This document shows positions 1 through 64,000 of a stretch of DNA of 64,000 nucleotides, piece by piece; position 1 is the stretch's first letter, and the number at the start of each line of letters is the position of its first letter. Source of the DNA: Rhizopus arrhizus (Eukaryota > Mucoromycota > Mucoromycetes > Mucorales > Rhizopodaceae); contig JAKZZE010000010.1 of assembly GCA_024220505.1 (NCBI GenBank), forward strand, positions 248,001 through 312,000. The letters are read 5' to 3'. The position numbers and the translations under genes were made by a program. A model generated the notes under the pieces. The model had not been told where the DNA came from. It ran no database searches and saw only the letters and a list, made by a program, of their open reading frames with translations.

Positions 1-866
1 TAGCCTTATATGTTTAAGAAAATAAGCAACTGTAAAACCGAAACTCTGAGATCTCGAACACGCCTAGTTCGTACGACAGCAGATATTTCTAGAGTAACAA
101 GGATCTCTAAATGGACAATCAACAGGAGAAAGAGGGAAGAAAGAAACTTAATGTCTTGTGATCATGAAGGTATTCCGCTATTAGCCTGAAAAGTTATTAG
201 TTCAGTCATCAACCTAGAGCTTGGACAAGGTCCGCTACACACAGTTCCTGATGCTCAGCACATTTTGAGGACCTTAAGATACAGTGTTAGCAGACTGTCA
301 GTCTAAAGGCACAGTAGGAAGCTAGATTTTGAGTCCGGAAGTAAGGAATCGAAGAATTTCATCAGCTGTATAAGTCGGAAAAAGCGATGAATGTGGTATC
401 ACAACAAGCCATTGTATACTATAGAGGGCTGGAAGTCTGCTATCTTTAGCAATGAAACAAATATGAACATTAAGGATGCAGATAGTATACACTAATATTG
501 AAAGCAAGTCGAGCAACCTGAGCGATTTTTTCACGGTGATCAAACAATGAAGCATGCTGGCTGCTCTGTTATGTTTTAAGGCTGTATTAGATATTGAGGA
601 CCAGAATATGTGTGTCAGGTATACGATGGTATAATGAACTCATAAATATACACATATATTTCGCTTACTTCATACCACAAAAGCCTAGCGTATAGTGGTC
701 TAAAACGTCGTAATCTCTCGTTTCAGTATGACAATGACACAAGGCACAAGTCAACGCATGTCACAAACTCAATATTTGATAACAGCGCTTCTGTGCTACA
801 AGTTTAGCCGCCACTAATCCCGGCCAAAGTCCGCTTAAGCATGCCAGGTGGCAATTGATGGCAAAG
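1..866 (+). mobile_element. TE1 copy A: truncated dead Tc1-like transposon
   Basis: Nearly identical to 7149-8013 of TE1-B. The left part lies outside the window. The right part is cut where the G1 LTR begins at 867. In translation the plus strand keeps scattered Tc1 transposase motifs: a helix-turn-helix stretch near 50-150, an FSNETN-like block near 440-460 (first catalytic Asp replaced by Asn), and a QYDNDTRHK-like block near 725-750, all interrupted by stops. No functional product is expected. G1 probably inserted into this copy. Confidence 0.85.
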
Positions 867-1207
867 TGAAGTGTTTTAAGTATTCAAAAATAAGATAAAG
901 AACAATTAACGAGACCGAACAATAGTTCTAAAGTCGAATACTTTTATTAAAGAAAGATTTCAAGGCTATTTATATTAGTTGAGCAAGACCTGAGATTAGA
1001 TGACAAAAATAGTTACGACCGATATGATTTGACATGTATAAGAAAAATTTTATAAACTGATGTTAATAATCAACTGTTGAGATGAAAGTGAAACTTGGCT
1101 GTTTAGGGCAGTGATAATTATCAGGTTCTATTCTTATTCAAACTCATTTGTAAAGATTTAGTCCAGAATGATAAGACTGTATCTTATTGACATGTCAAAA
1201 CATGACA
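867..1207 (-). repeat. G1 3' LTR
   Basis: A 341-bp LTR, read as TGTCATG...CACTTCA on the element strand. It matches 6532-6770 over the shared part and the solo LTR 42514-42854 over its whole length. On the minus strand it carries a TATAAATAGCC-type TATA box and a TTTAATAAAAG polyadenylation-type signal. Confidence 0.93.
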
Positions 1208-1222
1208 TTGCCCCCTTCCAGG
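1208..1222 (-). promoter_or_regulatory. G1 polypurine tract
   Basis: On the element strand CCTGGAAGGGGGCAA directly precedes the 3' LTR start TGTCATG. This is the expected position and composition for the plus-strand primer of a Gypsy element. Confidence 0.85.
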
Positions 1223-1630
1223 TTGTAACTATCTTTTCTGGAATTAATGTGGCAAGTGAAAATATGTTTGTTTAAGTGAATGTCGAAAATGAGGTTTGAG
1301 ATGTCAAGATGAGCTCTATTTGTTGTAATAAATAGGTGCTTGGTAGGGTTAAGTCATATAACGTATAGTGGCTCTTTATATAAACATATAAAGTATAGTG
1401 TTCAAGAATGGAACAAAGCATTTAGGCGATAATAAACCCTGAACAGGAATTTATTGCTAAAGTGATGTTTGTCTGTAAATGTGACTGCGTACAAATGTGC
1501 ATATTGAAAAATATTAAGGCATGAGTAAAAAATTCATTTTTTACTATCCTTGTAAATATTTTATAATTGCGTAATTTGCTGGTAACGTATATGTATAGTT
1601 AATGAAAGTTGGTGGAAGAAGGTCAATGTG

Positions 1631-4600
1631 TTAACGTCTGTTTCTTTTAGAGTTAGTTACACTGCGATGCACGTTTTTTCTTTTCTTGGTCGTATCTTTT
1701 TTAGGAACAAGTTGAACCTCGCGCGCTGGTTCTTGTTCACTTAGACGTGACCAATATTTTTGGATCGGTCTGTAATCATGGAAATGACTAGCCGGTTCCC
1801 AAGTGTCATCTTCTTCTCCATAACCTTTCCATCGAACTTTATATAAGTAATTACCCGGTGATCCCTTATGGTGTAGAACTGCTTCAACATCGTATGATTC
1901 AGATTGATCAGTATTGGATAAGGATACTTCCTGGGAAATAACCTTTATTTGCGATGGAGGTACATCTCTTGGTAAGAGTGCTCCAGTTGCATCAACCAAC
2001 ACATATGAACCACCTTGAGTTTTTCTTTTGACAGTGTAATTACCAACGTAGAGGGGATCACTTTTTGCAACACGGTTTACATTCTTGAGCGTGACTTGAC
2101 TACCAGTGGGGATATCGGTTAGAATTCTGTGAGTTTGGTTGAACTTGTCTCGAGAAGCAGCTTGTGAAGTTTTTATTTTTTCACGAATAGCAGGTAAGAC
2201 AGTGTCATTAAACTCGTTAATTCTAGTTTCTAACTGTTTCATCGTTTCAGGCGATTTAGTTTTGTCCAGCACGTTATTATAATCCTTGTTTTCATTGGGA
2301 CGTCTTGCAAACATCAATGAGAAAGGTCTAGTGCCGTGTAAAGCTGTATGCGTATTGTTGAGGGCTTCTTGGGTACTGTCAACATACAAGTCCCAATCCT
2401 CAGTTCTGCCTTGTAATCTTTTGTGCAAAATATTTTTTGCTTTGCCAACCCATCGTTCGACTATACCGTTAGCTCGGGGATGATAAGCTGATATGAGACG
2501 ATGATCAATACCGGATGATTCAACATACAGTCTGACGAGTTCATTGACATACTCAGTACCATTATCACTTTGGATAATTTTTGGTCGACCAAAGAGCGAT
2601 AAGATACTCCTTAATGCAAGTGCAATAGTGAGAGAAGATTTATCGGGCAAGGCTTTGAGTACACAATATCGTGTAAAGACGTCCACTACCAGAAGGATGT
2701 ATTGATTACCTTGTACTGAAGTAGGGAAAGGTCCGGCTGTGTCGATACAGATGTGATCCCAAGGTGCATCAGCATAGATTGAGGTCAAGGGATTGTATCC
2801 GTGCTTTGCGATATTGAATTTTTGGCAATCAGGACAACTACGTATTATTTCAAGTGCATCTTCCTTGAGCTTTGTCCAGTGAATACCATCACTATGTAAA
2901 GCTGTTACGATTGCTTGAGCTCCACGGTGTCCCTCTAAATGTGTATCCATGAGTAGCTTTTGTCTGTCTTCTGGTGCTGGGGTCATCAAGTCAGCAGGCA
3001 TCATCATTCTGGATGTAAGAATTGATCCGTTAGAATTGATAATTTGGGAAGTGACAATTGTTTTGATGGTTTTATTATCCCCCTCCAGCGTTTTTTCAGG
3101 TTCGAAAAGACGCGACAAAGCATCTGGTAGAATATTTTGAATACCAGGTCAATGGATGATTTTGAAGTTATAATCCAGTATAGTGTCCAGCCAATTGATC
3201 ATCATAGCATTAGCTACAGGCTGAGTGTGGAGATAAGTCAAGGCCTTGTGATCAGTGTATAAGGTGAATGGATTACCCCACAAAAATGGATGAAACTTCT
3301 TTAGTGCAAATATCACTGCTAGTAGCTCACGTTTAGTGGTAGAATAATTCTTTTCAGATGTAGAAAGTGAGCGTGCCATGAAACCGATATATCGAGTCTC
3401 ATTTTTGATAACTTGGTAAAGAACAGCACCAATTGAATAGTTACTAGCATCAGTAGCAACATAAAAAGGTTGTTCTAGATCTGGATGATGAAGAAGTGGC
3501 GCAGAAGACAATAATGCCTTGATCTTTTCAAAAGCTCTTTCTTGTTCAGATGTCCAAAGTTTATCAAGTTTACCTTCAAAACGTAATTTGTCCAAAGGTG
3601 CAGTGACTTCAGAAATATTTGGCAAGTATTTTCTAAAATAATTTACCAGTCCTAAAAAGCGTTGAATCTCTTTTCCAGATGCAGGTCTAGGCCAAGTCAA
3701 AGCGTTTGTAACTTTACGAGGATCGAGTCGAGACCCTTTGGCATCAACACAGAAACCAAGCAAGTAAACAGTAGACTGCGCAAAATGACACTTGTCTGGG
3801 TTAAGGATCAAATTCACTTTAGTTAATCTCTGAATTATGTTTTGCACATGTGTGATGTGTTCCTCATAAGACTTGGAAAATATGATGATATCATCAACAA
3901 AAGCCTGTGCATAAGGTAAATCACGTAACACTATATTAATCACTCGTTGATAACGGGAAGCAATATGTTTCAAACCAAATGGACAACCTCTAAATTGGTA
4001 TTGTTGACCTTCAAAAGTGAATGTGGTCTTAATACGATCAGGCTCATAGATTTGGAATCGATGAAATGCTTGTCGAAGGTCAAGAGTGGTAAAAATAGTT
4101 GATCCTTGTAATCGATCGAAAATCTCTTCGATCTTTGGAATAGGATGTCTATCATTTGACACAAGAATAGAATTTAACAAACGAGGATCGAGACAGGGTC
4201 GATGTCCTGTGAGATTACCAAGCAAGTCTTTCTTAGGTGCCAATGTTAAAGGAGAATTCCAATCTGAATTAGGTGATGCACGTTCAATAACTTCATCCTT
4301 TAACCAAGTGTCAATACATTCACGCATGATTGGTAGTAATTTAAAAGGAGTACGATATGGTGCACGGTAAGCAGTTTTTCCTTTAACAGTTTCTAAACGT
4401 ATAACTGACTCTGGTACAGTACAGAATGAATTCTTTGGTATTAAGGCATTTTGATCAACAAATGGTTTAACAGCATTATGAAAATGAGCTTGTTGCTCAG
4501 GTGTACCGAAAGGAGCTTTGTTAGGTTCAGGTGTATCATCCGTAATCTCTTTGTCAATAACTGGTGCAAGATTAGGATGTCTGATAGCTAAGTTGGTAAC

Positions 4601-6496
4601 AAGAATGTTTAACTTGTGCATCAGATCTAATCCTATTACAACTTCAGTATCCAAGGAAAGAGGAAGGACTTCAAAAGAATGGGATGTATGAATAAGATTT
4701 TTATCATTATCACCGTAAATAACACTTAATGGAAATTTGGTTGTACCGAAACGTTTACTAACATTATCACTTGTAGCAAGTATAACGGAACCAGATACAT
4801 TTCTATCAACTGCAATATTATATTTATTAACAAAGTTTGTGTCTATCGAGCTAAAAGACGAACCACTATCAACCAGGGCCATAGTGTTCACATTCTCTAT
4901 AGTGATAGGTACAATTAAAGAATGGTTAGTACTTTTAAATACTTCATTCTGTTTTGTTAATTTCTTACAATCATAGTTCACTGGATAACCATCGTCATCT
5001 ACGTCCATCAAGTTGCTATCACCACTAGACACCTTGGAAGATGCCTGTTGTGGTCTAGCTTGAGGAGTGATGGTGAGGTTAGGCTTGCTACCATTGGATC
5101 TTGAGGTATCCAAGCGAACAGAACGGATGGCCTTAGTTGGACCTTGGTAGGGCTTGTCCCGAGGACAGTGAGCAGCATGTTCCCTCGACCATGGTACATT
5201 ACCAGAGCAACGATAACAGTTTTTGGCAGCAGAGACAAATGAGAAAGGTCGATTAGATGTAGCAGGAAGAGAGGTAACCGAGGAAGAGTTTTGCTTCAGC
5301 AAGTCCTTGTATTTATTGCACCTTTCAGTGGGATGATTGGCAATACCATGGATGGCGCAGCGGAACTTGTTCTTCATACTACCCATAGAGACTCTTTTAA
5401 CATTTGCAAGTTGGTTATTTGATGTTTCCAAGTTGTTTGGATTGTACTTCGATGCTTCTGTTCCTTTTGAAAGGAGAGGCGAGGATGAAGTTTTTAATCC
5501 AGAATCTTGACGATTAGATGAGCCGCTTTCTGAACAAAGGTTTGATGACAGAACCATTCGTGCTTTGGCAGCAACTTTTGCCACAGAGTCTTGTTGATCT
5601 CGACCAAGGTTTAGCAAGGAACGAGAGACCTCCTGACGTAAAAAGCCTGGTAAAGCACGCTTGTAAATGGAAGCAGTCCTGATGTCATCATCCCATTTAG
5701 CAGCCCGTCGAATGCGTTGAAATCGATCTGTAAAGGCTTCGATCGACTCAGTTGGAAGCATTTTCAATGATAAGAGTTGATCCATGTACTCTAATTCTTG
5801 AGCTACGTCTTGAGCGGCATAGGTCTTGACAATGATTTTTCTTACTTCAGACCAGGTCAAACTACGCCCTTTTAGCACCTCGTTAAACCATGACCGCTGA
5901 TCTCGGTTCATCTTGATTGGGACCAGGCGAGACCAACTAGAATCGATAGATAGACCGTTTGACTCGATGATTAAGGAGAAGGTGTCAAGTAAGTCTTCTA
6001 CAGAGTCGTGTACATCGGCATCTTTTCTCCAGATATTACCCCTCCATTGCCAGATAGGAAGATCAGGTGGGATAATGTGAGCCGATCGAGGGTTAAGAGC
6101 AGTACTTGAGAGGCCAGAACTGAAAGCAGCATTACTTGCCGGTGTGGGGGGAGTAACACAGAAAGCTTGAGCATCATCTAAAAACTGGATGCAGTTCTTT
6201 ATATTCACTGCTTGCTCTTGTAGCTTGGTTAGCTCTTCTTGAGGAGCTCCAGTCACCACAGCACGAGCGATCTGTTGTCTAAGGTCTGTCAATGTAACTC
6301 TTAGACCCATAACAGCATCAGTAGGGGAATCTTCTTTTATTTCAAAATGATTTGAAGTAGTAAAAGCAGCTTCTTCAACAATAGCCATTTCTATGTCTTC
6401 GCTGACTCTTGACGTCTCTTCTTGTTTATCAATGTTACCTTTTTCATTAAGGGAAGAAACTTGAGTGGATTGATTGTTGTCAGTCATATTTTGCAA
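1631..6496 (-). pseudogene. G1 gag-pro-pol polyprotein with one internal stop
   Basis: One frame of about 1,620 codons reads Gag, protease, reverse transcriptase, RNase H, integrase and chromodomain. Gag has a CAIHGIANHPTERC motif and a C-x2-C...H...C knuckle (CYRCSGNVPWSREHAAHC). Protease has VDSGSS, RT has FVDD and RNase H has TDAS. Integrase has an HHCC finger (HLEGHRG...CPDC) and DDE residues in CIDTAGP, SDNGTE and GIVERW. The C-terminal chromodomain (YKVRWKGYGEEDDTWEP) probably tethers integration to modified histones. The frame is broken by a single TGA (3149-3151) between RNase H and integrase, in the context IIH-stop-PGIQNILPDALSR. A CGA-to-TGA change is the simplest cause. The start at 6496 is the first Met after the leader. 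Confidence 0.9.
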
Positions 6497-6531
6497 TTTT
6501 AAACAAGAGTTCAGAATTCGTTAAAAAAAAA

Positions 6532-6770
6532 TGAAGTGTTTTAAGTATTCAAAAATAAGATAAAGAACAATTAACGAGACCGAACAATAGTTCTAAAGTC
6601 GAATACTTTTATTAAAGAAAGATTTCAAGGCTATTTATATTAGTTGAGCAAGACCTGAGATTAGATGACAAAAATAGTTACGACCGATATGATTTGACAT
6701 GTATAAGAAAAATTTTATAAACTGATGTTAATAATCAACTGTTGAGATGAAAGTGAAACTTGGCTGTTTA
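6532..6770 (-). repeat. G1 5' LTR, truncated by TE1-B
   Basis: It matches the first 239 bp (plus-strand view) of 867-1207 and ends at TA (6769-6770), where TE1-B starts. The missing part, beginning GGGCAGTG, does not reappear after 8402. Confidence 0.9.
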
Positions 6771-8400
6771 CAGTAGCGGACAAAACTGGTGCACAAAAAT
6801 TAAAATCAACATTGTATCTCCGCCATATGTCTGCGACTTTTGTGGCATATACCATCTGAAAGACAGTCCAAAATATACATTATGTTATGTAAACCGGAAC
6901 TGTGCCGGACATCCCCCAGGCATAAGGTCATTTTTAGTGATTTTTTGCATATTTCAATTTTCGCCAAAAATGTAGTGCTTGTCTAGCCTTCTTTCAATTT
7001 TCCCCATATCTCTCCCGTTTGCTTTCAGATTTCACAGCAGATTAGTAAATTCTAGTAGCTCTTAAAAAATATATAAAACTGTACTTATTTTGTATTTCCC
7101 ATTGAGTCCCCCCTTTTGTTTTTACCCTATTCACTATAACAAAGTACTAGCCTTATATGTTTAAGAAAATAAGCAACTGTAAAAACGAAACTCTGAGATC
7201 TCGAACACGCCTAGTTCGTACGACAGCAGATATTTCTAGAGTAACAAGGATCTCTAAATGGACAATCAACAGGAGAAAGAGGGAAGAAAGAAACTTAATG
7301 TCTTGTGATCATGAAGGTATTCCGCTATTAGCCTGAAAAGTTATTAGTTCAGTCATCAACCTAGAGCTTGGACAAGGTCCGCTACACACAGTTCCTGATG
7401 CTCAGCACATTTTGAGGACCTTAAGATACAGTGTTAGCAGACTGTCAGTCTAAAGGCACAGTAGGAAGCTAGATTTTGAGTCCGGAAGTAAGGAATCGAA
7501 GAATTTCATCAGCTGTATAAGTCGGAAAAAGCGATGAATGTGGTATCACAACAAGCCATTGTATACTATAGAGGGCTGAAAGTCTGCTATCTTTAGCAAT
7601 GAAACAAATATGAACATTATGGATGCAGATAGTATACACTAATATTGAAAGCAAGTCGAGCAACCTGAGCGATTTTTTCACGGTGATCAAACAATGAAGC
7701 ATGCTGGCTGCTCTGTTATGTTTTAAGGCTGTATTAGATATTGAGGACCAGAATATGTGTGTCAAGTATATGATGGTATAATGAACTCATAAATATACAC
7801 ATATATTTCGCTTACTTCATACCACAAAAGCCTAGCGTATAGTGGTCTAAAACGTCGTAATCTCTCGTTTCAGTATGACAATGACACAAGGCACAAGTCA
7901 ACGCATGTCATAAACTCAATATTTGATAACAGCGCTTCTGTGCTACAAGTTTAGCCGCCACTAATCCCGGCCTAAGTCCGCTTAAGCATGCCAGGTGGCA
8001 ATTGATGGCAAAGGTATGATGATACGACACTAGATCAAAAAGGGTCGATGATCTTTGGAAAAGAATAGTTAAAGAGCCGGGTTCTTTTACTGAAAATGAT
8101 ATACACGCATATTATTAGCATATGCAAAGAAGAATATCCGATAATATCAAGAGATGAGATGATTATCTAAAGTCTAAGATTTTAGCCACTTTTGCGGTTT
8201 TTAGAAAATATAAGATTTTATAAATTCAAAGCACGCTTATCGCTCAGTTTTAACAATGTCATGCTTAGAACATACATAGATTACAATGACTAGTATATCC
8301 TCCTTCTAGTACAGTTTCATGACTATTGCAATTACCATGAGCAGGTAATGGTAGTTAAAAGCTAAAAAAAAGTTTTGTGCACCAGTTTTGTCCGCTACTG
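6771..8400 (+). mobile_element. TE1 copy B: complete 1,630-bp dead Tc1-like transposon
   Basis: Terminal inverted repeats of 28 bp start CAGTAGCGGACAAAACTGG and the element is bounded by TA at 6769-6770 and 8401-8402. The body holds a decayed Tc1 transposase (about 7165-8010, plus strand): an RSRTRLVRTTADISR helix-turn-helix relic, an SAIFSNETNM block with Asn at the first catalytic Asp, a GCSVM block and QYDNDTRHK, with shared stops and frameshifts. Its flanks (G1 LTR left, unrelated LTR-like DNA right) do not form one target, so this copy is probably a recombinant. Confidence 0.92.
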
Positions 8401-8402
8401 TA

Positions 8403-8724
8403 TGTTGCTTTATTAATAAAAACATTTGAGGCTATTTATACTTTTTGGATGTCTGGATCTTTACCGCTATTTCAATTGATCGGTTAAAAGAATAATGTGG
8501 GAAGGATGGGAAGATAAAGGAAAGATGTAGATAATCAATAGCCGCTGTCTTCTTGACGAATCAAGGGACAATGAAGTAGATAAATTATTGATCTAACGAT
8601 AATTATCGAATAAGGTTGGATTGAACTGCCGTTGTTGTAATCAGGTTCCGATATAGTCGTGGGAACGCCGATAGGGACAACAGGGCAGAGTTGGCTATTG
8701 CGGAGATCTCTCGTTTATCCATGA
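8403..8724 (-). repeat. LTR-like remnant
   Basis: The minus strand shows a TATAAATAGCCTC motif followed by TTATTAATAAAGC, the same TATA-then-AATAAA arrangement as the G1 LTR, with weak overall similarity. It is cut on the left by TE1-B. I see no gene here. Confidence 0.4.
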
Positions 8725-9775
8725 ATGTTCACTTTACTAGTTGTGTGGATACAACACTTTGCCTCCTCCTCAGCACGAAGATGGTTCTTTAACCGAGAGT
8801 TTGCTAATTGGGGAGCTTTTCGAGAAGAATTCCTAGATCGTTTTGCTATTAAAAGAAGTTCTCCCAAGAAAATATTGAAGAAAATTTTTGAAATTAAGCG
8901 TTTACCGGATGAACCAATTCGCATGTATACTGACCGATTCGATGAGCTCAAGACTCCCCAGGTCAGGGAAACCAAGAGGAATTCTACTAGTACTTGTCTC
9001 ACCAAGGAGGATCTAAAAGAAGCTTTCATCAATGGTATTCGTCCAAAAAGGCTCAAAGAAACTATCAAGCAATCTGCGCCTGCTACATTACAAGATGCAA
9101 AAAGACTCGCGAAAGCCAAAGATGATGACGATTCTTCTGACGAAGAGGAATCATACAGCGACAAAATGATTCTAGTCAATACGAATACAGCAAACAGACC
9201 ACAAGCAAGACGTCGGACAAGAAAAACGCAACCAAGCCTACTCTTAAAAAGGAAAAGACTGTAATTAAAGTTTCTGCTAAGAACAACGAAGAAGCTTCAG
9301 TCCAATAATCCATGCAAAAACTAGCAGAATCGTTTCAATCGTTATCGTTATTAGTACAAAATCAAATATCGCGCAACAACTCAAACCAACAAAATTATGC
9401 TAAAGAACGATCATGCTATAACTGCCAAGGAATGGGTCACGACGCTAAATCTTGCACTAAAGCTTGTAAATTATGTCATGGTAAACAAGGAGATCACGTT
9501 TATTCGGAGTGTCCTCAATATCGCCCTAAATCTGGATCAGGTGCAAATGGCTCCTATCGGGTACTGTCCTCAGCTACGTCGGACGAAGAAGCTAGTGACG
9601 ATAATTGTGAACCAGCTTATGTGGTACCAAAACGTTCTCATGAAAGTAGTGCAAATGAACGAAAAACACGTGTGGAAAGAAATTGCGTGTGCATGACACC
9701 ATACCATCAAATCATCCTAAGGCAAAGAAAATCTCTACTCAAGGTGAACGACCCGTAACAAAAGAAGTAACGAAC
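8725..9775 (+). pseudogene. Decayed Gypsy gag fragment
   Basis: An open stretch (8725-9264) encodes a retrotransposon Gag capsid-like segment (WFFNREFANWGAFREEFLDRF and EIKRLPDEPIRMYTDRFDEL) followed by an acidic, then basic tail. After a frame break, 9312-9758 encodes a zinc-knuckle region, CYNCQGMGHDAKSCTKACKLC...H...C. No protease or RT follows. A purine-rich tract AGGAAAGGGGAG lies at about 9804-9815. This is an internally deleted or decayed Gypsy copy, different from G1-G4. The first Met is not necessarily the true start. Confidence 0.75.
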
Positions 9776-11184
9776 GCGCCTATGGAAATCGACATGTGTT
9801 TAGGAAAGGGGAGTTTTAGGTAAAATAATATAGCAATCAAAGATAAAGAAATACTGTTAGAACTTGGTATCTCTTTATTAAGTTAAGATAACTATTGTAT
9901 GATTCAAAAAAATAAATTCTACATGTAAAAAGTGAGAGTATTTATAGACATGATACGGATAAAGAATTAGGACAGATTTATAATCAATTTGACAGTATAG
10001 ATGATTACTATTTCTAATTATTAGTTTAGCCTGTTCCTAGCTTGTATTGTCAATTATGCTATTGGGATGGTTTCAGATATAACTATTTAAGGAGACGGTA
10101 CGGATGAATATAAAGTCCTTTAATTCCGTGATTGGATATCATTGTTAACAATAATATCTCATTCAGGATAAATTTTTTCATGACTAATGATGATCCGGTA
10201 AGTAATCGTCATTCCTTATTCAACATGCTCATACTATCAATAAACTAAATTACAGCCATGTCATCTTATTTGCCTATGTGAAGTTAATATGAATAAAGCT
10301 TAATATAAAAATCTAATTAAAGTATTTTATTGATCTGTGTTGGGAATAATGTTATAAATGATTCCAAGTTATGTCAACATATTATTCAGGATCATATCTG
10401 ATTCCTTTTACTAAAATAAAGGGACTATAATCTTATGTATCCTTAACAAATTGATTGATAGAACACCTGAAAAGTTTGGCATTGAAAACGTCTTCCGGTT
10501 TAATCGTATTTCTAGGAAGCACACCTTCTTGTAACGCAAACGTTGTGTCGTATTTACCTCATTAAATACTATTATTCGTATGAGATTACTCAGATCTTAT
10601 ATAAGAAATAACAAGTACTGAATACATAATATTACTTATTACATATTCCTTAAAAGCTCATATACAATGTTTATATTGTTCAAGCTCAATACTAAAATTG
10701 AACTTGAACTCACTTCGGTCCTTGAATAATTTCATTTCCTATATAAAGGCGTAGTTTGATTAAATGGGTTCTCTCTCTCGAGTCTTGAAATCTAATAAAG
10801 AGGTTACATAGAGACTCATTCACTAGTTTTCAAGTACTATTTCCTTTCTTTTTTCTCACTTTATTATCTGCAAATATCTCACGTTGGTTCTTCAACAACC
10901 ATGGTAGGTAACACTGAGATATTTGGTACTTATAATATAAAAACAGTAAGGAGTCAATAGCTAACAACTACTATTTATTAAGTAAGAAAAAGCAGAGGAA
11001 CTAATAATTTAGAATGAACCCTGGATTATATTGTCTGACTATTAATTATATAGTCTGACGTAGGCTTGACTGAGATCAATCATAAAATAATAAATAAAGA
11101 CATCATTAATGACCAAACACGACATCACCCCCTACCAGTTGGTATCAACGTTTGGAAGTTGAATGGGAAGTGTTTGAACAGCTA
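9776..11184. other. No gene; probable long LTR remnant
   Basis: AT-rich. On the minus strand a TATAAATACTC motif and AATAAAG lie near 9862-9945. Near 11120-11145 the minus-strand text has a GGTAGGGGGTGATGTCG motif that resembles the G1 polypurine-tract/LTR junction. A minus-oriented LTR of about 1.26 kb (about 9862-11122) would explain both, but only one copy is present, so this is weak. A 93-aa open frame at 11066-11347 crosses into TE2 and looks fortuitous. Confidence 0.3.
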
Positions 11185-11186
11185 TA

Positions 11187-12788
11187 CAGTAAGGGACAAA
11201 ATCAGTCCGTTTTTTGGTTTTTTCGCAATGCCTCGCCGGGAATTAAGCTTAGAGCTCTGTTTTGCTGACGAAAAATTTGTCTCTTCCTTCAACAAAGTTG
11301 ACAATATTTGTCGGAAATGGTATTTTTTATTTTCCGCCATGTTATAAGAAGATATATTGAAAATAATGTATTTTTATTTTTTTGAATTTCGATTAGTACT
11401 TGGTATCGCGGCCCTTACGCTGGATTACGTCCCGAACTCGACGGGGCATAGAGTGAATAAGGTTTCTACAGTACTCTGGAGTTGCTAGGTCATACCAAAG
11501 CTTCGAAACCCGGTCAAAAAATGCTTGGTCAGTCTCAACCACAGAAGAAGGTGGTCTTGTCATCTGTTCCTTCTTTTTAAGCATGGCCCATGCATTTTCA
11601 ATTGGGTTAAGGTCAGGGGAGTATGCTGGCCAACTCAGGAGCTTAATCTTGTTCTTTTGGAACCATTTTGAAGGAGCTGAAGCACAATGGATGCTTGCAT
11701 TATCTTGTTGAAAGATCATGTCCTTACTTTGCAGGCCATAATACTTCAATGTCTCCTTGTATTCCTCCTCAAGTACTGACGTGTATAGCTCACCATTTAC
11801 ATTACTTTGTAGCCAGGACATGTAGCCCCCTCCATGTATAGTTATGCAACTCCAAAGCATGATCCCGCCTCCTCCATAAGCATGTTTCTTTTTGTAGTGA
11901 TGGTCTCGATAAGGTGCATTATCCTCTTTCCAAGCGTATTCTAGGCCATTAGACCCTCTTTTTTGGATCTTTGTCTCATCAGAAAAGACAACGCGTTCCC
12001 AATCAGTCTCGAACCAGTCTTTATGAGCCTTTGCCCAATCATATCGTGCCTTTTGCTTGTCATTATTAAGTGGAAGTACTGTCTTTTTCTTAGTCGATTT
12101 TAGACCTTTGCGTTTCAAAGTACGAGCAATTGTTTTTGGATTGACCATTTGATCTGGTTTTTTAACGCCAAAGGAAGCATCGGCTGCGCTTTTAGATAAG
12201 CCAAGTCTTATGTCTCTAGCTGCTTTGGTTTCCTCCCTAGGTGTGAGTAAACGATGTCTACCCGCGCTATTTTTTGACTGCAACTTGTTTTTCCTTGAAA
12301 TTCTTCGAATCATGGACTTTCCACAGCCTACTTTTTTTTAATTACATCCCATGGAATGGAGTGGTTCAACATGTTTTCAATTTGGGCATGTTTGTCGGCA
12401 TTCTTTGCTGTCATGGCGTGTTTGGCTAATCTGAGATGAGGTAAATGAGGAAAAAGAAAAAATGTAAAAAAATAAAAGAAGCTAAAATATGAGAACACGT
12501 TAGCGTTCACTGACGTCATAAGACGTACCAAACTAAATCTCAAGTCAGTCCAGTGACTGTTTCTGGAGATATGGTGTCTAATGCAAAATCGGGCGTTAGC
12601 AACAATCACGGAAAATCACTTTTTCCGCCATAACTACAGAGAAAATGGTGGTAGAAGCAATTAGGTTACACCAATAATTTTGTCTAGCTTGCGTGCAAAT
12701 GTTTCGTCAGCAAAGCGAAGCCCTAAATTTAATTCCCGGCGAGGCATTGCGAAAAAACCAAAAAACGGACTGATTTTGTCCCTTACTG
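11187..12788 (-). mobile_element. TE2: Tc1-like transposon
   Basis: 1,602 bp, flanked by TA (11185-11186 and 12789-12790). The inverted repeats begin CAGTAAGGGACAAAATCAGT, are identical for about 60 bp and remain similar for about 30 bp more. The transposase lies on the minus strand. Confidence 0.95.
11393..12414 (-). pseudogene. TE2 transposase, one-base frameshift
   Basis: A Tc1/mariner DD34E transposase, cutting and joining at TA. The C-terminal 306 residues are open (12313-11393) and hold FSDETK, FQQDNASIH and SPDLNPIENAW, with exactly 34 residues between the second Asp and the Glu. The N-terminal 28 residues (from Met at 12414, MTAKNADKHAQIENML) are in another frame and run into a run of eight A (minus strand, about 12345). 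One missing base there would explain the break, and the total would be the usual 340 residues. A sequencing error in the homopolymer is possible. Confidence 0.9.
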
Positions 12789-12790
12789 TA

Positions 12791-13211
12791 CAATTTATAT
12801 AATATTAAGAACTTACCTTTTATAAAAAAGAGAAGAAAAAAAAAAGAAAAAAAAAAAAAAAAAAAAAAAGAAGTGCTTTTTTGTAGCCTTATTTTACCAA
12901 TGTTACACTTATTCACTGTCTATCTATATTAGAAATCAAAAACAGTTGCTTTTCATATAGTCTGTATTTAATGGTATCCCAAAAGATAATTTATACATTG
13001 CTTGAACAAGTTTTATTACTTGCGTGCAATATCTTTAACATGGAGGATATTCTTTTTCTTTTTTTTTTTTTTTATTTCAAGTAAAAAAAAAAAGGTCGAT
13101 ATCAACAAATTATAGCAGAAAAACAACTTTTTTTTCTCCCTTGTTTTGTTTCATGGAATACACTAGATGTCAAAGGTACAAAAGATAAAAAAAAAGCTCA
13201 AGTATTGACCA
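12791..13211. other. Low-complexity spacer, no gene
   Basis: Several A and T homopolymers (for example about 12836-12869 and 13052-13071) and AT-rich DNA between TE2 and TE3. Lysine- or phenylalanine-rich open frames here come from the homopolymers. Confidence 0.6.
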
Positions 13212-13213
13212 TA

Positions 13214-14871
13214 CAGTGAGTTAAAAAACCGTTTCAGTGTTCTTCCTAAATATGGTTTTGCTACCATAACTACTGATATACTAAATAAAATTCTACATTT
13301 CATACATCATATGAAAGCTCTAGTTCTGATGTATAGTACAATATAAAAATAGTATTGCTTTTTTAATATTTGCTCCCTAAAACTTATAAAATTACTACAG
13401 TCGGTGCACTGAAACGGTTTTTTAACTCCATTAAAAAAAACATAAATACCAATTACAATTATGCAGACTTCATTTTTCATTTATGCAATACACATAAAAT
13501 TAGGGGAAGAGTATAATACTTTGCATTTATTAAAAAAACAAGTATATAAACACGTTATTTATTAATAGACGCGTAACAAATTTCATCCTTTTTCATTTTA
13601 CATTTTCAACCCAATCTTTATTAAAAATGACTCGCTCCATTTCCCAAGATACTCAAAATGATTTGAGAGTGCTCTTAGAGTCTGATTTGTCTTATGAAGA
13701 GATTGCTAATCGCTTGACTCTCTCTAAAGCTACTGTTCATCGGTATTGCAAAAAATGGAATATCCAAAGACCTGATAACACTGGCGGACGACCTCGGATT
13801 TTAACTGAAGCAATCAAGTCCCTCATGAAGAGAATGGTAATCTTAGGACGATTGAAGTCAGGTGTTGAGGTCTTCGATTATTTTAAGGCCATTTATCCAA
13901 GGTTGACTTACAATACCACCCTAAACGCCTTAAAGAGCCTAGGATTCAAAGCCCGACCAAAAAGAAAGGTACCTCTTTTGTCAGCAAAACACAGGAAAGC
14001 ACGCTTGGAATGGGCACTTGCTCACAGGTACTGGACTATTGATGACTGGAGAAAGGTTATCTTCTCTGACGAGTCGAAAATCAACGTTTGGGGCTCTGAT
14101 GGAGTTGAATTTTATTGGAGTCTTCCTGGAAGCCCATTACAGCCTCATCATGTAATCCCAACCGTAAAACATGGCGGTGGAAGCGTTATGGTGTGGGCTT
14201 GTATGACTTCCCATGGAGTTGGATATATCTGCGAGATATACGACGGCAGAATGACGGCATCCGATTACATCCATATCCTAAAAACTGAACTGGCAGATAC
14301 CCTTGATTACTACCGATTAGGAGATGGTGATTTCATCTTTCAGCACGATAATGACCCGAAACACACTGCCAAGATAACGACGACTTATCTTAAAGAAGAA
14401 GCAAAGTACCCAGTATTGCCTTGGCCTTCTTAATCGCCTGACCTGAACCCAATTGAGCACATGTGGAGACATTTAAAGTTGAAATTAGCTTTATATGAAC
14501 AAAGAGCAAGAGGTGTCCATGAACTATGGGAAAGAATCAAAATTGAATGGGAAACATTTGATAAAGATATTTGCTGTAAATATATTGATAGTATGCCGGC
14601 TAGAGTTCAAGCTGTAATAAAAGCTAAGGGTGGAAATACTATGTATTAGTATTTTTTTACCTAGTTAAAAAACCGTTTCAGTCATCCCTTTTTTAAAATG
14701 GCCATTGCTTAAGATGTAATTTATAGATTAAGATGGGATGTACATTGCTTTGTTGCAAAAAAGCCATATAGTAACATAATAAAAAAGAACACGTATACTC
14801 CAAATATTTCTTCCAAAAAAAGGATAAATGTGTGAGTTTCAATTTTACTGAAACGGTTTTTTAACTCACTG
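13214..14871 (+). mobile_element. TE3: Tc1-like transposon with four end repeats
   Basis: 1,658 bp, flanked by TA (13212-13213, 14872-14873), with CAGTGAGTTAAAAAACCGTT termini. The same ~21-bp core occurs twice more inside, at 13408-13428 and 14663-14682, each inverted relative to the nearest terminus. Each end is therefore a ~215-bp block bracketed by facing repeats, as in TE5. This resembles the IR/DR layout of some Tc1 elements, but with opposite inner orientation. Confidence 0.93.
13627..14649 (+). pseudogene. TE3 transposase, single nonsense codon
   Basis: A 340-codon Tc1 transposase. It has an N-terminal paired-like helix-turn-helix (about residues 8-60, EEIANRLTLSKATVHRY), an HTH linker with GGRPR near 54, then FSDESKINVWGSDG (Asp about 148) and FQHDNDPKHTAK. 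It is broken once by TAA at 14431-14433 in the conserved WPxQSPDLNPIEH motif, where Gln (CAA) is expected. The catalytic Glu lies after the stop, so the truncated product cannot be active. The last 62 residues stay open to the stop at 14647. Confidence 0.93.
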
Positions 14872-14873
14872 TA

Positions 14874-14916
14874 TGTAAGTTTATAAAAAAAAAAAATAAC
14901 AACCAAGGCTAATGTC

Positions 14917-14949
<33 letters not shown>

Positions 14950-16037
14950 TTAGGAATTCCTAATGGGACACATTCGGATGACGAACATGAGCCACATGAG
15001 CAAAGTTGTTCGTTTTAACACGATAAAACTATAAGAATATCAAACTTATATTGTTGCTTGTTGTTGAAAAGCCCTTTTTGATAAAGGAAGTTGGCAATGT
15101 TAACATCTCTAATGGCTAATGGCTAATGGCAAATTACACCCATGTGCAAACATAAAGTAAGTAATGAACTAATATAAGCTTAAAAACATATATTCTTTTA
15201 TATTATTTGTCATAAAAAAATAATAAAGCAATCTATTTACTTGAAAAACAAAAAAATTGTGCTTGTATCTATTAATTATAATTGCCTTCTAACAAGATGT
15301 TAACAAAGCTTCTTTTTTTTTTATTCTTTTTAAAATATACACGTATTCTTTTGTTATAATGTAAAAGCATTTGTATTTTTATAAAACATGTTTACTGTTA
15401 GGTTATTGTTTTCATTTGAATAAGGAACCTTTTATTGCTATGCTCTTTTTTTTTTTTTTTTTTTTCACTAGGTCTTTTTTTTTTAACTTTGTCTTTTTTT
15501 TTTACTTTTAATTTTTCAGCTTCTTTTTTTTTCCCAAACGCAACTATTTTGTTACATTCTGTTACACGTTTCTAATGAGCTAAGCTAAAAATCACAGACT
15601 GCCTTCCTAATATGTATTCTTCTGATCAAAATAATCGCAGAATGCTTTTGATATCCGCATTTTGCCCTCAAAAAGAAAAAAAAGAAAATATCGGTCTTTC
15701 AACGATAGAGGAGAACAGGCTTTCCAAAAAAAGACTATTTGAAAAAAAAAGACACTTTTTTAAAACATGAATAACTCTATGAATATTTGCCCTACAAAAA
15801 AATTAATAACATTGTTAAATTTCTTTATTTTTTTCGCATCTAAATCTTCTTTCAAAATTCAAAAAGGTGCAATACAGAGTATTTTAATTTTTTTCGTTTA
15901 CTCAAAGGTATTCAAATCGTTGATTTTTTGATGTTAGCAATGATTGTCAATGACTGAGAACGCTGAAAATCACCAATTATTTGCAGTGGGCGCCGGACCG
16001 GGGAGTTGCGTGAGGGCTTATGTCTTTTAGCTACGAC
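14874..16037. other. No gene found; AT-rich spacer and old tRNA-Val upstream flank
   Basis: Rich in T and A homopolymers (for example 14919-14946 and about 15447-15466). The last 60 bp are more GC-rich (GCGCCGGACCGGGG) and adjoin the broken tRNA-Val 5' end, so they are the original upstream flank of that tRNA. I see no credible ORF. Confidence 0.6.
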
Positions 16038-16062
16038 AAAGAAAAGTGGTTTCTTGGTGTAG
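16038..16062 (+). repeat. Left target-site duplication: tRNA-Val 5' end fragment
   Basis: 25 bp identical to 32954-32978. It contains 10 bp of upstream flank and the first 15 nt of tRNA-Val (GGTTTCTTGGTGTAG). The LINE 3' end starts at the next base. This is the orphan half of the target site. Confidence 0.9.
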
Positions 16063-16367
16063 ACAAAAGATTTTTATTTAAAATGATAGTGGGTTACTTA
16101 GCCGTGGCCCTATGGGGTAAAATGGCTCACCCAAGGTACAAAAAATATATAAATTAAAGGCAATTGTAGTGCGCATGAAGCGGTGTGTGAAATAAAAAAA
16201 CTAGTCACTGACTAGAAAAAGGTAGAAAATACAAAAAAGTAGTGGGTTTGCAAAAAGAAAATAAAATAACAAAACAAAAGAACAAAATAAAATAAAAGTT
16301 GTAACAAAGTATAGTTTGTTTGTTGGGTTGAACGCACGGGAGGGTTGAGAGAGAGGCAGAAGTAGAG

Positions 16368-16757
16368 TTATTCAGTCACGTCAAGGACTTGCGGCAACAG
16401 CAGAGAAGGTTTACCATTAGTATAATACCAATTGAGAAATGTTGAGCCTGAAGTGTCCAAAGCATCGCCAGTGAACGTCTCATCAGGATGGCAGATTTGA
16501 TCTATTTCCAGGAGTATTTTGCTGATTTCTGGCCACCACGTCGACCAACGAGAGACAACGTGAGTGTTAGCAGTGTTTTTCTTGGCTGGTTTACTGGGCA
16601 GCATATTCAAGACGTAATCCAGAGGATTAGGAGGCGTAAGAATAGCCACATCCAGACGAGAAGCGACAGACAAACAAGAGAGGAGATGGTTTCGGGACGC
16701 ATGAGGGTGTCTACAGCTACACGGCGCAGGACGGCCAGGCAACCAGGGACAACTAGG
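16368..16757 (-). pseudogene. C-terminal part of LINE ORF2, separated by the TIR element
   Basis: About 129 residues open to the stop at 16368. They begin PSCPWLPGRPAPCSCRHPHA and continue with SRNHLLSC. This is the C-x-C...H...C knuckle usual at the C terminus of LINE ORF2 proteins and thought to bind RNA. Codon phase matches the other ORF2 part: if the TIR element and one AGT duplication are removed, codons run through ...RVIGT-PSCPW... without shift. The 3' UTR is 16063-16367. Confidence 0.85.
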
Positions 16758-16760
16758 AGT

Positions 16761-16805
16761 TCAGGCCACGATGGATAAATCCTTGGATCTGGAGTTAAAT
16801 CGGAG
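16761..16805 (+). repeat. Left TIR of the ISXO2-like element
   Basis: Starts TCAGGCCACGATGGATAAAT. It pairs with the reverse complement of 28207-28251, with six mismatches in 45. Confidence 0.88.
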
Positions 16806-19156
16806 CTAGAATCGCAATCTAAGAACAAAAACATATACTTTAGGTCATTGTGCATCCATTGAAACTATTTTTGTATTCAAATTCCGACTTTTTGTTATCA
16901 GTATTTGCATTTGAAAATAGGCGGTATGAATAAAATTTTGGCGCTCTTGATATCCATGAGATCTTTATGGATTTTAATGAAATTTTGAACAATTGTGTAA
17001 CAATATGTTCCAAAAATAGGCATAAATTTTTGTTTTATTTATTACCATTTGTGGTAGAGAAATAGGTTAAAAACTAACGCAAAAAAATATAAATGTCGGA
17101 GTTTATAGCGGAAAGTTTGTACATCTATTTTTGATAACCGTATCGTTTGGTCTGCAATAGTTTATAAAAAACTTTCAAGATATGGTAGGTTTATAGGGCT
17201 CCTAAATTTGTAGCATATTCGCACTTTTGTTAACATTGCGGAGCGAATATTTGATTTCACACTCCGAGACTTTGGGAAACTACTTATCTTGTTATGCTTT
17301 GCGTGTGGTAAAATTTTTAACAGAATCTAAAAAATTGAGTTTTGGGCACTCCGGCACTGTAAGCATCTGGTTTCCTCAGCTTGGCCTTGTTTACTTTTGT
17401 GAAGGATTAATGCTCCCAAACCACTTTGTACGTTCTTTGGACTCTAATTGCACTAATTAATGGCTGTTATAGAGAACATCATTATGACTGCCAAAAGTTT
17501 TCCGACCTAATTAGGATTCGTAGCTTACATGCTATAACTAGGGCTTCTTATAAAGAGGCATCATCCATTGTTCGGGTATGCATGCCACATAAAAGCTTGT
17601 TCTCAAGTATCTTTTGAAAAATATGAAATAAATACTAATACTTTTAGCTAAATGCATCATTTTTATCATGCGAGAATCAGATTATTTCTTCGATTTTTAA
17701 AAGGTTTTTATTTTTTGGCTATGGCTCCAATATTAGTTGTAAAAAAGAAAAAAAAAAAAAAAACTAACTGTAATTATTGCATAATTGTTAAAATAATAAA
17801 AGAAAAGGTGGAAACAAAGATTGGGAAACAATTTGAACACTTTTGGATCTAATCTTTATTCAGCTTAAGTTAAAAGTAAAAATTACACTAACTGAAGGCA
17901 GATATTCATATCTTATTGAGTGAGGAATATTTCCATTATAAAAAGATAAAATCTAAACGAAATGATAAAAGTTAATGTCAATATAAGTTCATATTATTAT
18001 GCAAATTATATGACTTTGTAAGGTTTTCAATATTGATACTAATACAACACACATTTATTAATTTTAGGATTTATGATAATTTTTAATTTACTCTTAATAT
18101 TTAAATAATTATTATTTTTACATTAGTTGTTTCTCACCAATTTACTGTATTTATGAAAATGGTATGAATTATATTAAACAATATCTTTTTAGTATTTGTT
18201 TTCTTTTTTAATTTTGTAAAAAAAATAATATGAATTAGAATGTTTCTCAGTGGCTTAATATTCTCTATTGTAAGCGTTCCTTTAACTGGCAAGTACTTTA
18301 GCAAATGTCATTTATAATTATTGTTGTAAAAAGCTTTCGTCTGTTCGTTTGTACGCCTGTTATATATTATCTTTTACTCTGGGATTTTTTCACTGATTTA
18401 AATAACGTTATTCCAATTATGTAAAATATTAGAGAAATACCTGACATTTGATTGGATTTTGTTACTTTAGTTAATACTTCTTATCAAAGAACTCTCATTA
18501 ATACAAAGCATATTCTGAAAGAACATGTTTAATTGGAATTGATTATATGGCCTTATTTAAATAAACTTATGTTTTATTTTATTTTAATTATGATCTTATA
18601 TTAAGACTTGTATTTGTCAGTATTAACTGCAATCAGATTCTGTTCTAAAATGATAAGAGCATATATATTATTATATAACAATGCGATATTATTCGTGAAT
18701 ATACTTTAAAAATATTAATTCATACCGTTTTTAGCATATTTTGTTAATTACAAACTTATTTTTAATTTAATTTTAAAATGTTCTTATTAAATGTGTTATT
18801 CTCATTATAATTCGTACTCAAAAAAAGTTAAATTCTGTTATTCGATCCGATACATTTTTCATTGCTATTTAGTTTTTTATTGCATGTGTATTTATATTCG
18901 ATAATAGGTATAAAAAAGAAACTAAAATAGTCTGTAATATTTAGGCAAAGAAAAATTATAAGCAAGAGCATAATAGTGCTTTTGGTTTGCAAATAAAATT
19001 TAACTTATATTTATGCACTGATTACATAAAATAAAGGGTAGTCGCTTCATATAAGTTTAAGCAATTTACAGTAAAGTAACTCTAACACATCGAAAAGGTA
19101 TGTAACAGATATCTTTATAAAAAAATGTTCGTGTTTTCTAATATCTTTTACGTTTA
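16806..19156. other. AT-rich interior of the TIR element, no recognised gene
   Basis: Open frames of 77, 63 and 66 codons (17227-17460, 17426-17617, 17652-17852, plus strand) match nothing I recognise, and their AT-driven composition gives no clear coding signal. A second spliced gene cannot be excluded. The stretch 17860-19130 is very AT-rich and looks noncoding. Confidence 0.5.
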
Positions 19157-20870
19157 TTATGTTGCGTTTGAAGTACTTTGCTCTGTGATCATAGCATTGT
19201 ACAATGCTTCTGATGCTGCTTGAAAGTTATCTATATCTCGGTTTCGCACAACTTCCAGTAATCTACTTGTAGCTTGTTCGACCGAAAGGACACTATTGTT
19301 GTCAGAATTAGGTAAAGCACTGCTCTCGTCTTCTATCACAACTGCAACATCAGTTCTTCTATTAAGCCTACGGCGACGTAATGGAGGTGACTGTACTTCT
19401 GCTTGATAATCTGGATCATTATCAATATCATCCGTATCTGTGTCTTCACCAATATCGACTATTATGCAGAAATTATTATTATGTTAATTTAGACAAATAT
19501 AAGACTATCACATTTTTTTTATATTTACTGTCAATTTCGTGGTTGTTGTTCATTTCATCAGTTGGATCACCTTCCATCACCTCTTCACTTCCTTCTTCTT
19601 CTGTTATGAGTTGATAATTCTCAACTTCTACATCTCTGTTTCTTTGTCTTGGCATATCAGGAAACGATACCTCCCCTAGACCACGCACTAAAGCCCTCCA
19701 AATTTGGTTACGGTTTTCGTAACGCCACAAGTATTCCATTAGTCTATAAGGACACTCGAGCTTTGTACGATGCCTAGCTTGCATTTCTCTTTTGACATCA
19801 GCCCACAATCCTTCTATAATGTTTGTGTTAATCATCCCTTGAGTATTGTTTTGGTGAACTTGATCTTCCGTAGCAAACCCAAGGGAATGATTAACTACTT
19901 GATGCCTGTAAATATGTTGCTCACTATCCATCATTGCAACTTGAAGCGCTCCAGTGCGGGCATTGTACCGCTCCCTAGGGTGTAAGCCACTATAGGCACG
20001 CCAGCCATCCGTTCGGATTGTTGTACCTGGAACAACATACTTTCGAATGATTGGTATAAGGGTGCGTGCATTTCTGTTTGGAACAGTGCATAAAAACCTG
20101 CGGCCTGCTTTGAACTGAGGTACCAATCTTGTTTCAGTAACGCCGTTTGCTTGTGATACTGTCACAACCCTATTTGTACCTAGGGCAATAGCTTCGACCA
20201 TGCCCAAAACCCATACACCTTCTACTCGATGGCCTCTATGGTACTTTCTTTTACCAAATTTCGATTCGTCTATTTGGACATGATCTACACCTGGCCCACC
20301 TATATCACATAAATTAATAAAGATATAAAAGAAATATTTATAACTTACCTAACATAATTGGATTATGTCTTAACAAATCGCTTTCAAATACAACAATAAG
20401 ATCTCGGTATAGCTGGGATATTATCTTGTAGTCAATGGAAAGGTCTCTGTATATCGTTGAAAATCTTTCTTGGTTCATCGTAAGGCGAAATATAACCTTC
20501 AATGTGATACGGATGTCGCATCTCTTGCGGTAAAACATCGAACTTTTTGTAACAGATTGAGATACTTCTGTAGGATGCACAGCACGATTATAACAACGAA
20601 ATTGGTATTGGTTACGGGATGCTCTCCATGTTGGACCACGCATTATTTCGCTGCACTTAGGACATCTAACCTCTGGTTGAGTAGAAATAGCTCCAATACG
20701 TCTTAAAAAACTAAAAAAAAATTAGTAAACATATTTTTGTAAAAAAAAAAAGACACTTACTTCCAACAAGATTCGTAAGAAACTGTAATTGCTTCTCTTT
20801 CTAATTCACCGTTTGGTACGACTCTTGAGCTTGGTCCATTTGAAGTTAAATTATTGTTGTTTGTTGACAT
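19157..20870 (-). CDS. IS1595/ISXO2-like (Merlin-type) DDE transposase, four exons
   Basis: Probable autonomous transposase of the surrounding TIR element. Exons on the minus strand are 20870-20761, 20710-20349, 20299-19529 and 19458-19157. The introns are 50, 49 and 70 bp, all GTAAGT/GTAAAT...TAG. Phases agree across all three junctions and give 514 codons with no lesion. The N terminus has a partial zinc ribbon (CPKC near 53-56, then FRC at 76). The core has IDESKFGKRKYHRGHRVEG (Asp 168), TDGWRAYSGL (Asp 255) and NIIEGLWADVKRE (Glu 320), typical of the ISXO2-like transposase domain. The C-terminal tail is acidic, then has basic RRRRLNRR. Start: Met at 20870 with upstream AAG. The exon model rests on my reading of splice sites. 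Confidence 0.88.
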
Positions 20871-21159
20871 CTTGTATAATACTCTGCGTTCAGTTTGAAT
20901 AAAAATATTTAAACAATTCAATGTTTTACAAAGATGATAAAAATTAGTATTGAAAACAATACTACATTAAATACTATATTAAACTTACCTTCAGTTACAA
21001 AAAGAAAAAAGGAAAAAAAAAGGAAAAAAAGAAAACAAAAAAAACGAAAGAGAAAAGAAAAAAATTTTAAGGGATAACTTCTTTTCCTTTGTGGCTTACG
21101 TCGAATTAAAATTCCGTGAACAAAAATGTTGAAGGATCAAAATTTCCGATAAAAACAAT
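20871..21159. other. Upstream region of the transposase gene, no gene seen
   Basis: AT-rich, with a purine-rich tract at about 20998-21065 (runs of GAAAAA and GGAAAA). It presumably holds the transposase promoter; no clear TATA box can be assigned. Confidence 0.45.
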
Positions 21160-21235
21160 CATCCACATCCGGGTATCGAACCCAGGATCATCACTTTGGG
21201 AAGACCACACTTTTCCAACCAAGCTATTTTAACTA
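21160..21235 (-). pseudogene. Degenerate tRNA-like sequence, perhaps tRNA-Gly(UCC)-derived
   Basis: The minus strand has a near-consensus A box (TAGCTTGGTTGG, 21215-21226) and a good B box (GGTTCGATACC, 21172-21182) with a five-pair T stem. The middle resembles tRNA-Gly(UCC) (GGTCTTCC). The acceptor stem does not pair and the anticodon stem is imperfect, so it is probably a tRNA pseudogene. It could still recruit Pol III factors. G2 begins about 9 bp from its 5' end. Confidence 0.55.
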
Positions 21236-21243
21236 TCTGTCAG

Positions 21244-21701
21244 TGATATGTGGCTAAATTCGTCTCTTCGTCCTCCATTTAATCACGTGTTTTGCGGACC
21301 GGATGGTTGTTGTTCGGATCGGGCAGTATTTTCTTATTGTTTGGTGCTTTTATGGCTGTATTGGAAAATAGTGTGGAGTTACACAGATGGACTGTTTAGC
21401 ACAGACGCGAGAAATACTAGAGTTCCTGAAAGACTAATTATTTATGAAGATCCTATTGTGCCTAAAGGAATACAATATCAAAAACTCAGTTGATTTAGAA
21501 GAACGAGAAATAACGGAAAGTCAAAAGAGCTTTATTATAAATAGTGTTGTTGACACAATAATAAACGATATACAGTCTTCTTCCCATTTTTATATACTTA
21601 CTTTACGCTTTTAAAGTCTTACTGCCTAAAGAAGTTCCCATACTATTAATTGAAGGTTATAATATTCAAGGTAAACATAGTTGGGGAAAACACACATATC
21701 A
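21244..21701 (+). repeat. G2 5' LTR
   Basis: 458 bp, same as 27322-27779. It contains TTATATACTTACTTTACG-like TATA text near 21590. An 81-codon open frame inside (21248-21493) is the LTR copy of the integrase tail. Confidence 0.95.
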
Positions 21702-21703
21702 AG

Positions 21704-21721
21704 TGGTCCGGCCTACCAGAT
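21704..21721 (+). promoter_or_regulatory. G2 primer binding site
   Basis: TGGTCCGGCCTACCAGAT begins two bases after the LTR, as expected for a site complementary to a tRNA 3' end. I cannot name the tRNA with confidence. Confidence 0.75.
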
Positions 21722-21737
21722 CTAGTATATTAATTCG

Positions 21738-22727
21738 GTGATGTATATTCAAGGGTATATTAAAATGTCAAGCTTAAATCAAGATAGTCAAGCTAATTCC
21801 GGTGCGTTGATAGGTGAAAATCAACAGGGAAACAAGATGATGAGATACGTGAATGAACCTAAGAGCTTCACGGGTTATACTAAATATCCAGGTGGGGATA
21901 TTTGTACTGAAGCTTATACTTGGTTAAACAGGATGTCTCGTCTTAAAGCTACTGCAAAGTTATCAGATAAAGAAATTCTTTTCATTGTGGGTGATCACCT
22001 TGTTGAGAAAGCCGAAACCTGGTGGAACGTCGTTGGTTCCAAGTCTGAATCTTGGAAAGAGTTTTCTGAGCTGTTCAAGAAACAGTACATGGTGGACCAA
22101 GAAGACAAGTGGTGGCGCCAACTTCAAACTATGAAGCAGGGTCCTCAAGACAGTATCGATGATGTGGCTCTGAAAATGGAGGAACTCTTTGGTCTTTTGG
22201 GTTCGATGAGTGAAGCCTTTCAGGTCAGAACCTTTTTGGGTGCAATAAACCCTACTATTGCATTCGAAGTTGAAAAGGATGAAACTGCTACCACGTTTTC
22301 TGCTGCCAAAAAGAAAGCTAAGCAAATTGAGAGAAGTTTAGCAAAGTACGGTGCTAATGGTGTGATGCCCAATCGTGGTTTTAGTAATGTTACTAACGTG
22401 GAGTCTGACAATGTTGGTTCTCAGCATGGCTGGAATTCCTCTTCGTCTACTGTTTCTTCTTTGGCGGAAAGGCTGGAACAATTGCGAATCAACTTGGTGC
22501 AGCTAAGTAACGTTGTCATGAGTCAAGAGAGGGTTACTCCTCAGGTCGCTAACTCCAAGCCTGTTCGAAGAAGTTTGGTCTGTTTCTTCTGTGATGAAGA
22601 AGGTCACCGCAAGTTTGAATGCCCTAAGTTTTTAGAGAAACAGAATGGTAGGGCTATGAATCAAACGCCAGCTACGGGGTCTAATGCCATTCCTGTGAAC
22701 CAGGGAAAAGGTCTGGAGCGTCAGTAA
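21738..22727 (+). CDS. gag: G2 Gag
   Basis: Capsid-nucleocapsid protein of about 320 residues. The likely start is the Met at 21765 (MSSLNQDSQ); an upstream Met at 21738 is possible. The central part has a Gag capsid fold signature (YTWLNRMSRLKATAKLSDKE and WWRQLQTMKQGPQDSIDD). The C terminus has one zinc knuckle, CFFCDEEGHRKFEC (C-x2-C-x4-H-x4-C), for RNA packaging. It stops at 22725-22727. A slippery G GGA AAA at 22703-22709 shifts some ribosomes into pol. Confidence 0.92.
   Translation: MMYIQGYIKMSSLNQDSQANSGALIGENQQGNKMMRYVNEPKSFTGYTKYPGGDICTEAYTWLNRMSRLKATAKLSDKEILFIVGDHLVEKAETWWNVVGSKSESWKEFSELFKKQYMVDQEDKWWRQLQTMKQGPQDSIDDVALKMEELFGLLGSMSEAFQVRTFLGAINPTIAFEVEKDETATTFSAAKKKAKQIERSLAKYGANGVMPNRGFSNVTNVESDNVGSQHGWNSSSSTVSSLAERLEQLRINLVQLSNVVMSQERVTPQVANSKPVRRSLVCFFCDEEGHRKFECPKFLEKQNGRAMNQTPATGSNAIPVNQGKGLERQ
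22703..22709 (+). promoter_or_regulatory. G2 -1 ribosomal frameshift site (GGGAAAA)
   Basis: In the gag frame the heptamer reads caG GGA AAA, which fits X XXY YYZ. The pol frame is -1 to gag and opens after a TAA at 22682, so the frames overlap by only about 42 bases with this heptamer inside. pol has no ATG near its start. Confidence 0.75.
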
Positions 22728-25636
22728 AAGAGGTGACTGACGCTCATAAAAATAATCAAAATCCTCAAAATTTTGGTGACGTCAACTTGGTGGACACAGT
22801 CAGCCAAGATAGTGGTGATGGTTTTGCTGAGGTCTACGTGTCAAAAAGAAGAATGGATGCTCCTCCTTCGGTTTCTGCTTCGGATACTCATGTTGACAAG
22901 CGACCAGCAGCAGAGACTAATCCAGTGGGTATAGGCGGAAATCAGGTGTATTCAGGCTTTCAGCAAGCTACAACGTCAAGTCGACCTTTTGGTGCGGGTA
23001 TTCCTGCCTTGGGTAGTGGTGGAGTTCCTGTAAATACTTCGATGGATACGTTGCCTGGTCTTCAAGGTGGTCCTACAGTCAAGAGGGCAGTCAAAAAACG
23101 CGTACGTGGAAAAGCTCGCCGCTTACCTGTTAAAATAAAGAAAAAAGGAAATGTCTGGGAGGTGCTTGATGGCACAAATGCTGGTTTGTCTGTTGCAGGT
23201 TTAATTGCAATGGATCGTGGTGTGCAAAGAGATGTCATTGATGGAATTCGTTTCTTGCGAGAGAAGAAAGCATCGCTTAAGACGACGGAAAAAGTAGTTA
23301 CAAAGGGTCGTAGGTCTGAAGAAAATACTGGTGCGGCACCTATGGTGATCAATGTGGTGGACCAAGACTCTTATGACAGTGGTTCTAGTGTTGTTTCTGA
23401 CGATGTCTTTATTTCTGATGATGAATCTGACTGGCAGTCTACGTTTTCGCTTTCAGATGACTCCAATGATAGTATGAACCTTACTGAAGATTGGGATGAT
23501 GGTGTTTCTGTCTATCACTATCCTTATAGTCTAAATCAGATGAAGCAAGGTTCTCCTTTGAAGGGTGTTGTTACTATCAATGGCAAGTCTGTGGTAGCAA
23601 TCTTTGATACTGGTGCAAGCGTGAGCGTCATTGGAAAAGCCTTGGCGGTTTCTTTGGGTCTTAAGCCTAATGGGGATACTTTGGCGTTGACTGGTCTAGA
23701 GAACAAACAAGGTAATGACAGTCCAATTGTAAGTGATGTGCCTATCTGTATCGCTGGTAAAATACGTCCTGAGCATATGTGTATCCATGATTCTGGTAAT
23801 ACTGATCTGTGTCTGTTGGGAATTACGTGGTTCCAAGCCTATGGTATCGAGCTGGATTTAATTAATTCTATTGTTAAAATACCTACGACAACTGGGATGG
23901 TTAAATTGCAAGGTTACACGTCTCATATTAAAGATCGGTCGCTCTTGAATTCGAACGTTATGCTCCCTTCGGTGTTAGATGCGGGTGGGTCAAGTAAAGC
24001 AACGATTGGTTCTGATGATGATCGGCGAGTCTATATGGTGCAAACTAGTCAAAACCATGTGGATGCTTATGAAGATGAGTTGATTCCAGAAGGCGAAGTA
24101 TTAGAAGAAGAATTTAAGTATAATGCAAATAATATTACTATTGGTGTTTTACCTGAATTAGCTGATGTAGTAGAAAGGTATAAAGAATGTTTCTCTGAGG
24201 TCTCTGGTCTGGGTCGTGTTACTGGTTATATGATGGATCTCCCGCTGATAGATGGAGCAACTCCTATTAGAACGAAACCTTTTAGAATAAGTTGGCAAGA
24301 AGAAGAAGTTCTAGACCAATACTTACAAGAAATGCTGGATCTAAATATCATCAAGCCGTCTAATGGTCTTTGGGCAAGTCCTTGTTTCTTCATACCAAAG
24401 AAGGATGGGTCATTGCGTCTAGTGATTGATTACCGTAAGCTGAACAAGATGGTCAAGCAAGACGCGTACCCTCTTCCTCATATTGATGAATTGTTGGACT
24501 CGGTAGGTGGTGCTACTATATTCTCTACTCTGGATTGTACGTCAGGATATCATCAACTCCCGTTAAATGAAGAACATGCAGAAAGGACTGGGTTTGTTAC
24601 GAAGCGAGGTACCTTTTCCTTCAATGTGTTACCTTTCGGAATTACTACTGGCTGCAGTCAATATCAAAGAATGATGCACACTATTCTGTCGAAGTACGTG
24701 GGTGATTTTGTCCTGATCTTCTTGGATGATATTTTGGTGTATTCAAGATCTGTTGAAGAGCATCGGTACCATTTATCTCTGTTATTAGAAGCATGTGCAA
24801 AGGCCAATCTCAAGTTGAAGCGCAAGAAGTGTAAGTTTGGTGAAAGTCAAGTCGAGTACTTAGGACATGTCATTACTGCCAATGGGGTGCTGCCTAGTGA
24901 TCATAACATCAATAAGGTGAAGATGTTTGAGACTCCTTCTAGTGTGGATGATGTTCGCTCTTTTCTTGGTCTGACGGGGTACTATCGCAAGTATGTCCCT
25001 GGTTATGCTACGATGGCTGAACCTTTGACTCGTTTGTTAAAGAAGACGGTGCCTTTTAGTTGGGGTCAAGAACAGCAAATGGCTTTTGAACAGTTTATCA
25101 AAGCACTTACCGAAACGCCTATACTGTCTTATCCTGATCGTAAAAAGATCCAAGTGCTCTCTGTGGATGCTAGTTTGAAAGGTCTAGGTGCTATTTTGTC
25201 ACAAGTAGATGATGCTGAAACGATGGCTAATGAACGGGTGTTGTCATATGCTTCAAGAGGTCTGCGTGGAAGTGAAGTGAACTACGCGATTACGCATTTG
25301 GAGGCTCTGGCTGTTGTTTGGGGTGTGACTCATTACAAGCACTACTTGAAAGGGCGGCATTTTGTATTGATCACTGATCATTCGAGTCTGGTGTATATCT
25401 TCAAACCAAGTCGTATTACGCCTAAGTTGTCAAGATGGGCTGCTGCTTTATTGGACTATGATTATGAAGTTCGGTATCGTCCTGGTAAAAGTAATCCTGC
25501 TGATGCCTTGTCTAGAATCTGTAGTAAGGAGGATAGTGATCGGTCGGTGGATGAATATGAAAACAAATTTGCTGCTAATGTATCGAATAATAATGAGAAT
25601 ATGGTTCTTGCCGATGGTGTTACTCGTAGAAATTGA
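22709..25636 (+). CDS. pol: G2 protease-reverse transcriptase-RNase H
   Basis: Translated by -1 frameshift from gag; the first codons after the shift are AGG TCT GGA. A low-complexity, Lys/Arg-rich linker precedes the retropepsin (AIFDTGASVSVIG). RT follows with FFIPKKDGSLRLVIDYRKLNK, LDCTSGYHQLPL, LPFG and the catalytic FLDD (near 24722). RNase H has SVDASLKGLGAILSQ, YAITHLEALAVVWG and TDHSSL. It ends at TGA 25634-25636 with no integrase attached, unlike canonical Ty3/Gypsy pol. No lesion is seen in the domains. Confidence 0.92.
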   Translation, partial: RSGASVKEVTDAHKNNQNPQNFGDVNLVDTVSQDSGDGFAEVYVSKRRMDAPPSVSASDTHVDKRPAAETNPVGIGGNQVYSGFQQATTSSRPFGAGIPALGSGGVPVNTSMDTLPGLQGGPTVKRAVKKRVRGKARRLPVKIKKKGNVWEVLDGTNAGLSVAGLIAMDRGVQRDVIDGIRFLREKKASLKTTEKVVTKGRRSEENTGAAPMVINVVDQDSYDSGSSVVSDDVFISDDESDWQSTFSLSDDSNDSMNLTEDWDDGVSVYHYPYSLNQMKQGSPLKGVVTINGKSVVAIFDTGASVSVIGKALAVSLGLKPNGDTLALTGLENKQGNDSPIVSDVPICIAGKIRPEHMCIHDSGNTDLCLLGITWFQAYGIELDLINSIVKIPTTTGMVKLQGYTSHIKDRSLLNSNVMLPSVLDAGGSSKATIGSDDDRRVYMVQTSQNHVDAYEDELIPEGEVLEEEFKYNANNITIGVLPELADVVERYKECFSEVSGLGRVTGYMMDLPLIDGATPIRTKPFRISWQEEEVLDQYLQEMLDLNIIKPSNGLWASPCFFIPKKDGSLRLVIDYRKLNKMVKQDAYPLPHIDELLDSVGGATIFSTLDCTSGYHQLPLNEEHAERTGFVTKRGTFSFNVLPFGITTGCSQYQRMMHTILSKYVGDFVLIFLDDILVYSRSVEEHRYHLSLLLEACAKANLKLKRKKCKFGESQVEYLGHVITANGVLPSDHNINKVKMFETPSSVDDVRSFLGLTGYYRKYVPGYATMAEPLTRLLKKTVPFSWGQEQQMAFEQFIKALTETPILSYPDRKKIQVLSVDASLKGLGAILSQVDDAETMANERVLSYASRGLRGSEVNYAITHLEALAVVWGVTHYKHYLKGRHFVLITDHSSLVYIFKPSRITPKLSRWAAALLDYDYEVRYRPGKSNPADALSRICSKEDSDRSVDEYENKFAANVSNNNENMVLADGVTRRN

Positions 25637-25900
25637 TGGCTATAATAACGCGATTATGATTATTTTTGTAAAGGATCCTTTTTTATCTCTTTTATCTTTT
25701 TTCTTCATCCTTTTATCTTTTTTATCTCTTATTGTTCACTTTTGTATCTTAATATTTTTTGGAACTTTTACCTTTTTGAATCGGTCTAAACTTCACTTTA
25801 CTTCTTGGAAAAAGGGTGATAAACAATAAAGTTACTGTTGGTATAAAAGAAGAGTAATTGGGTCCTTTTAAAGTTCAAATTCTTTCTCTGTTTACAATAT
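25637..25900 (+). other. G2 spacer between RNase H and integrase
   Basis: About 265 bases, T-rich, with stops in all frames relevant to pol. The integrase frame downstream is the same as the pol frame. An intron (for example GTAGAA near 25627 to ...CTATTAG near 25949) could join them, but the branch and strength of these sites cannot be judged by eye. Confidence 0.45.
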
Positions 25901-27571
25901 TTGATCTTTAATCGTATGCTTCTGCGATTGGTATCGAATATAATGGCTATTAGTTTCGCTTGGTTTCTGACAATATATCATTATTTGGCTGATGGTTCAC
26001 TGCCAGAAGATTGTGATAAGAAAACGGCGCAACGTATAAGGTATCAAGCAAAGAAGTGGTGTCAATCTGATGAGGGATTCTTGTTGGAAAAAGGAACTGG
26101 AAGAAGATTACTTCATGAAGGCGACGCGCTAGAAGTGGTCAAAAGGATACATCAAGAAGGTCATTTTGGGATACTTAACACCATAGACAAGGTCAATAAG
26201 TACTATGTGCTGTCGGGGTGCAGAGAATTGGTTACTGCAGTAGTACACTCTTGTGAGACTTGTCAATTTCGTGCTCAAATCAAGGCGGTTAGGTCTAACC
26301 CTGGTGTGATCATGAAGACTCCTCTTCATCCTTTCTTTATGGTTGGTGTTGATGCGGTGGGACCTTTACAACCCACAGAAAAAGGAAATCGTTATATATT
26401 GACTGCGATCGATCATCTAACAAGATGGCCAATGGCGATGTGTGTCCCGGATATTGATGAAGAAACTACTGCAGAGTTTTTCTTTAGTGCTATTGTTAAA
26501 AATTTCGGTGTACCTCAATACATCTTGTCTGACAGAGGGTCTAATTTTATATCAACATATGTACATTATTTCCTCCGTCAAATTGGTTGCAAAAATATCA
26601 TGACTACAAGTTATAGACCGCAAGTTAATGGTATGTGTGAAAGGTTAAACCAATCCTTAGTTCAGATTATGTCTAAAATTGCGCGTGATAATGGTGACAT
26701 ATTACAATGGGACAAGTATTTAGACGCTGCTTTGATGGTTCTCAGGTCAATGGTCAATAGCTCTACTGGTTATAGCCCAGGGTATCTATTGTTTGGTTAT
26801 GAATTCAGAACTCCTGCTGTTTGGGTAGCACCTAAGGAAGATTTTGTGCTTGGAGAAGAGATGGAAGCTCTTAAAGATCGGGTGATCGAGATTCAAGACA
26901 AGATGGCAAAGGTCAGAAGAATAGCAAGGGAAAAGTCGGATGAAAACAAAATCAAGGCAAAGAAAAGATACGATAAACGGGTGATATATCGGAAAAGTTT
27001 TGAAGTTGGAGAGAAAGTCTTGTTGCGTGATGCTACACCTTCTACAAAATTATCGGACAAATGGTTGGGTCCATACACAGTGTCGCAAGTGAATAAGAAT
27101 GGAACGTACTTATTAGTTGGCAAGAATAGTCTCAGGTTAAAACATGCTGTGAATGGAGACCGTTTGAAATTATTTAACAATGATGTAAAACACATGGTTC
27201 CTGATGTGGTTACTACTGCTGCTGCGGAGCAATTTCGAAGTTGGTTAAATACAAAGAAGAATCCAGCGTTTGTAGTGGATAGGAAATTAAAAGAGGAAGA
27301 AGAGTCTAGCGGGGGAGTACGTGATATGTGGCTAAATTCGTCTCTTCGTCCTCCATTTAATCACGTGTTTTGCGGACCGGATGGTTGTTGTTCGGATCGG
27401 GCAGTATTTTCTTATTGTTTGGTGCTTTTATGGCTGTATTGGAAAATAGTGTGGAGTTACACAGATGGACTGTTTAGCACAGACGCGAGAAATACTAGAG
27501 TTCCTGAAAGACTAATTATTTATGAAGATCCTATTGTGCCTAAAGGAATACAATATCAAAAACTCAGTTGA
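25901..27571 (+). CDS. G2 integrase with an LTR-encoded tail
   Basis: Inserts element cDNA. The first true ATG is at 25916; the frame opens slightly upstream. An HHCC finger (HQEGHFG...CETCQFR) precedes the catalytic core VGVDAVGPL, LSDRGSNF and NGMCERLN (DDE), then a GPY/F-like region (LSDKWLGPYTVSQVNKNGTYLL). There is no chromodomain. The frame runs without a stop through the polypurine tract and 250 bases into the 3' LTR, adding about 83 residues with a hydrophobic stretch (VFSYCLVLLWLYWKIVW). The tail's role is unknown. Confidence 0.9.
   Translation: MIFNRMLLRLVSNIMAISFAWFLTIYHYLADGSLPEDCDKKTAQRIRYQAKKWCQSDEGFLLEKGTGRRLLHEGDALEVVKRIHQEGHFGILNTIDKVNKYYVLSGCRELVTAVVHSCETCQFRAQIKAVRSNPGVIMKTPLHPFFMVGVDAVGPLQPTEKGNRYILTAIDHLTRWPMAMCVPDIDEETTAEFFFSAIVKNFGVPQYILSDRGSNFISTYVHYFLRQIGCKNIMTTSYRPQVNGMCERLNQSLVQIMSKIARDNGDILQWDKYLDAALMVLRSMVNSSTGYSPGYLLFGYEFRTPAVWVAPKEDFVLGEEMEALKDRVIEIQDKMAKVRRIAREKSDENKIKAKKRYDKRVIYRKSFEVGEKVLLRDATPSTKLSDKWLGPYTVSQVNKNGTYLLVGKNSLRLKHAVNGDRLKLFNNDVKHMVPDVVTTAAAEQFRSWLNTKKNPAFVVDRKLKEEEESSGGVRDMWLNSSLRPPFNHVFCGPDGCCSDRAVFSYCLVLLWLYWKIVWSYTDGLFSTDARNTRVPERLIIYEDPIVPKGIQYQKLS
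27288..27317 (+). promoter_or_regulatory. G2 polypurine tract
   Basis: A purine-rich run (AAAGAGGAAGAAGAG, then GCGGGGGAG) ends a few bases before the 3' LTR at 27322. It lies within the integrase tail coding sequence. Confidence 0.7.
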
Positions 27572-27779
27572 TTTAGAAGAACGAGAAATAACGGAAAGTC
27601 AAAAGAGCTTTATTATAAATAGTGTTGTTGACACAATAATAAACGATATACAGTCTTCTTCCCATTTTTATATACTTACTTTACGCTTTTAAAGTCTTAC
27701 TGCCTAAAGAAGTTCCCATACTATTAATTGAAGGTTATAATATTCAAGGTAAACATAGTTGGGGAAAACACACATATCA
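27322..27779 (+). repeat. G2 3' LTR
   Basis: 458 bp, apparently identical to 21244-21701. It is followed by the TCAG duplication. Confidence 0.95.
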
Positions 27780-27945
27780 TCAGAACGAGAAAATAATATG
27801 ATTGTGTCCCACTTACAGTTAAATTAATTTATGCTCTTCATGGGTTGCAAGATGCTTTTTAACCGTAACTAAATACTAATATTGTTCTGTGTATCTCTTT
27901 CATTACTTTCAATGACTATTTTATGCCAAATTTAAAGAAAATTTC

Positions 27946-28143
27946 GTGTATACGTATTTTAAAAAAGCTAGCCGAAGTGATGCAGAGAAAATCAAAAGTT
28001 TTATGATTGAGTGCATTAATTACAATGTCTGGTACCTAATGGATAAGCTACGTGATAACAGGATTGGACTACATTTACGGAACATGGAAAAAGTGCCAAA
28101 TTCTGCGATTAGAGCAGCAATATGTCGGAATTTTAATATTTAA
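27946..28143 (+). other. Unrecognised 65-codon open frame near the right end of the TIR element
   Basis: The frame (YTYFKKASRSDAEKIKSFMI...) has ordinary-looking composition but I do not recognise it. It could be an exon of a lost gene or chance. The rest of 27784-28206 shows nothing else. Confidence 0.25.
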
Positions 28144-28206
28144 ACTGCGGCATCGTATTCTCCATACTCAAAAACCCTTGTTTCCATATTTGGACTGTAA
28201 ATATAT

Positions 28207-28251
28207 CTCCGATTGAACTGTATATCTAATGATTTATCCATCGTGGCCTGA
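28207..28251 (-). repeat. Right TIR of the ISXO2-like element
   Basis: The reverse complement begins TCAGGCCACGATGGATAAAT. It is followed by the AGT duplication at 28252-28254, then LINE ORF2. Confidence 0.88.
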
Positions 28252-31200
28252 AGTCCCAATCACCCGCAACCAGCCCATTTTCCACCGAAGGAGCCGACTT
28301 CGCTCATACTTGCTCATAGGGATGAACAAAATGGGGTCTACGCCAAGAACACCACGGCAGGCACACAACAGCACCGGAGGGCAGGAAGAAGCACGCATTA
28401 ATCGTAAGGAGCGAGTACGGTAGTCTAGGATCGATTGACGCAGCTGCTTTGACGGTGTGTAATAGGCAAGACGGTCTTCCACCGTAGTAGTTGCACCGTT
28501 ATACTGAGGATCTCGCCAGATAGGATTAGCACGTAAAAGGGCTGGCCAGCGGAACCGTTTGTACTGGGGGGCCGTTTCAGTAAAGGAACGAATGGTGTGC
28601 AGTAGCGTATCCTCTGGCAAGAAGTGAGTACGTAGGATGAACTTCAATACCAAAGTATGGGCTCGTTCATGCATGGCAGGGAGGGATGTCATGTGTCGAA
28701 ACACCGTGGTAGAGGCTGTACGATGTCCACCAAAAGCGAGGCGTAGACATTGGTCTTGAGCCTTGTCAAGCAGCTTCAGGTTCTTCATCGTGAACAGACA
28801 GAGACACAAACCATATTCCAGCTTGGGTCGGATAAATATCGTGTACAGGCGGCTAGCAGTAAGGCGAGAGAAGCTTGGAGCATGGAGACCCAGAGGCTGC
28901 AATGTATTACGCATGGCAGGCAAAGCAGAGGCAATGTTGCGTTTAAGCAGTTGGTCAGTAGCAATAGCGCCTTTGGAGTCGAAAGGAATACCCAAATATG
29001 GAAAAGAGTCAGCAATGGGTATTGGATCACCATACAAACGTAGAGGAGGGGCACCATAGATCGTAGGTGAGTTAACTACCACACACTTTGTTGGGTTCCA
29101 TCGATAACCAAGTTCCATAGAATGCTGAGCAGCTCGACGAAGAAGACGGGGCATTACGTCAGGTGCAGCGATAATTACCACATCATCGGCATAGAGCAGG
29201 CAATTGATCCATAACCCAGAGTATTCTCTACGTGGCATGGTACCAAAGACACGGGAGGAAATTGGTAGAGGGACAGCACGGAGGACAGCAGGAAGAGAAT
29301 TGATATAGATGGAATACAGGAAAGGCGATAGGATAGAGCCTTGAAGCACGCCAGTCTTGGGCCAAAAGGAACGAGAAGAATGACCGTTGATTAGTACCTG
29401 TATACTCACTTTGTCAAACAAGCTTTGAAGAAGACCAAGGAGGGGTTCAGAGATGTATGTTTCAAGTGCTCTCCAGATGATCGCACGGTCAACAGTATCG
29501 TAAGCAGATTTGATATCTAAGAACGCCAAAACAGGGGCTTCACCATAATGATCCTCTGCATGTTGTCGACACAGCTCATGAAGACAAAGAGCCTGGTCAA
29601 GAGTACTACGGCTTCGGCGAAATCCACCTTGAACAGTATCAAGAGGGGGTGCCGAGGATTCAAGTTCATCAAAGATGCAGAGTTCAAGCAGCTTGCGTAG
29701 AACCGAGGTCAGACTGATAGGGCGAAAGTTGCCTGGTTCTAGCGGGTTACCCTTCTTATAGATTGGGACAACCTGGGCAGTACACCAAGCAGCAGGAACA
29801 GTGGACCACTTCCAACAGAGACAAAACAAGAGAGTAAGTACAGGTACCAACTTTGGAGCAATTGGTAACAACATTTCTGTTCTTAGATCATCAACTCCAG
29901 GAGCTTTGCGACGGGACAGGCGTTTGACCAAAGTATCACGTACCGTAGATTCTGTGAAAGGACAGGTGATTAGGTCAATTGCATGAGGGCCAGAAGGAAT
30001 TGGAGGCGCTGGATAACGAGAAGCAGGGAGCGACGCACCAGAGAAAACTTGCTTGAGGTGATTAGCCATAGTATCAGCAGCAGCTTGGGGACCATTAGGA
30101 TGATTGAACGTTGGGGTAATCGCTCGATTACGCTTGACCCGACGAACAATGGATGCGGTCTCTTGCAATGGACCAGAGGAGAGCTTCTTACAGAATTGTC
30201 GCCAAGTTTCACGTCGACGACGCTTCATGTCACGATTGAAGTAGTGACAAGCGAGCTGGTATCTGTCCCATGCTTGACACTTCTCAATTCCCACAGCACG
30301 GTGCCATTCCTTACGGCAGTGCTCACGGTGGTCAAAGGCATCTTGCAGCAGTGGAGTCCAAAACCAAGAATTGTTAGACTGTTTAGGATTCTTGCGACCG
30401 ACTGAATCATCGAGAGAGGAATGAATGATACCAGTCAATTCAGCAGCTAACGCATCATGGTCAGGTTTTTGAAGATAGGATTGGCTATGTGGATCAAAGA
30501 AGGTTAGCAATCGTTCATGAAAGGAGAGAATGCGATCACTAAAGATAGACACATAGGTGCAATCTTCTTCAGTCAGGCGAGACAAATTCCATAGCTTACG
30601 AGGGTGAGTAGGCGGTGGTGGTGGTAGTTCTGGAAGTAGACAAGTCAATGACACAGGATGATGATCAGAGCCCATGTTTAGGTCTTCTCTTACAACCAGT
30701 GTAGGATCGACAAGTTCTTGGGTGCTGATGAACAAGTCAATGACACTCTTGAACTGAACACCAGACTGATGATGTACTCTTGACTGTGAGCTGTAGGTGG
30801 GGACCCCAAACGCCAGACGTGAATTCCAACAGGTGAGACCCGTGTCTTCAAGCCATTCCTGGAGCAATGTGCCTCTGGTGGTGGTGCGAGTGTCGCCTAG
30901 TAGTAGTTGGTGTCGAGCATTAATATCGCCACAGATAATAGTGTTCGACTGTGATGGGTGCGTTTGAGTAGGTAAGGAGCGTAGGATATCAAGTGCTTCA
31001 GTGTCAGACAGAGTGGAAGGAGGTAAATACACACAATGTATTAACAGAGAGGCAACTTGACAAGAAAGTACATAGGGAGAGGAAGACGGAAAGTGGGTCA
31101 CTGGGTAGGGACACTCAGGGTTGACAAGAAGTGTGATGCCCATTTTACCACGATATGAATCCTCAACCGGAAGGCCATAGGTGTGATATTGCTGCCAGTG

Positions 31201-31404
31201 AGTTGGATACCGCAGAGGTGGCAGCAGCCATGTCTCTGACATAAAAAGGAGCGACGAAGAAGAAAGTGAATCAGTGATAGCACTAATAGCGTGGCGAGCA
31301 CAACCATTAGCGTTCCATATGGTGATGTTGAGTTCTTGGTAAGGAGTGGACTGGGACATAGATGGTATAGGGTTAGTGATATATGTGTTACTGTCAAAAC
31401 TCAT
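28234..31404 (-). pseudogene. LINE ORF2: endonuclease-reverse transcriptase, C terminus replaced by TIR
   Basis: 1,056 codons from ATG 31404. The N-terminal APE-type endonuclease has IWNANGCARHAI near 15, SETW, ICGDINARH near 158 and SDHHPVSL near 248; it nicks the target DNA. The RT domain has PIYKKGNPLEPGNFRPISLTS, FLDIKSAYDTVDRA near 626, GVLQGSILSPFLYSIYIN near 690 and the catalytic YADD near 738. A C-terminal RSRLLRWKMGWL motif follows. The last five residues and stop (SGHDG) are read from the TIR element; the true C terminus is at 16368-16757. The start ATG overlaps the ORF1 stop as TAATG. EN and RT look intact; loss of the knuckle probably inactivates the element. Confidence 0.93.
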
Positions 31405-32872
31405 TAATAGTTATTGACAGATTCACCAACACCTGAAGGTTTGTCAGAGGAAGCTTGGGTGTCATCGGTAAAGGTGTTGATGACATCGGTCATATCATCA
31501 TCAGTGTGCTGGTTATCAACGTGCTCAACAGAACCCGAGTCAACAACCACAGCTTGATCGTACTGTGCCTTGGTGATCCACTCTTGCTGGTGGAAGAAGC
31601 GGGCTACAGCCAAACGAACAGGTAAACGAATATGCTTAAGAGCACGAGAGAGACGTTGTTGGTGGAGGTCGACGCATTTAGTCTTACGTTCCTCTTCAGG
31701 TAGAGAAGCGAAGGAAGGATCACGCAGACGAGCAGTATCAAGAGGATCGAATGACTCCAAAGGCTTAACACCAGCCTTATTAAAGTGATCCAGTAGTTCA
31801 GCAGCATAACTGTTGTGCACAAGAAGAGCAACAACGTGGTTATCTGGATAGTGAACATCTAGCACACGAGCATTATTGATTTTGAGCTTATTCAATTTAG
31901 CTCGAAGGCTAGAGTAAGCCTCACGAAAACGGCAAGGCAGGTATATGTACTGATACCCATGACCACCAGTAAGAGGAGCAAAGGTACGAGCGACAGCCTT
32001 CATCTGCCGAGGCGTGATACGACGTCGTCGAACAGGTTGGGACATCTTGGGTGGTGCAGGAGACGTGGCAGTGGCGGCACTAACGGCAGCATAGGACTTG
32101 TTAGCGGCAGGCACAACTGGAGCAGACTCTGGTGAGGACTAGCGGGAGACAGGTGTACCTTGACTAGTCGTGGGTGGTGTTGGTGTCGAAGGTGCAGAGG
32201 TGGGTTTGGAGTGAACGGCACGGTCAGCCTCCAAAGTCGCTATACGCTGTTGTGCGGTCTCAAGGGCAGCACGCAGGCGCAGGTTTTCTTCAAGCAGGTG
32301 CTCAAAATTGGCCAGTCTTTCATCATAGCGACGAAATTGTGCCTGGAAGATTGAAACCCAGTCGTGGGCAGGTACAGCGGGAGTACAGGTTGGTACCTGG
32401 GGAGAAGTAGGTAAAGGGGTGGTTTCCTTTACATTGTCTAATGCAACTTGTGATGTAGGAGGAGCAGTGGCTACACCAAAGTCGAAGGGTCCGGTCACGT
32501 TGACGGCGAAGTTGTGGGCAGGTGGTTGTTGTGACATTACGGAAGTAATAATGGCAGGAGCTGGACTGGTGCGAATGTCGATTGGCACAAGTGGTGGCGT
32601 ACGGACAGAGAACAGACGCTTGCTTGGAGTGAGTGGTGAGGGTGATTCAGGAGTGTTTACAGAGACGGATTGGTGAGTCTGTGTAGACGGATGGATGCTT
32701 CCTGATGTGGGTTGATCTACCTTTGCTAATGATTCCAAATCAAGATCTTGAGATGTCGAAATGGTGCTACGGATGTCAGAGATCTTAGTGCCTGAGAGTG
32801 TTGGCAGGTCTTGGGGTGCTTTGGGTGTGGTTGACTGTATCTTTACAGGTACGTCTTTACTGTGTATACTGT
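31404..32872 (-). pseudogene. LINE ORF1, RNA-binding protein with one amber codon
   Basis: The frame is open from about 32872 to the TAA at 31406-31404 except for one TAG at 32139-32141. No ATG occurs before 32537 (MSQQPPAHNF), so either that is the start or the 5' end is incomplete. The N-terminal half is Pro/Ser/Thr-rich, then a heptad-like coiled coil (EHLLEENLRLRAALETAQQR). The C-terminal half (from about 32090) is basic and then folded (YQYIYLPCRFREAYSSLRAK), as in ORF1p-type chaperones. The amber could be a mutation (CAG to TAG) or a readthrough site; a single copy cannot decide. Confidence 0.75.
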
Positions 32873-32953
32873 GCTAATACTCTTCTTTAAGAAAATCGCT
32901 TGATGGCAAAACTTTTATCCGGTGGCGGAGCCAAGTAAAAGTTTTGAAATACG
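32873..32953 (-). other. LINE 5' end
   Basis: On the element strand it starts CGTATTTCAAAACTTTTAC right after the 25-bp duplication and leads into ORF1. No separate gene is seen. Confidence 0.6.
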
Positions 32954-32978
32954 AAAGAAAAGTGGTTTCTTGGTGTAG
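32954..32978 (+). repeat. Right target-site duplication of the LINE
   Basis: 25 bp identical to 16038-16062. The last 15 bp are tRNA-Val positions 1-15. Confidence 0.9.
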
Positions 32979-33037
32979 TTGGTTATCACGCCTGTCTAAC
33001 ACACAGGCGGTCGCCAGTTCGAGTCTGGCAGAAATCA
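32964..33037 (+). tRNA. tRNA-Val(AAC)
   Basis: 74 nt fold into a full cloverleaf. The acceptor GGTTTCT pairs with AGAAATC (one G-U). The D arm has GTG/CAC. The anticodon stem CCTGT/ACAGG has loop CTAACAC, anticodon AAC. The variable loop is five nt, and the T stem GCCAG/CTGGC has loop TTCGAGT. Discriminator A, no encoded CCA, no intron. Eight T follow as a Pol III terminator. Its 5' flank is now LINE DNA beyond 10 bp; the internal promoter is intact, so it may still be expressed. Confidence 0.96.
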
Positions 33038-33039
33038 CG

Positions 33040-33047
33040 TTTTTTTT
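33040..33047 (+). terminator. Pol III terminator of tRNA-Val
   Basis: A run of eight T begins two bases after the mature tRNA 3' end. Confidence 0.85.
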
Positions 33048-33049
33048 AC

Positions 33050-33170
33050 TGTAACACGAACAATGATTTAGTCGCCGATACTGTCACATTGTTGTAGCAC
33101 AAATGATGAAATTTTGGATCTGGAAAACAATGATGATCACAAGAACCAATTTTGATGTCCAGCAACATTG
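33050..33170 (+). repeat. Solo LTR-5, left piece
   Basis: Starts TGTAACACGAACAATG two bases after the tRNA terminator. It continues at 41839-42263 after the nested LTR-2 and G3. The ATGT duplications (33171-33174, 41835-41838) mark the LTR-2 insertion. No duplication of its own was found. Confidence 0.7.
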
Positions 33171-33174
33171 ATGT

Positions 33175-33209
33175 TGTGACGCAGTTGGTGTAACTTTTGC
33201 GGAAGATGG
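33175..33209 (+). repeat. Solo LTR-2, left piece
   Basis: Starts TGTGACGCAGTTGG, matches the reverse complement of 50847-50881, and is split by G3. It continues at 41300-41834, about 570 bp in total. Confidence 0.8.
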
Positions 33210-33294
33210 TGTAACGAAGATTACAACATAAACACCAGCAATGGCTGCGGTTTGTGATTTTTAATTTTGAACCTTATTCTTTTTTTGAACTTTA

Positions 33295-33380
33295 TTTCAA
33301 AATCAAACTTTATATCGAAATCAAACCTTATATTGAAATCAAACCTTATATCGAAATCAAACCTTATATCAAAATGAAAC
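33295..33380 (+). repeat. 18-bp tandem repeats in the G3 U3
   Basis: About four units of AAATCAAACCTTATATCG with small changes. They lie just upstream of the TATA box and recur in the 3' LTR (about 40815-40900). An enhancer-like array is the likely role; this is inference. Confidence 0.7.
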
Positions 33381-33399
33381 TTTATTTTTCTTTGTCTAT

Positions 33400-33414
33400 A
33401 AAATAGACAAGTTT
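33400..33414 (+). promoter_or_regulatory. G3 TATA box
   Basis: GTCTATAAAATAGAC: a TATAAAA box centred in a short palindrome. It is followed by T-rich DNA and, 75 bp on, AATAAA. It is the probable promoter of the genomic RNA. Confidence 0.65.
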
Positions 33415-33779
33415 TTATTTTTATTTTACTTCACTTCTCTTGACATATATATTTTAACTTTACTTATCTTAAATATATTTTATCCAATAAATCAAGTATC
33501 TTTATCCCTGAATCTTTTGGTATAATACTCTTAAAATACAAGCAAGACAAGTCCCTTGAAGTCAATTATCTTCATTGTAAACATTCTTAAAACTCTTATC
33601 AAGTTACCTTATTACAAGCAAGTTTGATCTACTTAACAAGATCTGGTGGTCACTTACAAACGAATTTAATACCAATACTTTACCCAACTCTTATTTTTTT
33701 TTTATTCACTTTCGTCAACTTTACTCTATTTCAAAACCGTTAACTCTTACAAGCCATTGAAGCAACAAAAAATTACATT

Positions 33780-33797
33780 TGGTGGTCACTACGAGGG
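33780..33797 (+). promoter_or_regulatory. G3 primer binding site
   Basis: TGGTGGTCACTACGAGGG begins two bases after the LTR and is identical in G4 (52798-52815). Its complement ends AGTGACC-A-CCA, which fits an acceptor strand, discriminator A and CCA. The tRNA is not identified. Confidence 0.8.
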
Positions 33798-33934
33798 AAT
33801 TTAATCAATAAATCGAATTAAATCAATAAATCGAATTAAATCAAGAAATTAAATCAAATCAAGAAATCTAACAAACTAATCAAAAGAACTTACTCAAAAT
33901 CGAATCAACAATATCAAAACATTTACTATCAACA

Positions 33935-35155
33935 ATGGCAACAACAGAACCTATCGCGTTGGTGCAAAACAGCAACCAAATTCAAGGATATCGTCCTAAA
34001 TTAATCGAATTCTATGGCTATGAAGGCGAAGACTTCCGTCATTTTCAAGAGCTACTGGATTCCTACCTTGTACTCAGCAACACACATAGTGACAACCGCA
34101 AACTCGCTATCCTCAAATCTCAATTACGTAGAGCTGCTAAAATCTACTTTGAAAAAACTATACTCAAGAATCATCCTCAAGTGACTTACGATGAAGCTAT
34201 GGAACATTTGAAAAGTCACTATATTACTCCTGAATTAATTCAGAATTATGAATTGGAATTCAATGATATGATCCAAGGAGATCAAGAACATCCTCAAATA
34301 TTCCTTTCAAGATTACGTGAAGCCGCTGATTTGGCCAACATTACTAGTGAAGCCGTAATCGAAAGCCGCTTTCGCGCAGGTTTATTAAGGGATATCAAAC
34401 AATTTTGTATACAAAGCAGTGCTAGAACATTTCAAGATTGGTTAAACCATGCAGAAGGATGGTGGAACGCAAATCGCCCTCGCAAGATCGCAATGGTCGA
34501 CAACCCATTCATACCAAGAAATGTAAACAACGCTCTCATATATCATGACGATGGTGTTTATCATCAGAGATACCCATCAAATGATCATAATATAGAGTTG
34601 ATTGATACAAACGAAAGGCCTGCTCAAGCAATCCCAATCTCTAACTTACATCCTTACGGAATGGTTAACACTGTAATGCCTAACCCTCAAATTGTAACTG
34701 GGCCTAATCAACTATCAACATTGGAAATCACTCGTAATAATTATCATGCACAAAATTATCCTCATCAAGTTCAAAGGAACAATGGAACATATCCTAGTCA
34801 ACCTAATCCTCAACAGGATCTGGTCAATCTTATTCAACAAACCATCCGAAATGAATTGGGTAATCAACAGCAGTATCAAAGCCCTGTTAGAAATTACAAT
34901 CGGCGTAATCGCTACAATGATAATTATCAGAATCAACATCAAAATAACAATAACGGTTACAACAATAACGACTATAATAATAATACTTATAATAACAATG
35001 GTTACCAACGTAATGATAATAATTACGGAAGACAAGATTATAGTAATCAAGGACGAAACAGAAATAACTTTAATAATCAAACTTACCGTCCGCAAAATAA
35101 CAGACCGCTCCCGCAACAACCTCAAACACAACAGCCTACCCAGTCAAAAAACTAG
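33935..35155 (+). CDS. gag: G3 Gag
   Basis: 406 residues. The N-terminal two-thirds is a Gag capsid domain (IEFYGYEGEDFRHFQELLDS and ESRFRAGLLRDIKQFC) about three-quarters identical to G4 Gag. The C-terminal 120 residues are Asn/Gln/Tyr-rich repeats with many Arg and no CCHC knuckle. RNA binding may therefore use the basic low-complexity tail. It ends at TAG 35153-35155, immediately after the slippery A AAA AAC. Confidence 0.93.
   Translation: MATTEPIALVQNSNQIQGYRPKLIEFYGYEGEDFRHFQELLDSYLVLSNTHSDNRKLAILKSQLRRAAKIYFEKTILKNHPQVTYDEAMEHLKSHYITPELIQNYELEFNDMIQGDQEHPQIFLSRLREAADLANITSEAVIESRFRAGLLRDIKQFCIQSSARTFQDWLNHAEGWWNANRPRKIAMVDNPFIPRNVNNALIYHDDGVYHQRYPSNDHNIELIDTNERPAQAIPISNLHPYGMVNTVMPNPQIVTGPNQLSTLEITRNNYHAQNYPHQVQRNNGTYPSQPNPQQDLVNLIQQTIRNELGNQQQYQSPVRNYNRRNRYNDNYQNQHQNNNNGYNNNDYNNNTYNNNGYQRNDNNYGRQDYSNQGRNRNNFNNQTYRPQNNRPLPQQPQTQQPTQSKN
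35146..35152 (+). promoter_or_regulatory. G3 -1 ribosomal frameshift site (AAAAAAC)
   Basis: The gag frame reads tcA AAA AAC TAG: a canonical X XXY YYZ heptamer directly before the stop. The -1 frame then reads CTA GTT GGT TCG and stays open into pol. G4 has the same heptamer before TAA (54121-54127), followed by matching codons. Confidence 0.85.
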
Positions 35156-38100
35156 TTGGTTCGGTTGCTTTCAAAAATGAAAGTAATGGTCAATCGAATA
35201 ACCAGAAATATAACAAATCCATTAATAATCAACCCCACAATCTCAATGCGCTCCTCACTCAAAGCGAAACTTATTCACCACCCTTTACACACGATTTATA
35301 TGCAGCTGTAAGACCAGAGTACCCACCTGAAGTCACTACAAGCATTCCATACGAAAAACCAAGCAAAGGCACACGAGAAAGAGTTAGGAGATCAACCACA
35401 AAAGCCAAGGGTAAATTAAATGATGTTACTACTACACAACCTATCATTACGCATCAACCCATAATCACACAACAACCATTGGTTTCACATCAGCCTGTTG
35501 TCACACGTCAACCCGAAGCTATGGAAACAGAACGAATAATGCAAACTAGCAGAACGGTCAAGAAACCAAAAAGAAAAACGAAGGCACCTCCATTAAATTA
35601 TGACATTGTGTCGGACGTCTTAAATAAGAAAGCAGATATAACTGTTGGAGACCTTATGGTTGCAGCACCTAAGTTACGAAGAAATATGGCCGCAGCTTGC
35701 CGTCCCATACGAATCCCTGTTGAAGTCACCAATCCGGAAGAAACTATGGCAGTTATAGAAGAAGAGGATATAAATACCACAGCAGTATATTCTAAAGTTA
35801 GTATTGGAGACAAATCTATCAAGACCTTGATTGATTGTGGTGCAGCAAAAACATGCATGTCTAAAGCTCTCGCTGACACACTTGGTTTATATATTGATGC
35901 TGCCTCTGAAAGTATATTCACCTTAGGAAATGGAACCAAACAGCCTGCTTTAGGAATTATATATGACGTACCTATATGTGTCAAGGACAACATGATCATT
36001 CCATGCACAGTAGAAGTCTTACCCTCTTGTCCAAATCCACTTATCATTGGAAACAATTGGTTAAATAGAGCAAAAGCCAAAATTGACTTCAATAGTTCAA
36101 CATTAAAGGTGACATATAAAAACAAGAAAGCCGAATTAGAAATATCCTTCTTAAGAAAAAATACGACACTGCCAAAGGTCTCAAGCTACACTCAGAAGTA
36201 TGAACATCCTATCAGCCTAACAAACTCAAAGGAAACCAAACATGTACGCTTTGAAGCTGAAATACAAGATGATGACGATAGCACAGATCAAGACGAAGAA
36301 TCTGAAGACAGCTCAGAGGAATCGGCAGAAGAAGAATTAGAAGATGAAGAAGACGAATCGCTTCTATTATTGGAAAATGATAAAGAAGACGACATAAAAG
36401 TATTAAGTCAAGGAAATGACATGCTACTAAAAGCTCCTCCACATGGATTAACTATAGCATCAAATACTTCAAAAACAATATGGGTCAGAAAGTTGGAGAA
36501 CGAAAGGAAGGATATAATATACAATTTGGAAATAACGAATCCTAAAATAATGGATGCCATGGGATATTTTGACTCTTGTTTAAACCTGGTCACAAATCGT
36601 AAAAGTATAGAAATTCGAATATACAATCGATCATCAAAAGATATACTATTGGACCCTGATGAAGAAATCGGCATTATTGAAAAGATCAATCCACAGGAAG
36701 ATTCCATAGTACAAGCATATAATGTTGACACGAATCCTCACTTGTGTGTGATGGAAATGTCTGAACCAAATAATAAAGAAAAAAATGAAGAAGACATGCT
36801 ATTAGAACCAGACAAATATACGAAACTTGAAATCGGAGAAATAAGTCAAGATATTAAACAAAGTCTACAGAAGTTACTAAAGAAATACGAGAATATATTT
36901 GACTGGGACAATAACACAATCGGATACACAAACTTGATAAAGCATAAGATCACGATAAAAGAAGACACTATGCCTATAAGTCATCGACCTTATCGCATGA
37001 GTCCTATCGAGACTGAACATCTGCAAAAAGAACTAGATAAATATTGCAAGTTGGGTGTAATTGCTCCATCGAATAGCCCCTGGGCAGCCCCTGTGATATT
37101 AGTAAAAAAGAAGAATGGCGAATACAGAATGGTGATAGACTATAGAAAGTTAAATGCAGTTACAAAGAAAGACGCCTATCCCTTACCCCGCATTGATGAT
37201 TTGCTGGATACATTAGGCAAGGCAAAAGTGTTCTCAGCTTTGGATATGCGAGCTGGATTTCATCAAGTTCCCCTGGAAGAAGACAGTAAAGAACTAACAG
37301 CTTTCACGACAAAGTTTGGCACGTATCATTATAACACACTGCCAATGGGTCTTGTAAATTCCCCAGCAACTTTTCAACGATTAATAGATTTATGTTTTCG
37401 GCCACTTATCAACAAGTGTTTAGTCGCTTACATTGACGACCTAAACGTATATTCTCTCAATCATCAAGATCATTTGCAACATTTAGAACAAGTGTTTCAA
37501 TGCATCCAAATAGCGAATCTCAAATTAAATCCAGAAAAGTGTTTCTTCTTCAAGGACCATCTTAAATTTCTTGGATATATCGTTACGAAAGAAGGATTGC
37601 AAACAGACCCCAGTAAAATTCAAAAAATAGCTGAATATCCACAACCCAGAACAATTAAACAAGTTCGAGGATTCCTCGGAATAGCATCCTATTACAGACG
37701 TTTTATTAAAAACTTTGCTGCTATTGCAAGACCTTTGCATGATCAAACGAAAACCACAAAGAAAATCCCTTGGACAAGCTTGACTACTGAATCATTTGAA
37801 ACATTAAAGAAATTACTTACTACTGCACCTATCTTGTCAAGACCTGACTTCAACAAACCATTTATACTAGTAACCGACGCATCCAAATTAGGACTTGGTG
37901 CTATATTGACTCAATTGGATGAAAATGGTCATGAACACCCAATTGTCTATGCAAGTCGAGGCCTCAAGTCAACTGAATCGAATTACGCTCCCACTAAATT
38001 AGAATGTTTGGCAGTCATATGGGCAGTAAAATTATTCCGTCCCTATCTACTTGGAAAAAAGTTCACAGTGCTTACTGATCACTCGGCTCTAAATGGGTTA

Positions 38101-38232
38101 CTAAAGACGCCAAACCCCACTGGAATAATCGCCAGATGGATTACTATCTTATCAGAATATGAATTCGAGGTGAAGTATCGACCTGGAAGAGTCAACGAAA
38201 GCGCCGACTTTTTATCTCGACTTGGATACTAG
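35152..38232 (+). CDS. pol: G3 protease-reverse transcriptase-RNase H
   Basis: About 1,026 codons in the -1 frame from the gag end; the first internal Met (35479) is not needed. The protease has LIDCGAAKTCMS (near 35828-35860), i.e. Asp-Cys-Gly instead of Asp-Thr/Ser-Gly. A very acidic linker follows. RT has VILVKKKNGEYRMVIDYRKLN, LDMRAGFHQVPL, LPMGLVNSPATFQ and catalytic YIDD (37429-37440). RNase H has VTDASKLGLGAIL, KLECLAVIWAV and TDHSAL. The stop at 38230 directly follows RNase H (ESADFLSRLGY). Integrase is a separate ORF. Confidence 0.93.
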   Translation, partial: LVGSVAFKNESNGQSNNQKYNKSINNQPHNLNALLTQSETYSPPFTHDLYAAVRPEYPPEVTTSIPYEKPSKGTRERVRRSTTKAKGKLNDVTTTQPIITHQPIITQQPLVSHQPVVTRQPEAMETERIMQTSRTVKKPKRKTKAPPLNYDIVSDVLNKKADITVGDLMVAAPKLRRNMAAACRPIRIPVEVTNPEETMAVIEEEDINTTAVYSKVSIGDKSIKTLIDCGAAKTCMSKALADTLGLYIDAASESIFTLGNGTKQPALGIIYDVPICVKDNMIIPCTVEVLPSCPNPLIIGNNWLNRAKAKIDFNSSTLKVTYKNKKAELEISFLRKNTTLPKVSSYTQKYEHPISLTNSKETKHVRFEAEIQDDDDSTDQDEESEDSSEESAEEELEDEEDESLLLLENDKEDDIKVLSQGNDMLLKAPPHGLTIASNTSKTIWVRKLENERKDIIYNLEITNPKIMDAMGYFDSCLNLVTNRKSIEIRIYNRSSKDILLDPDEEIGIIEKINPQEDSIVQAYNVDTNPHLCVMEMSEPNNKEKNEEDMLLEPDKYTKLEIGEISQDIKQSLQKLLKKYENIFDWDNNTIGYTNLIKHKITIKEDTMPISHRPYRMSPIETEHLQKELDKYCKLGVIAPSNSPWAAPVILVKKKNGEYRMVIDYRKLNAVTKKDAYPLPRIDDLLDTLGKAKVFSALDMRAGFHQVPLEEDSKELTAFTTKFGTYHYNTLPMGLVNSPATFQRLIDLCFRPLINKCLVAYIDDLNVYSLNHQDHLQHLEQVFQCIQIANLKLNPEKCFFFKDHLKFLGYIVTKEGLQTDPSKIQKIAEYPQPRTIKQVRGFLGIASYYRRFIKNFAAIARPLHDQTKTTKKIPWTSLTTESFETLKKLLTTAPILSRPDFNKPFILVTDASKLGLGAILTQLDENGHEHPIVYASRGLKSTESNYAPTKLECLAVIWAVKLFRPYLLGKKFTVLTDHSALNGLLKTPNPTGIIARWITILSEYEFEVKYRPGRVNESADFLSRLGY

Positions 38233-38471
38233 AAAAACTCAACATTTACAATTAATTAACAACGTGTATATATTATCAACTTTATATTTTTATCAAACTA
38301 CATGGAGGCAGGGAGGGGTAGTTGAAATAAATAATCCAGAAAAATTCATTAAAAAACAGTACAAAACCAAATTAAGCAGAAAAAAAAAAAATTTCCACAT
38401 CAACAAGAATCCTGAAACAATAAGATTGCAAAAATTCAAAACAGTAACACAAAATAATAATATATCAAAAA
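38233..38471 (+). other. G3 spacer between pol and integrase
   Basis: 239 bases with stops. It contains GTGTATATATT near 38266 (possible splice donor), an isolated purine block GGAGGCAGGGAGGGG at about 38305-38319 (a possible central polypurine tract) and A-rich text before the integrase ATG. Confidence 0.5.
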
Positions 38472-39816
38472 ATGGAACAACGAAAAATCGATCAGATGGC
38501 AACATATTTGCAAACTATGCAAATTCCAGAAGATGAAACAAGAAGCTTACAAAAATTCCTCATTAGGGAATCCCCTAATTTCACTTTGTACAAAGACACA
38601 TTATATAGATACAATACGGAAAATGGAACCATACGAAAGGTTCTCAACAAGCAAGAAGCCCAAGAAATGATGGATGCGTATCATCAACATCCTCTAGGTG
38701 GACACTTAGCATACAATAATACCTTACATAAAATTGCAACTCGGTACTATTGGGACAACATGGCGAAGGATATTTTTGAATACGTCAAAACGTGTTCTAG
38801 ATGTCAAGTATTTGGGAAAAAATCATTGAAAGAAGAACTTTATCCAGTTCCCGTTTCAATAAAACCTTTTGATAGAGTAGCATTGGACGTGAAACACGTA
38901 CAAACCTCAAGATCAGGACACCGGCATATTGTCGCAGCAATTGATTACCTCACAAAATATGTTGAAGCAAGACCGTTACGATTTCAGACCTCTTCAGAGA
39001 TTGCTCTATTTCTATACGAAGATATTATTTGCAGACATGGATGCCCAACCATCATGGTTACAGATAACGGAAAACCTTTCTTAAGTGGTTTGGTACGAAA
39101 AGTTTGCCAAGCTTATTCTATTATTCACAAGACTACAACACCGTACAACCCACAAAGTAATGGCCTGATTGAACGATTCAATCGAACACTTGGTCAAATT
39201 CTACAAAAACGATCAGACACTGAAAAGGAAGACTGGGATCTCTATCTACCAGCTACCTTATTTGCATATCGTTCCATTAAACAAGCTACGACAAAGCAGT
39301 CGCCATTTTTCTTAATGTATGGCTATGAACCAAAAACGCCGTTTGATATAGACAACCGAATATTTGAGAAAAGCTCTCACAAATTTGAAACAGTGTTATG
39401 GCACAGGACCACTCACCAAATTCATAATCTTAATTGGGTACGTGAGCAATCAGTACAGGCCATTAAGCAAACTCAGGCTGCTCAAAAGAAAGCTATAGAG
39501 AACAAGATCTTAGATGAACGAAAAGAACTGAAGCCCCCTTTCAGACTCGGTGATATGGTTCTCCTGTACAAAGACTACATGTCTACATCTTGGTCTGGAA
39601 AGTTACAAGACAAATGGGAAGGACCTTACATCATTCAAAATAATTTAGGAAAAGGAACTTATCACATAAAAAATACGAATCCAAATGATACTCGGATAAG
39701 AAGAGTTCATGGGAATAGACTGAAACCGTACGTTATACCAAATACAATGTGGAACGCTGAAAATGAGAGAAATGTTTCAAGTTTGGTTTTGGACAAGGAA
39801 ACGAATGAACTGTTTC

Positions 39817-39821
<5 letters not shown>
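38472..39821 (+). CDS. G3 integrase, free-standing ORF
   Basis: 449 residues with their own ATG. The start MEQRKIDQMATYLQTMQIPE aligns with the G4 integrase start METEKIQQLKHYLLTLKMPD, so initiation here is conserved. An HHCC finger (HQHPLGGHLAYNNTLH...CSRCQ) is followed by the core LDVKHVQTS, VTDNGKPF and GLIERFN (DDE), then a GPY/F-like module (LQDKWEGPYIIQNNLGKGTYHI). There is no chromodomain. The stop TAA (39819) merges with a 55-A run. Confidence 0.93.

Positions 39822-39874
<53 letters not shown>
39820..39874 (+). repeat. 55-A homopolymer between integrase and ORF3
   Basis: The last two bases of the integrase stop belong to an uninterrupted run of 55 A. The ORF3 frame stays open through it (poly-Lys) back to 39763, overlapping the integrase end in the +1 frame. 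It may be slippage expansion, a relic of poly(A) capture, or a recoding site. Confidence 0.8.
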
Positions 39875-39876
<2 letters not shown>

Positions 39877-39969
39877 AAACAAAAAGTTACACAACAGTTT
39901 TTCAACAATATATATATCGACTTTATTATCGAAAAAAAAAAATCATATCAAGCAATTAACTATCAAGAA

Positions 39970-40776
39970 ATGGACCAAACAGAATACCTCAAGGAACAAG
40001 CCAAGATTACTGTCGAAAAAATGGCCAAAGACATTCAAGAAGGCAACGGCAATGCCGCTGATTATATCAAATGGTTATTACAAGACTACTTCAAGACTTT
40101 GTATGTTGCAAAAAGGGCAGATGGTCTTAGAGAAGGTTTGGAGATGTATATTAGCTTCATGGAGAATGAAGAGGGCTTAAAGAACTTCGAGTTCTTTATT
40201 GGAGAAGAGGCTATAACCAAAAAGGACTATATTGATAAACTGGTATTGAAAATCCAGCAAGAAGTGGACAAAGAAGAATTCGAGGATATGATTGCCAATC
40301 CAGAGAAACATGAAAAGCCTATTGAGTATGGAGTAAATTATAATGAGGATATACTTACTGAACTTGAGAACTGGTCTTGGGAAACGCCCGACATGAAACC
40401 CATTGTTGTTCTCTATGAAGAAAACATCAAAGAAGAATTTGAATTGTCACAACACTACCAGAAGGAACAAGAAAAATTTGAACATATCCGAGAACAGGTA
40501 CTAAATAGACTGGCAACAACAATAGTGGATTGGAGCCACATCAAGTTTGAACAGCCAAGGAACAATGAAAGATGTATACAACTCTATGTTGCAGCTAGGA
40601 ACGAGGCACTCAGGTTTGTGTTGAATGGATGCACGATTCATAAAAATTTGTATAAAAAAATAAGAAAACTGGATGACTGGGGAAGAGTCTCAATGCTCGA
40701 GGACGAGCAAGCGGTTGTAGCGGGCATCTGTAACGAAGATTACAACATAAACACCAGCAATGGCTGCGGTTTGTGA
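39970..40776 (+). CDS. G3 ORF3, unknown protein at the env position
   Basis: 268 residues from ATG 39970 (MDQTEYLKEQAKITVEKMAK). Strongly charged, mostly helical in character, acidic, no signal peptide, no membrane segment and few Cys. This excludes an ordinary Env. The frame ends 48 bases inside the 3' LTR. I recognise no family. A segment such as LVLKIQQEVDKEEFEDMI suggests coiled coil. It may be a captured host gene or an accessory protein. The G4 counterpart region is deleted, so conservation cannot be tested here. Confidence 0.7.
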   Translation: MDQTEYLKEQAKITVEKMAKDIQEGNGNAADYIKWLLQDYFKTLYVAKRADGLREGLEMYISFMENEEGLKNFEFFIGEEAITKKDYIDKLVLKIQQEVDKEEFEDMIANPEKHEKPIEYGVNYNEDILTELENWSWETPDMKPIVVLYEENIKEEFELSQHYQKEQEKFEHIREQVLNRLATTIVDWSHIKFEQPRNNERCIQLYVAARNEALRFVLNGCTIHKNLYKKIRKLDDWGRVSMLEDEQAVVAGICNEDYNINTSNGCGL

Positions 40777-41295
40777 TTTTTAATTTTGAACCTTATTCTT
40801 TTTTTGAACTTTATTTCAAAATCAAACTTTATATCGAAATCAAACCTTATATTGAAATCAAACCTTATATCGAAATCAAACCTTATATCAAAATGAAACT
40901 TTATTTTTCTTTGTCTATAAAATAGACAAGTTTTTATTTTTATTTTACTTCACTTCTCTTGACATATATATTTTAACTTTACTTATCTTAAATATATTTT
41001 ATCCAATAAATCAAGTATCTTTATCCCTGAATCTTTTGGTATAATACTCTTAAAATACAAGCAAGACAAGTCCCTTGAAGTCAATTATCTTCATTGTAAA
41101 CATTCTTAAAACTCTTATCAAGTTACCTTATTACAAGCAAGTTTGATCTACTTAACAAGATCTGGTGGTCACTTACAAACGAATTTAATACCAATACTTT
41201 ACCCAACTCTTATTTTTTTTTATTCACTTTCGTCAACTTTACTCTATTTCAAAACCGTTAACTCTTACAAGCCATTGAAGCAACAAAAAATTACA
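40729..41295 (+). repeat. G3 3' LTR
   Basis: 567 bp, nearly identical to 33210-33777. The sequence just before it (GTTGTAGCGGGCATC) is a poor polypurine tract, unlike G1 and G2. Confidence 0.95.
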
Positions 41296-41299
41296 ATGG

Positions 41300-41834
41300 G
41301 ACTCAGTCCTAGGAGGGACATCAGTCCCTGAAGATAAACAAAAAAAAGTTCAAAAATAGAAAAACACAAAAAAATGACAATCATATAAATATCCCTTTAT
41401 CCTTTCACTTTTCGATTTAACTTCACTTACTTTTTGATATATACTTACTTTTTGATATATACTTACTTTTGATATAACTTACTTTTTACTTTTGACATAT
41501 TTTACTTTAACATAAAATAAAAAGAATATCTTCAAGGATCTACATTTAAAATCTTTCTGATCCCTTACATATACATCAAGTCAAGTCCTTTGAAGTCAAA
41601 TTATCTTCATCGTATCAATTTTTATATTCTCTTATCAAGAAAACTTAAATTACTTTTTACTGTTTGATCTACAATACAAGATCTGGTGGTCACTTACTAC
41701 AAGCAAATCAAATTTATCAACATAAAAACAAGCTTTTGATCTCAAATTCTTTTATACTTCAAAGAAAAGTCAAATTACTTCTAAACTCTTAAGGCCATTT
41801 AAACGAAACAATACCTATCACAAGAAAAATTACA
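41300..41834 (+). repeat. Solo LTR-2, right piece
   Basis: Continues LTR-2 after G3 and ends TTACA. It is followed by ATGT (41835-41838), matching 33171-33174. It carries CTAGGAGGGACATCAGTCCC and the GATCTGGTGGTCACT motif at 41679. Confidence 0.8.
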
Positions 41835-41838
41835 ATGT

Positions 41839-42263
41839 TCAGCGACATAGATAGCAGAAAACATAAACAATAAGCCACGCCATATTTTATATAAATAAGA
41901 TGAATATTTTTAAACAAAATGAAAAACATCCAATAAATCATATCTTCTTGGGCTTAAAAAGCAATCTCTTCTTATTGGGTCACAATTACCTTTTCTTTTC
42001 TTTTTATTTTACTTATTCTTTCTGATCTGATACCTGATTTATCACGAATCAAGAAAGACCCCTTTTATTTTTATCTTTTACTAAACAATCTTACTCTTAA
42101 CCTTATTGATCTATAAAGATCTGGTGGTCACTACTTAAAACCAAATTACTATATCAAAAGAACTGTTAAACGTTCACTCAAGTCATTCAAGGCTTCAAAC
42201 CTCAAACTAAACAAATCTACAACACTTTAATACAATCCAAATCCCAAGTACTAACAAGTTACA
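41839..42263 (+). repeat. Solo LTR-5, right piece
   Basis: Ends ACAAGTTACA. Related text occurs inverted at 51996-52288 and direct at 63354-63486. Motif at 42118. Confidence 0.65.
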
Positions 42264-42264
42264 T

Positions 42265-43326
42265 TGTGACGAAAACGACAATCGGGTCGTGCAAATCCCT
42301 TCCGATGCAAGTCGTTTTGGCGACTTGAGTCAACAATGTAGCTATGATTATGAAGATTTGAACTCCGAAACTTCTTTCAAGCTTTAATTTTTGACGTTTT
42401 GTAAATCACTTTACAAATTGTCATTATTTTTCCTATTTGACAAATTTTTAACCTTTTGGTATATTTTTTACTTTTTGATATTTTTTTAACCTTTTGATAT
42501 TTTTTAACCTTTTTGAAGTGTCTTAAGTATAAAAAATAGGACAAAGAACAATTAACGAGACCGAACAATAGTTCTAAAAGTCGAATACTTTTATTAAAGA
42601 AAGATTTCAAGGCTATTTATATTAGTTGAGCAAGACCTGAGATTAGATGACAAAAATAGTTACGACCGATATGATTTGACATGTATAAGAAAAATTTTAT
42701 AGACTGATGTTAATAATCAACTGTTGAGATGAAAGTGAAACTTGGCTGTTTAGGGCAGTGATAATTATCAGGTTCTATTCTTATTCAAACTCATTTGTAA
42801 AGATTTAGTCCAGAATGATAAGACTGTATCTTATTGACATGTCAAAACATGACACTTTTGATATTTTTTAACCTTTTGATATTTTTACATTTTGTAAAAA
42901 TTGAACTTTATATTTTTGCCTATAAAAAGCCTAGCTTTTTATTCTTTTGATTTCACTTCACTTATCTTGACTTACTTTTCTTGACTTCACTTACCTCAAC
43001 TTGCCTTTTTTTAACAATATAAATATATTTTATCCAATAAATCAAATATCTTTATCCCTGAATCTTTTGATATAACACTCTTAAAACACAAGCAAGACAA
43101 GTCCCTTGAAGCCAATTATCTTCATTGTAAAACCTTTTAATACTCTTATCAAGTTACCTGAATATAAAACAAGTCTGATCAACTTAACAAGATCTGGTGG
43201 TCACTTACAAGCGAACCTAATAACAATACTCTACCCAACTCTTATTTTTTTATTCATTTTCATCAACTTTACTCTATTTCAAAAACATTAACTCTTACAA
43301 GCCATTGAAGCAACACGAAAATTACA
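42265..43326 (+). repeat. LTR-6, interrupted by a solo G1 LTR
   Basis: TGTGACGAAAACG...GAAAATTACA, about 716 bp without the inserted LTR and its duplication. Motif GATCTGGTGGTCACT at 43191. A related LTR lies inverted at 51358-51919. Confidence 0.65.
42514..42854 (-). repeat. Solo LTR of the G1 family
   Basis: 341 bp, nearly identical to 867-1207, flanked by a CTTTT duplication (42509-42513, 42855-42859). It is the product of LTR-LTR recombination of a complete element. Confidence 0.95.
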
Positions 43327-44175
43327 ACAAAATGACTTGAGTCGTTAGACCGAAAACTTTCGGTTAAAGGAAAAATTAACCTAACAAACAGAATCAAGGC
43401 AACAAATTTTATATAAATATCCAACAAACCTTTTTATTTTTATTCTTATTCTTATTCTGATTGTTTTAATCGCAAGATTAAATAAAAAATTAAACAAAAA
43501 AACAATAGCAGCAATATAAAATTAAAATCCTTCTTTATTGCAGATTTCTTTATATTGCGAAAAGGCCTCGCTTTATGGATAAAAAGTTGGCATCTATTTA
43601 TATTCTTTGTGAGCGTAGATATAAAAGATATAGACTCGGTCACGATGTCGTGCTGAAGAACCAATGATTAAGCTAAAGCTTGTCGATGTTCTAATATATG
43701 CATCTGAAATTGAACAATAGAAATAATAACCAGTCAATTAACTTTGATCTAATTACTTTTGGGGTTGACAATTGATTAGACTCTCTAGGATGACAGATAC
43801 TGATCTTATTGTTCTAAATTTGGAAAAGTATGAAATTGTTCAATCATAGTTTAATCTTTTGTGTATCGTTATTTATTTTTATACAACTGATATCATATAG
43901 AAAATAACTATGTTTACAACACTGATCAACATCAATAAAGAATCACTTATATCTTATATTCAGACTCTTCACTGAGCTCTTTGAACCCCTTTTTATTTTA
44001 CAGCACACTTTTTATCGATCTTAACAAACAAGATCTGGTGGTCACTACCTATACCAAGCTTTCGCTTAAACTTTATATCAAGAATAACAAGTTTCTCTTA
44101 CGAAACACCTCAAACAACAACTAAATACATCAAATCTACTCTATAACCTTATACTCAAATCACAAGTACCTACAA
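43327..44175 (+). repeat. LTR-7, interrupted by solo LTR-X
   Basis: Related LTR text with the hairpin-motif block at 44016-44046. It ends about 44175 (CCTACA). The left boundary is uncertain. Confidence 0.5.
43462..43921 (+). repeat. Solo LTR-X copy 1
   Basis: 460 bp, TGTTTTAATCGC...GTTTACAACA, flanked by a CTGAT duplication (43457-43461, 43922-43926). The inverted second copy is 56134-56593. The parent element is not in this window. Confidence 0.92.
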
Positions 44176-44868
44176 TGTTACAACGTCTTTTGATTCTACT
44201 TTTGGTATTGTAACACAATGCAGCAAACTTTTGCAGCATTTGAATTTTCTCTCTCCAACTAATTCAAATCCAGGAAAATACAAACAAATACGTATGAATA
44301 CAGATAAATCCAGAAAAATACAAAAAAATACAGAATATCCACAAAATCATCAAAAACAGCATATAATCAGAAAAGCCAAAAACATATAGATAACTTCAAT
44401 ATTTCTTATACTTACTCTTGACTTCACTTACTTTTGAACTTTTATTTTACTTTACTTATTTACTTTACTTTTTGATTATTTTAATAAATATCATACAAAG
44501 TAAATTTCTTTTGTTTTTCTTTTATTTTATCTAATATCAAGAACAAGAAGTCCCTTAAAGCAAATACACTTCATTGTAATCCCTTTTTTTTTATCTTTTT
44601 ACTTTATTTTATTCACAACAATTTGATGTACTTAACAAGATCTGGTGGTCACTTATTACAAGCGAACTTATATTCAAATTATTACTACTTTGGGAACCAA
44701 ACTCTATTCGAAACTTTGGTCTCACATCAAGAATTTTACAAAACAAACCTATTTTATACTATATAAACCCTATAAACTCCAATCTCACAGTGTAAGGTGG
44801 TTGTTGCAAACTGCAAGGCGTTCGTTATAAACTGCAACGATTTAAATTCCGCCGTTTTATTCTTGTGT
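44176..44868 (+). repeat. LTR-8 remnant
   Basis: Starts TGTTACAACGTC, carries the motif at 44639, and has imperfect AAATACAGA-type repeats at about 44265-44345. The right end is blurred. No gene. Confidence 0.45.
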
Positions 44869-44980
44869 TGTAATTTTTCTTGTGATAGGTATTGTTTCGT
44901 TTAAATGGCCTTAAGAGTTTAGAAATAATTTGACTTTTCTTTGAAATGTAAAAGAATTTGAGATCAAAAGCTTGTGTTTA

Positions 44981-46618
44981 CAGTAGGTCAAAAATTGCTG
45001 CAAGGAATTGCAAAATACCGGTTTTACAGCTGGTTGTCTATGGATACTGCATGAAACTATCTCAAACATTGATTGTTTGTACCTCACTAGAAGGGGCATT
45101 TATTCGTCGATTATCTGATATGGGCAATAGTTATTGGTGGAATTTGATATTGTTAAAGGGAATTTTATAAACATCCGGCATTTTTTACTTGTTTACATAT
45201 GTTTGGAATAACAAATTTTAATACGACCCAACCGGTTGCTATCATAATTTTTCACATTCTTGACATGATTAGAATGTTGCCAGTATATAAAAGCGCTTAC
45301 AATTCCTTTATTCTAAATTTTAAATTTTCTTATTTAAATTATTTCTCTTTTTTACCTTATTACCAATCGCATGCCTAAACGACTGCCAGAAGAAAAAGTA
45401 AACGATCTCAAGCAAGCATTAACTGGATCCACATCAACGTACGATATTGCTAAGGAGGTTGGAGTACATGAATCAACTGTTAGTAGATACTCTAGGCGGT
45501 TGTTTTCAAATAGGACAATGGGCTCAGCTGGTAGACCTACATTAGTCTCCAAAGTGACGAAACGGCTAATCAAAAGAAAAGTCATTGAAGGGGTTCTAAA
45601 GACTGCCAAAGAGGTACACCGGGAGCTGATTCAACTTGGCTATGATATCTCATACCAGTCAGCAATTAACGTCCTGAAATCAATGGAGTTCCATTCTTCA
45701 ATAAAAAAAAAGAAGCCGTTTCTGACAAAAGCTCATATGCAGCATCGATTAGAATGAGCCAAGAAGCACCAGGATTGGACAGTGGAAGAATGGCGAAAAG
45801 TCGTCTTTTCTGATGAAACCAAGATCAACGTATGGGGCTCTGATGGTTGTAAGTATTATTGGAAAAGACCAAGTGATCCTCTTCAACCGCATCATCTAGA
45901 GTTTACAGTCAAGCATGGAGGCGGCAAGTTGATGATGTGGGGATGCATAACATCTGAAGGACCAGGATATGCTTGTCAAATTTACGATGGGAACATGAAC
46001 GCGGATGTTTATCAGCATATATTAGACACTACACTTCGTGATACTATGGAGTACTACAATTTCAATTGGTCCAACATTTACTTTCAGCATGATAATGATC
46101 CAAAGCACAAGGCAAAATCCACAATAGCCTGGTTAGATAATCATCAAGTGCGCTATATTAGCGATTGGCCAGCTCAAAGTCCGGACTTAAATCCAATAGA
46201 ACATGTATGGCATCAACTGAAGTTAAAGCTCAGCCGTTACGAACGTAGAGCAAAGAATACGGATGAGCTTTGGGAACGAGTAGAAAAAGCATGGAATGAA
46301 TTTGATAAAGAACTTTGCCAAAGGTATATCGATAGCATGCCGGCAAGAATTCAAGAGGTTATTAATAAAAAAGGAGGACCAACTAAATATTAATAAATAA
46401 ACCCATTTCGTTCAAATTTTCGTTTTTTCAAATTTTCAAATTGCGCGCCTCATACTTCCTTCAATACTTATCCAATGGGGCTTAAACTCTTTCGGATTTT
46501 TCAAGACATGTAGGAAATCTACTATGTAGAAACAGAAGCAGTTTGTACCATTGTGACAGGATGTACGCTACAAAAACTGAGAAAAATGGATTCCTTGCAG
46601 CAATTTTTTGACCTACTG
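44981..46618 (+). mobile_element. TE4: Tc1-like transposon
   Basis: 1,638 bp, TA on both sides (44979-44980, 46619-46620). TIRs of about 28 bp start CAGTAGGTCAAAAA. It sits in the inverted LTR-2. Confidence 0.95.
45371..46393 (+). pseudogene. TE4 transposase, single nonsense codon
   Basis: 340-codon Tc1 DD34E transposase: helix-turn-helix (TYDIAKEVGVHESTVSRYSRR), GRP linker, FSDETKINVWGSDG, FQHDNDPKHKAK and SPDLNPIEHVWHQ. One TGA (45755-45757) replaces the expected Trp in HRLE-W-AKKH, probably TGG to TGA. Everything else is open to 46393. Closest in this window to the relics in TE1 and TE6. Confidence 0.93.
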
Positions 46619-47045
46619 TATGTTGATAAATTTGGTTTGCTTGTAGTAAGTGACCACCAGATCTTGTATTGTAGATCAAATAGTAAAAAGTAATAAGAGT
46701 TTTCTTGATAAGAAAATATAAGATTGATACGATGAAGATAATTTGACTTCAAAGGACTTGACTTGATGTATATGTAAGGGATCAGAAAGATTTTAAATGT
46801 AGATCCTTGAAGATATTCTTTTTATTTTATGTTAAAGTAAAATATGTCAAAAGTAAGTAAAAAGTAAGTTATATCAAAAGTAAGTTATATCAAAAGTAAG
46901 TGAAGTTAAATCGAAAAGTGAAAGGATAAAGGGATACTTATATAATTGTCATTTTTTTGTGTTTTTCTATTTTTGAACTTTTTTGTTTATCTTCAGGGAC
47001 TGATGTCCCTCCTAGGACTGAGGTCCCTCCTATTGTTATGTGTCT

Positions 47046-47340
47046 ATGGTTGGCTTGTTTTAAGCGAGTTAATTTGAGTTAAGTTTGCTTGTAAAGCTTG
47101 ATTGTAAGGTTAAGATTGCCTTGTAAGTTGTTGTTTTATATAGAATTTAAGCAGATGCTTGATAAGTAGTGACCACCAGATCTTATGTGTAAGATCAATA
47201 CGATGCTACTTGATAAAAGTTAAAGTAGAGTAAAAAGTTTAAGCGAACAGGGTCTTTCTTGTTAAAGTTTGTTAATTATTGAGTAAAAATATATGATTTA
47301 TTTAAACTGACTAACAATTTCTTCACAAAAAGATGGTATA
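47046..47340 (-). repeat. LTR fragment
   Basis: Reverse-oriented LTR text with the motif at 47168-47182 and a GATCTTACACATAAGATC hairpin. Boundaries unclear. No gene. Confidence 0.5.
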
Positions 47341-47342
47341 TA

Positions 47343-49011
47343 CAGTGGCTCACAAAATTGTACTAGTGTTTTGCATTTTTTGCTTCAGTAGGATTTATCG
47401 ACACTAAAACGATAAATAAGCTACAGCATGTTATACATCATTCGAAAGTATAGCTTCTTGGCGTTTTGCTAATATTATTTAGTCGGCGATAAAATCAGTT
47501 TTGATGGAGCTATGACCGTTTACAAATGCCGACTACACTTGTACAATTTTGGGACCGATGTTTTACAATAAGGTTTTTATTTAAAAGTGTGCGCTAATAG
47601 TTGATCCAAAGACCCTTATTTTCTATAATGTCAATACATCGTTGAGGCATAGTTTCAATACAAATTTGACATCCTTTTTCGGTAATTTCGTACCAAGTCT
47701 CGAACGTACGAGTCCATAGTTCATCCATAGAGATAGGAGGAAAATCGTACTGCTTAAACAAGCGTTTTTTTAAGGTATTCCACATATTTTCAATTGGATT
47801 TAAGTCTGGAGACTGTGGAGGCCACTCCATTGTTGTAAAATCCTGTTTAGACAGCCATTCAGATACGATTTTGCACTTATGCTTCGGATCGTTATCTTGC
47901 ATAAATTTAAAATCAGTCATACTCAGGCCATTTTCTTTACAATAGTCGGTCATAGACTTCACCAAATCATCTTGCAATACAGATAAATAGACACTCTTGT
48001 CCATATTATTGCCTACGTCGACAATATACCCAACCCCGTACCAGCTAATACAGCTCCAAACCATAAGTGAGCCTCCACCATGTTTTACGGTTTGCTTTAC
48101 ATGCCTTCTTTTAAGCTTCTCATTTGGTTGTTTCCAAGCATAAAGCTTACCATCCGATCCAAAACGATTAACTTTAGTCTCATCAGACCAAATCACGCGT
48201 TTCCAGTCTTCTATGGTCCAGTCAGCGTGATTAAGAGCCCAGTCCAATCGCTTTCGTCTGTTTACTTCACTGAGCAATGGTTTTTGAGGCTTCACAAAAG
48301 AGGTTAAACCAGACCTACGCAACGATCTTCGAACTGTTTCAGCTGATATAATCTTTTGCAAGTCATTCTCAAGTGCGTTTCTGGCTTCTACTGCATTCGC
48401 TTGACCTTTAACAGTTACCAATCGGACTAAATACTGATCATCCCTGCTGCTGAGTAACTTGGGGCAACCTGCTTTAATGCTCTTTACTTCGTTTTTTATT
48501 GTTTTTCGAACATTCTGAACAGTTCCACGGCTTGCTCCAGTTATTTTTACTGTTTTTGGTATAGAGTATCCGCTTTTTAAGCAGCTGATGATACGATTAC
48601 GGAGATCTTCACTGATAGGTTGCATATTGGACGTTGGTACACTTTTATATAGCAGTTAGCTCCTGTAGATGTAAGTAAAATGGCAAAAAAGGAAAGAAAA
48701 ACATACTTTGAGCATTGAAGAATAAAAAAAAGTCTTTTCTGGTGGCTTACGCGCTGTGACGAGCAAGATTATAAGCTGATATTGAAATATTTGAAACGGT
48801 CCCAAAATTGTACAAGTGTAGTCGGCATTTGTAAACGGTTATAACTCCATCAAAACTGATTTTATCGCCGACTAAATAATATTAGCAAAACGCCAAGAAG
48901 CTATACTTTCGAATGATGTATAACATGCTGTAGCTTATTTATCGTTTTAGTGTCGATAAATCCTACTGAAGCAAAAAATGCAAAACACTTGTACAATTTT
49001 GTGAGCCACTG
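47343..49011 (-). mobile_element. TE5: Tc1-like transposon with 213-bp inverted repeats
   Basis: 1,669 bp, TA flanks (47341-47342, 49012-49013), termini CAGTGGCTCACAAAATTGTA. Left 47343-47555 and right 48799-49011 are near-perfect long inverted repeats. Each has an inner, inverted copy of the terminal core (47534-47553; 48800-48819). It abuts TE1-C through TATA. Confidence 0.95.
47594..48625 (-). CDS. TE5 transposase, intact
   Basis: 343 residues, complete. The N-terminal paired-like DNA-binding region has two helix-turn-helices (SIPKTVKITGASRGTVQNV; KIISAETVRRSLRRSGL). The DD34E catalytic core has Asp 148 (WSDETKVNRFGSDG), Asp 244 (FMQDNDPKHKCK) and Glu 279 (SPDLNPIENMW), with GGGSLMVW between. 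It is the only Tc1 transposase in the window with no lesion, so TE5 is the best candidate for an active cut-and-paste element. Start Met 48625 gives the usual family length. Confidence 0.95.
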   Translation of the reverse strand: MQPISEDLRNRIISCLKSGYSIPKTVKITGASRGTVQNVRKTIKNEVKSIKAGCPKLLSSRDDQYLVRLVTVKGQANAVEARNALENDLQKIISAETVRRSLRRSGLTSFVKPQKPLLSEVNRRKRLDWALNHADWTIEDWKRVIWSDETKVNRFGSDGKLYAWKQPNEKLKRRHVKQTVKHGGGSLMVWSCISWYGVGYIVDVGNNMDKSVYLSVLQDDLVKSMTDYCKENGLSMTDFKFMQDNDPKHKCKIVSEWLSKQDFTTMEWPPQSPDLNPIENMWNTLKKRLFKQYDFPPISMDELWTRTFETWYEITEKGCQICIETMPQRCIDIIENKGLWINY

Positions 49012-49015
49012 TATA

Positions 49016-50645
49016 CAGTAGCGGACAAAACTGGTGCACAAAAATTAAAATCAACATTGTATCTCCGCCATATGTCTGCGACTTTTGTGGCATATACCAT
49101 CTGAAAGACAGTCCAAAATATACATTATGTTATGTAAACCGGAACTGTGCCGGACATCCCCCAGGCATAAGGTCATTTTTAGTGATTTTTTGCATATTTC
49201 AATTTTCGCCAAAAATGTAGTGCTTGTCTAGCCTTCTTTCAATTTTCCCCATATCTCTCCCGTTTGCTTTCAGATTTCACAGCATATTAGTAAATTTTAG
49301 TAGCTCTTAAAAAATATATAAAACTGTACTTATTTTGTATTTCCCATTGAGTCCCCCCTTTTGTTTTTACCCTATTCACTATAACAAAGTACTAGCCTTA
49401 TATGTTTAAGAAAATAAGCAACTGTAAAAACGAAACTCTGAGATCTCGAACACGCCTAGTTCGTACGACAGCAGATATTTCTAGAGTAACAAGGATCTCT
49501 AAATGGACAATCAACAGGAGAAAGAGGGAAGAAAGAAACTTAATGTCTTGTGATCATGAAGGTATTCCGCTATTAGCCTGAAAAGTTATTAGTTCAGTCA
49601 TCAACCTAGAGCTTGGACAAGGTCCGCTACACACAGTTCCTGATGCTCAGCACATTTTGAGGACCTTAAGATACAGTGTTAGCAGACTGTCAGTCTAAAG
49701 GCACAGTAGGAAGCTAGATTTTGAGTCCGGAAGTAAGGAATCGAAGAATTTCATCAGCTGTATAAGTCGGAAAAAGCGATGAATGTGGTATCACAACAAG
49801 CCATTGTATACTATAGAGGGCTGGAAGTCTGCTATCTTTAGCAATGAAACAAATATGAACATTATGGATGCAGATAGTATACACTAATATTGAAAGCAAG
49901 TCGAGCAACCTGAGCGATTTTTTCACGGTGATCAAACAATGAAGCATGCTGGCTGCTCTGTTATGCTTTAAGGCTGTATTAGATATTGAGGACCAGAATA
50001 TGTGTGTCAGGTATACGATGGTATAATGAACTCATAAATATACACATATATTTCGCTTACTTCATACCACAAAAGCCTAGCGTATAGTAGTCTAAAACGT
50101 CGTAATCTCTCGTTTCAGTATGACAATGACACAAGGCACAAGTCAACGCATGTCATAAACTCAATATTTGATAACAGCGCTTCTGTGCTACAAGTTTAGC
50201 CGCCACTAATCCCGGCCTAAGTCCGCTTAAGCATGCCAGGTGGCAATTGATGGCAAAGGTATGATGATACGACACTAGATCAAAAAGGGTCGATGATCTT
50301 TGGAAAAGAATAGTTAAAGAGCCGGGTTCTTTTACTGAAAATGATATACACGCATATTATTAGCATATGCAAAGAAGAATATCCGATAATATCAAGAGAT
50401 GAGATGATTATATAAAGTCTAAGATTTTAGCCACTTTTGCGGTTTTTAGAAAATATAAGATTTTATAAATTCAAAGCACGCTTATCGCTCAGTTTTAACA
50501 ATGTCATGCTTAGAACATACATAGATTACAATGACTAGTATATCCTCCTTCTAGTACAGTTTCATGACTATTGCAATTACCATGAGCAGGTAATGGTAGT
50601 TAAAAGCTAAAAAAAAGTTTTGTGCACCAGTTTTGTCCGCTACTG
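49016..50645 (+). mobile_element. TE1 copy C
   Basis: 1,630 bp complete copy with the same termini, stops and FSNETN change as TE1-B. TA on both sides (49014-49015, 50646-50647). It inserted at the TA next to the TE5 end. Confidence 0.93.
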
Positions 50646-50647
50646 TA

Positions 50648-51357
50648 TATGAATAATATTTTTTTTGTTTTCTTTTTAGCTTTTCTTATTTTTTTGACTT
50701 TTTTATATTTTCAACTTTTTTTATCTTTTTAACATTTTTTATATTTTTTAATTTTTTTATCTTTCTGACTTGACTCGGCTAATCTCTGTGTATCCTTATT
50801 ACCATTTTCGTTACACTATGACTGAGTCCCTCCTAGGACTGAGTCCCTTCTTCCGCAAAAGTTACACCAACTGCGTCACAATGTAATAATTTTTTTTTTC
50901 TTTTTGACTTTTTTCATTTTTTAGCTTCTTTGTTAAATTATCTTAAAAAATATCTGTTCGTGATCAAGCACGATGTGAGATTGGAGTTTGTAAGGTTTAT
51001 ATAGGGTTAAATAGGTTTGATTTAAGAGAGTCTTTATATAAGATCAAAATCTTAGGTAGGATTTGATTCCAAAAAGAGTAATGATTTGAATATAAGTTGC
51101 TTGAGTAAAGTGACCACCAGATCTTATAAGTAGATCAAACTGTTTTGAGTAAAGTAAAATAAAAAGGTAAAATAAAGATAAAATAAAATAAAAAGGATTT
51201 ACAATGAAGTGTATATGCTTCAAGGGACTTCTTGTTCTTGATGTTAAATAAAATAAAAGAAAAAAAAAGAGATTTACTTTATATGATATTTATTAAAATA
51301 ATCAAAAGTAAAGTAAAACAAAAGTTAAGAGTGAAGTAATTAAGTTTTGATTGCTGT
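50648..51357 (-). repeat. LTR debris, no gene
   Basis: T-rich, then the reverse complement of the LTR-2 start (about 50820-50881, CCTAGGACTGAGTCCC to GCGTCACA), then another reverse LTR fragment with the motif at 51109-51123. Confidence 0.6.
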
Positions 51358-51919
51358 TGTAATTTTTGTGTTGCTTCAATGGCTTGTAAGAGTTAACGGT
51401 TTTGAAATAAAGTAAAGTTGATGAAAATGGATAAAAAAATAAGAGTTGGGTAGAATATTGATATTAGGTTCGCTTGTAAGTGACCACCAGATCTTGTTAA
51501 GTAGATCAAACTTGTTTGTAATAAAGTAACTTGATAAGAGTTTTAAGAGTGTTTACAATGAAGATAATTGGCTTCAAGGGACTTGTCTTGCTTGTGTTTT
51601 AAGAGTGTTATACCAAAAGATTCAGGGATAAAGATACTTGATTTATTGGATAAAATATATTTAAGATAAGTAAAGTTAAAATATATATAAGTCAAGAGAA
51701 GTGTAGTAAAATAAAAGTAAAAACTTGTCTATTTTATAGACAAAAGAAAATAAAGTTTGATTTTTGAAGTAAGCTTTTCTTTTTGAATTAAGCTTTACTT
51801 TTTGAAATAAGATTTGATTTTTGAAATAAGCTCTGATTTTTGAAATAAAGTTCAAAAATTGAACAAGGTTCAATATGGGGTACTCACAAGGCGCAGTCGT
51901 CATAACTTGCTTCGTCACA
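51358..51919 (-). repeat. Inverted solo LTR, LTR-6/G3-like
   Basis: 562 bp, TGTAATTTTTGTGTTGC...GCTTCGTCACA, motif at 51479-51493, AATAAA-type and TATA text as in G3. No clear duplication. Confidence 0.65.
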
Positions 51920-52290
51920 ATACTGTTTGGCGGGTTAATGTTTGGTTAGATTTGATTGGCAATATTAACTTTTGGATCGTTTGAAAAGATCGTACTGTAA
52001 CTTGTTAGTACTTGGGATTTGGATTGTGTTAAAGTGTTGTAGATTTGTTTAATTTGAAGTTTGAAGCCTTGAATGACTTGAGTTTGATTAACTTGATTGA
52101 ACGTTTAACAGTTCTTTTGATATAGTAATTTGGTTTTAAGTAGTGACCACCAGATCTTTATAGATCAATAAGGTTAGGAGTAAGATTGTTTAATAAAAGA
52201 TAAAAATAAAAGGGATCTTTCTTGATTCGTAATAATTCAGGTATCAGATCAGAAAGAATAAGTAAAAATAAAAAGAAAAGAAAAGGTGTT
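51920..52290 (-). repeat. Inverted LTR-5 fragment interrupted by G4
   Basis: 51996-52288 is the reverse complement of the right part of LTR-5 (CTTGTTAGTACTTGGGATTTGG), motif at 52142-52156. G4 begins in it. Confidence 0.6.
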
Positions 52291-52795
52291 TGTGATGAAA
52301 GAAGACAAAAAGTAAATATTTTTTTTGTACCACGCCAGTTAGAAAATGAACTTCTGCGTAACAATCTATTTGAAAACGGAGTATCAACTCTTTTGCTTGA
52401 AAACCAAAAACAACACAAAATCATAAAATCCAAAAACATATAAATACCCTCATATCTTATCCCTATTTTTATTTCACTACACTTCACTTCACTTCACTTT
52501 ACTTTTCTTTATTACAGAATATTATATTCTTTTTATCTTTTCTTTATTTTATAAACCAATAAAACCATCAAGCGTTCAAAAGAAACCCTTTGGTCTGTGT
52601 TCTATTCAAAATACTGAAGTCCCTTGAAGCTAAATCAACTTCATTGTAAACCTATTCCTAAACCTCAAGAGTTTAGCCTATTTTAACAAGTTTGATCTAC
52701 TTAACAAGATCTGGTGGTCACTACCGACAATACTTATTTACTTACAAAAGTAAACCCGCAAACAAGCTATATACATAAAAAAAGAAAAATTTACA
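52291..52795 (+). repeat. G4 5' LTR
   Basis: About 505 bp; ends AAATTTACA. The inverted copy at 63487 to about 63985 confirms most of it. The 5' limit is uncertain by a few bases. Hairpin and motif at 52694-52722. Confidence 0.8.
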
Positions 52796-52797
52796 TT

Positions 52798-52815
52798 TGG
52801 TGGTCACTACGAGGG
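52798..52815 (+). promoter_or_regulatory. G4 primer binding site
   Basis: TGGTGGTCACTACGAGGG, identical to the G3 site although the sequence after it differs. Confidence 0.8.
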
Positions 52816-52918
52816 CTCAAAATCAAGAAACTACTTAAATCTATCAAGAAATCAACAAACTTAGTCAAAAAAAATTATCAAAATCGAATCAACAATATCT
52901 AAACACTTACTAGCAACA

Positions 52919-54130
52919 ATGACAACAACAGGACCTAACGTGTTGGCCGCACTTAACAATCAAAGCACTATTCAAGGTTATCGACCAAGACTTATTGAAT
53001 TCTATGGGTACGAAGGAGAAGACTTTCGTCACTTTCAAGAGATACTAGAGTCCTACCTAGCCATTAGCAACACTCAAAATGACTCAAGAAAACTCATTAT
53101 ACTCAAATCTCAATTAAGGCGCTCTGCCAAAGTTTATTTTGAACGTGTAATTCTGAAGGAACAACCTGATATCAACTATGAACAAGCTATGGAAAAGCTT
53201 CGAAAACATTATATTACTCCCGAACTTATTCAAAATTACGAACTTGAATTCAATGAAATGTGTCAAGGAGAACAAGAACATCCGCAGATATATCTTGCAA
53301 GATTACGAGAAGCAGCAGATCTTGCTAATATCGATAACGAAGCAGTCATTGAAAGCCGATTCCGTGCTGGCTTACTAAAAGAAATCAAATTATTTTGCAT
53401 ACAAAGTAGCTCAAGAACTTTCCAAGATTGGATTAATCATTCTGAAGGATGGTGGAATGCACATAGGCCACGAAAGATTGCCATGGTGGACAATCCATTC
53501 ATACCCAGAAACGTCAACAATGCACTTATCTATCATGATGACAACACCCAGTATTATCGCCACTCCGCAAATAATCACAACATTGAATTAATAGATACTG
53601 AGGAACGACCGATTCAATATGTCCCTGTAACTGATCTGCGTACCAATGTAAACTACGAGCACTTGAACAATGCACCAAATGTTGTAACTGGTTCCCATCA
53701 GTTGTCAACTATGGACACTGTAGGTAGGCACGGTAGTATACCAGTACGGCAACATCATTATACTAGGACAGATGAAGGTCAGACTATGTATCAAAATTCA
53801 ACTGAAGACCTTGTTAACCTTATACAACAAACTATTCGAGATGAATTGAACATACCGCCCAAACTATCCTATCCTAATAGAAGTTATCAACGCAATAACA
53901 GACCAAATTATAACAACAATCGAAATAATATATATCCATATTATAATAACTACGGTCAATACAATCAAGATAACCGAAGAAATGATCAATATCAGCAAAA
54001 TCAACCTCAACCGAGAAGAGAATATCCTCAAAATAACCAAATCAATCAACCACATCAACAATCTTCACAACACATCTATAATCACCAACCACCTTCTCAA
54101 CAAACACAATCACAACCGTCAAAAAACTAA
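52919..54130 (+). CDS. gag: G4 Gag
   Basis: 403 residues, intact. The capsid domain is collinear with G3 Gag (IEFYGYEGEDFRHFQEILES, ESRFRAGLLKEIKLFC, WWNAHRPRKIAMVDNPFIP). The C-terminal tail is Asn/Gln/Tyr/Arg-rich with no zinc knuckle. It ends at TAA 54128-54130, right after A AAA AAC (54121-54127). Confidence 0.92.
   Translation: MTTTGPNVLAALNNQSTIQGYRPRLIEFYGYEGEDFRHFQEILESYLAISNTQNDSRKLIILKSQLRRSAKVYFERVILKEQPDINYEQAMEKLRKHYITPELIQNYELEFNEMCQGEQEHPQIYLARLREAADLANIDNEAVIESRFRAGLLKEIKLFCIQSSSRTFQDWINHSEGWWNAHRPRKIAMVDNPFIPRNVNNALIYHDDNTQYYRHSANNHNIELIDTEERPIQYVPVTDLRTNVNYEHLNNAPNVVTGSHQLSTMDTVGRHGSIPVRQHHYTRTDEGQTMYQNSTEDLVNLIQQTIRDELNIPPKLSYPNRSYQRNNRPNYNNNRNNIYPYYNNYGQYNQDNRRNDQYQQNQPQPRREYPQNNQINQPHQQSSQHIYNHQPPSQQTQSQPSKN
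54121..54127 (+). promoter_or_regulatory. G4 -1 ribosomal frameshift site (AAAAAAC)
   Basis: tcA AAA AAC TAA; after the -1 shift codons read CTA AAT GGG TCG GTT GCT TTT, matching the G3 continuation. Conservation in a diverged copy supports function. Confidence 0.85.
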
Positions 54131-56133
54131 ATGGGTCGGTTGCTTTTAATCAAAGAAATGGTCAATGGAACACCCAACAAATCACTAAACCCATAAATCA
54201 ACAAAGTAAACAACATCCTCTTAACGTCATCTTAAATTACAATGAATATGATGATAACACAAAATATAAAGATCTTTATTCTGCAGTTAGACCTGAACGT
54301 CCGCCTGAAGTACTGAACGCAACCCCATATCCAAAAGCAAAAGTCCCCAGAATTAAAAGAAAGCAAACTGAACCTACAACAACTAGAAGGATAACTACAA
54401 GAAACCATCTAGAAGAAATACCTATAACAACAAATCCTATAACAATCCCCCAGGATATTGAAATGGAAACAGATGCATCAGTAAAAGGTACTACTCAAGA
54501 AAAACAAAAGAAACCTAGAATAAAAAGAACACCACCCAAAATTGATTATCAAATTGGAAAGGATGTATTAGACCAAAAAGCAAATATATCAGTACGAGAT
54601 CTCATAACTGTTAGTCCTGCCATGCGAAGACAACTAGTAGGCGAATGTAGACCCAGTCACTCAACAAAGATAAATCCAAATGATCAAACAATGGCACTTA
54701 TAGAAGATGATGATATGGATACAACAGCCGTATATTCTCAAGTCTCTATAGAGAATAAACCTATAAGAGCTTTAATCGACTGTGGAGCAGCTAAAACCTG
54801 CATGTCAAAGAAATTAGCAGATGAACTTGGACTAAAAATAGATGCCTCATCAGAAAGTGTGTTCACACTTGGAAATGGAACCAAACAACCTGCTCTTGGT
54901 GTAATTTATGATGTACCACTCGAAGTAAAAAGAAACATGACAATTCCTTGTACCATCGAAGTACTTCCTATTTGTCCCAATCAGCTCATCATTGGAAACA
55001 ATTGGTTGAGTAGAGCTAAAGCAAGAATCGATTTTAATAACTCCTCGCTAAAAGTCACCTACAAAGAAAACAAAGCTGAATTAAAAATAACTTATTTACA
55101 AAAAGATAAACCGAAAGTAACCAGTTATAAAGAAACATATCAACAGCCAAAAAGCCTTACAAATTCTAAAAAGCACGTGCACTTTGAAGAAAGTACATCT
55201 GAAGAAGAAAATGAAGCCGACAACGAATCTGAAAGTTTTAGTGATGAAGAATCTTCAAGTGAAGACCAGTCAACATCTACAGAAGAAGAACATGAACCAG
55301 AAACTCCATTATTTGTATTGGAAAAAAATAAAACAGAAGAAGTATCAGTAACTGAAAAAGATGATGGATACATCATTGCAGCTTCAGCTGATGGATTAAG
55401 AATACAAGCCAATTCATCCAAAAGAATAACTCTCAATAAGCCAAGAAACCAGTACAAAAATATTTTTTCAATTTCGAGACAACAAATCCAAAACTTTTAT
55501 ATGCACTTGGATATTTTGACACATGCATCAACTTTATAGTCAACAAACGGAATGTGGAAATCAGAATATACAATCGATCTAAGAAAGATATATTTATAAA
55601 ACCTGACGAAAAAATAGGAATATTAGAAAAATTCAATACAACAAAAGATACAATAGTCAAAGCTTATGTATTTGATAAAAGACCACAATTGAATGTTATG
55701 GACATACAGCAGAAAACCGAGCCTCTAGAAATGCACTTATATTCCAAATTGGAAGTTGGAGAAGTTGACAAGAAAATAATTGTGAAACTAAGAAGATTAC
55801 TCAAGAAATACAAAGAAATCTTTGATTGGGATAACGACACAATTGGACATACAGAATTATTAAAACATAAAATAATCATCGAAAATAATGCTCATCCAAT
55901 TAGCCATCGCCCGTACAGAATCAGTCCTATAGAAGCAGAATATCTTCAAAAGAGTTAGATAAATATTGTAAACTTGGTGTCATAACTCCCTCAAATAGTC
56001 CTTGGGCAGCTCCAGTAATATTAGTAAAGAAGAAAAATGGTGATTATCGTATGGTGATTGACTATAGAAAACTGAACGCCATAACAAAAAAGGATGCATA
56101 CCCTCTACCTCGTATTGATGACTTACTTGATAC

Positions 56134-56593
56134 TGTTGTAAACATAGTTATTTTCTATATGATATCAGTTGTATTAAAATAAATAACGATACACAGAAAG
56201 ATTAAACTATGATTGAACAATTCCACACTTTTCCAAATTTAGAACAATAAGATCAATATCTGTCATCCTAGAGAGTCTAATCAATTGTCAACCCCAAAAG
56301 TAATTAGATCAAAGTTAATTGACTGGTTATTATTTCTATTGTTCAATTTCAGATGCATATATTAGAACATCGACAAGCTTTAGCTTAATCATTGGTTCTT
56401 CAGCACGACATCGTGACCGAGTCTATATCTTTTATATCTACGCTCACAAAGAATATAAATAGATGCCAACTTTTTATCCATAAAGCGAGGCCTTTCGCAA
56501 TATAAAGAAATCTGCAATAAAGAAGGATTTTAATTTTATATTGCTGCTATTGTTTTTTTGTTTAATTTTTTATTTAATCTTGCGATTAAAACA
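56134..56593 (-). repeat. Solo LTR-X copy 2
   Basis: 460 bp, reverse complement of 43462-43921, flanked by a GATAC duplication (56129-56133, 56594-56598). Confidence 0.95.
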
Positions 56594-56817
56594 GATACAC
56601 TTGGAAAAGCCAAAATATTCTCAGCTCTAGATATGCGAGCAGGTTTTCATCAAGTTCCCTTAGAACAAGATAGTAAAGAGCTTACAGCTTTTACAACCAA
56701 GTTTGGAACATATCATTATAATACATTACCAATGGGATTAGTAAATTCACCTGCAACATTTCAAAGATTAATTGATCTATGTTTTCGCCCCCTTATCAAC
56801 AAATGCTTAGTAGCTTA

Positions 56818-58447
56818 CAGTAGCGGACAAAACTGGTGCACAAAAATTAAAATCAACATTGTATCTCCGCCATATGTCTGCGACTTTTGTGGTATATACC
56901 ATCTGAAAGACAGTCCAAAATATACATTATGTTATGTAAACCGGAACTGTGCCGGACATCCCTCAGGTATAAGGTCATTTTCAGTGATTTTTTGCATATT
57001 TCAATTTTCGCCAAAAATGTGGTGCTTGTCTAGCCTTCTTTCAATTTTCCCCATATCTCTCCCGTTTGCTTTCAGATTTCACCGCATATTAGTGAATTTT
57101 AGTAGCTCTTAAAAAATATATAAAACCGTAGTTATTTTGTATTTCCCATTGAATCCCCCCTTTTGTTTTTACCCTATTCACTATAACAAAGTACTAGCCT
57201 TATATATTTAAGAAAATAAGCAACTGTAAAAACGAAACTCTGAGATCTCGAATACACTTAGTTCGTACGACAACAGATATTTCTAGAATAACAAGAATCT
57301 CTAAATGGACAATCAACAGGAGAAAGAGGGAAGAAAGAAACTTAATGTCTTGTGATCATGAAGGTCTCCCGCTTTTAGTCTGAAAAGTTACTAGCTCAAT
57401 CACCAACCTAAAGCTTGGACAAGGTCCGTTACACACAGTTCCCGATGCTCAGCACATTTTGAGGACCTTAAGTTACAGTATTAGCAAATTGTCAGTCTGA
57501 AGGCACTGTAGGAAGCTAGATTTTGAGTCTGGAAGTAAGGAATCGAAGAATTTCATCAGCTGTATAAGTCGGAAAAAGCGATGAATGTGGTATCACAACA
57601 AGCCATTGTATACTATAGAGGGCTGGAAGTCTGCTATCTTTAGCAATGAAACAAATATGAACATTATGGATGCAGATAGTATACACTAATATTGAAAGCA
57701 AGTCGAGCAACCTGAGCGATTTTTTCACGGTGATCAAACAATGAAGCATGCTGGCTGCTCCGTTATGTTTTAAGGCTGTATTAGATATTGAGGACCAGAA
57801 TATGTGTGTCAAGTATATGATGGTATAATGAACTCATAAATATACACATATATTTCGCTTACTTCATACCACAAAAGCCTAGCGTATAGTGGTCTAAAAC
57901 GTCGTAATCTCTCGTTTCAGTATGACAATGACACAAGGCACAAGTCGACGCATGTCACAAACTCAATATTTGATAACAGCGCTTCTGTGCTACAAGTTTA
58001 GCCGCCACTAATCCCGGCCAAAGTCCGCTTAAGCATGCCAGGTGGCAATTGATGGCAAAGGTATGATGATACGACACTAGATCAAAAAGGGTCGATGATC
58101 TTTGGAAAAGAATAGTTAAAGAGCCGGGTTCTTTTACTGAAAATGATATACACGCATATTATTAGCATATGCAAAGAACAGCATCCGATGATATCAAGAG
58201 ATGAGATGATTATATAGAGTCTAAGGTCTTAGCCACTTTTGCGGTTTTTAGAAAATATAAAATTTTATAAATTTAAAGCACGCTTATCGCTCAGTTTTAA
58301 CAATGTCATGCTTAGAACATACATAAATTACAATGACTAGTATATCCTCCTTCTAGTACAGTTTCATGACTATTGCAATTACCATGAGCAGGTAATGGTA
58401 GTTAAAAGCTGAAAAAAAGTTTTGTGCACCAGTTTTGTCCGCTACTG
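56818..58447 (+). mobile_element. TE1 copy D
   Basis: 1,630 bp complete copy. TA flanks (56816-56817, 58448-58449) lie inside the TAC codon of the G4 RT YIDD motif. Same dead transposase as the other copies, with some private changes. Confidence 0.93.
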
Positions 58448-59268
58448 TACATCGACGACCTCAACGTATATTCACTTGACCATCATCAGCATCTAAATCA
58501 TCTAGAACAAGTTTTTCAATGTATTCAAATTGCAAACCTAAAACTCAACCCAGAGAAATGTTTCTTTTTCAAAGATCATCTGAAGTTCTTGGGATACATG
58601 GTAACAAAAGATGGAATACAAACTGATCCAAGCAAAATTGAAAAAATTGTTAATTATCCAATACCCAAATCTACTACTCAAGTTCGAGCCTTTTTGGGAT
58701 TAGCTTCATACTATCGAAGATTCATTAAGAACTTTGCCGCTATAGCACGTCCATTGCATAATCAAACTAAAACCTCTAAAAATATCCCATGGACGCAAAA
58801 GACCACTGATTCATTTGAAAAATTAAAACAACTACTGACAACTGCACCTGTTCTAGCAAGACCCGATTTCAATAAACCCTTTTTACTCGTAACCGATGCA
58901 TCAAAAGCTGGTTTAGGCTGTATCTTGACACAGTTAGACGAAAATGGACATGAACATCCAATTGTATTTGCAAGTAGAGCACTCAAGACAAACGAAGCAA
59001 ATTATGCTGCAACCAAACTAGAATGTTTAGCCGTAATATGGGCAGTTAAACAGTTTAGACCATATTTGCTAGGACAAAAATTCACTATTATCACTGATCA
59101 TTCTGCGCTAAATGGATTACTTAAAACAAGCAACCCAACAGGAATTATTGCAAGATGGATAACAATATTATCAGAATACGAATTTGAAATCAGATACCGT
59201 CCTGGAAGAGTCAATGAAAGTGCTGACTTCTTATCAAGACTAGGATATTAAGCGTACAAAAAAATATA

Positions 59269-60905
59269 CAGTAGGTGAAAAAATACGAGCAACCTTTTGG
59301 CAAAATCGACTTTTTTCGCTATATCAAAAGGTGCATGCCAACTACCGGCATGGGACTCCTATGGTATATTTTCGGGGTCATGTGTCTTGAAACAGTAAAG
59401 GTCTCATGTAGCAATACTGGAAATTGAGAGAGGAATGAGAATCCGAATTTAAAATTTTGACTTCCGACCAGCTTAAATTATGTACGGTAATCATACGTTT
59501 ACATTTAAATCAATAAAGAACATATCGGAAGACTATACAGCGTACTTGTATAGGACTGTGAGCTTTCCTCATTGTGTCCATATAAAAGCAAGTGCAACTT
59601 CAAGAGCCCTTGGTTTCTTTTTTTTTGCTCAATTTCTCTCACTGCTTCTCATCATCATGCCTAAATCTATACCAATGGAAAAGCAATCCAGAAATAAAAG
59701 ATATATCACTGAATAGCATGAAGCTAGAGGATATCGCAGATAAATATTACGTTCATTCTCCCACAGTTAAAAGGTATACTAGGAAGCTTTTTCCATGAAA
59801 TTCACATCAGTCGGCTGGAAGACATGCTATTGTCTCTTATGCCATGAAGCACTATATCGAACTGTGTACTATTACTGGTCATCGAACAATAGCTAAAAAG
59901 CTATTCAGGGAGTTAGGTAAGTTTGGTTACTTGTTGATGTACCGTTCAGGAGTAAACGCGCTGAGATCCATAAACTGCCACCGAGAGCTAAAAAAAAGAA
60001 GGCATTTTTAAAAAAGGATCATTGAAAAAAGCAGATGACCTGAGCAAAAAGGCATCGCAACTGGTCAAGTCAATAGTAACGACCAGTAGCGTTCTCAGCT
60101 GAAGCAAAGATTAGCATCTAGTGATCAGATGGAGTAAAATAGTATAGAGTAGTATAAAATGACATTTTGCTCCCTCATCACATCGACATTACAGTAAAGC
60201 ACTGCAGCGGTAGGATGAACATGTGTTGTCACATACCTACTCAGGGACCAGCATAGACATGTCAGCTTTATGACCATAACATAAACTCAACGACTTGTCT
60301 GCATATACTTAGCAATATTTACATGAATACGTTAGAGTACCATTATTTGAAGACATCTGATGTATACCTTCAGAGTGATAGCGGCGTAAAGTATAACTTA
60401 AAAATCATAACTGTATAGGTACGCGGTATCAGTGTAAGGTATATAAATTATTGGTGTGGTCAAAGTCTGGATTTAAATCATATAAAGCATGTTTGGCATC
60501 AGCTCAAACTTAATCTGCCACCATATGAAGTCGGAGAAAGAGGTGTCAGAAAGATTTAGGAATTAGTGGATGTAGAGCGAAATAAACTCAATGCAAATGC
60601 TTGCAAGAGGTACATCAATAGTATGCCAGCCAAAGTAGAAGCACTATTTAAAGCAAAGGGAAGATATAGAAAATATTAAATAAACATAGCGAATTTTGAA
60701 AAATCATCATTGACTTTTTTATGACTGTCTTTCCCTTTTTAAAAAGCTTGTACTTCAAGTACAGTCAATCTCTTTAGTGTATTGTATGTATCTTTGTTGC
60801 CTTAATTAGTTTGTGTGATATCAAAGCTCTGGCGAATGTACACACGAAAAAAAAAAGATATGAAGACAAATCGAACAGAGGTTGCTCGTATTTTTTCACC
60901 TACTG
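59269..60905 (+). mobile_element. TE6: decayed Tc1-like transposon
   Basis: 1,637 bp, TA flanks (59267-59268, 60906-60907), ~27-bp TIRs starting CAGTAGGTGAAAAAATACGA. It lies between RNase H and integrase of G4. Confidence 0.93.
59657..60680 (+). pseudogene. TE6 transposase relic
   Basis: Begins MPKSIPMEKQSRNKRY, similar to TE4, then many stops and shifts. The first catalytic block reads like FSAEAKIS and the last like SLDLNHIKHVWHQLKLNL, so the catalytic Asp and Glu are both lost. It ends with the family tail (INSMPAKVEALFKAKGRYRKY). Nonfunctional. Confidence 0.85.
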
Positions 60906-60907
60906 TA

Positions 60908-61145
60908 TAACAATAATACAAAAAAAAAAAAAAAATTTACAAACCACAAACCACAAACCAAACATTACAACATAAATCACATTACAACATAAATCATATC
61001 AAATAATCCGCAGCAACTCGAAATAAACCAATACACCAGATAAATAAACAACAAGTTCCACAATCATTGTGCCCCCAGAAATAGAAATCTAGTATCACTA
61101 AAACAGAAGTTACAAACCCTGTGCCCCCAGAAACGGAAATTAAAT
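60908..61145 (+). other. G4 spacer before integrase
   Basis: Contains a run of 15 A, CCACAAA and CATTACAACATAAAT direct repeats, and two copies of TGTGCCCCCAGAAA (about 61069 and 61121) just upstream of the integrase ATG. The latter resemble splice acceptors. Confidence 0.55.
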
Positions 61146-61699
61146 ATGGAAACAGAAAAAATTCAACAACTAAAACATTACCTGCTCACGCTCAAGATGC
61201 CTGATCAAATATCAGATAAAATGCAAAAATACATCAAAAAAGAATCCAAGAATTATACCGTTTTTCAAGGTGTACTCTTTAGATACAACACAACAAATGG
61301 CGTTATTAGAAAAGTTCTCAATAAGAACGAAGCTCAGGAAATAATTGAAGCTTATCATCAACATCCACTTGGAGGTCACCTTGCCTATAATAACACCTTA
61401 CACAAAATTGCATCTCGTTTCTATTGGGATGGAATGAATCAGCAAATATTAGAATACGTACAAAAATGTAACAGATGTCAGATGCACGGCAGTAAATCCT
61501 TGAATGAAGAACTGTATCCAGTTCCCATATCAACAAAACCATTTGATCGTATTGCCCTTGATGTTAAACATGTACAGACCTCAAGATCTGGTTACAGATA
61601 TATAATTGCAGCTATAGACTACTTGACAAAATACGTAGAAGCCAAGCCAATGAGATTCCAGACAGCATCAGAAATAGCCATCTTTCTCTATGAAGAAAT
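61146..61699 (+). pseudogene. G4 integrase, N-terminal part
   Basis: About 185 codons from ATG 61146, aligned with G3 integrase from its first residues. HHCC finger (HQHPLGGHLAYNNTLH...CNRCQ) and the first catalytic Asp (LDVKHVQTS). Cut after LYEEI by TE1-E; the rest of the integrase does not follow TE1-E. Confidence 0.9.
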
Positions 61700-61701
61700 T
61701 A

Positions 61702-63331
61702 CAGTAGCGGACAAAACTGGTGCACAAAACTTTTTTTCAGCTTTTAACTACCATTACCTGCTCATGGTAGTTGCAATAGTCATGAAACTGTACTAGAAGG
61801 AGGATATACTAGTCATTGTAATTTATGTATGTTCTAAGCATGACATTGTTAAAACTGAGCGATAAGCGTGCTTTAAATTTATAAAATTTTATATTTTCTA
61901 AAAACCGCAAAAGTGGCTAAGACCTTAGACTCTATATAATCATCTCATCTCTTGATATCATCGGATGTTCTTCTTTGCATATGCTAATAATATGCGTGTA
62001 TATCATTTTCAGTAAAAGAACCCGGCTCTTTAACTATTCTTTTCCAAAGATCATCGACCCTTTTTGATCTAGTGTCGTATCATCATACCTTTGCCATCAA
62101 TTGCCACCTGGCATGCTTAAGCGGTCTTAGGCCGGGATTAGTGGCGGCTAAACTTGTAGCACAGAAGCGCTGTTATCAAATATTGAGTTTGTGGTATGCG
62201 TCGACTTGTGCCTTGTGTCATTGTCATACTGAAACGAGAGATTACGACGTTTTAGACCACTATACGCTAGGCTTTTGTGGTATGAAGTAAGCGAAATATA
62301 TGTGTATATTTATGAGTTCATTATACCATCATATACTTGACACACATATTCTGGTCCTCAATATCTAATACAGCCTTAAAACATAACGGAGCAGCCAGCA
62401 TGCTTCATTGTTTGATCACCGTGAAAAAATCGCTAAGGTTGCTTGACTTGCTTTCAATATTAGTGTATACTATCTGCATCCATAATGTTCATATTTGTTT
62501 CATTTCTAAAGATAGCAGACTTCCAGCCCTCTATAGTATACAATGGCTTGTCGTGATACCACATTCATCGCTTTTTCCGACTTATACAGCTGATGAAATT
62601 CTTCGATTCCTTACTTCCAGACTCAAAATCTAGCTTCCTACTGTGCCTTTAGACTGACAGTCTGCTAACACTGTATCTTAAGGTCCTCAAAATGTGCTGA
62701 GCATCAGAAACTGTGTGTAGCGGACCTTGTCCAAGCTCTAGGTTGATGACTGAACTAATAACTTTTCAGGCTAATAGCGGAATACCTTCATGATCACAAG
62801 ACATTAAGTTTCTTTCTTCCCTCTTTCTCCTGCTGATTGTCCATTTAGAGATTCTTGTTATTCTAGAAATATCTGTTGTCGTACGAACTAAGTGTATTCG
62901 AGATCTCAGAGTTTCGTTTTTACAGTTGCTTATTTTCTTAAACATATAAGGCTAGTACTTTGTTATAGTGAATAGGGTAAAAACAAAAGGGGGGGCTCAA
63001 TGGGAAATACAAAATAAGTACAGTTTTATATATTTTTTATGAGCTACTAGAATTTACTAATCTGCTGTGAAATCTGAAAGCAAACGGGAGAGATTTGGGG
63101 AAAATTGAAAGAAGGCTAGACAAGTACCACATTTTTGGCGAAAATTGAAATATGCAAAAAATCACTAAAAATGACCTTATGCCTGAGGGATGTCCGGCAC
63201 AGTTCCGGTTTACATAACGTAATGTATATTTTAGACTGTCTTTCAGATGGTATATACCACAAAAGTCGCAGACATATGGCGGAGATACAATGTTGATTTT
63301 AATTTTTGTGCACCAGTTTTGTCCGCTACTG
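61702..63331 (-). mobile_element. TE1 copy E (inverted)
   Basis: 1,630 bp, reverse orientation, TA flanks (61700-61701, 63332-63333). Left flank is G4 integrase; right flank is the last bases of a G4-type LTR. These are not adjacent in an intact element, so the copy is probably a recombinant. Confidence 0.92.
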
Positions 63332-63333
63332 TA

Positions 63334-63353
63334 CATAAAAAAGAAAATTTACA
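63334..63353 (+). repeat. Terminal 20 bp of the G4 3' LTR
   Basis: CATAAAAAAGAAAATTTACA matches the end of 52291-52795. All that is left of the 3' LTR. Confidence 0.65.
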
Positions 63354-63486
63354 ACAGTTCAGGACAAGAGACAAAAGACACCCCATATTTTTTATATAAA
63401 TAAGATGAATATTTTGAACAAAATAACAGACATTCAATAAACAAAATCTTCTTGCGCTTAAAAGCAATTGTTTCTTATTGGGTCAC
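63354..63486 (+). repeat. LTR-5-like fragment
   Basis: Matches 41839-41985 (ATATAAATAAGATGAATATT, CTTATTGGGTCAC). It is interrupted by the next LTR. Confidence 0.6.
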
Positions 63487-63985
63487 TGTAAATTTTTCTT
63501 TTTTTATGTATATAGCTTGTTTGCGGGTTTACTTTTGTAAGTAAATAAGTATTGTCGGTAGTGACCACCAGATCTTGTTAAGTAGATCAAACTTGTTAAA
63601 ATAGGCTAAACTCTTGAGGTTTAGGAATAGGTTTACAATGAAGTTGATTTAGCTTCAAGGGACTTCAGTATTTTGAATAGAACACAGACCAAAGGGTTTC
63701 TTTTGAACGCTTGATGGTTTTATTGGTTTATAAAATAAAGAAAAGATAAAAAGAATATAATATTCTGTAATAAAGAAAAGTAAAGTGAAGTGAAGTGAAG
63801 TGTAGTGAAATAAAAATAGGGATAAGATATGAGGGTATTTATATGTTTTTGGATTTTATGATTTTGTGTTGTTTTTGGTTTTCAAGCAAAAGAGTTGATA
63901 CTCCGTTTTCAAATAGATTGTTACGCAGAAGTTCATTTTCTAACTGGCGTGGTACAAAAAAATATTTACTGTTTGTCTTCTTTCA
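63487..63985 (-). repeat. Inverted G4-family LTR
   Basis: Reverse complement of 52291-52795, from TGTAAATTTTTC to about GTCTTCTTTCA. Motif (minus) at 63560-63574. Whether internal G4 sequence follows lies outside the window. Confidence 0.8.
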
Positions 63986-64000
63986 CTGTAAATTAAAGTT

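Follow-up and report, generated by a model that had tools for sequence, protein, structure and literature searches.

LINEs of Rhizopus arrhizus with an APE endonuclease, probably L1-like, that very probably insert after A14 of tRNA genes and rebuild them

The DNA analysed here, referred to as the window, is a stretch of 64,000 nucleotides from Rhizopus arrhizus (contig JAKZZE010000010.1, assembly GCA_024220505.1), and it carries on its minus strand a LINE bracketed by 25-bp strings at 16038–16062 and 32954–32978 that are identical when compared within the window. The 3' part of the LINE, comprising the end of ORF2 and the 3' UTR, occupies 16063–16746 (minus strand) and the remainder, up to the 5' end (5' ACTTTTCTTTCG..), occupies 28266–32963 (minus strand). 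The whole spans 17 kb because a nested element (16747–28265), with an 8-bp target duplication GCAACCAG, splits the LINE at 16746/28266. This nested element has an IS1595-type transposase (DDE_Tnp_IS1595 ORF at 19479–20207, minus strand), is presumably Merlin-like, and itself contains a plus-strand Ty3-type LTR retrotransposon (21243–27620; gag, RT-RNase H and integrase), in which a 300-nt repeat occurs twice without any difference, at 21243 and at 27321. Abutting the LINE 5' end at 32964–33038 (plus strand) is an intact, regenerated tRNA-Val(AAC) gene, whose sequence to the discriminator base is common to 9 other loci in the genome. The bracketing strings, the LINE between them and the perfect tRNA-Val to the right had all been reported in a preliminary description of this DNA, and they are confirmed here.

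ORF2 (28234–31404, minus strand) encodes an APE endonuclease and a reverse transcriptase (Exo_endo_phos_2 and RVT_1), and the ORF1 region lies at 31404–32738 (minus strand), with no match to Pfam above the cut-off. The window LINE is one dead copy. A stop splits ORF1, which is open (377 aa) in an uninterrupted copy of 5374 bp on another contig (C39), and the nested element cuts the C-terminus of ORF2, leaving 1056 aa in the window versus 1169 aa in the C39 copy. Identity to that copy is 98.8 and 99.4% for the two window parts, and the motifs WNxNG, SETW, GDxN, SDH and YADD can be read in it.

The presence of both domains in ORF2, together with the lack of LTRs and of an integrase domain, identifies an APE-type LINE, and the best matches among solved structures are L1 ORF2p (1.2e-15) and then R2 (6e-12). 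Within the scope of Pfam the endonuclease is of the APE type and not the restriction-like type of NeSL and R2 elements. An RT tree of 60 rows, built without named reference LINEs, informs on inner relations only, and no relatives were found in the viral contigs scanned.

At the left junction the end of an LTR-like repeat (..gctacgaca) is followed by AAAGAAAAGT (16038–16047, plus strand), then by nucleotides 1–14 of tRNA-Val (16048–16061, plus strand), which form the target-site duplication at the LINE 3' end. The tRNA-sense strand is thus joined to LINE sequence after nucleotide 14 (A14, in the A box and D arm), with the LINE antisense to the tRNA. G16062 is ambiguous, being either G15 of the tRNA or the first cDNA base, and the duplication is 15 bp if it is counted. 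AATAAA lies 11 nt from the LINE end and there is no poly(A) at the junction. As a whole tRNA gene remains at the other end of the LINE, nucleotides 1–14 have been duplicated and the gene has been rebuilt, and what now lies upstream of it is the 5' end of the LINE. In the related copies from tRNA-Gln genes, the gene reads GTGTAA where the copies read GTGTA|GACAAAAG, which therefore also places the cut after nucleotide 14.

The preliminary description took all 25 bp as a target duplication, 10 bp of flank included. The tRNA part of that duplication holds, at 14 bp or 15 bp with the ambiguous G, but the other 10 bp are LINE sequence: AAAGAAAAGT recurs as the LINE end at 32954–32963 and in the Gln copies, and since both readable Gln LINEs end in it beside the tRNA while their far flanks lack it, we assign 32954–32963 to the LINE. 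We also considered, and rejected, AAAGAAAAGT as a native motif upstream of tRNA genes. The sequence upstream could be read for 17 Val and Gln genes (one locus, L034, left out). The string is absent from 12 of them, and in the other five it is the end of a LINE of the window family (3) or follows accaaaagcg (2), a string that also marks the 5' end beside tRNA-Gly and tRNA-Cys genes of the further sample described below. The AAAGAAAAGT at 16038–16047 is probably what remains of the 5' end of a LINE that entered this tRNA gene earlier, as strings that resemble it precede other tRNA remnants with an LTR-like far side.

To place this insertion in context we surveyed LINE 3' junctions in the 50 Mb Rhizopus assembly, designating the window family F1 and the other families B to H, of which G and H are known by their ends only. 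The preliminary description had proposed targeting of tRNA and had named copies with unrelated flanks as evidence against it; none turned up, as all five complete F1 3' ends lie in tRNA genes (2 Val, 3 Gln), antisense and after nucleotide 14, while the junction of a sixth match that lacks the terminal 84 query bases is unreadable. Families B to F were found by ORF2 similarity (four of the five endonuclease and RT motif patterns occur in all six family representatives, SETW only in F1) and surveyed with their own 3'-end patterns free of tRNA letters. One pattern survey gave 94 matches (control 37), of which 17 were already collected, 38 were read and 39 were set aside because their form matched no family; of the 38, 10 were dropped because visual inspection revealed nothing LINE-like ahead of the match. 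In a second survey 16 of 17 matches were read, the one left out having 3 mismatches, and one family F end (L067) came from a separate search.

For F1 and the five related families together, the sequence adjoining the LINE is exactly nucleotides 1–14 of a tRNA found intact in the genome at 45 of 62 junctions, the species being Val, Gln, Lys, Phe, Met, Thr and Ser. By family the counts are 13/16 for B, 18/18 for C (one isoacceptor only), 8/10 for D, 1/3 for E and 0/10 for F, and one further D remnant equals the start of 3 more tRNA-Ser-like loci. Taking as target-specific a LINE that has most of its complete copies at one sequence-defined site, the description applies to the set overall and to F1, B, C and D, but at nucleotide 14 it does not apply to E or F. 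Two of the three E junctions are outside recognised tRNAs and the ten F junctions, where readable, show cuts after nucleotides 6–8, so not every family of the LINE group uses A14. Among the B exceptions, one copy sits at -1 of a tRNA-Gly and another (L108) lies outside any recognised tRNA. Each A14 family has its own D-arm motif (B GCTCA, C GCACA, D CCGA, F1 GTGTA) with a base-exact position, and the LINE 3' ends are exact, lack poly(A), and have AATAAA 11–16 nt before the LINE end.

A further view of these insertions comes from copies whose two ends were both read. There are 19 pairs in total, matched by position and orientation, with the intervening stretch read fully in some only. Among 17 copies of F1, B, C and D, chosen because a tRNA is present at the 5' end, 16 are cut after nucleotide 14 of the very tRNA found there, which bears out the earlier proposal of insertion inside the gene with its regeneration; for B this holds in eight of nine, the tRNAs being Lys, Phe, Met and two isoacceptors for Thr. 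The duplication is 14–15 bp in 12 of the 16, which together with the exact 3' junction is as expected for TPRT, and in the other four it appears as 24, 24, 34 and 39 bp, the far side carrying sequence from a LINE 5' end; the apparent 34 and 39 bp duplications occur in arrays, because the neighbour is another LINE. In most paired copies the LINE 5' end directly adjoins tRNA nucleotide 1 or is no more than a few bases away. Of 30 stretches at 5' ends that were read later, 15 showed no tRNA: three continue into the 3' end of a further LINE-like sequence that lies within a partial tRNA, a fourth continues into another repeat, and the remainder are truncated, lost or beyond the stretch read. Six additional stretches at 5' ends showed a tRNA in two cases, one of them picked from a tRNA list. 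Scoring with RF00005 covered 63 of 2878 tRNA candidates in the genome, so these counts give no occupancy rate of tRNA genes.

A further search for LINE-like ends returned 137 matches (control 101), and 36 ends were hand-picked among the matches listed (about 100); they are LINE-like by end sequence alone, without an ORF behind, and include two (L179 and L185) that look like chance matches. At the same A-box position are 33 of the 36, 32 fitting the A-box pattern and one more off by one base, and two are paired with intact tRNA-Gly(TCC) and tRNA-Cys(GCA) genes. The pattern was drawn up once the junctions were known; in register it matches 70 of 98 junctions, against 1 of 1176 when the register is displaced by 1–12.

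Because of these junctions, we propose that the window LINE very probably belongs to a group of LINEs, probably L1-like and with an APE endonuclease, that is specific for tRNA genes, inserts after A14 and leaves the gene rebuilt. In this model, the LINE endonuclease would nick the sense strand after A14, the nicked 3' end would act as primer, with reverse transcription beginning from the final base of a LINE RNA without a poly(A) tail, and a second cut would fall near tRNA nucleotide 1. Antisense tRNA sequence read through into the LINE RNA may pair with the nicked strand and help to place the start. The rebuilt gene can be struck again, and this gives rise to the head-to-tail arrays with 14-nt tRNA remnants between units. 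A more speculative extension, which we think unlikely although worth stating, is a self-guided homing in which the RNA of an inserted LINE, transcribed on into the neighbouring remnant, carries antisense tRNA nucleotides 14–1 as a guide that pairs with the nicked gene and fixes the start of reverse transcription; if so, each insertion would make the next guide, the rebuilt tRNA would serve as target and neighbouring promoter region, and stratified arrays would build up.

Site finding might instead depend on Pol III factors (TFIIIC/TFIIIB) that tether the LINE machinery, a mechanism proposed for TRE5-A of Dictyostelium, with the endonuclease nicking the nearest acceptable site. We regard this as possible but somewhat doubtful. 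The B copy at -1 of tRNA-Gly, which lacks the GCTCA motif, would fit it, as would the two family F copies read at both ends, cut at nucleotides 6 and 8 and yet within tRNA genes, and the need of TRE5-A for the B box (PMC5391098, in part); however, the few D-arm motifs and the base-exact position in the A14 families argue that the DNA is also read directly, or that RNA pairing also plays a part. Tethering concerns how the site is found and is compatible with the site itself.

The same junctions could be read as insertions just upstream of a tRNA gene, with the 14-nt fragment a tail on the LINE RNA carried from the previous site. The position of the LINE 5' end at or within a few bases of tRNA nucleotide 1 in most paired copies accords with this, and a single isoacceptor in family C would also follow, but F1 has a Val remnant beside Val and a Gln remnant beside Gln with near-identical 3' ends, and eight of nine paired B copies match the adjacent gene across five tRNA species, which makes a carried tail most improbable. 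It is similarly hard to credit that these repeats spread through unequal crossing over, or through recombination of DNA among tRNA loci, rather than through many targeted insertions. Identical junctions do occur within the D array (L061, L084 and L085), and some copies of C and of the further sample have them too, and since some 34-nt flanks are identical, the copies are not all independent and some array units may be DNA duplications. However, most 34-nt flanks differ (F1 5/5, B 16/16, C 14/18, D 8/10, and 27/36 in the further sample) and the spacer nucleotides between C units vary. That an untargeted LINE landed here once by chance, or that the sequence is misassembled, has nothing in its favour beyond the single window copy and retains almost no probability in the face of 45/62 junctions at one tRNA position and the shifted-register control; judged on sequence, chance is excluded as the cause of the window arrangement, and local misassembly is very unlikely because the same junction appears in the assembly on five contigs with five different flanks.

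Dewa of zebrafish belongs to the Tx1 group and has an APE. As described in parts of PMC3706591, it targets a tRNA-Leu spacer and resembles the Rhizopus LINEs in being target-specific and tRNA-linked, but it lies in a spacer and not at a fixed coding position. The comparisons below likewise draw on parts of the cited texts. NeSL-clade LINEs are, like the Rhizopus LINEs, non-LTR retrotransposons specific for tRNA genes, examples being NeSL-1_TV (tRNA-Pro), LIN15_SM (tRNA-Arg) and LIN25_SM (tRNA-Glu) (Kojima & Jurka 2015, PMC4640811); they belong to the restriction-like endonuclease clade with one tRNA each, whereas the Rhizopus LINEs have an APE and, as related families, use several tRNA species; they also leave the gene rebuilt. 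Dada DNA transposons also lie inside tRNA genes, several lineages at nucleotides 8–13 in the A box (PMC3706591, PMC8869645), but they have a DDE transposase, involve no reverse transcription and make duplications of 6–7 bp, which would be too short to rebuild a tRNA gene; the window LINE is an RT/APE element with a 14-bp duplication. TRE5-A of Dictyostelium shares the tRNA safe haven, yet it inserts about 47 bp upstream and leaves the tRNA uncut (PMC5391098), whereas the junction here is inside the gene after nucleotide 14 and not at a fixed distance from it. Grem-LINE1 of Mucor, an L1-like LINE with ORF1 and ORF2 in pericentric regions, is likely kin by host group (both are L1-like LINEs of Mucoromycotina, compared by description), and the word tRNA is absent from the main text of that paper (PMC7377519). 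In R. oryzae, whose assembly has 239 tRNA genes and 3.78% LINEs, Ty3-type elements co-localise with tRNA genes (Ma et al. 2009, PMC2699053); these share the host group and the tRNA association but are LTR elements, and the parts of that text consulted hold no mention of LINE insertion in tRNA genes. Thus tRNA-specific LINEs with a restriction-like endonuclease are already in print, while searches of open PMC papers found no group of LINEs with an APE that inserts at A14 of tRNA genes and regenerates them.

A LINE that lands in a gene normally disrupts it. In these related families one near-invariant A-box base is used in many isoacceptors and the duplication is so placed that the gene is rebuilt, which amounts to a re-usable, non-destructive safe haven in which several families can spread, and even stack in rows, without destroying the target tRNA gene. 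The related endonucleases with their different D-arm motifs form a natural series for the study of how LINE target choice evolves, and might be a basis for inserting sequences site-specifically at tRNA genes from an RNA template. Another LINE 5' end is found within 30 nt of 20 of the 62 remnants, and the head-to-tail arrays, in which one tRNA has been re-used and 14-nt remnants separate the units, may in their layers record the order of insertion.

Sequence comparison bears out the preliminary description of the window locus in its main outline. The two 25-bp repeats (16038-16062 and 32954-32978) are identical, the right one leads into the intact tRNA-Val(AAC) gene at 32964-33038, and a minus-strand LINE lies between them. 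An element carrying an IS1595-type transposase and bounded by an 8-bp duplication has split the LINE, and it houses a Ty3-type element in turn. In this copy a stop splits ORF1 and the nested element cuts ORF2, and the protein closest to its ORF2 (100% identity over 73% of ORF2) is named from Rhizopus arrhizus; a copy of the same family (F1) on contig C39 has both ORFs open, of 377 and 1169 aa. Elsewhere in the window (1-7447), a Ty3-type gag-pol is enclosed by one pair of identical repeats (1-300/7148-7447) with a second such pair (863-1105/6528-6770) nested inside it.

The preliminary description had asked for the flanks of the LINE 3' end throughout the genome. The F1 3' end has six matches in the 50.26 Mb genome, of which five extend to the terminal base, and all five complete ends lie directly after nt 1-14 of a tRNA, reading GGTTTCTTGGTGTA for Val (contigs C2, that of the window, and C38) and GGTCCTATAGTGTA for Gln (C34, C39 and C40). 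The 5' side was read in four of these copies, the 5' end on C38 not being located, and an intact tRNA stands there on C2 (Val), C34 (Gln) and C39 (Gln), while the C40 copy runs at its 5' end into another repeat. Because the Gln genes of the genome read GTGTAATGG whereas the F1 Gln copies read GTGTA followed by GACAAAAG, the join falls after A14 with the G on the LINE side. In one F1 copy (L010) and one copy of family C (L136), a repeat beginning TGACAGTTGCTAAT adjoins the LINE 5' end.

The proposed 25-bp target duplication did not hold up. In both Gln copies readable at both ends the duplication is 14 bp; the LINE terminates in AAAGAAAAGT beside the tRNA, and the far flank is unrelated and lacks AAAGAAAAGT, unlike the window, where it is present on both sides. 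Related LINEs begin with CGAAAGAAA or a close form, and 20 of the 62 tRNA remnants surveyed have such a 5' end no more than 30 nt away on their far side, so that in arrays it creates false longer duplications, of 34 and 39 bp for families B and D on contig C12 and, in one C copy, of 24 bp, the same as in the window. The simplest reading is that the window tRNA-Val had already been hit by a LINE when the present one inserted; we infer that an LTR-like element subsequently took the place of most of the older LINE in the left flank, which reads ..gctacgaca followed by AAGAAAAGT.

Counting that of the window itself, an ORF2 search gave 44 scored matches from 1145 candidates, and these group at about 99-100, 66-67, 65 and 62-63% identity. 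When each family was surveyed by its own 3' end, 45 of 62 junctions carried, to the base, nt 1-14 of a tRNA that also occurs intact in the genome (F1 5/5, B 13/16, C 18/18, D 8/10, E 1/3, F 0/10). The B targets are Lys (3), Phe (3), Met (4), Thr-AGT (2) and Thr-CGT (1), those of C are Thr-TGT only, and those of D are Ser-CGA and Ser-AGA (4 each). The three inexact B junctions comprise a Met remnant that has 5 nt repeated at the junction, an insertion at -1 of a tRNA-Gly, and one with no recognised tRNA; of the two in D, one remnant is the start of three further tRNA-Ser-like loci and the other is tRNA-like by eye only, and no tRNA is recognised in the two of E. The ten family F junctions (L066-L069, L095, L097, L098, L100, L101 and L104) are cut after YCTT; where both ends of a copy were read, in two cases, this falls at nt 6 (Asn) or nt 8 (Val). 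F is very near E in the ORF2 tree and both have the 3' end CTTTTACC, so that the target position has perhaps shifted recently. A tRNA-like stretch (GTCCAGATTGGTTAGGGCG..) at L145 (C7:19400-20150) resembles L062, the one D site without a recognised tRNA.

Nineteen copies that have a 5' tRNA were aligned at both ends, 17 of them from F1, B, C and D. In 16 of these 17 the cut follows nt 14 of the tRNA found at the 5' end, a share that is no rate for all copies since they were selected for having a tRNA, and 12 of the 16 have a duplication of 14-15 bp. ARAGORN found a tRNA in 15 of 30 fetched 5' windows and in 2 of 6 fetched later. The one exception among the 17 is the tRNA-Gly(GCC) case on contig C29 (L051, L119), where a B-family LINE sits at -1, beyond the A box, and has duplicated 12 bp.

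An A-box pattern, chosen post hoc once the junctions were known, is in register in 70 of 98 junctions and in 1 of 1176 shifted registers; the D-family Ser remnants fall outside it, yet are exact tRNA starts. A further, looser and hand-picked sample of 36 LINE-like ends of another 3' form (G/H), known by their ends only, has the pattern in register in 32, with one more at one mismatch. Two of these remnants match intact tRNA-Cys(GCA) and tRNA-Gly(TCC) genes on the expected 5' side, the place of the latter having come from the RF00005 tRNA list. Counting Gly and Cys, twelve isoacceptors are represented by an intact gene as well as by a remnant cut at nt 14. Another LINE-like 3' end (..CTTTCGTC) directly follows nt 14 of tRNA-Val at L049 (C12:976190-976229) and a remnant reading TAGTTTA at L018 (C34:1168344-1168366).

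The LINE 3' end is exact and without poly(A), and AATAAA lies 11-16 nt ahead of the last LINE base in the seven forms measured, which fits target-primed reverse transcription. Synthesis would begin at a fixed RNA position, primed by a sense-strand nick after A14, and a second cut would fall near tRNA nt 1. As the LINE lies antisense to the tRNA, its 3' end abuts just the short remnant of 14 nt, and the complete gene, internal promoter boxes included, stays at its 5' end. The few D-arm motifs among the A14 families argue for target choice by sequence reading or RNA pairing, and, judging from the insertion at -1 of tRNA-Gly, the tRNA gene neighbourhood may count as well.

On contig C4, an intact tRNA-Thr(TGT) heads a row of five family C units, spaced at about 5.4 kb and separated by 14-nt remnants, and D and B on C12 behave in the same way. 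As some array junctions are identical, duplication may contribute to array growth on top of repeated insertion.

LINEs specific for tRNA genes are already known among NeSL relatives with a restriction-like endonuclease (PMC4640811), Dada DNA transposons target nt 8-13 of tRNA (PMC8869645), Dewa targets a tRNA-Leu spacer (PMC3706591) and the TRE5-A site lies about 47 bp upstream (PMC5391098). In the open PMC literature searched, we found no APE-type LINE group at tRNA nt 14 with regeneration. Ma et al. (2009; PMC2699053) give LINEs as 3.78% of the R. oryzae assembly and report Ty3 elements associated with tRNA. In the window (about 14870-16040) and at seven other loci (L002, L004, L005, L023, L029, L033 and L037), the sequence immediately preceding a tRNA gene or remnant is a repeat, and these repeats are 86-93% alike. 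Many upstream stretches end, by eye, in ..CA about 9-12 bp before tRNA nt 1, like an LTR end at the Pol III start, which fits that reported association.
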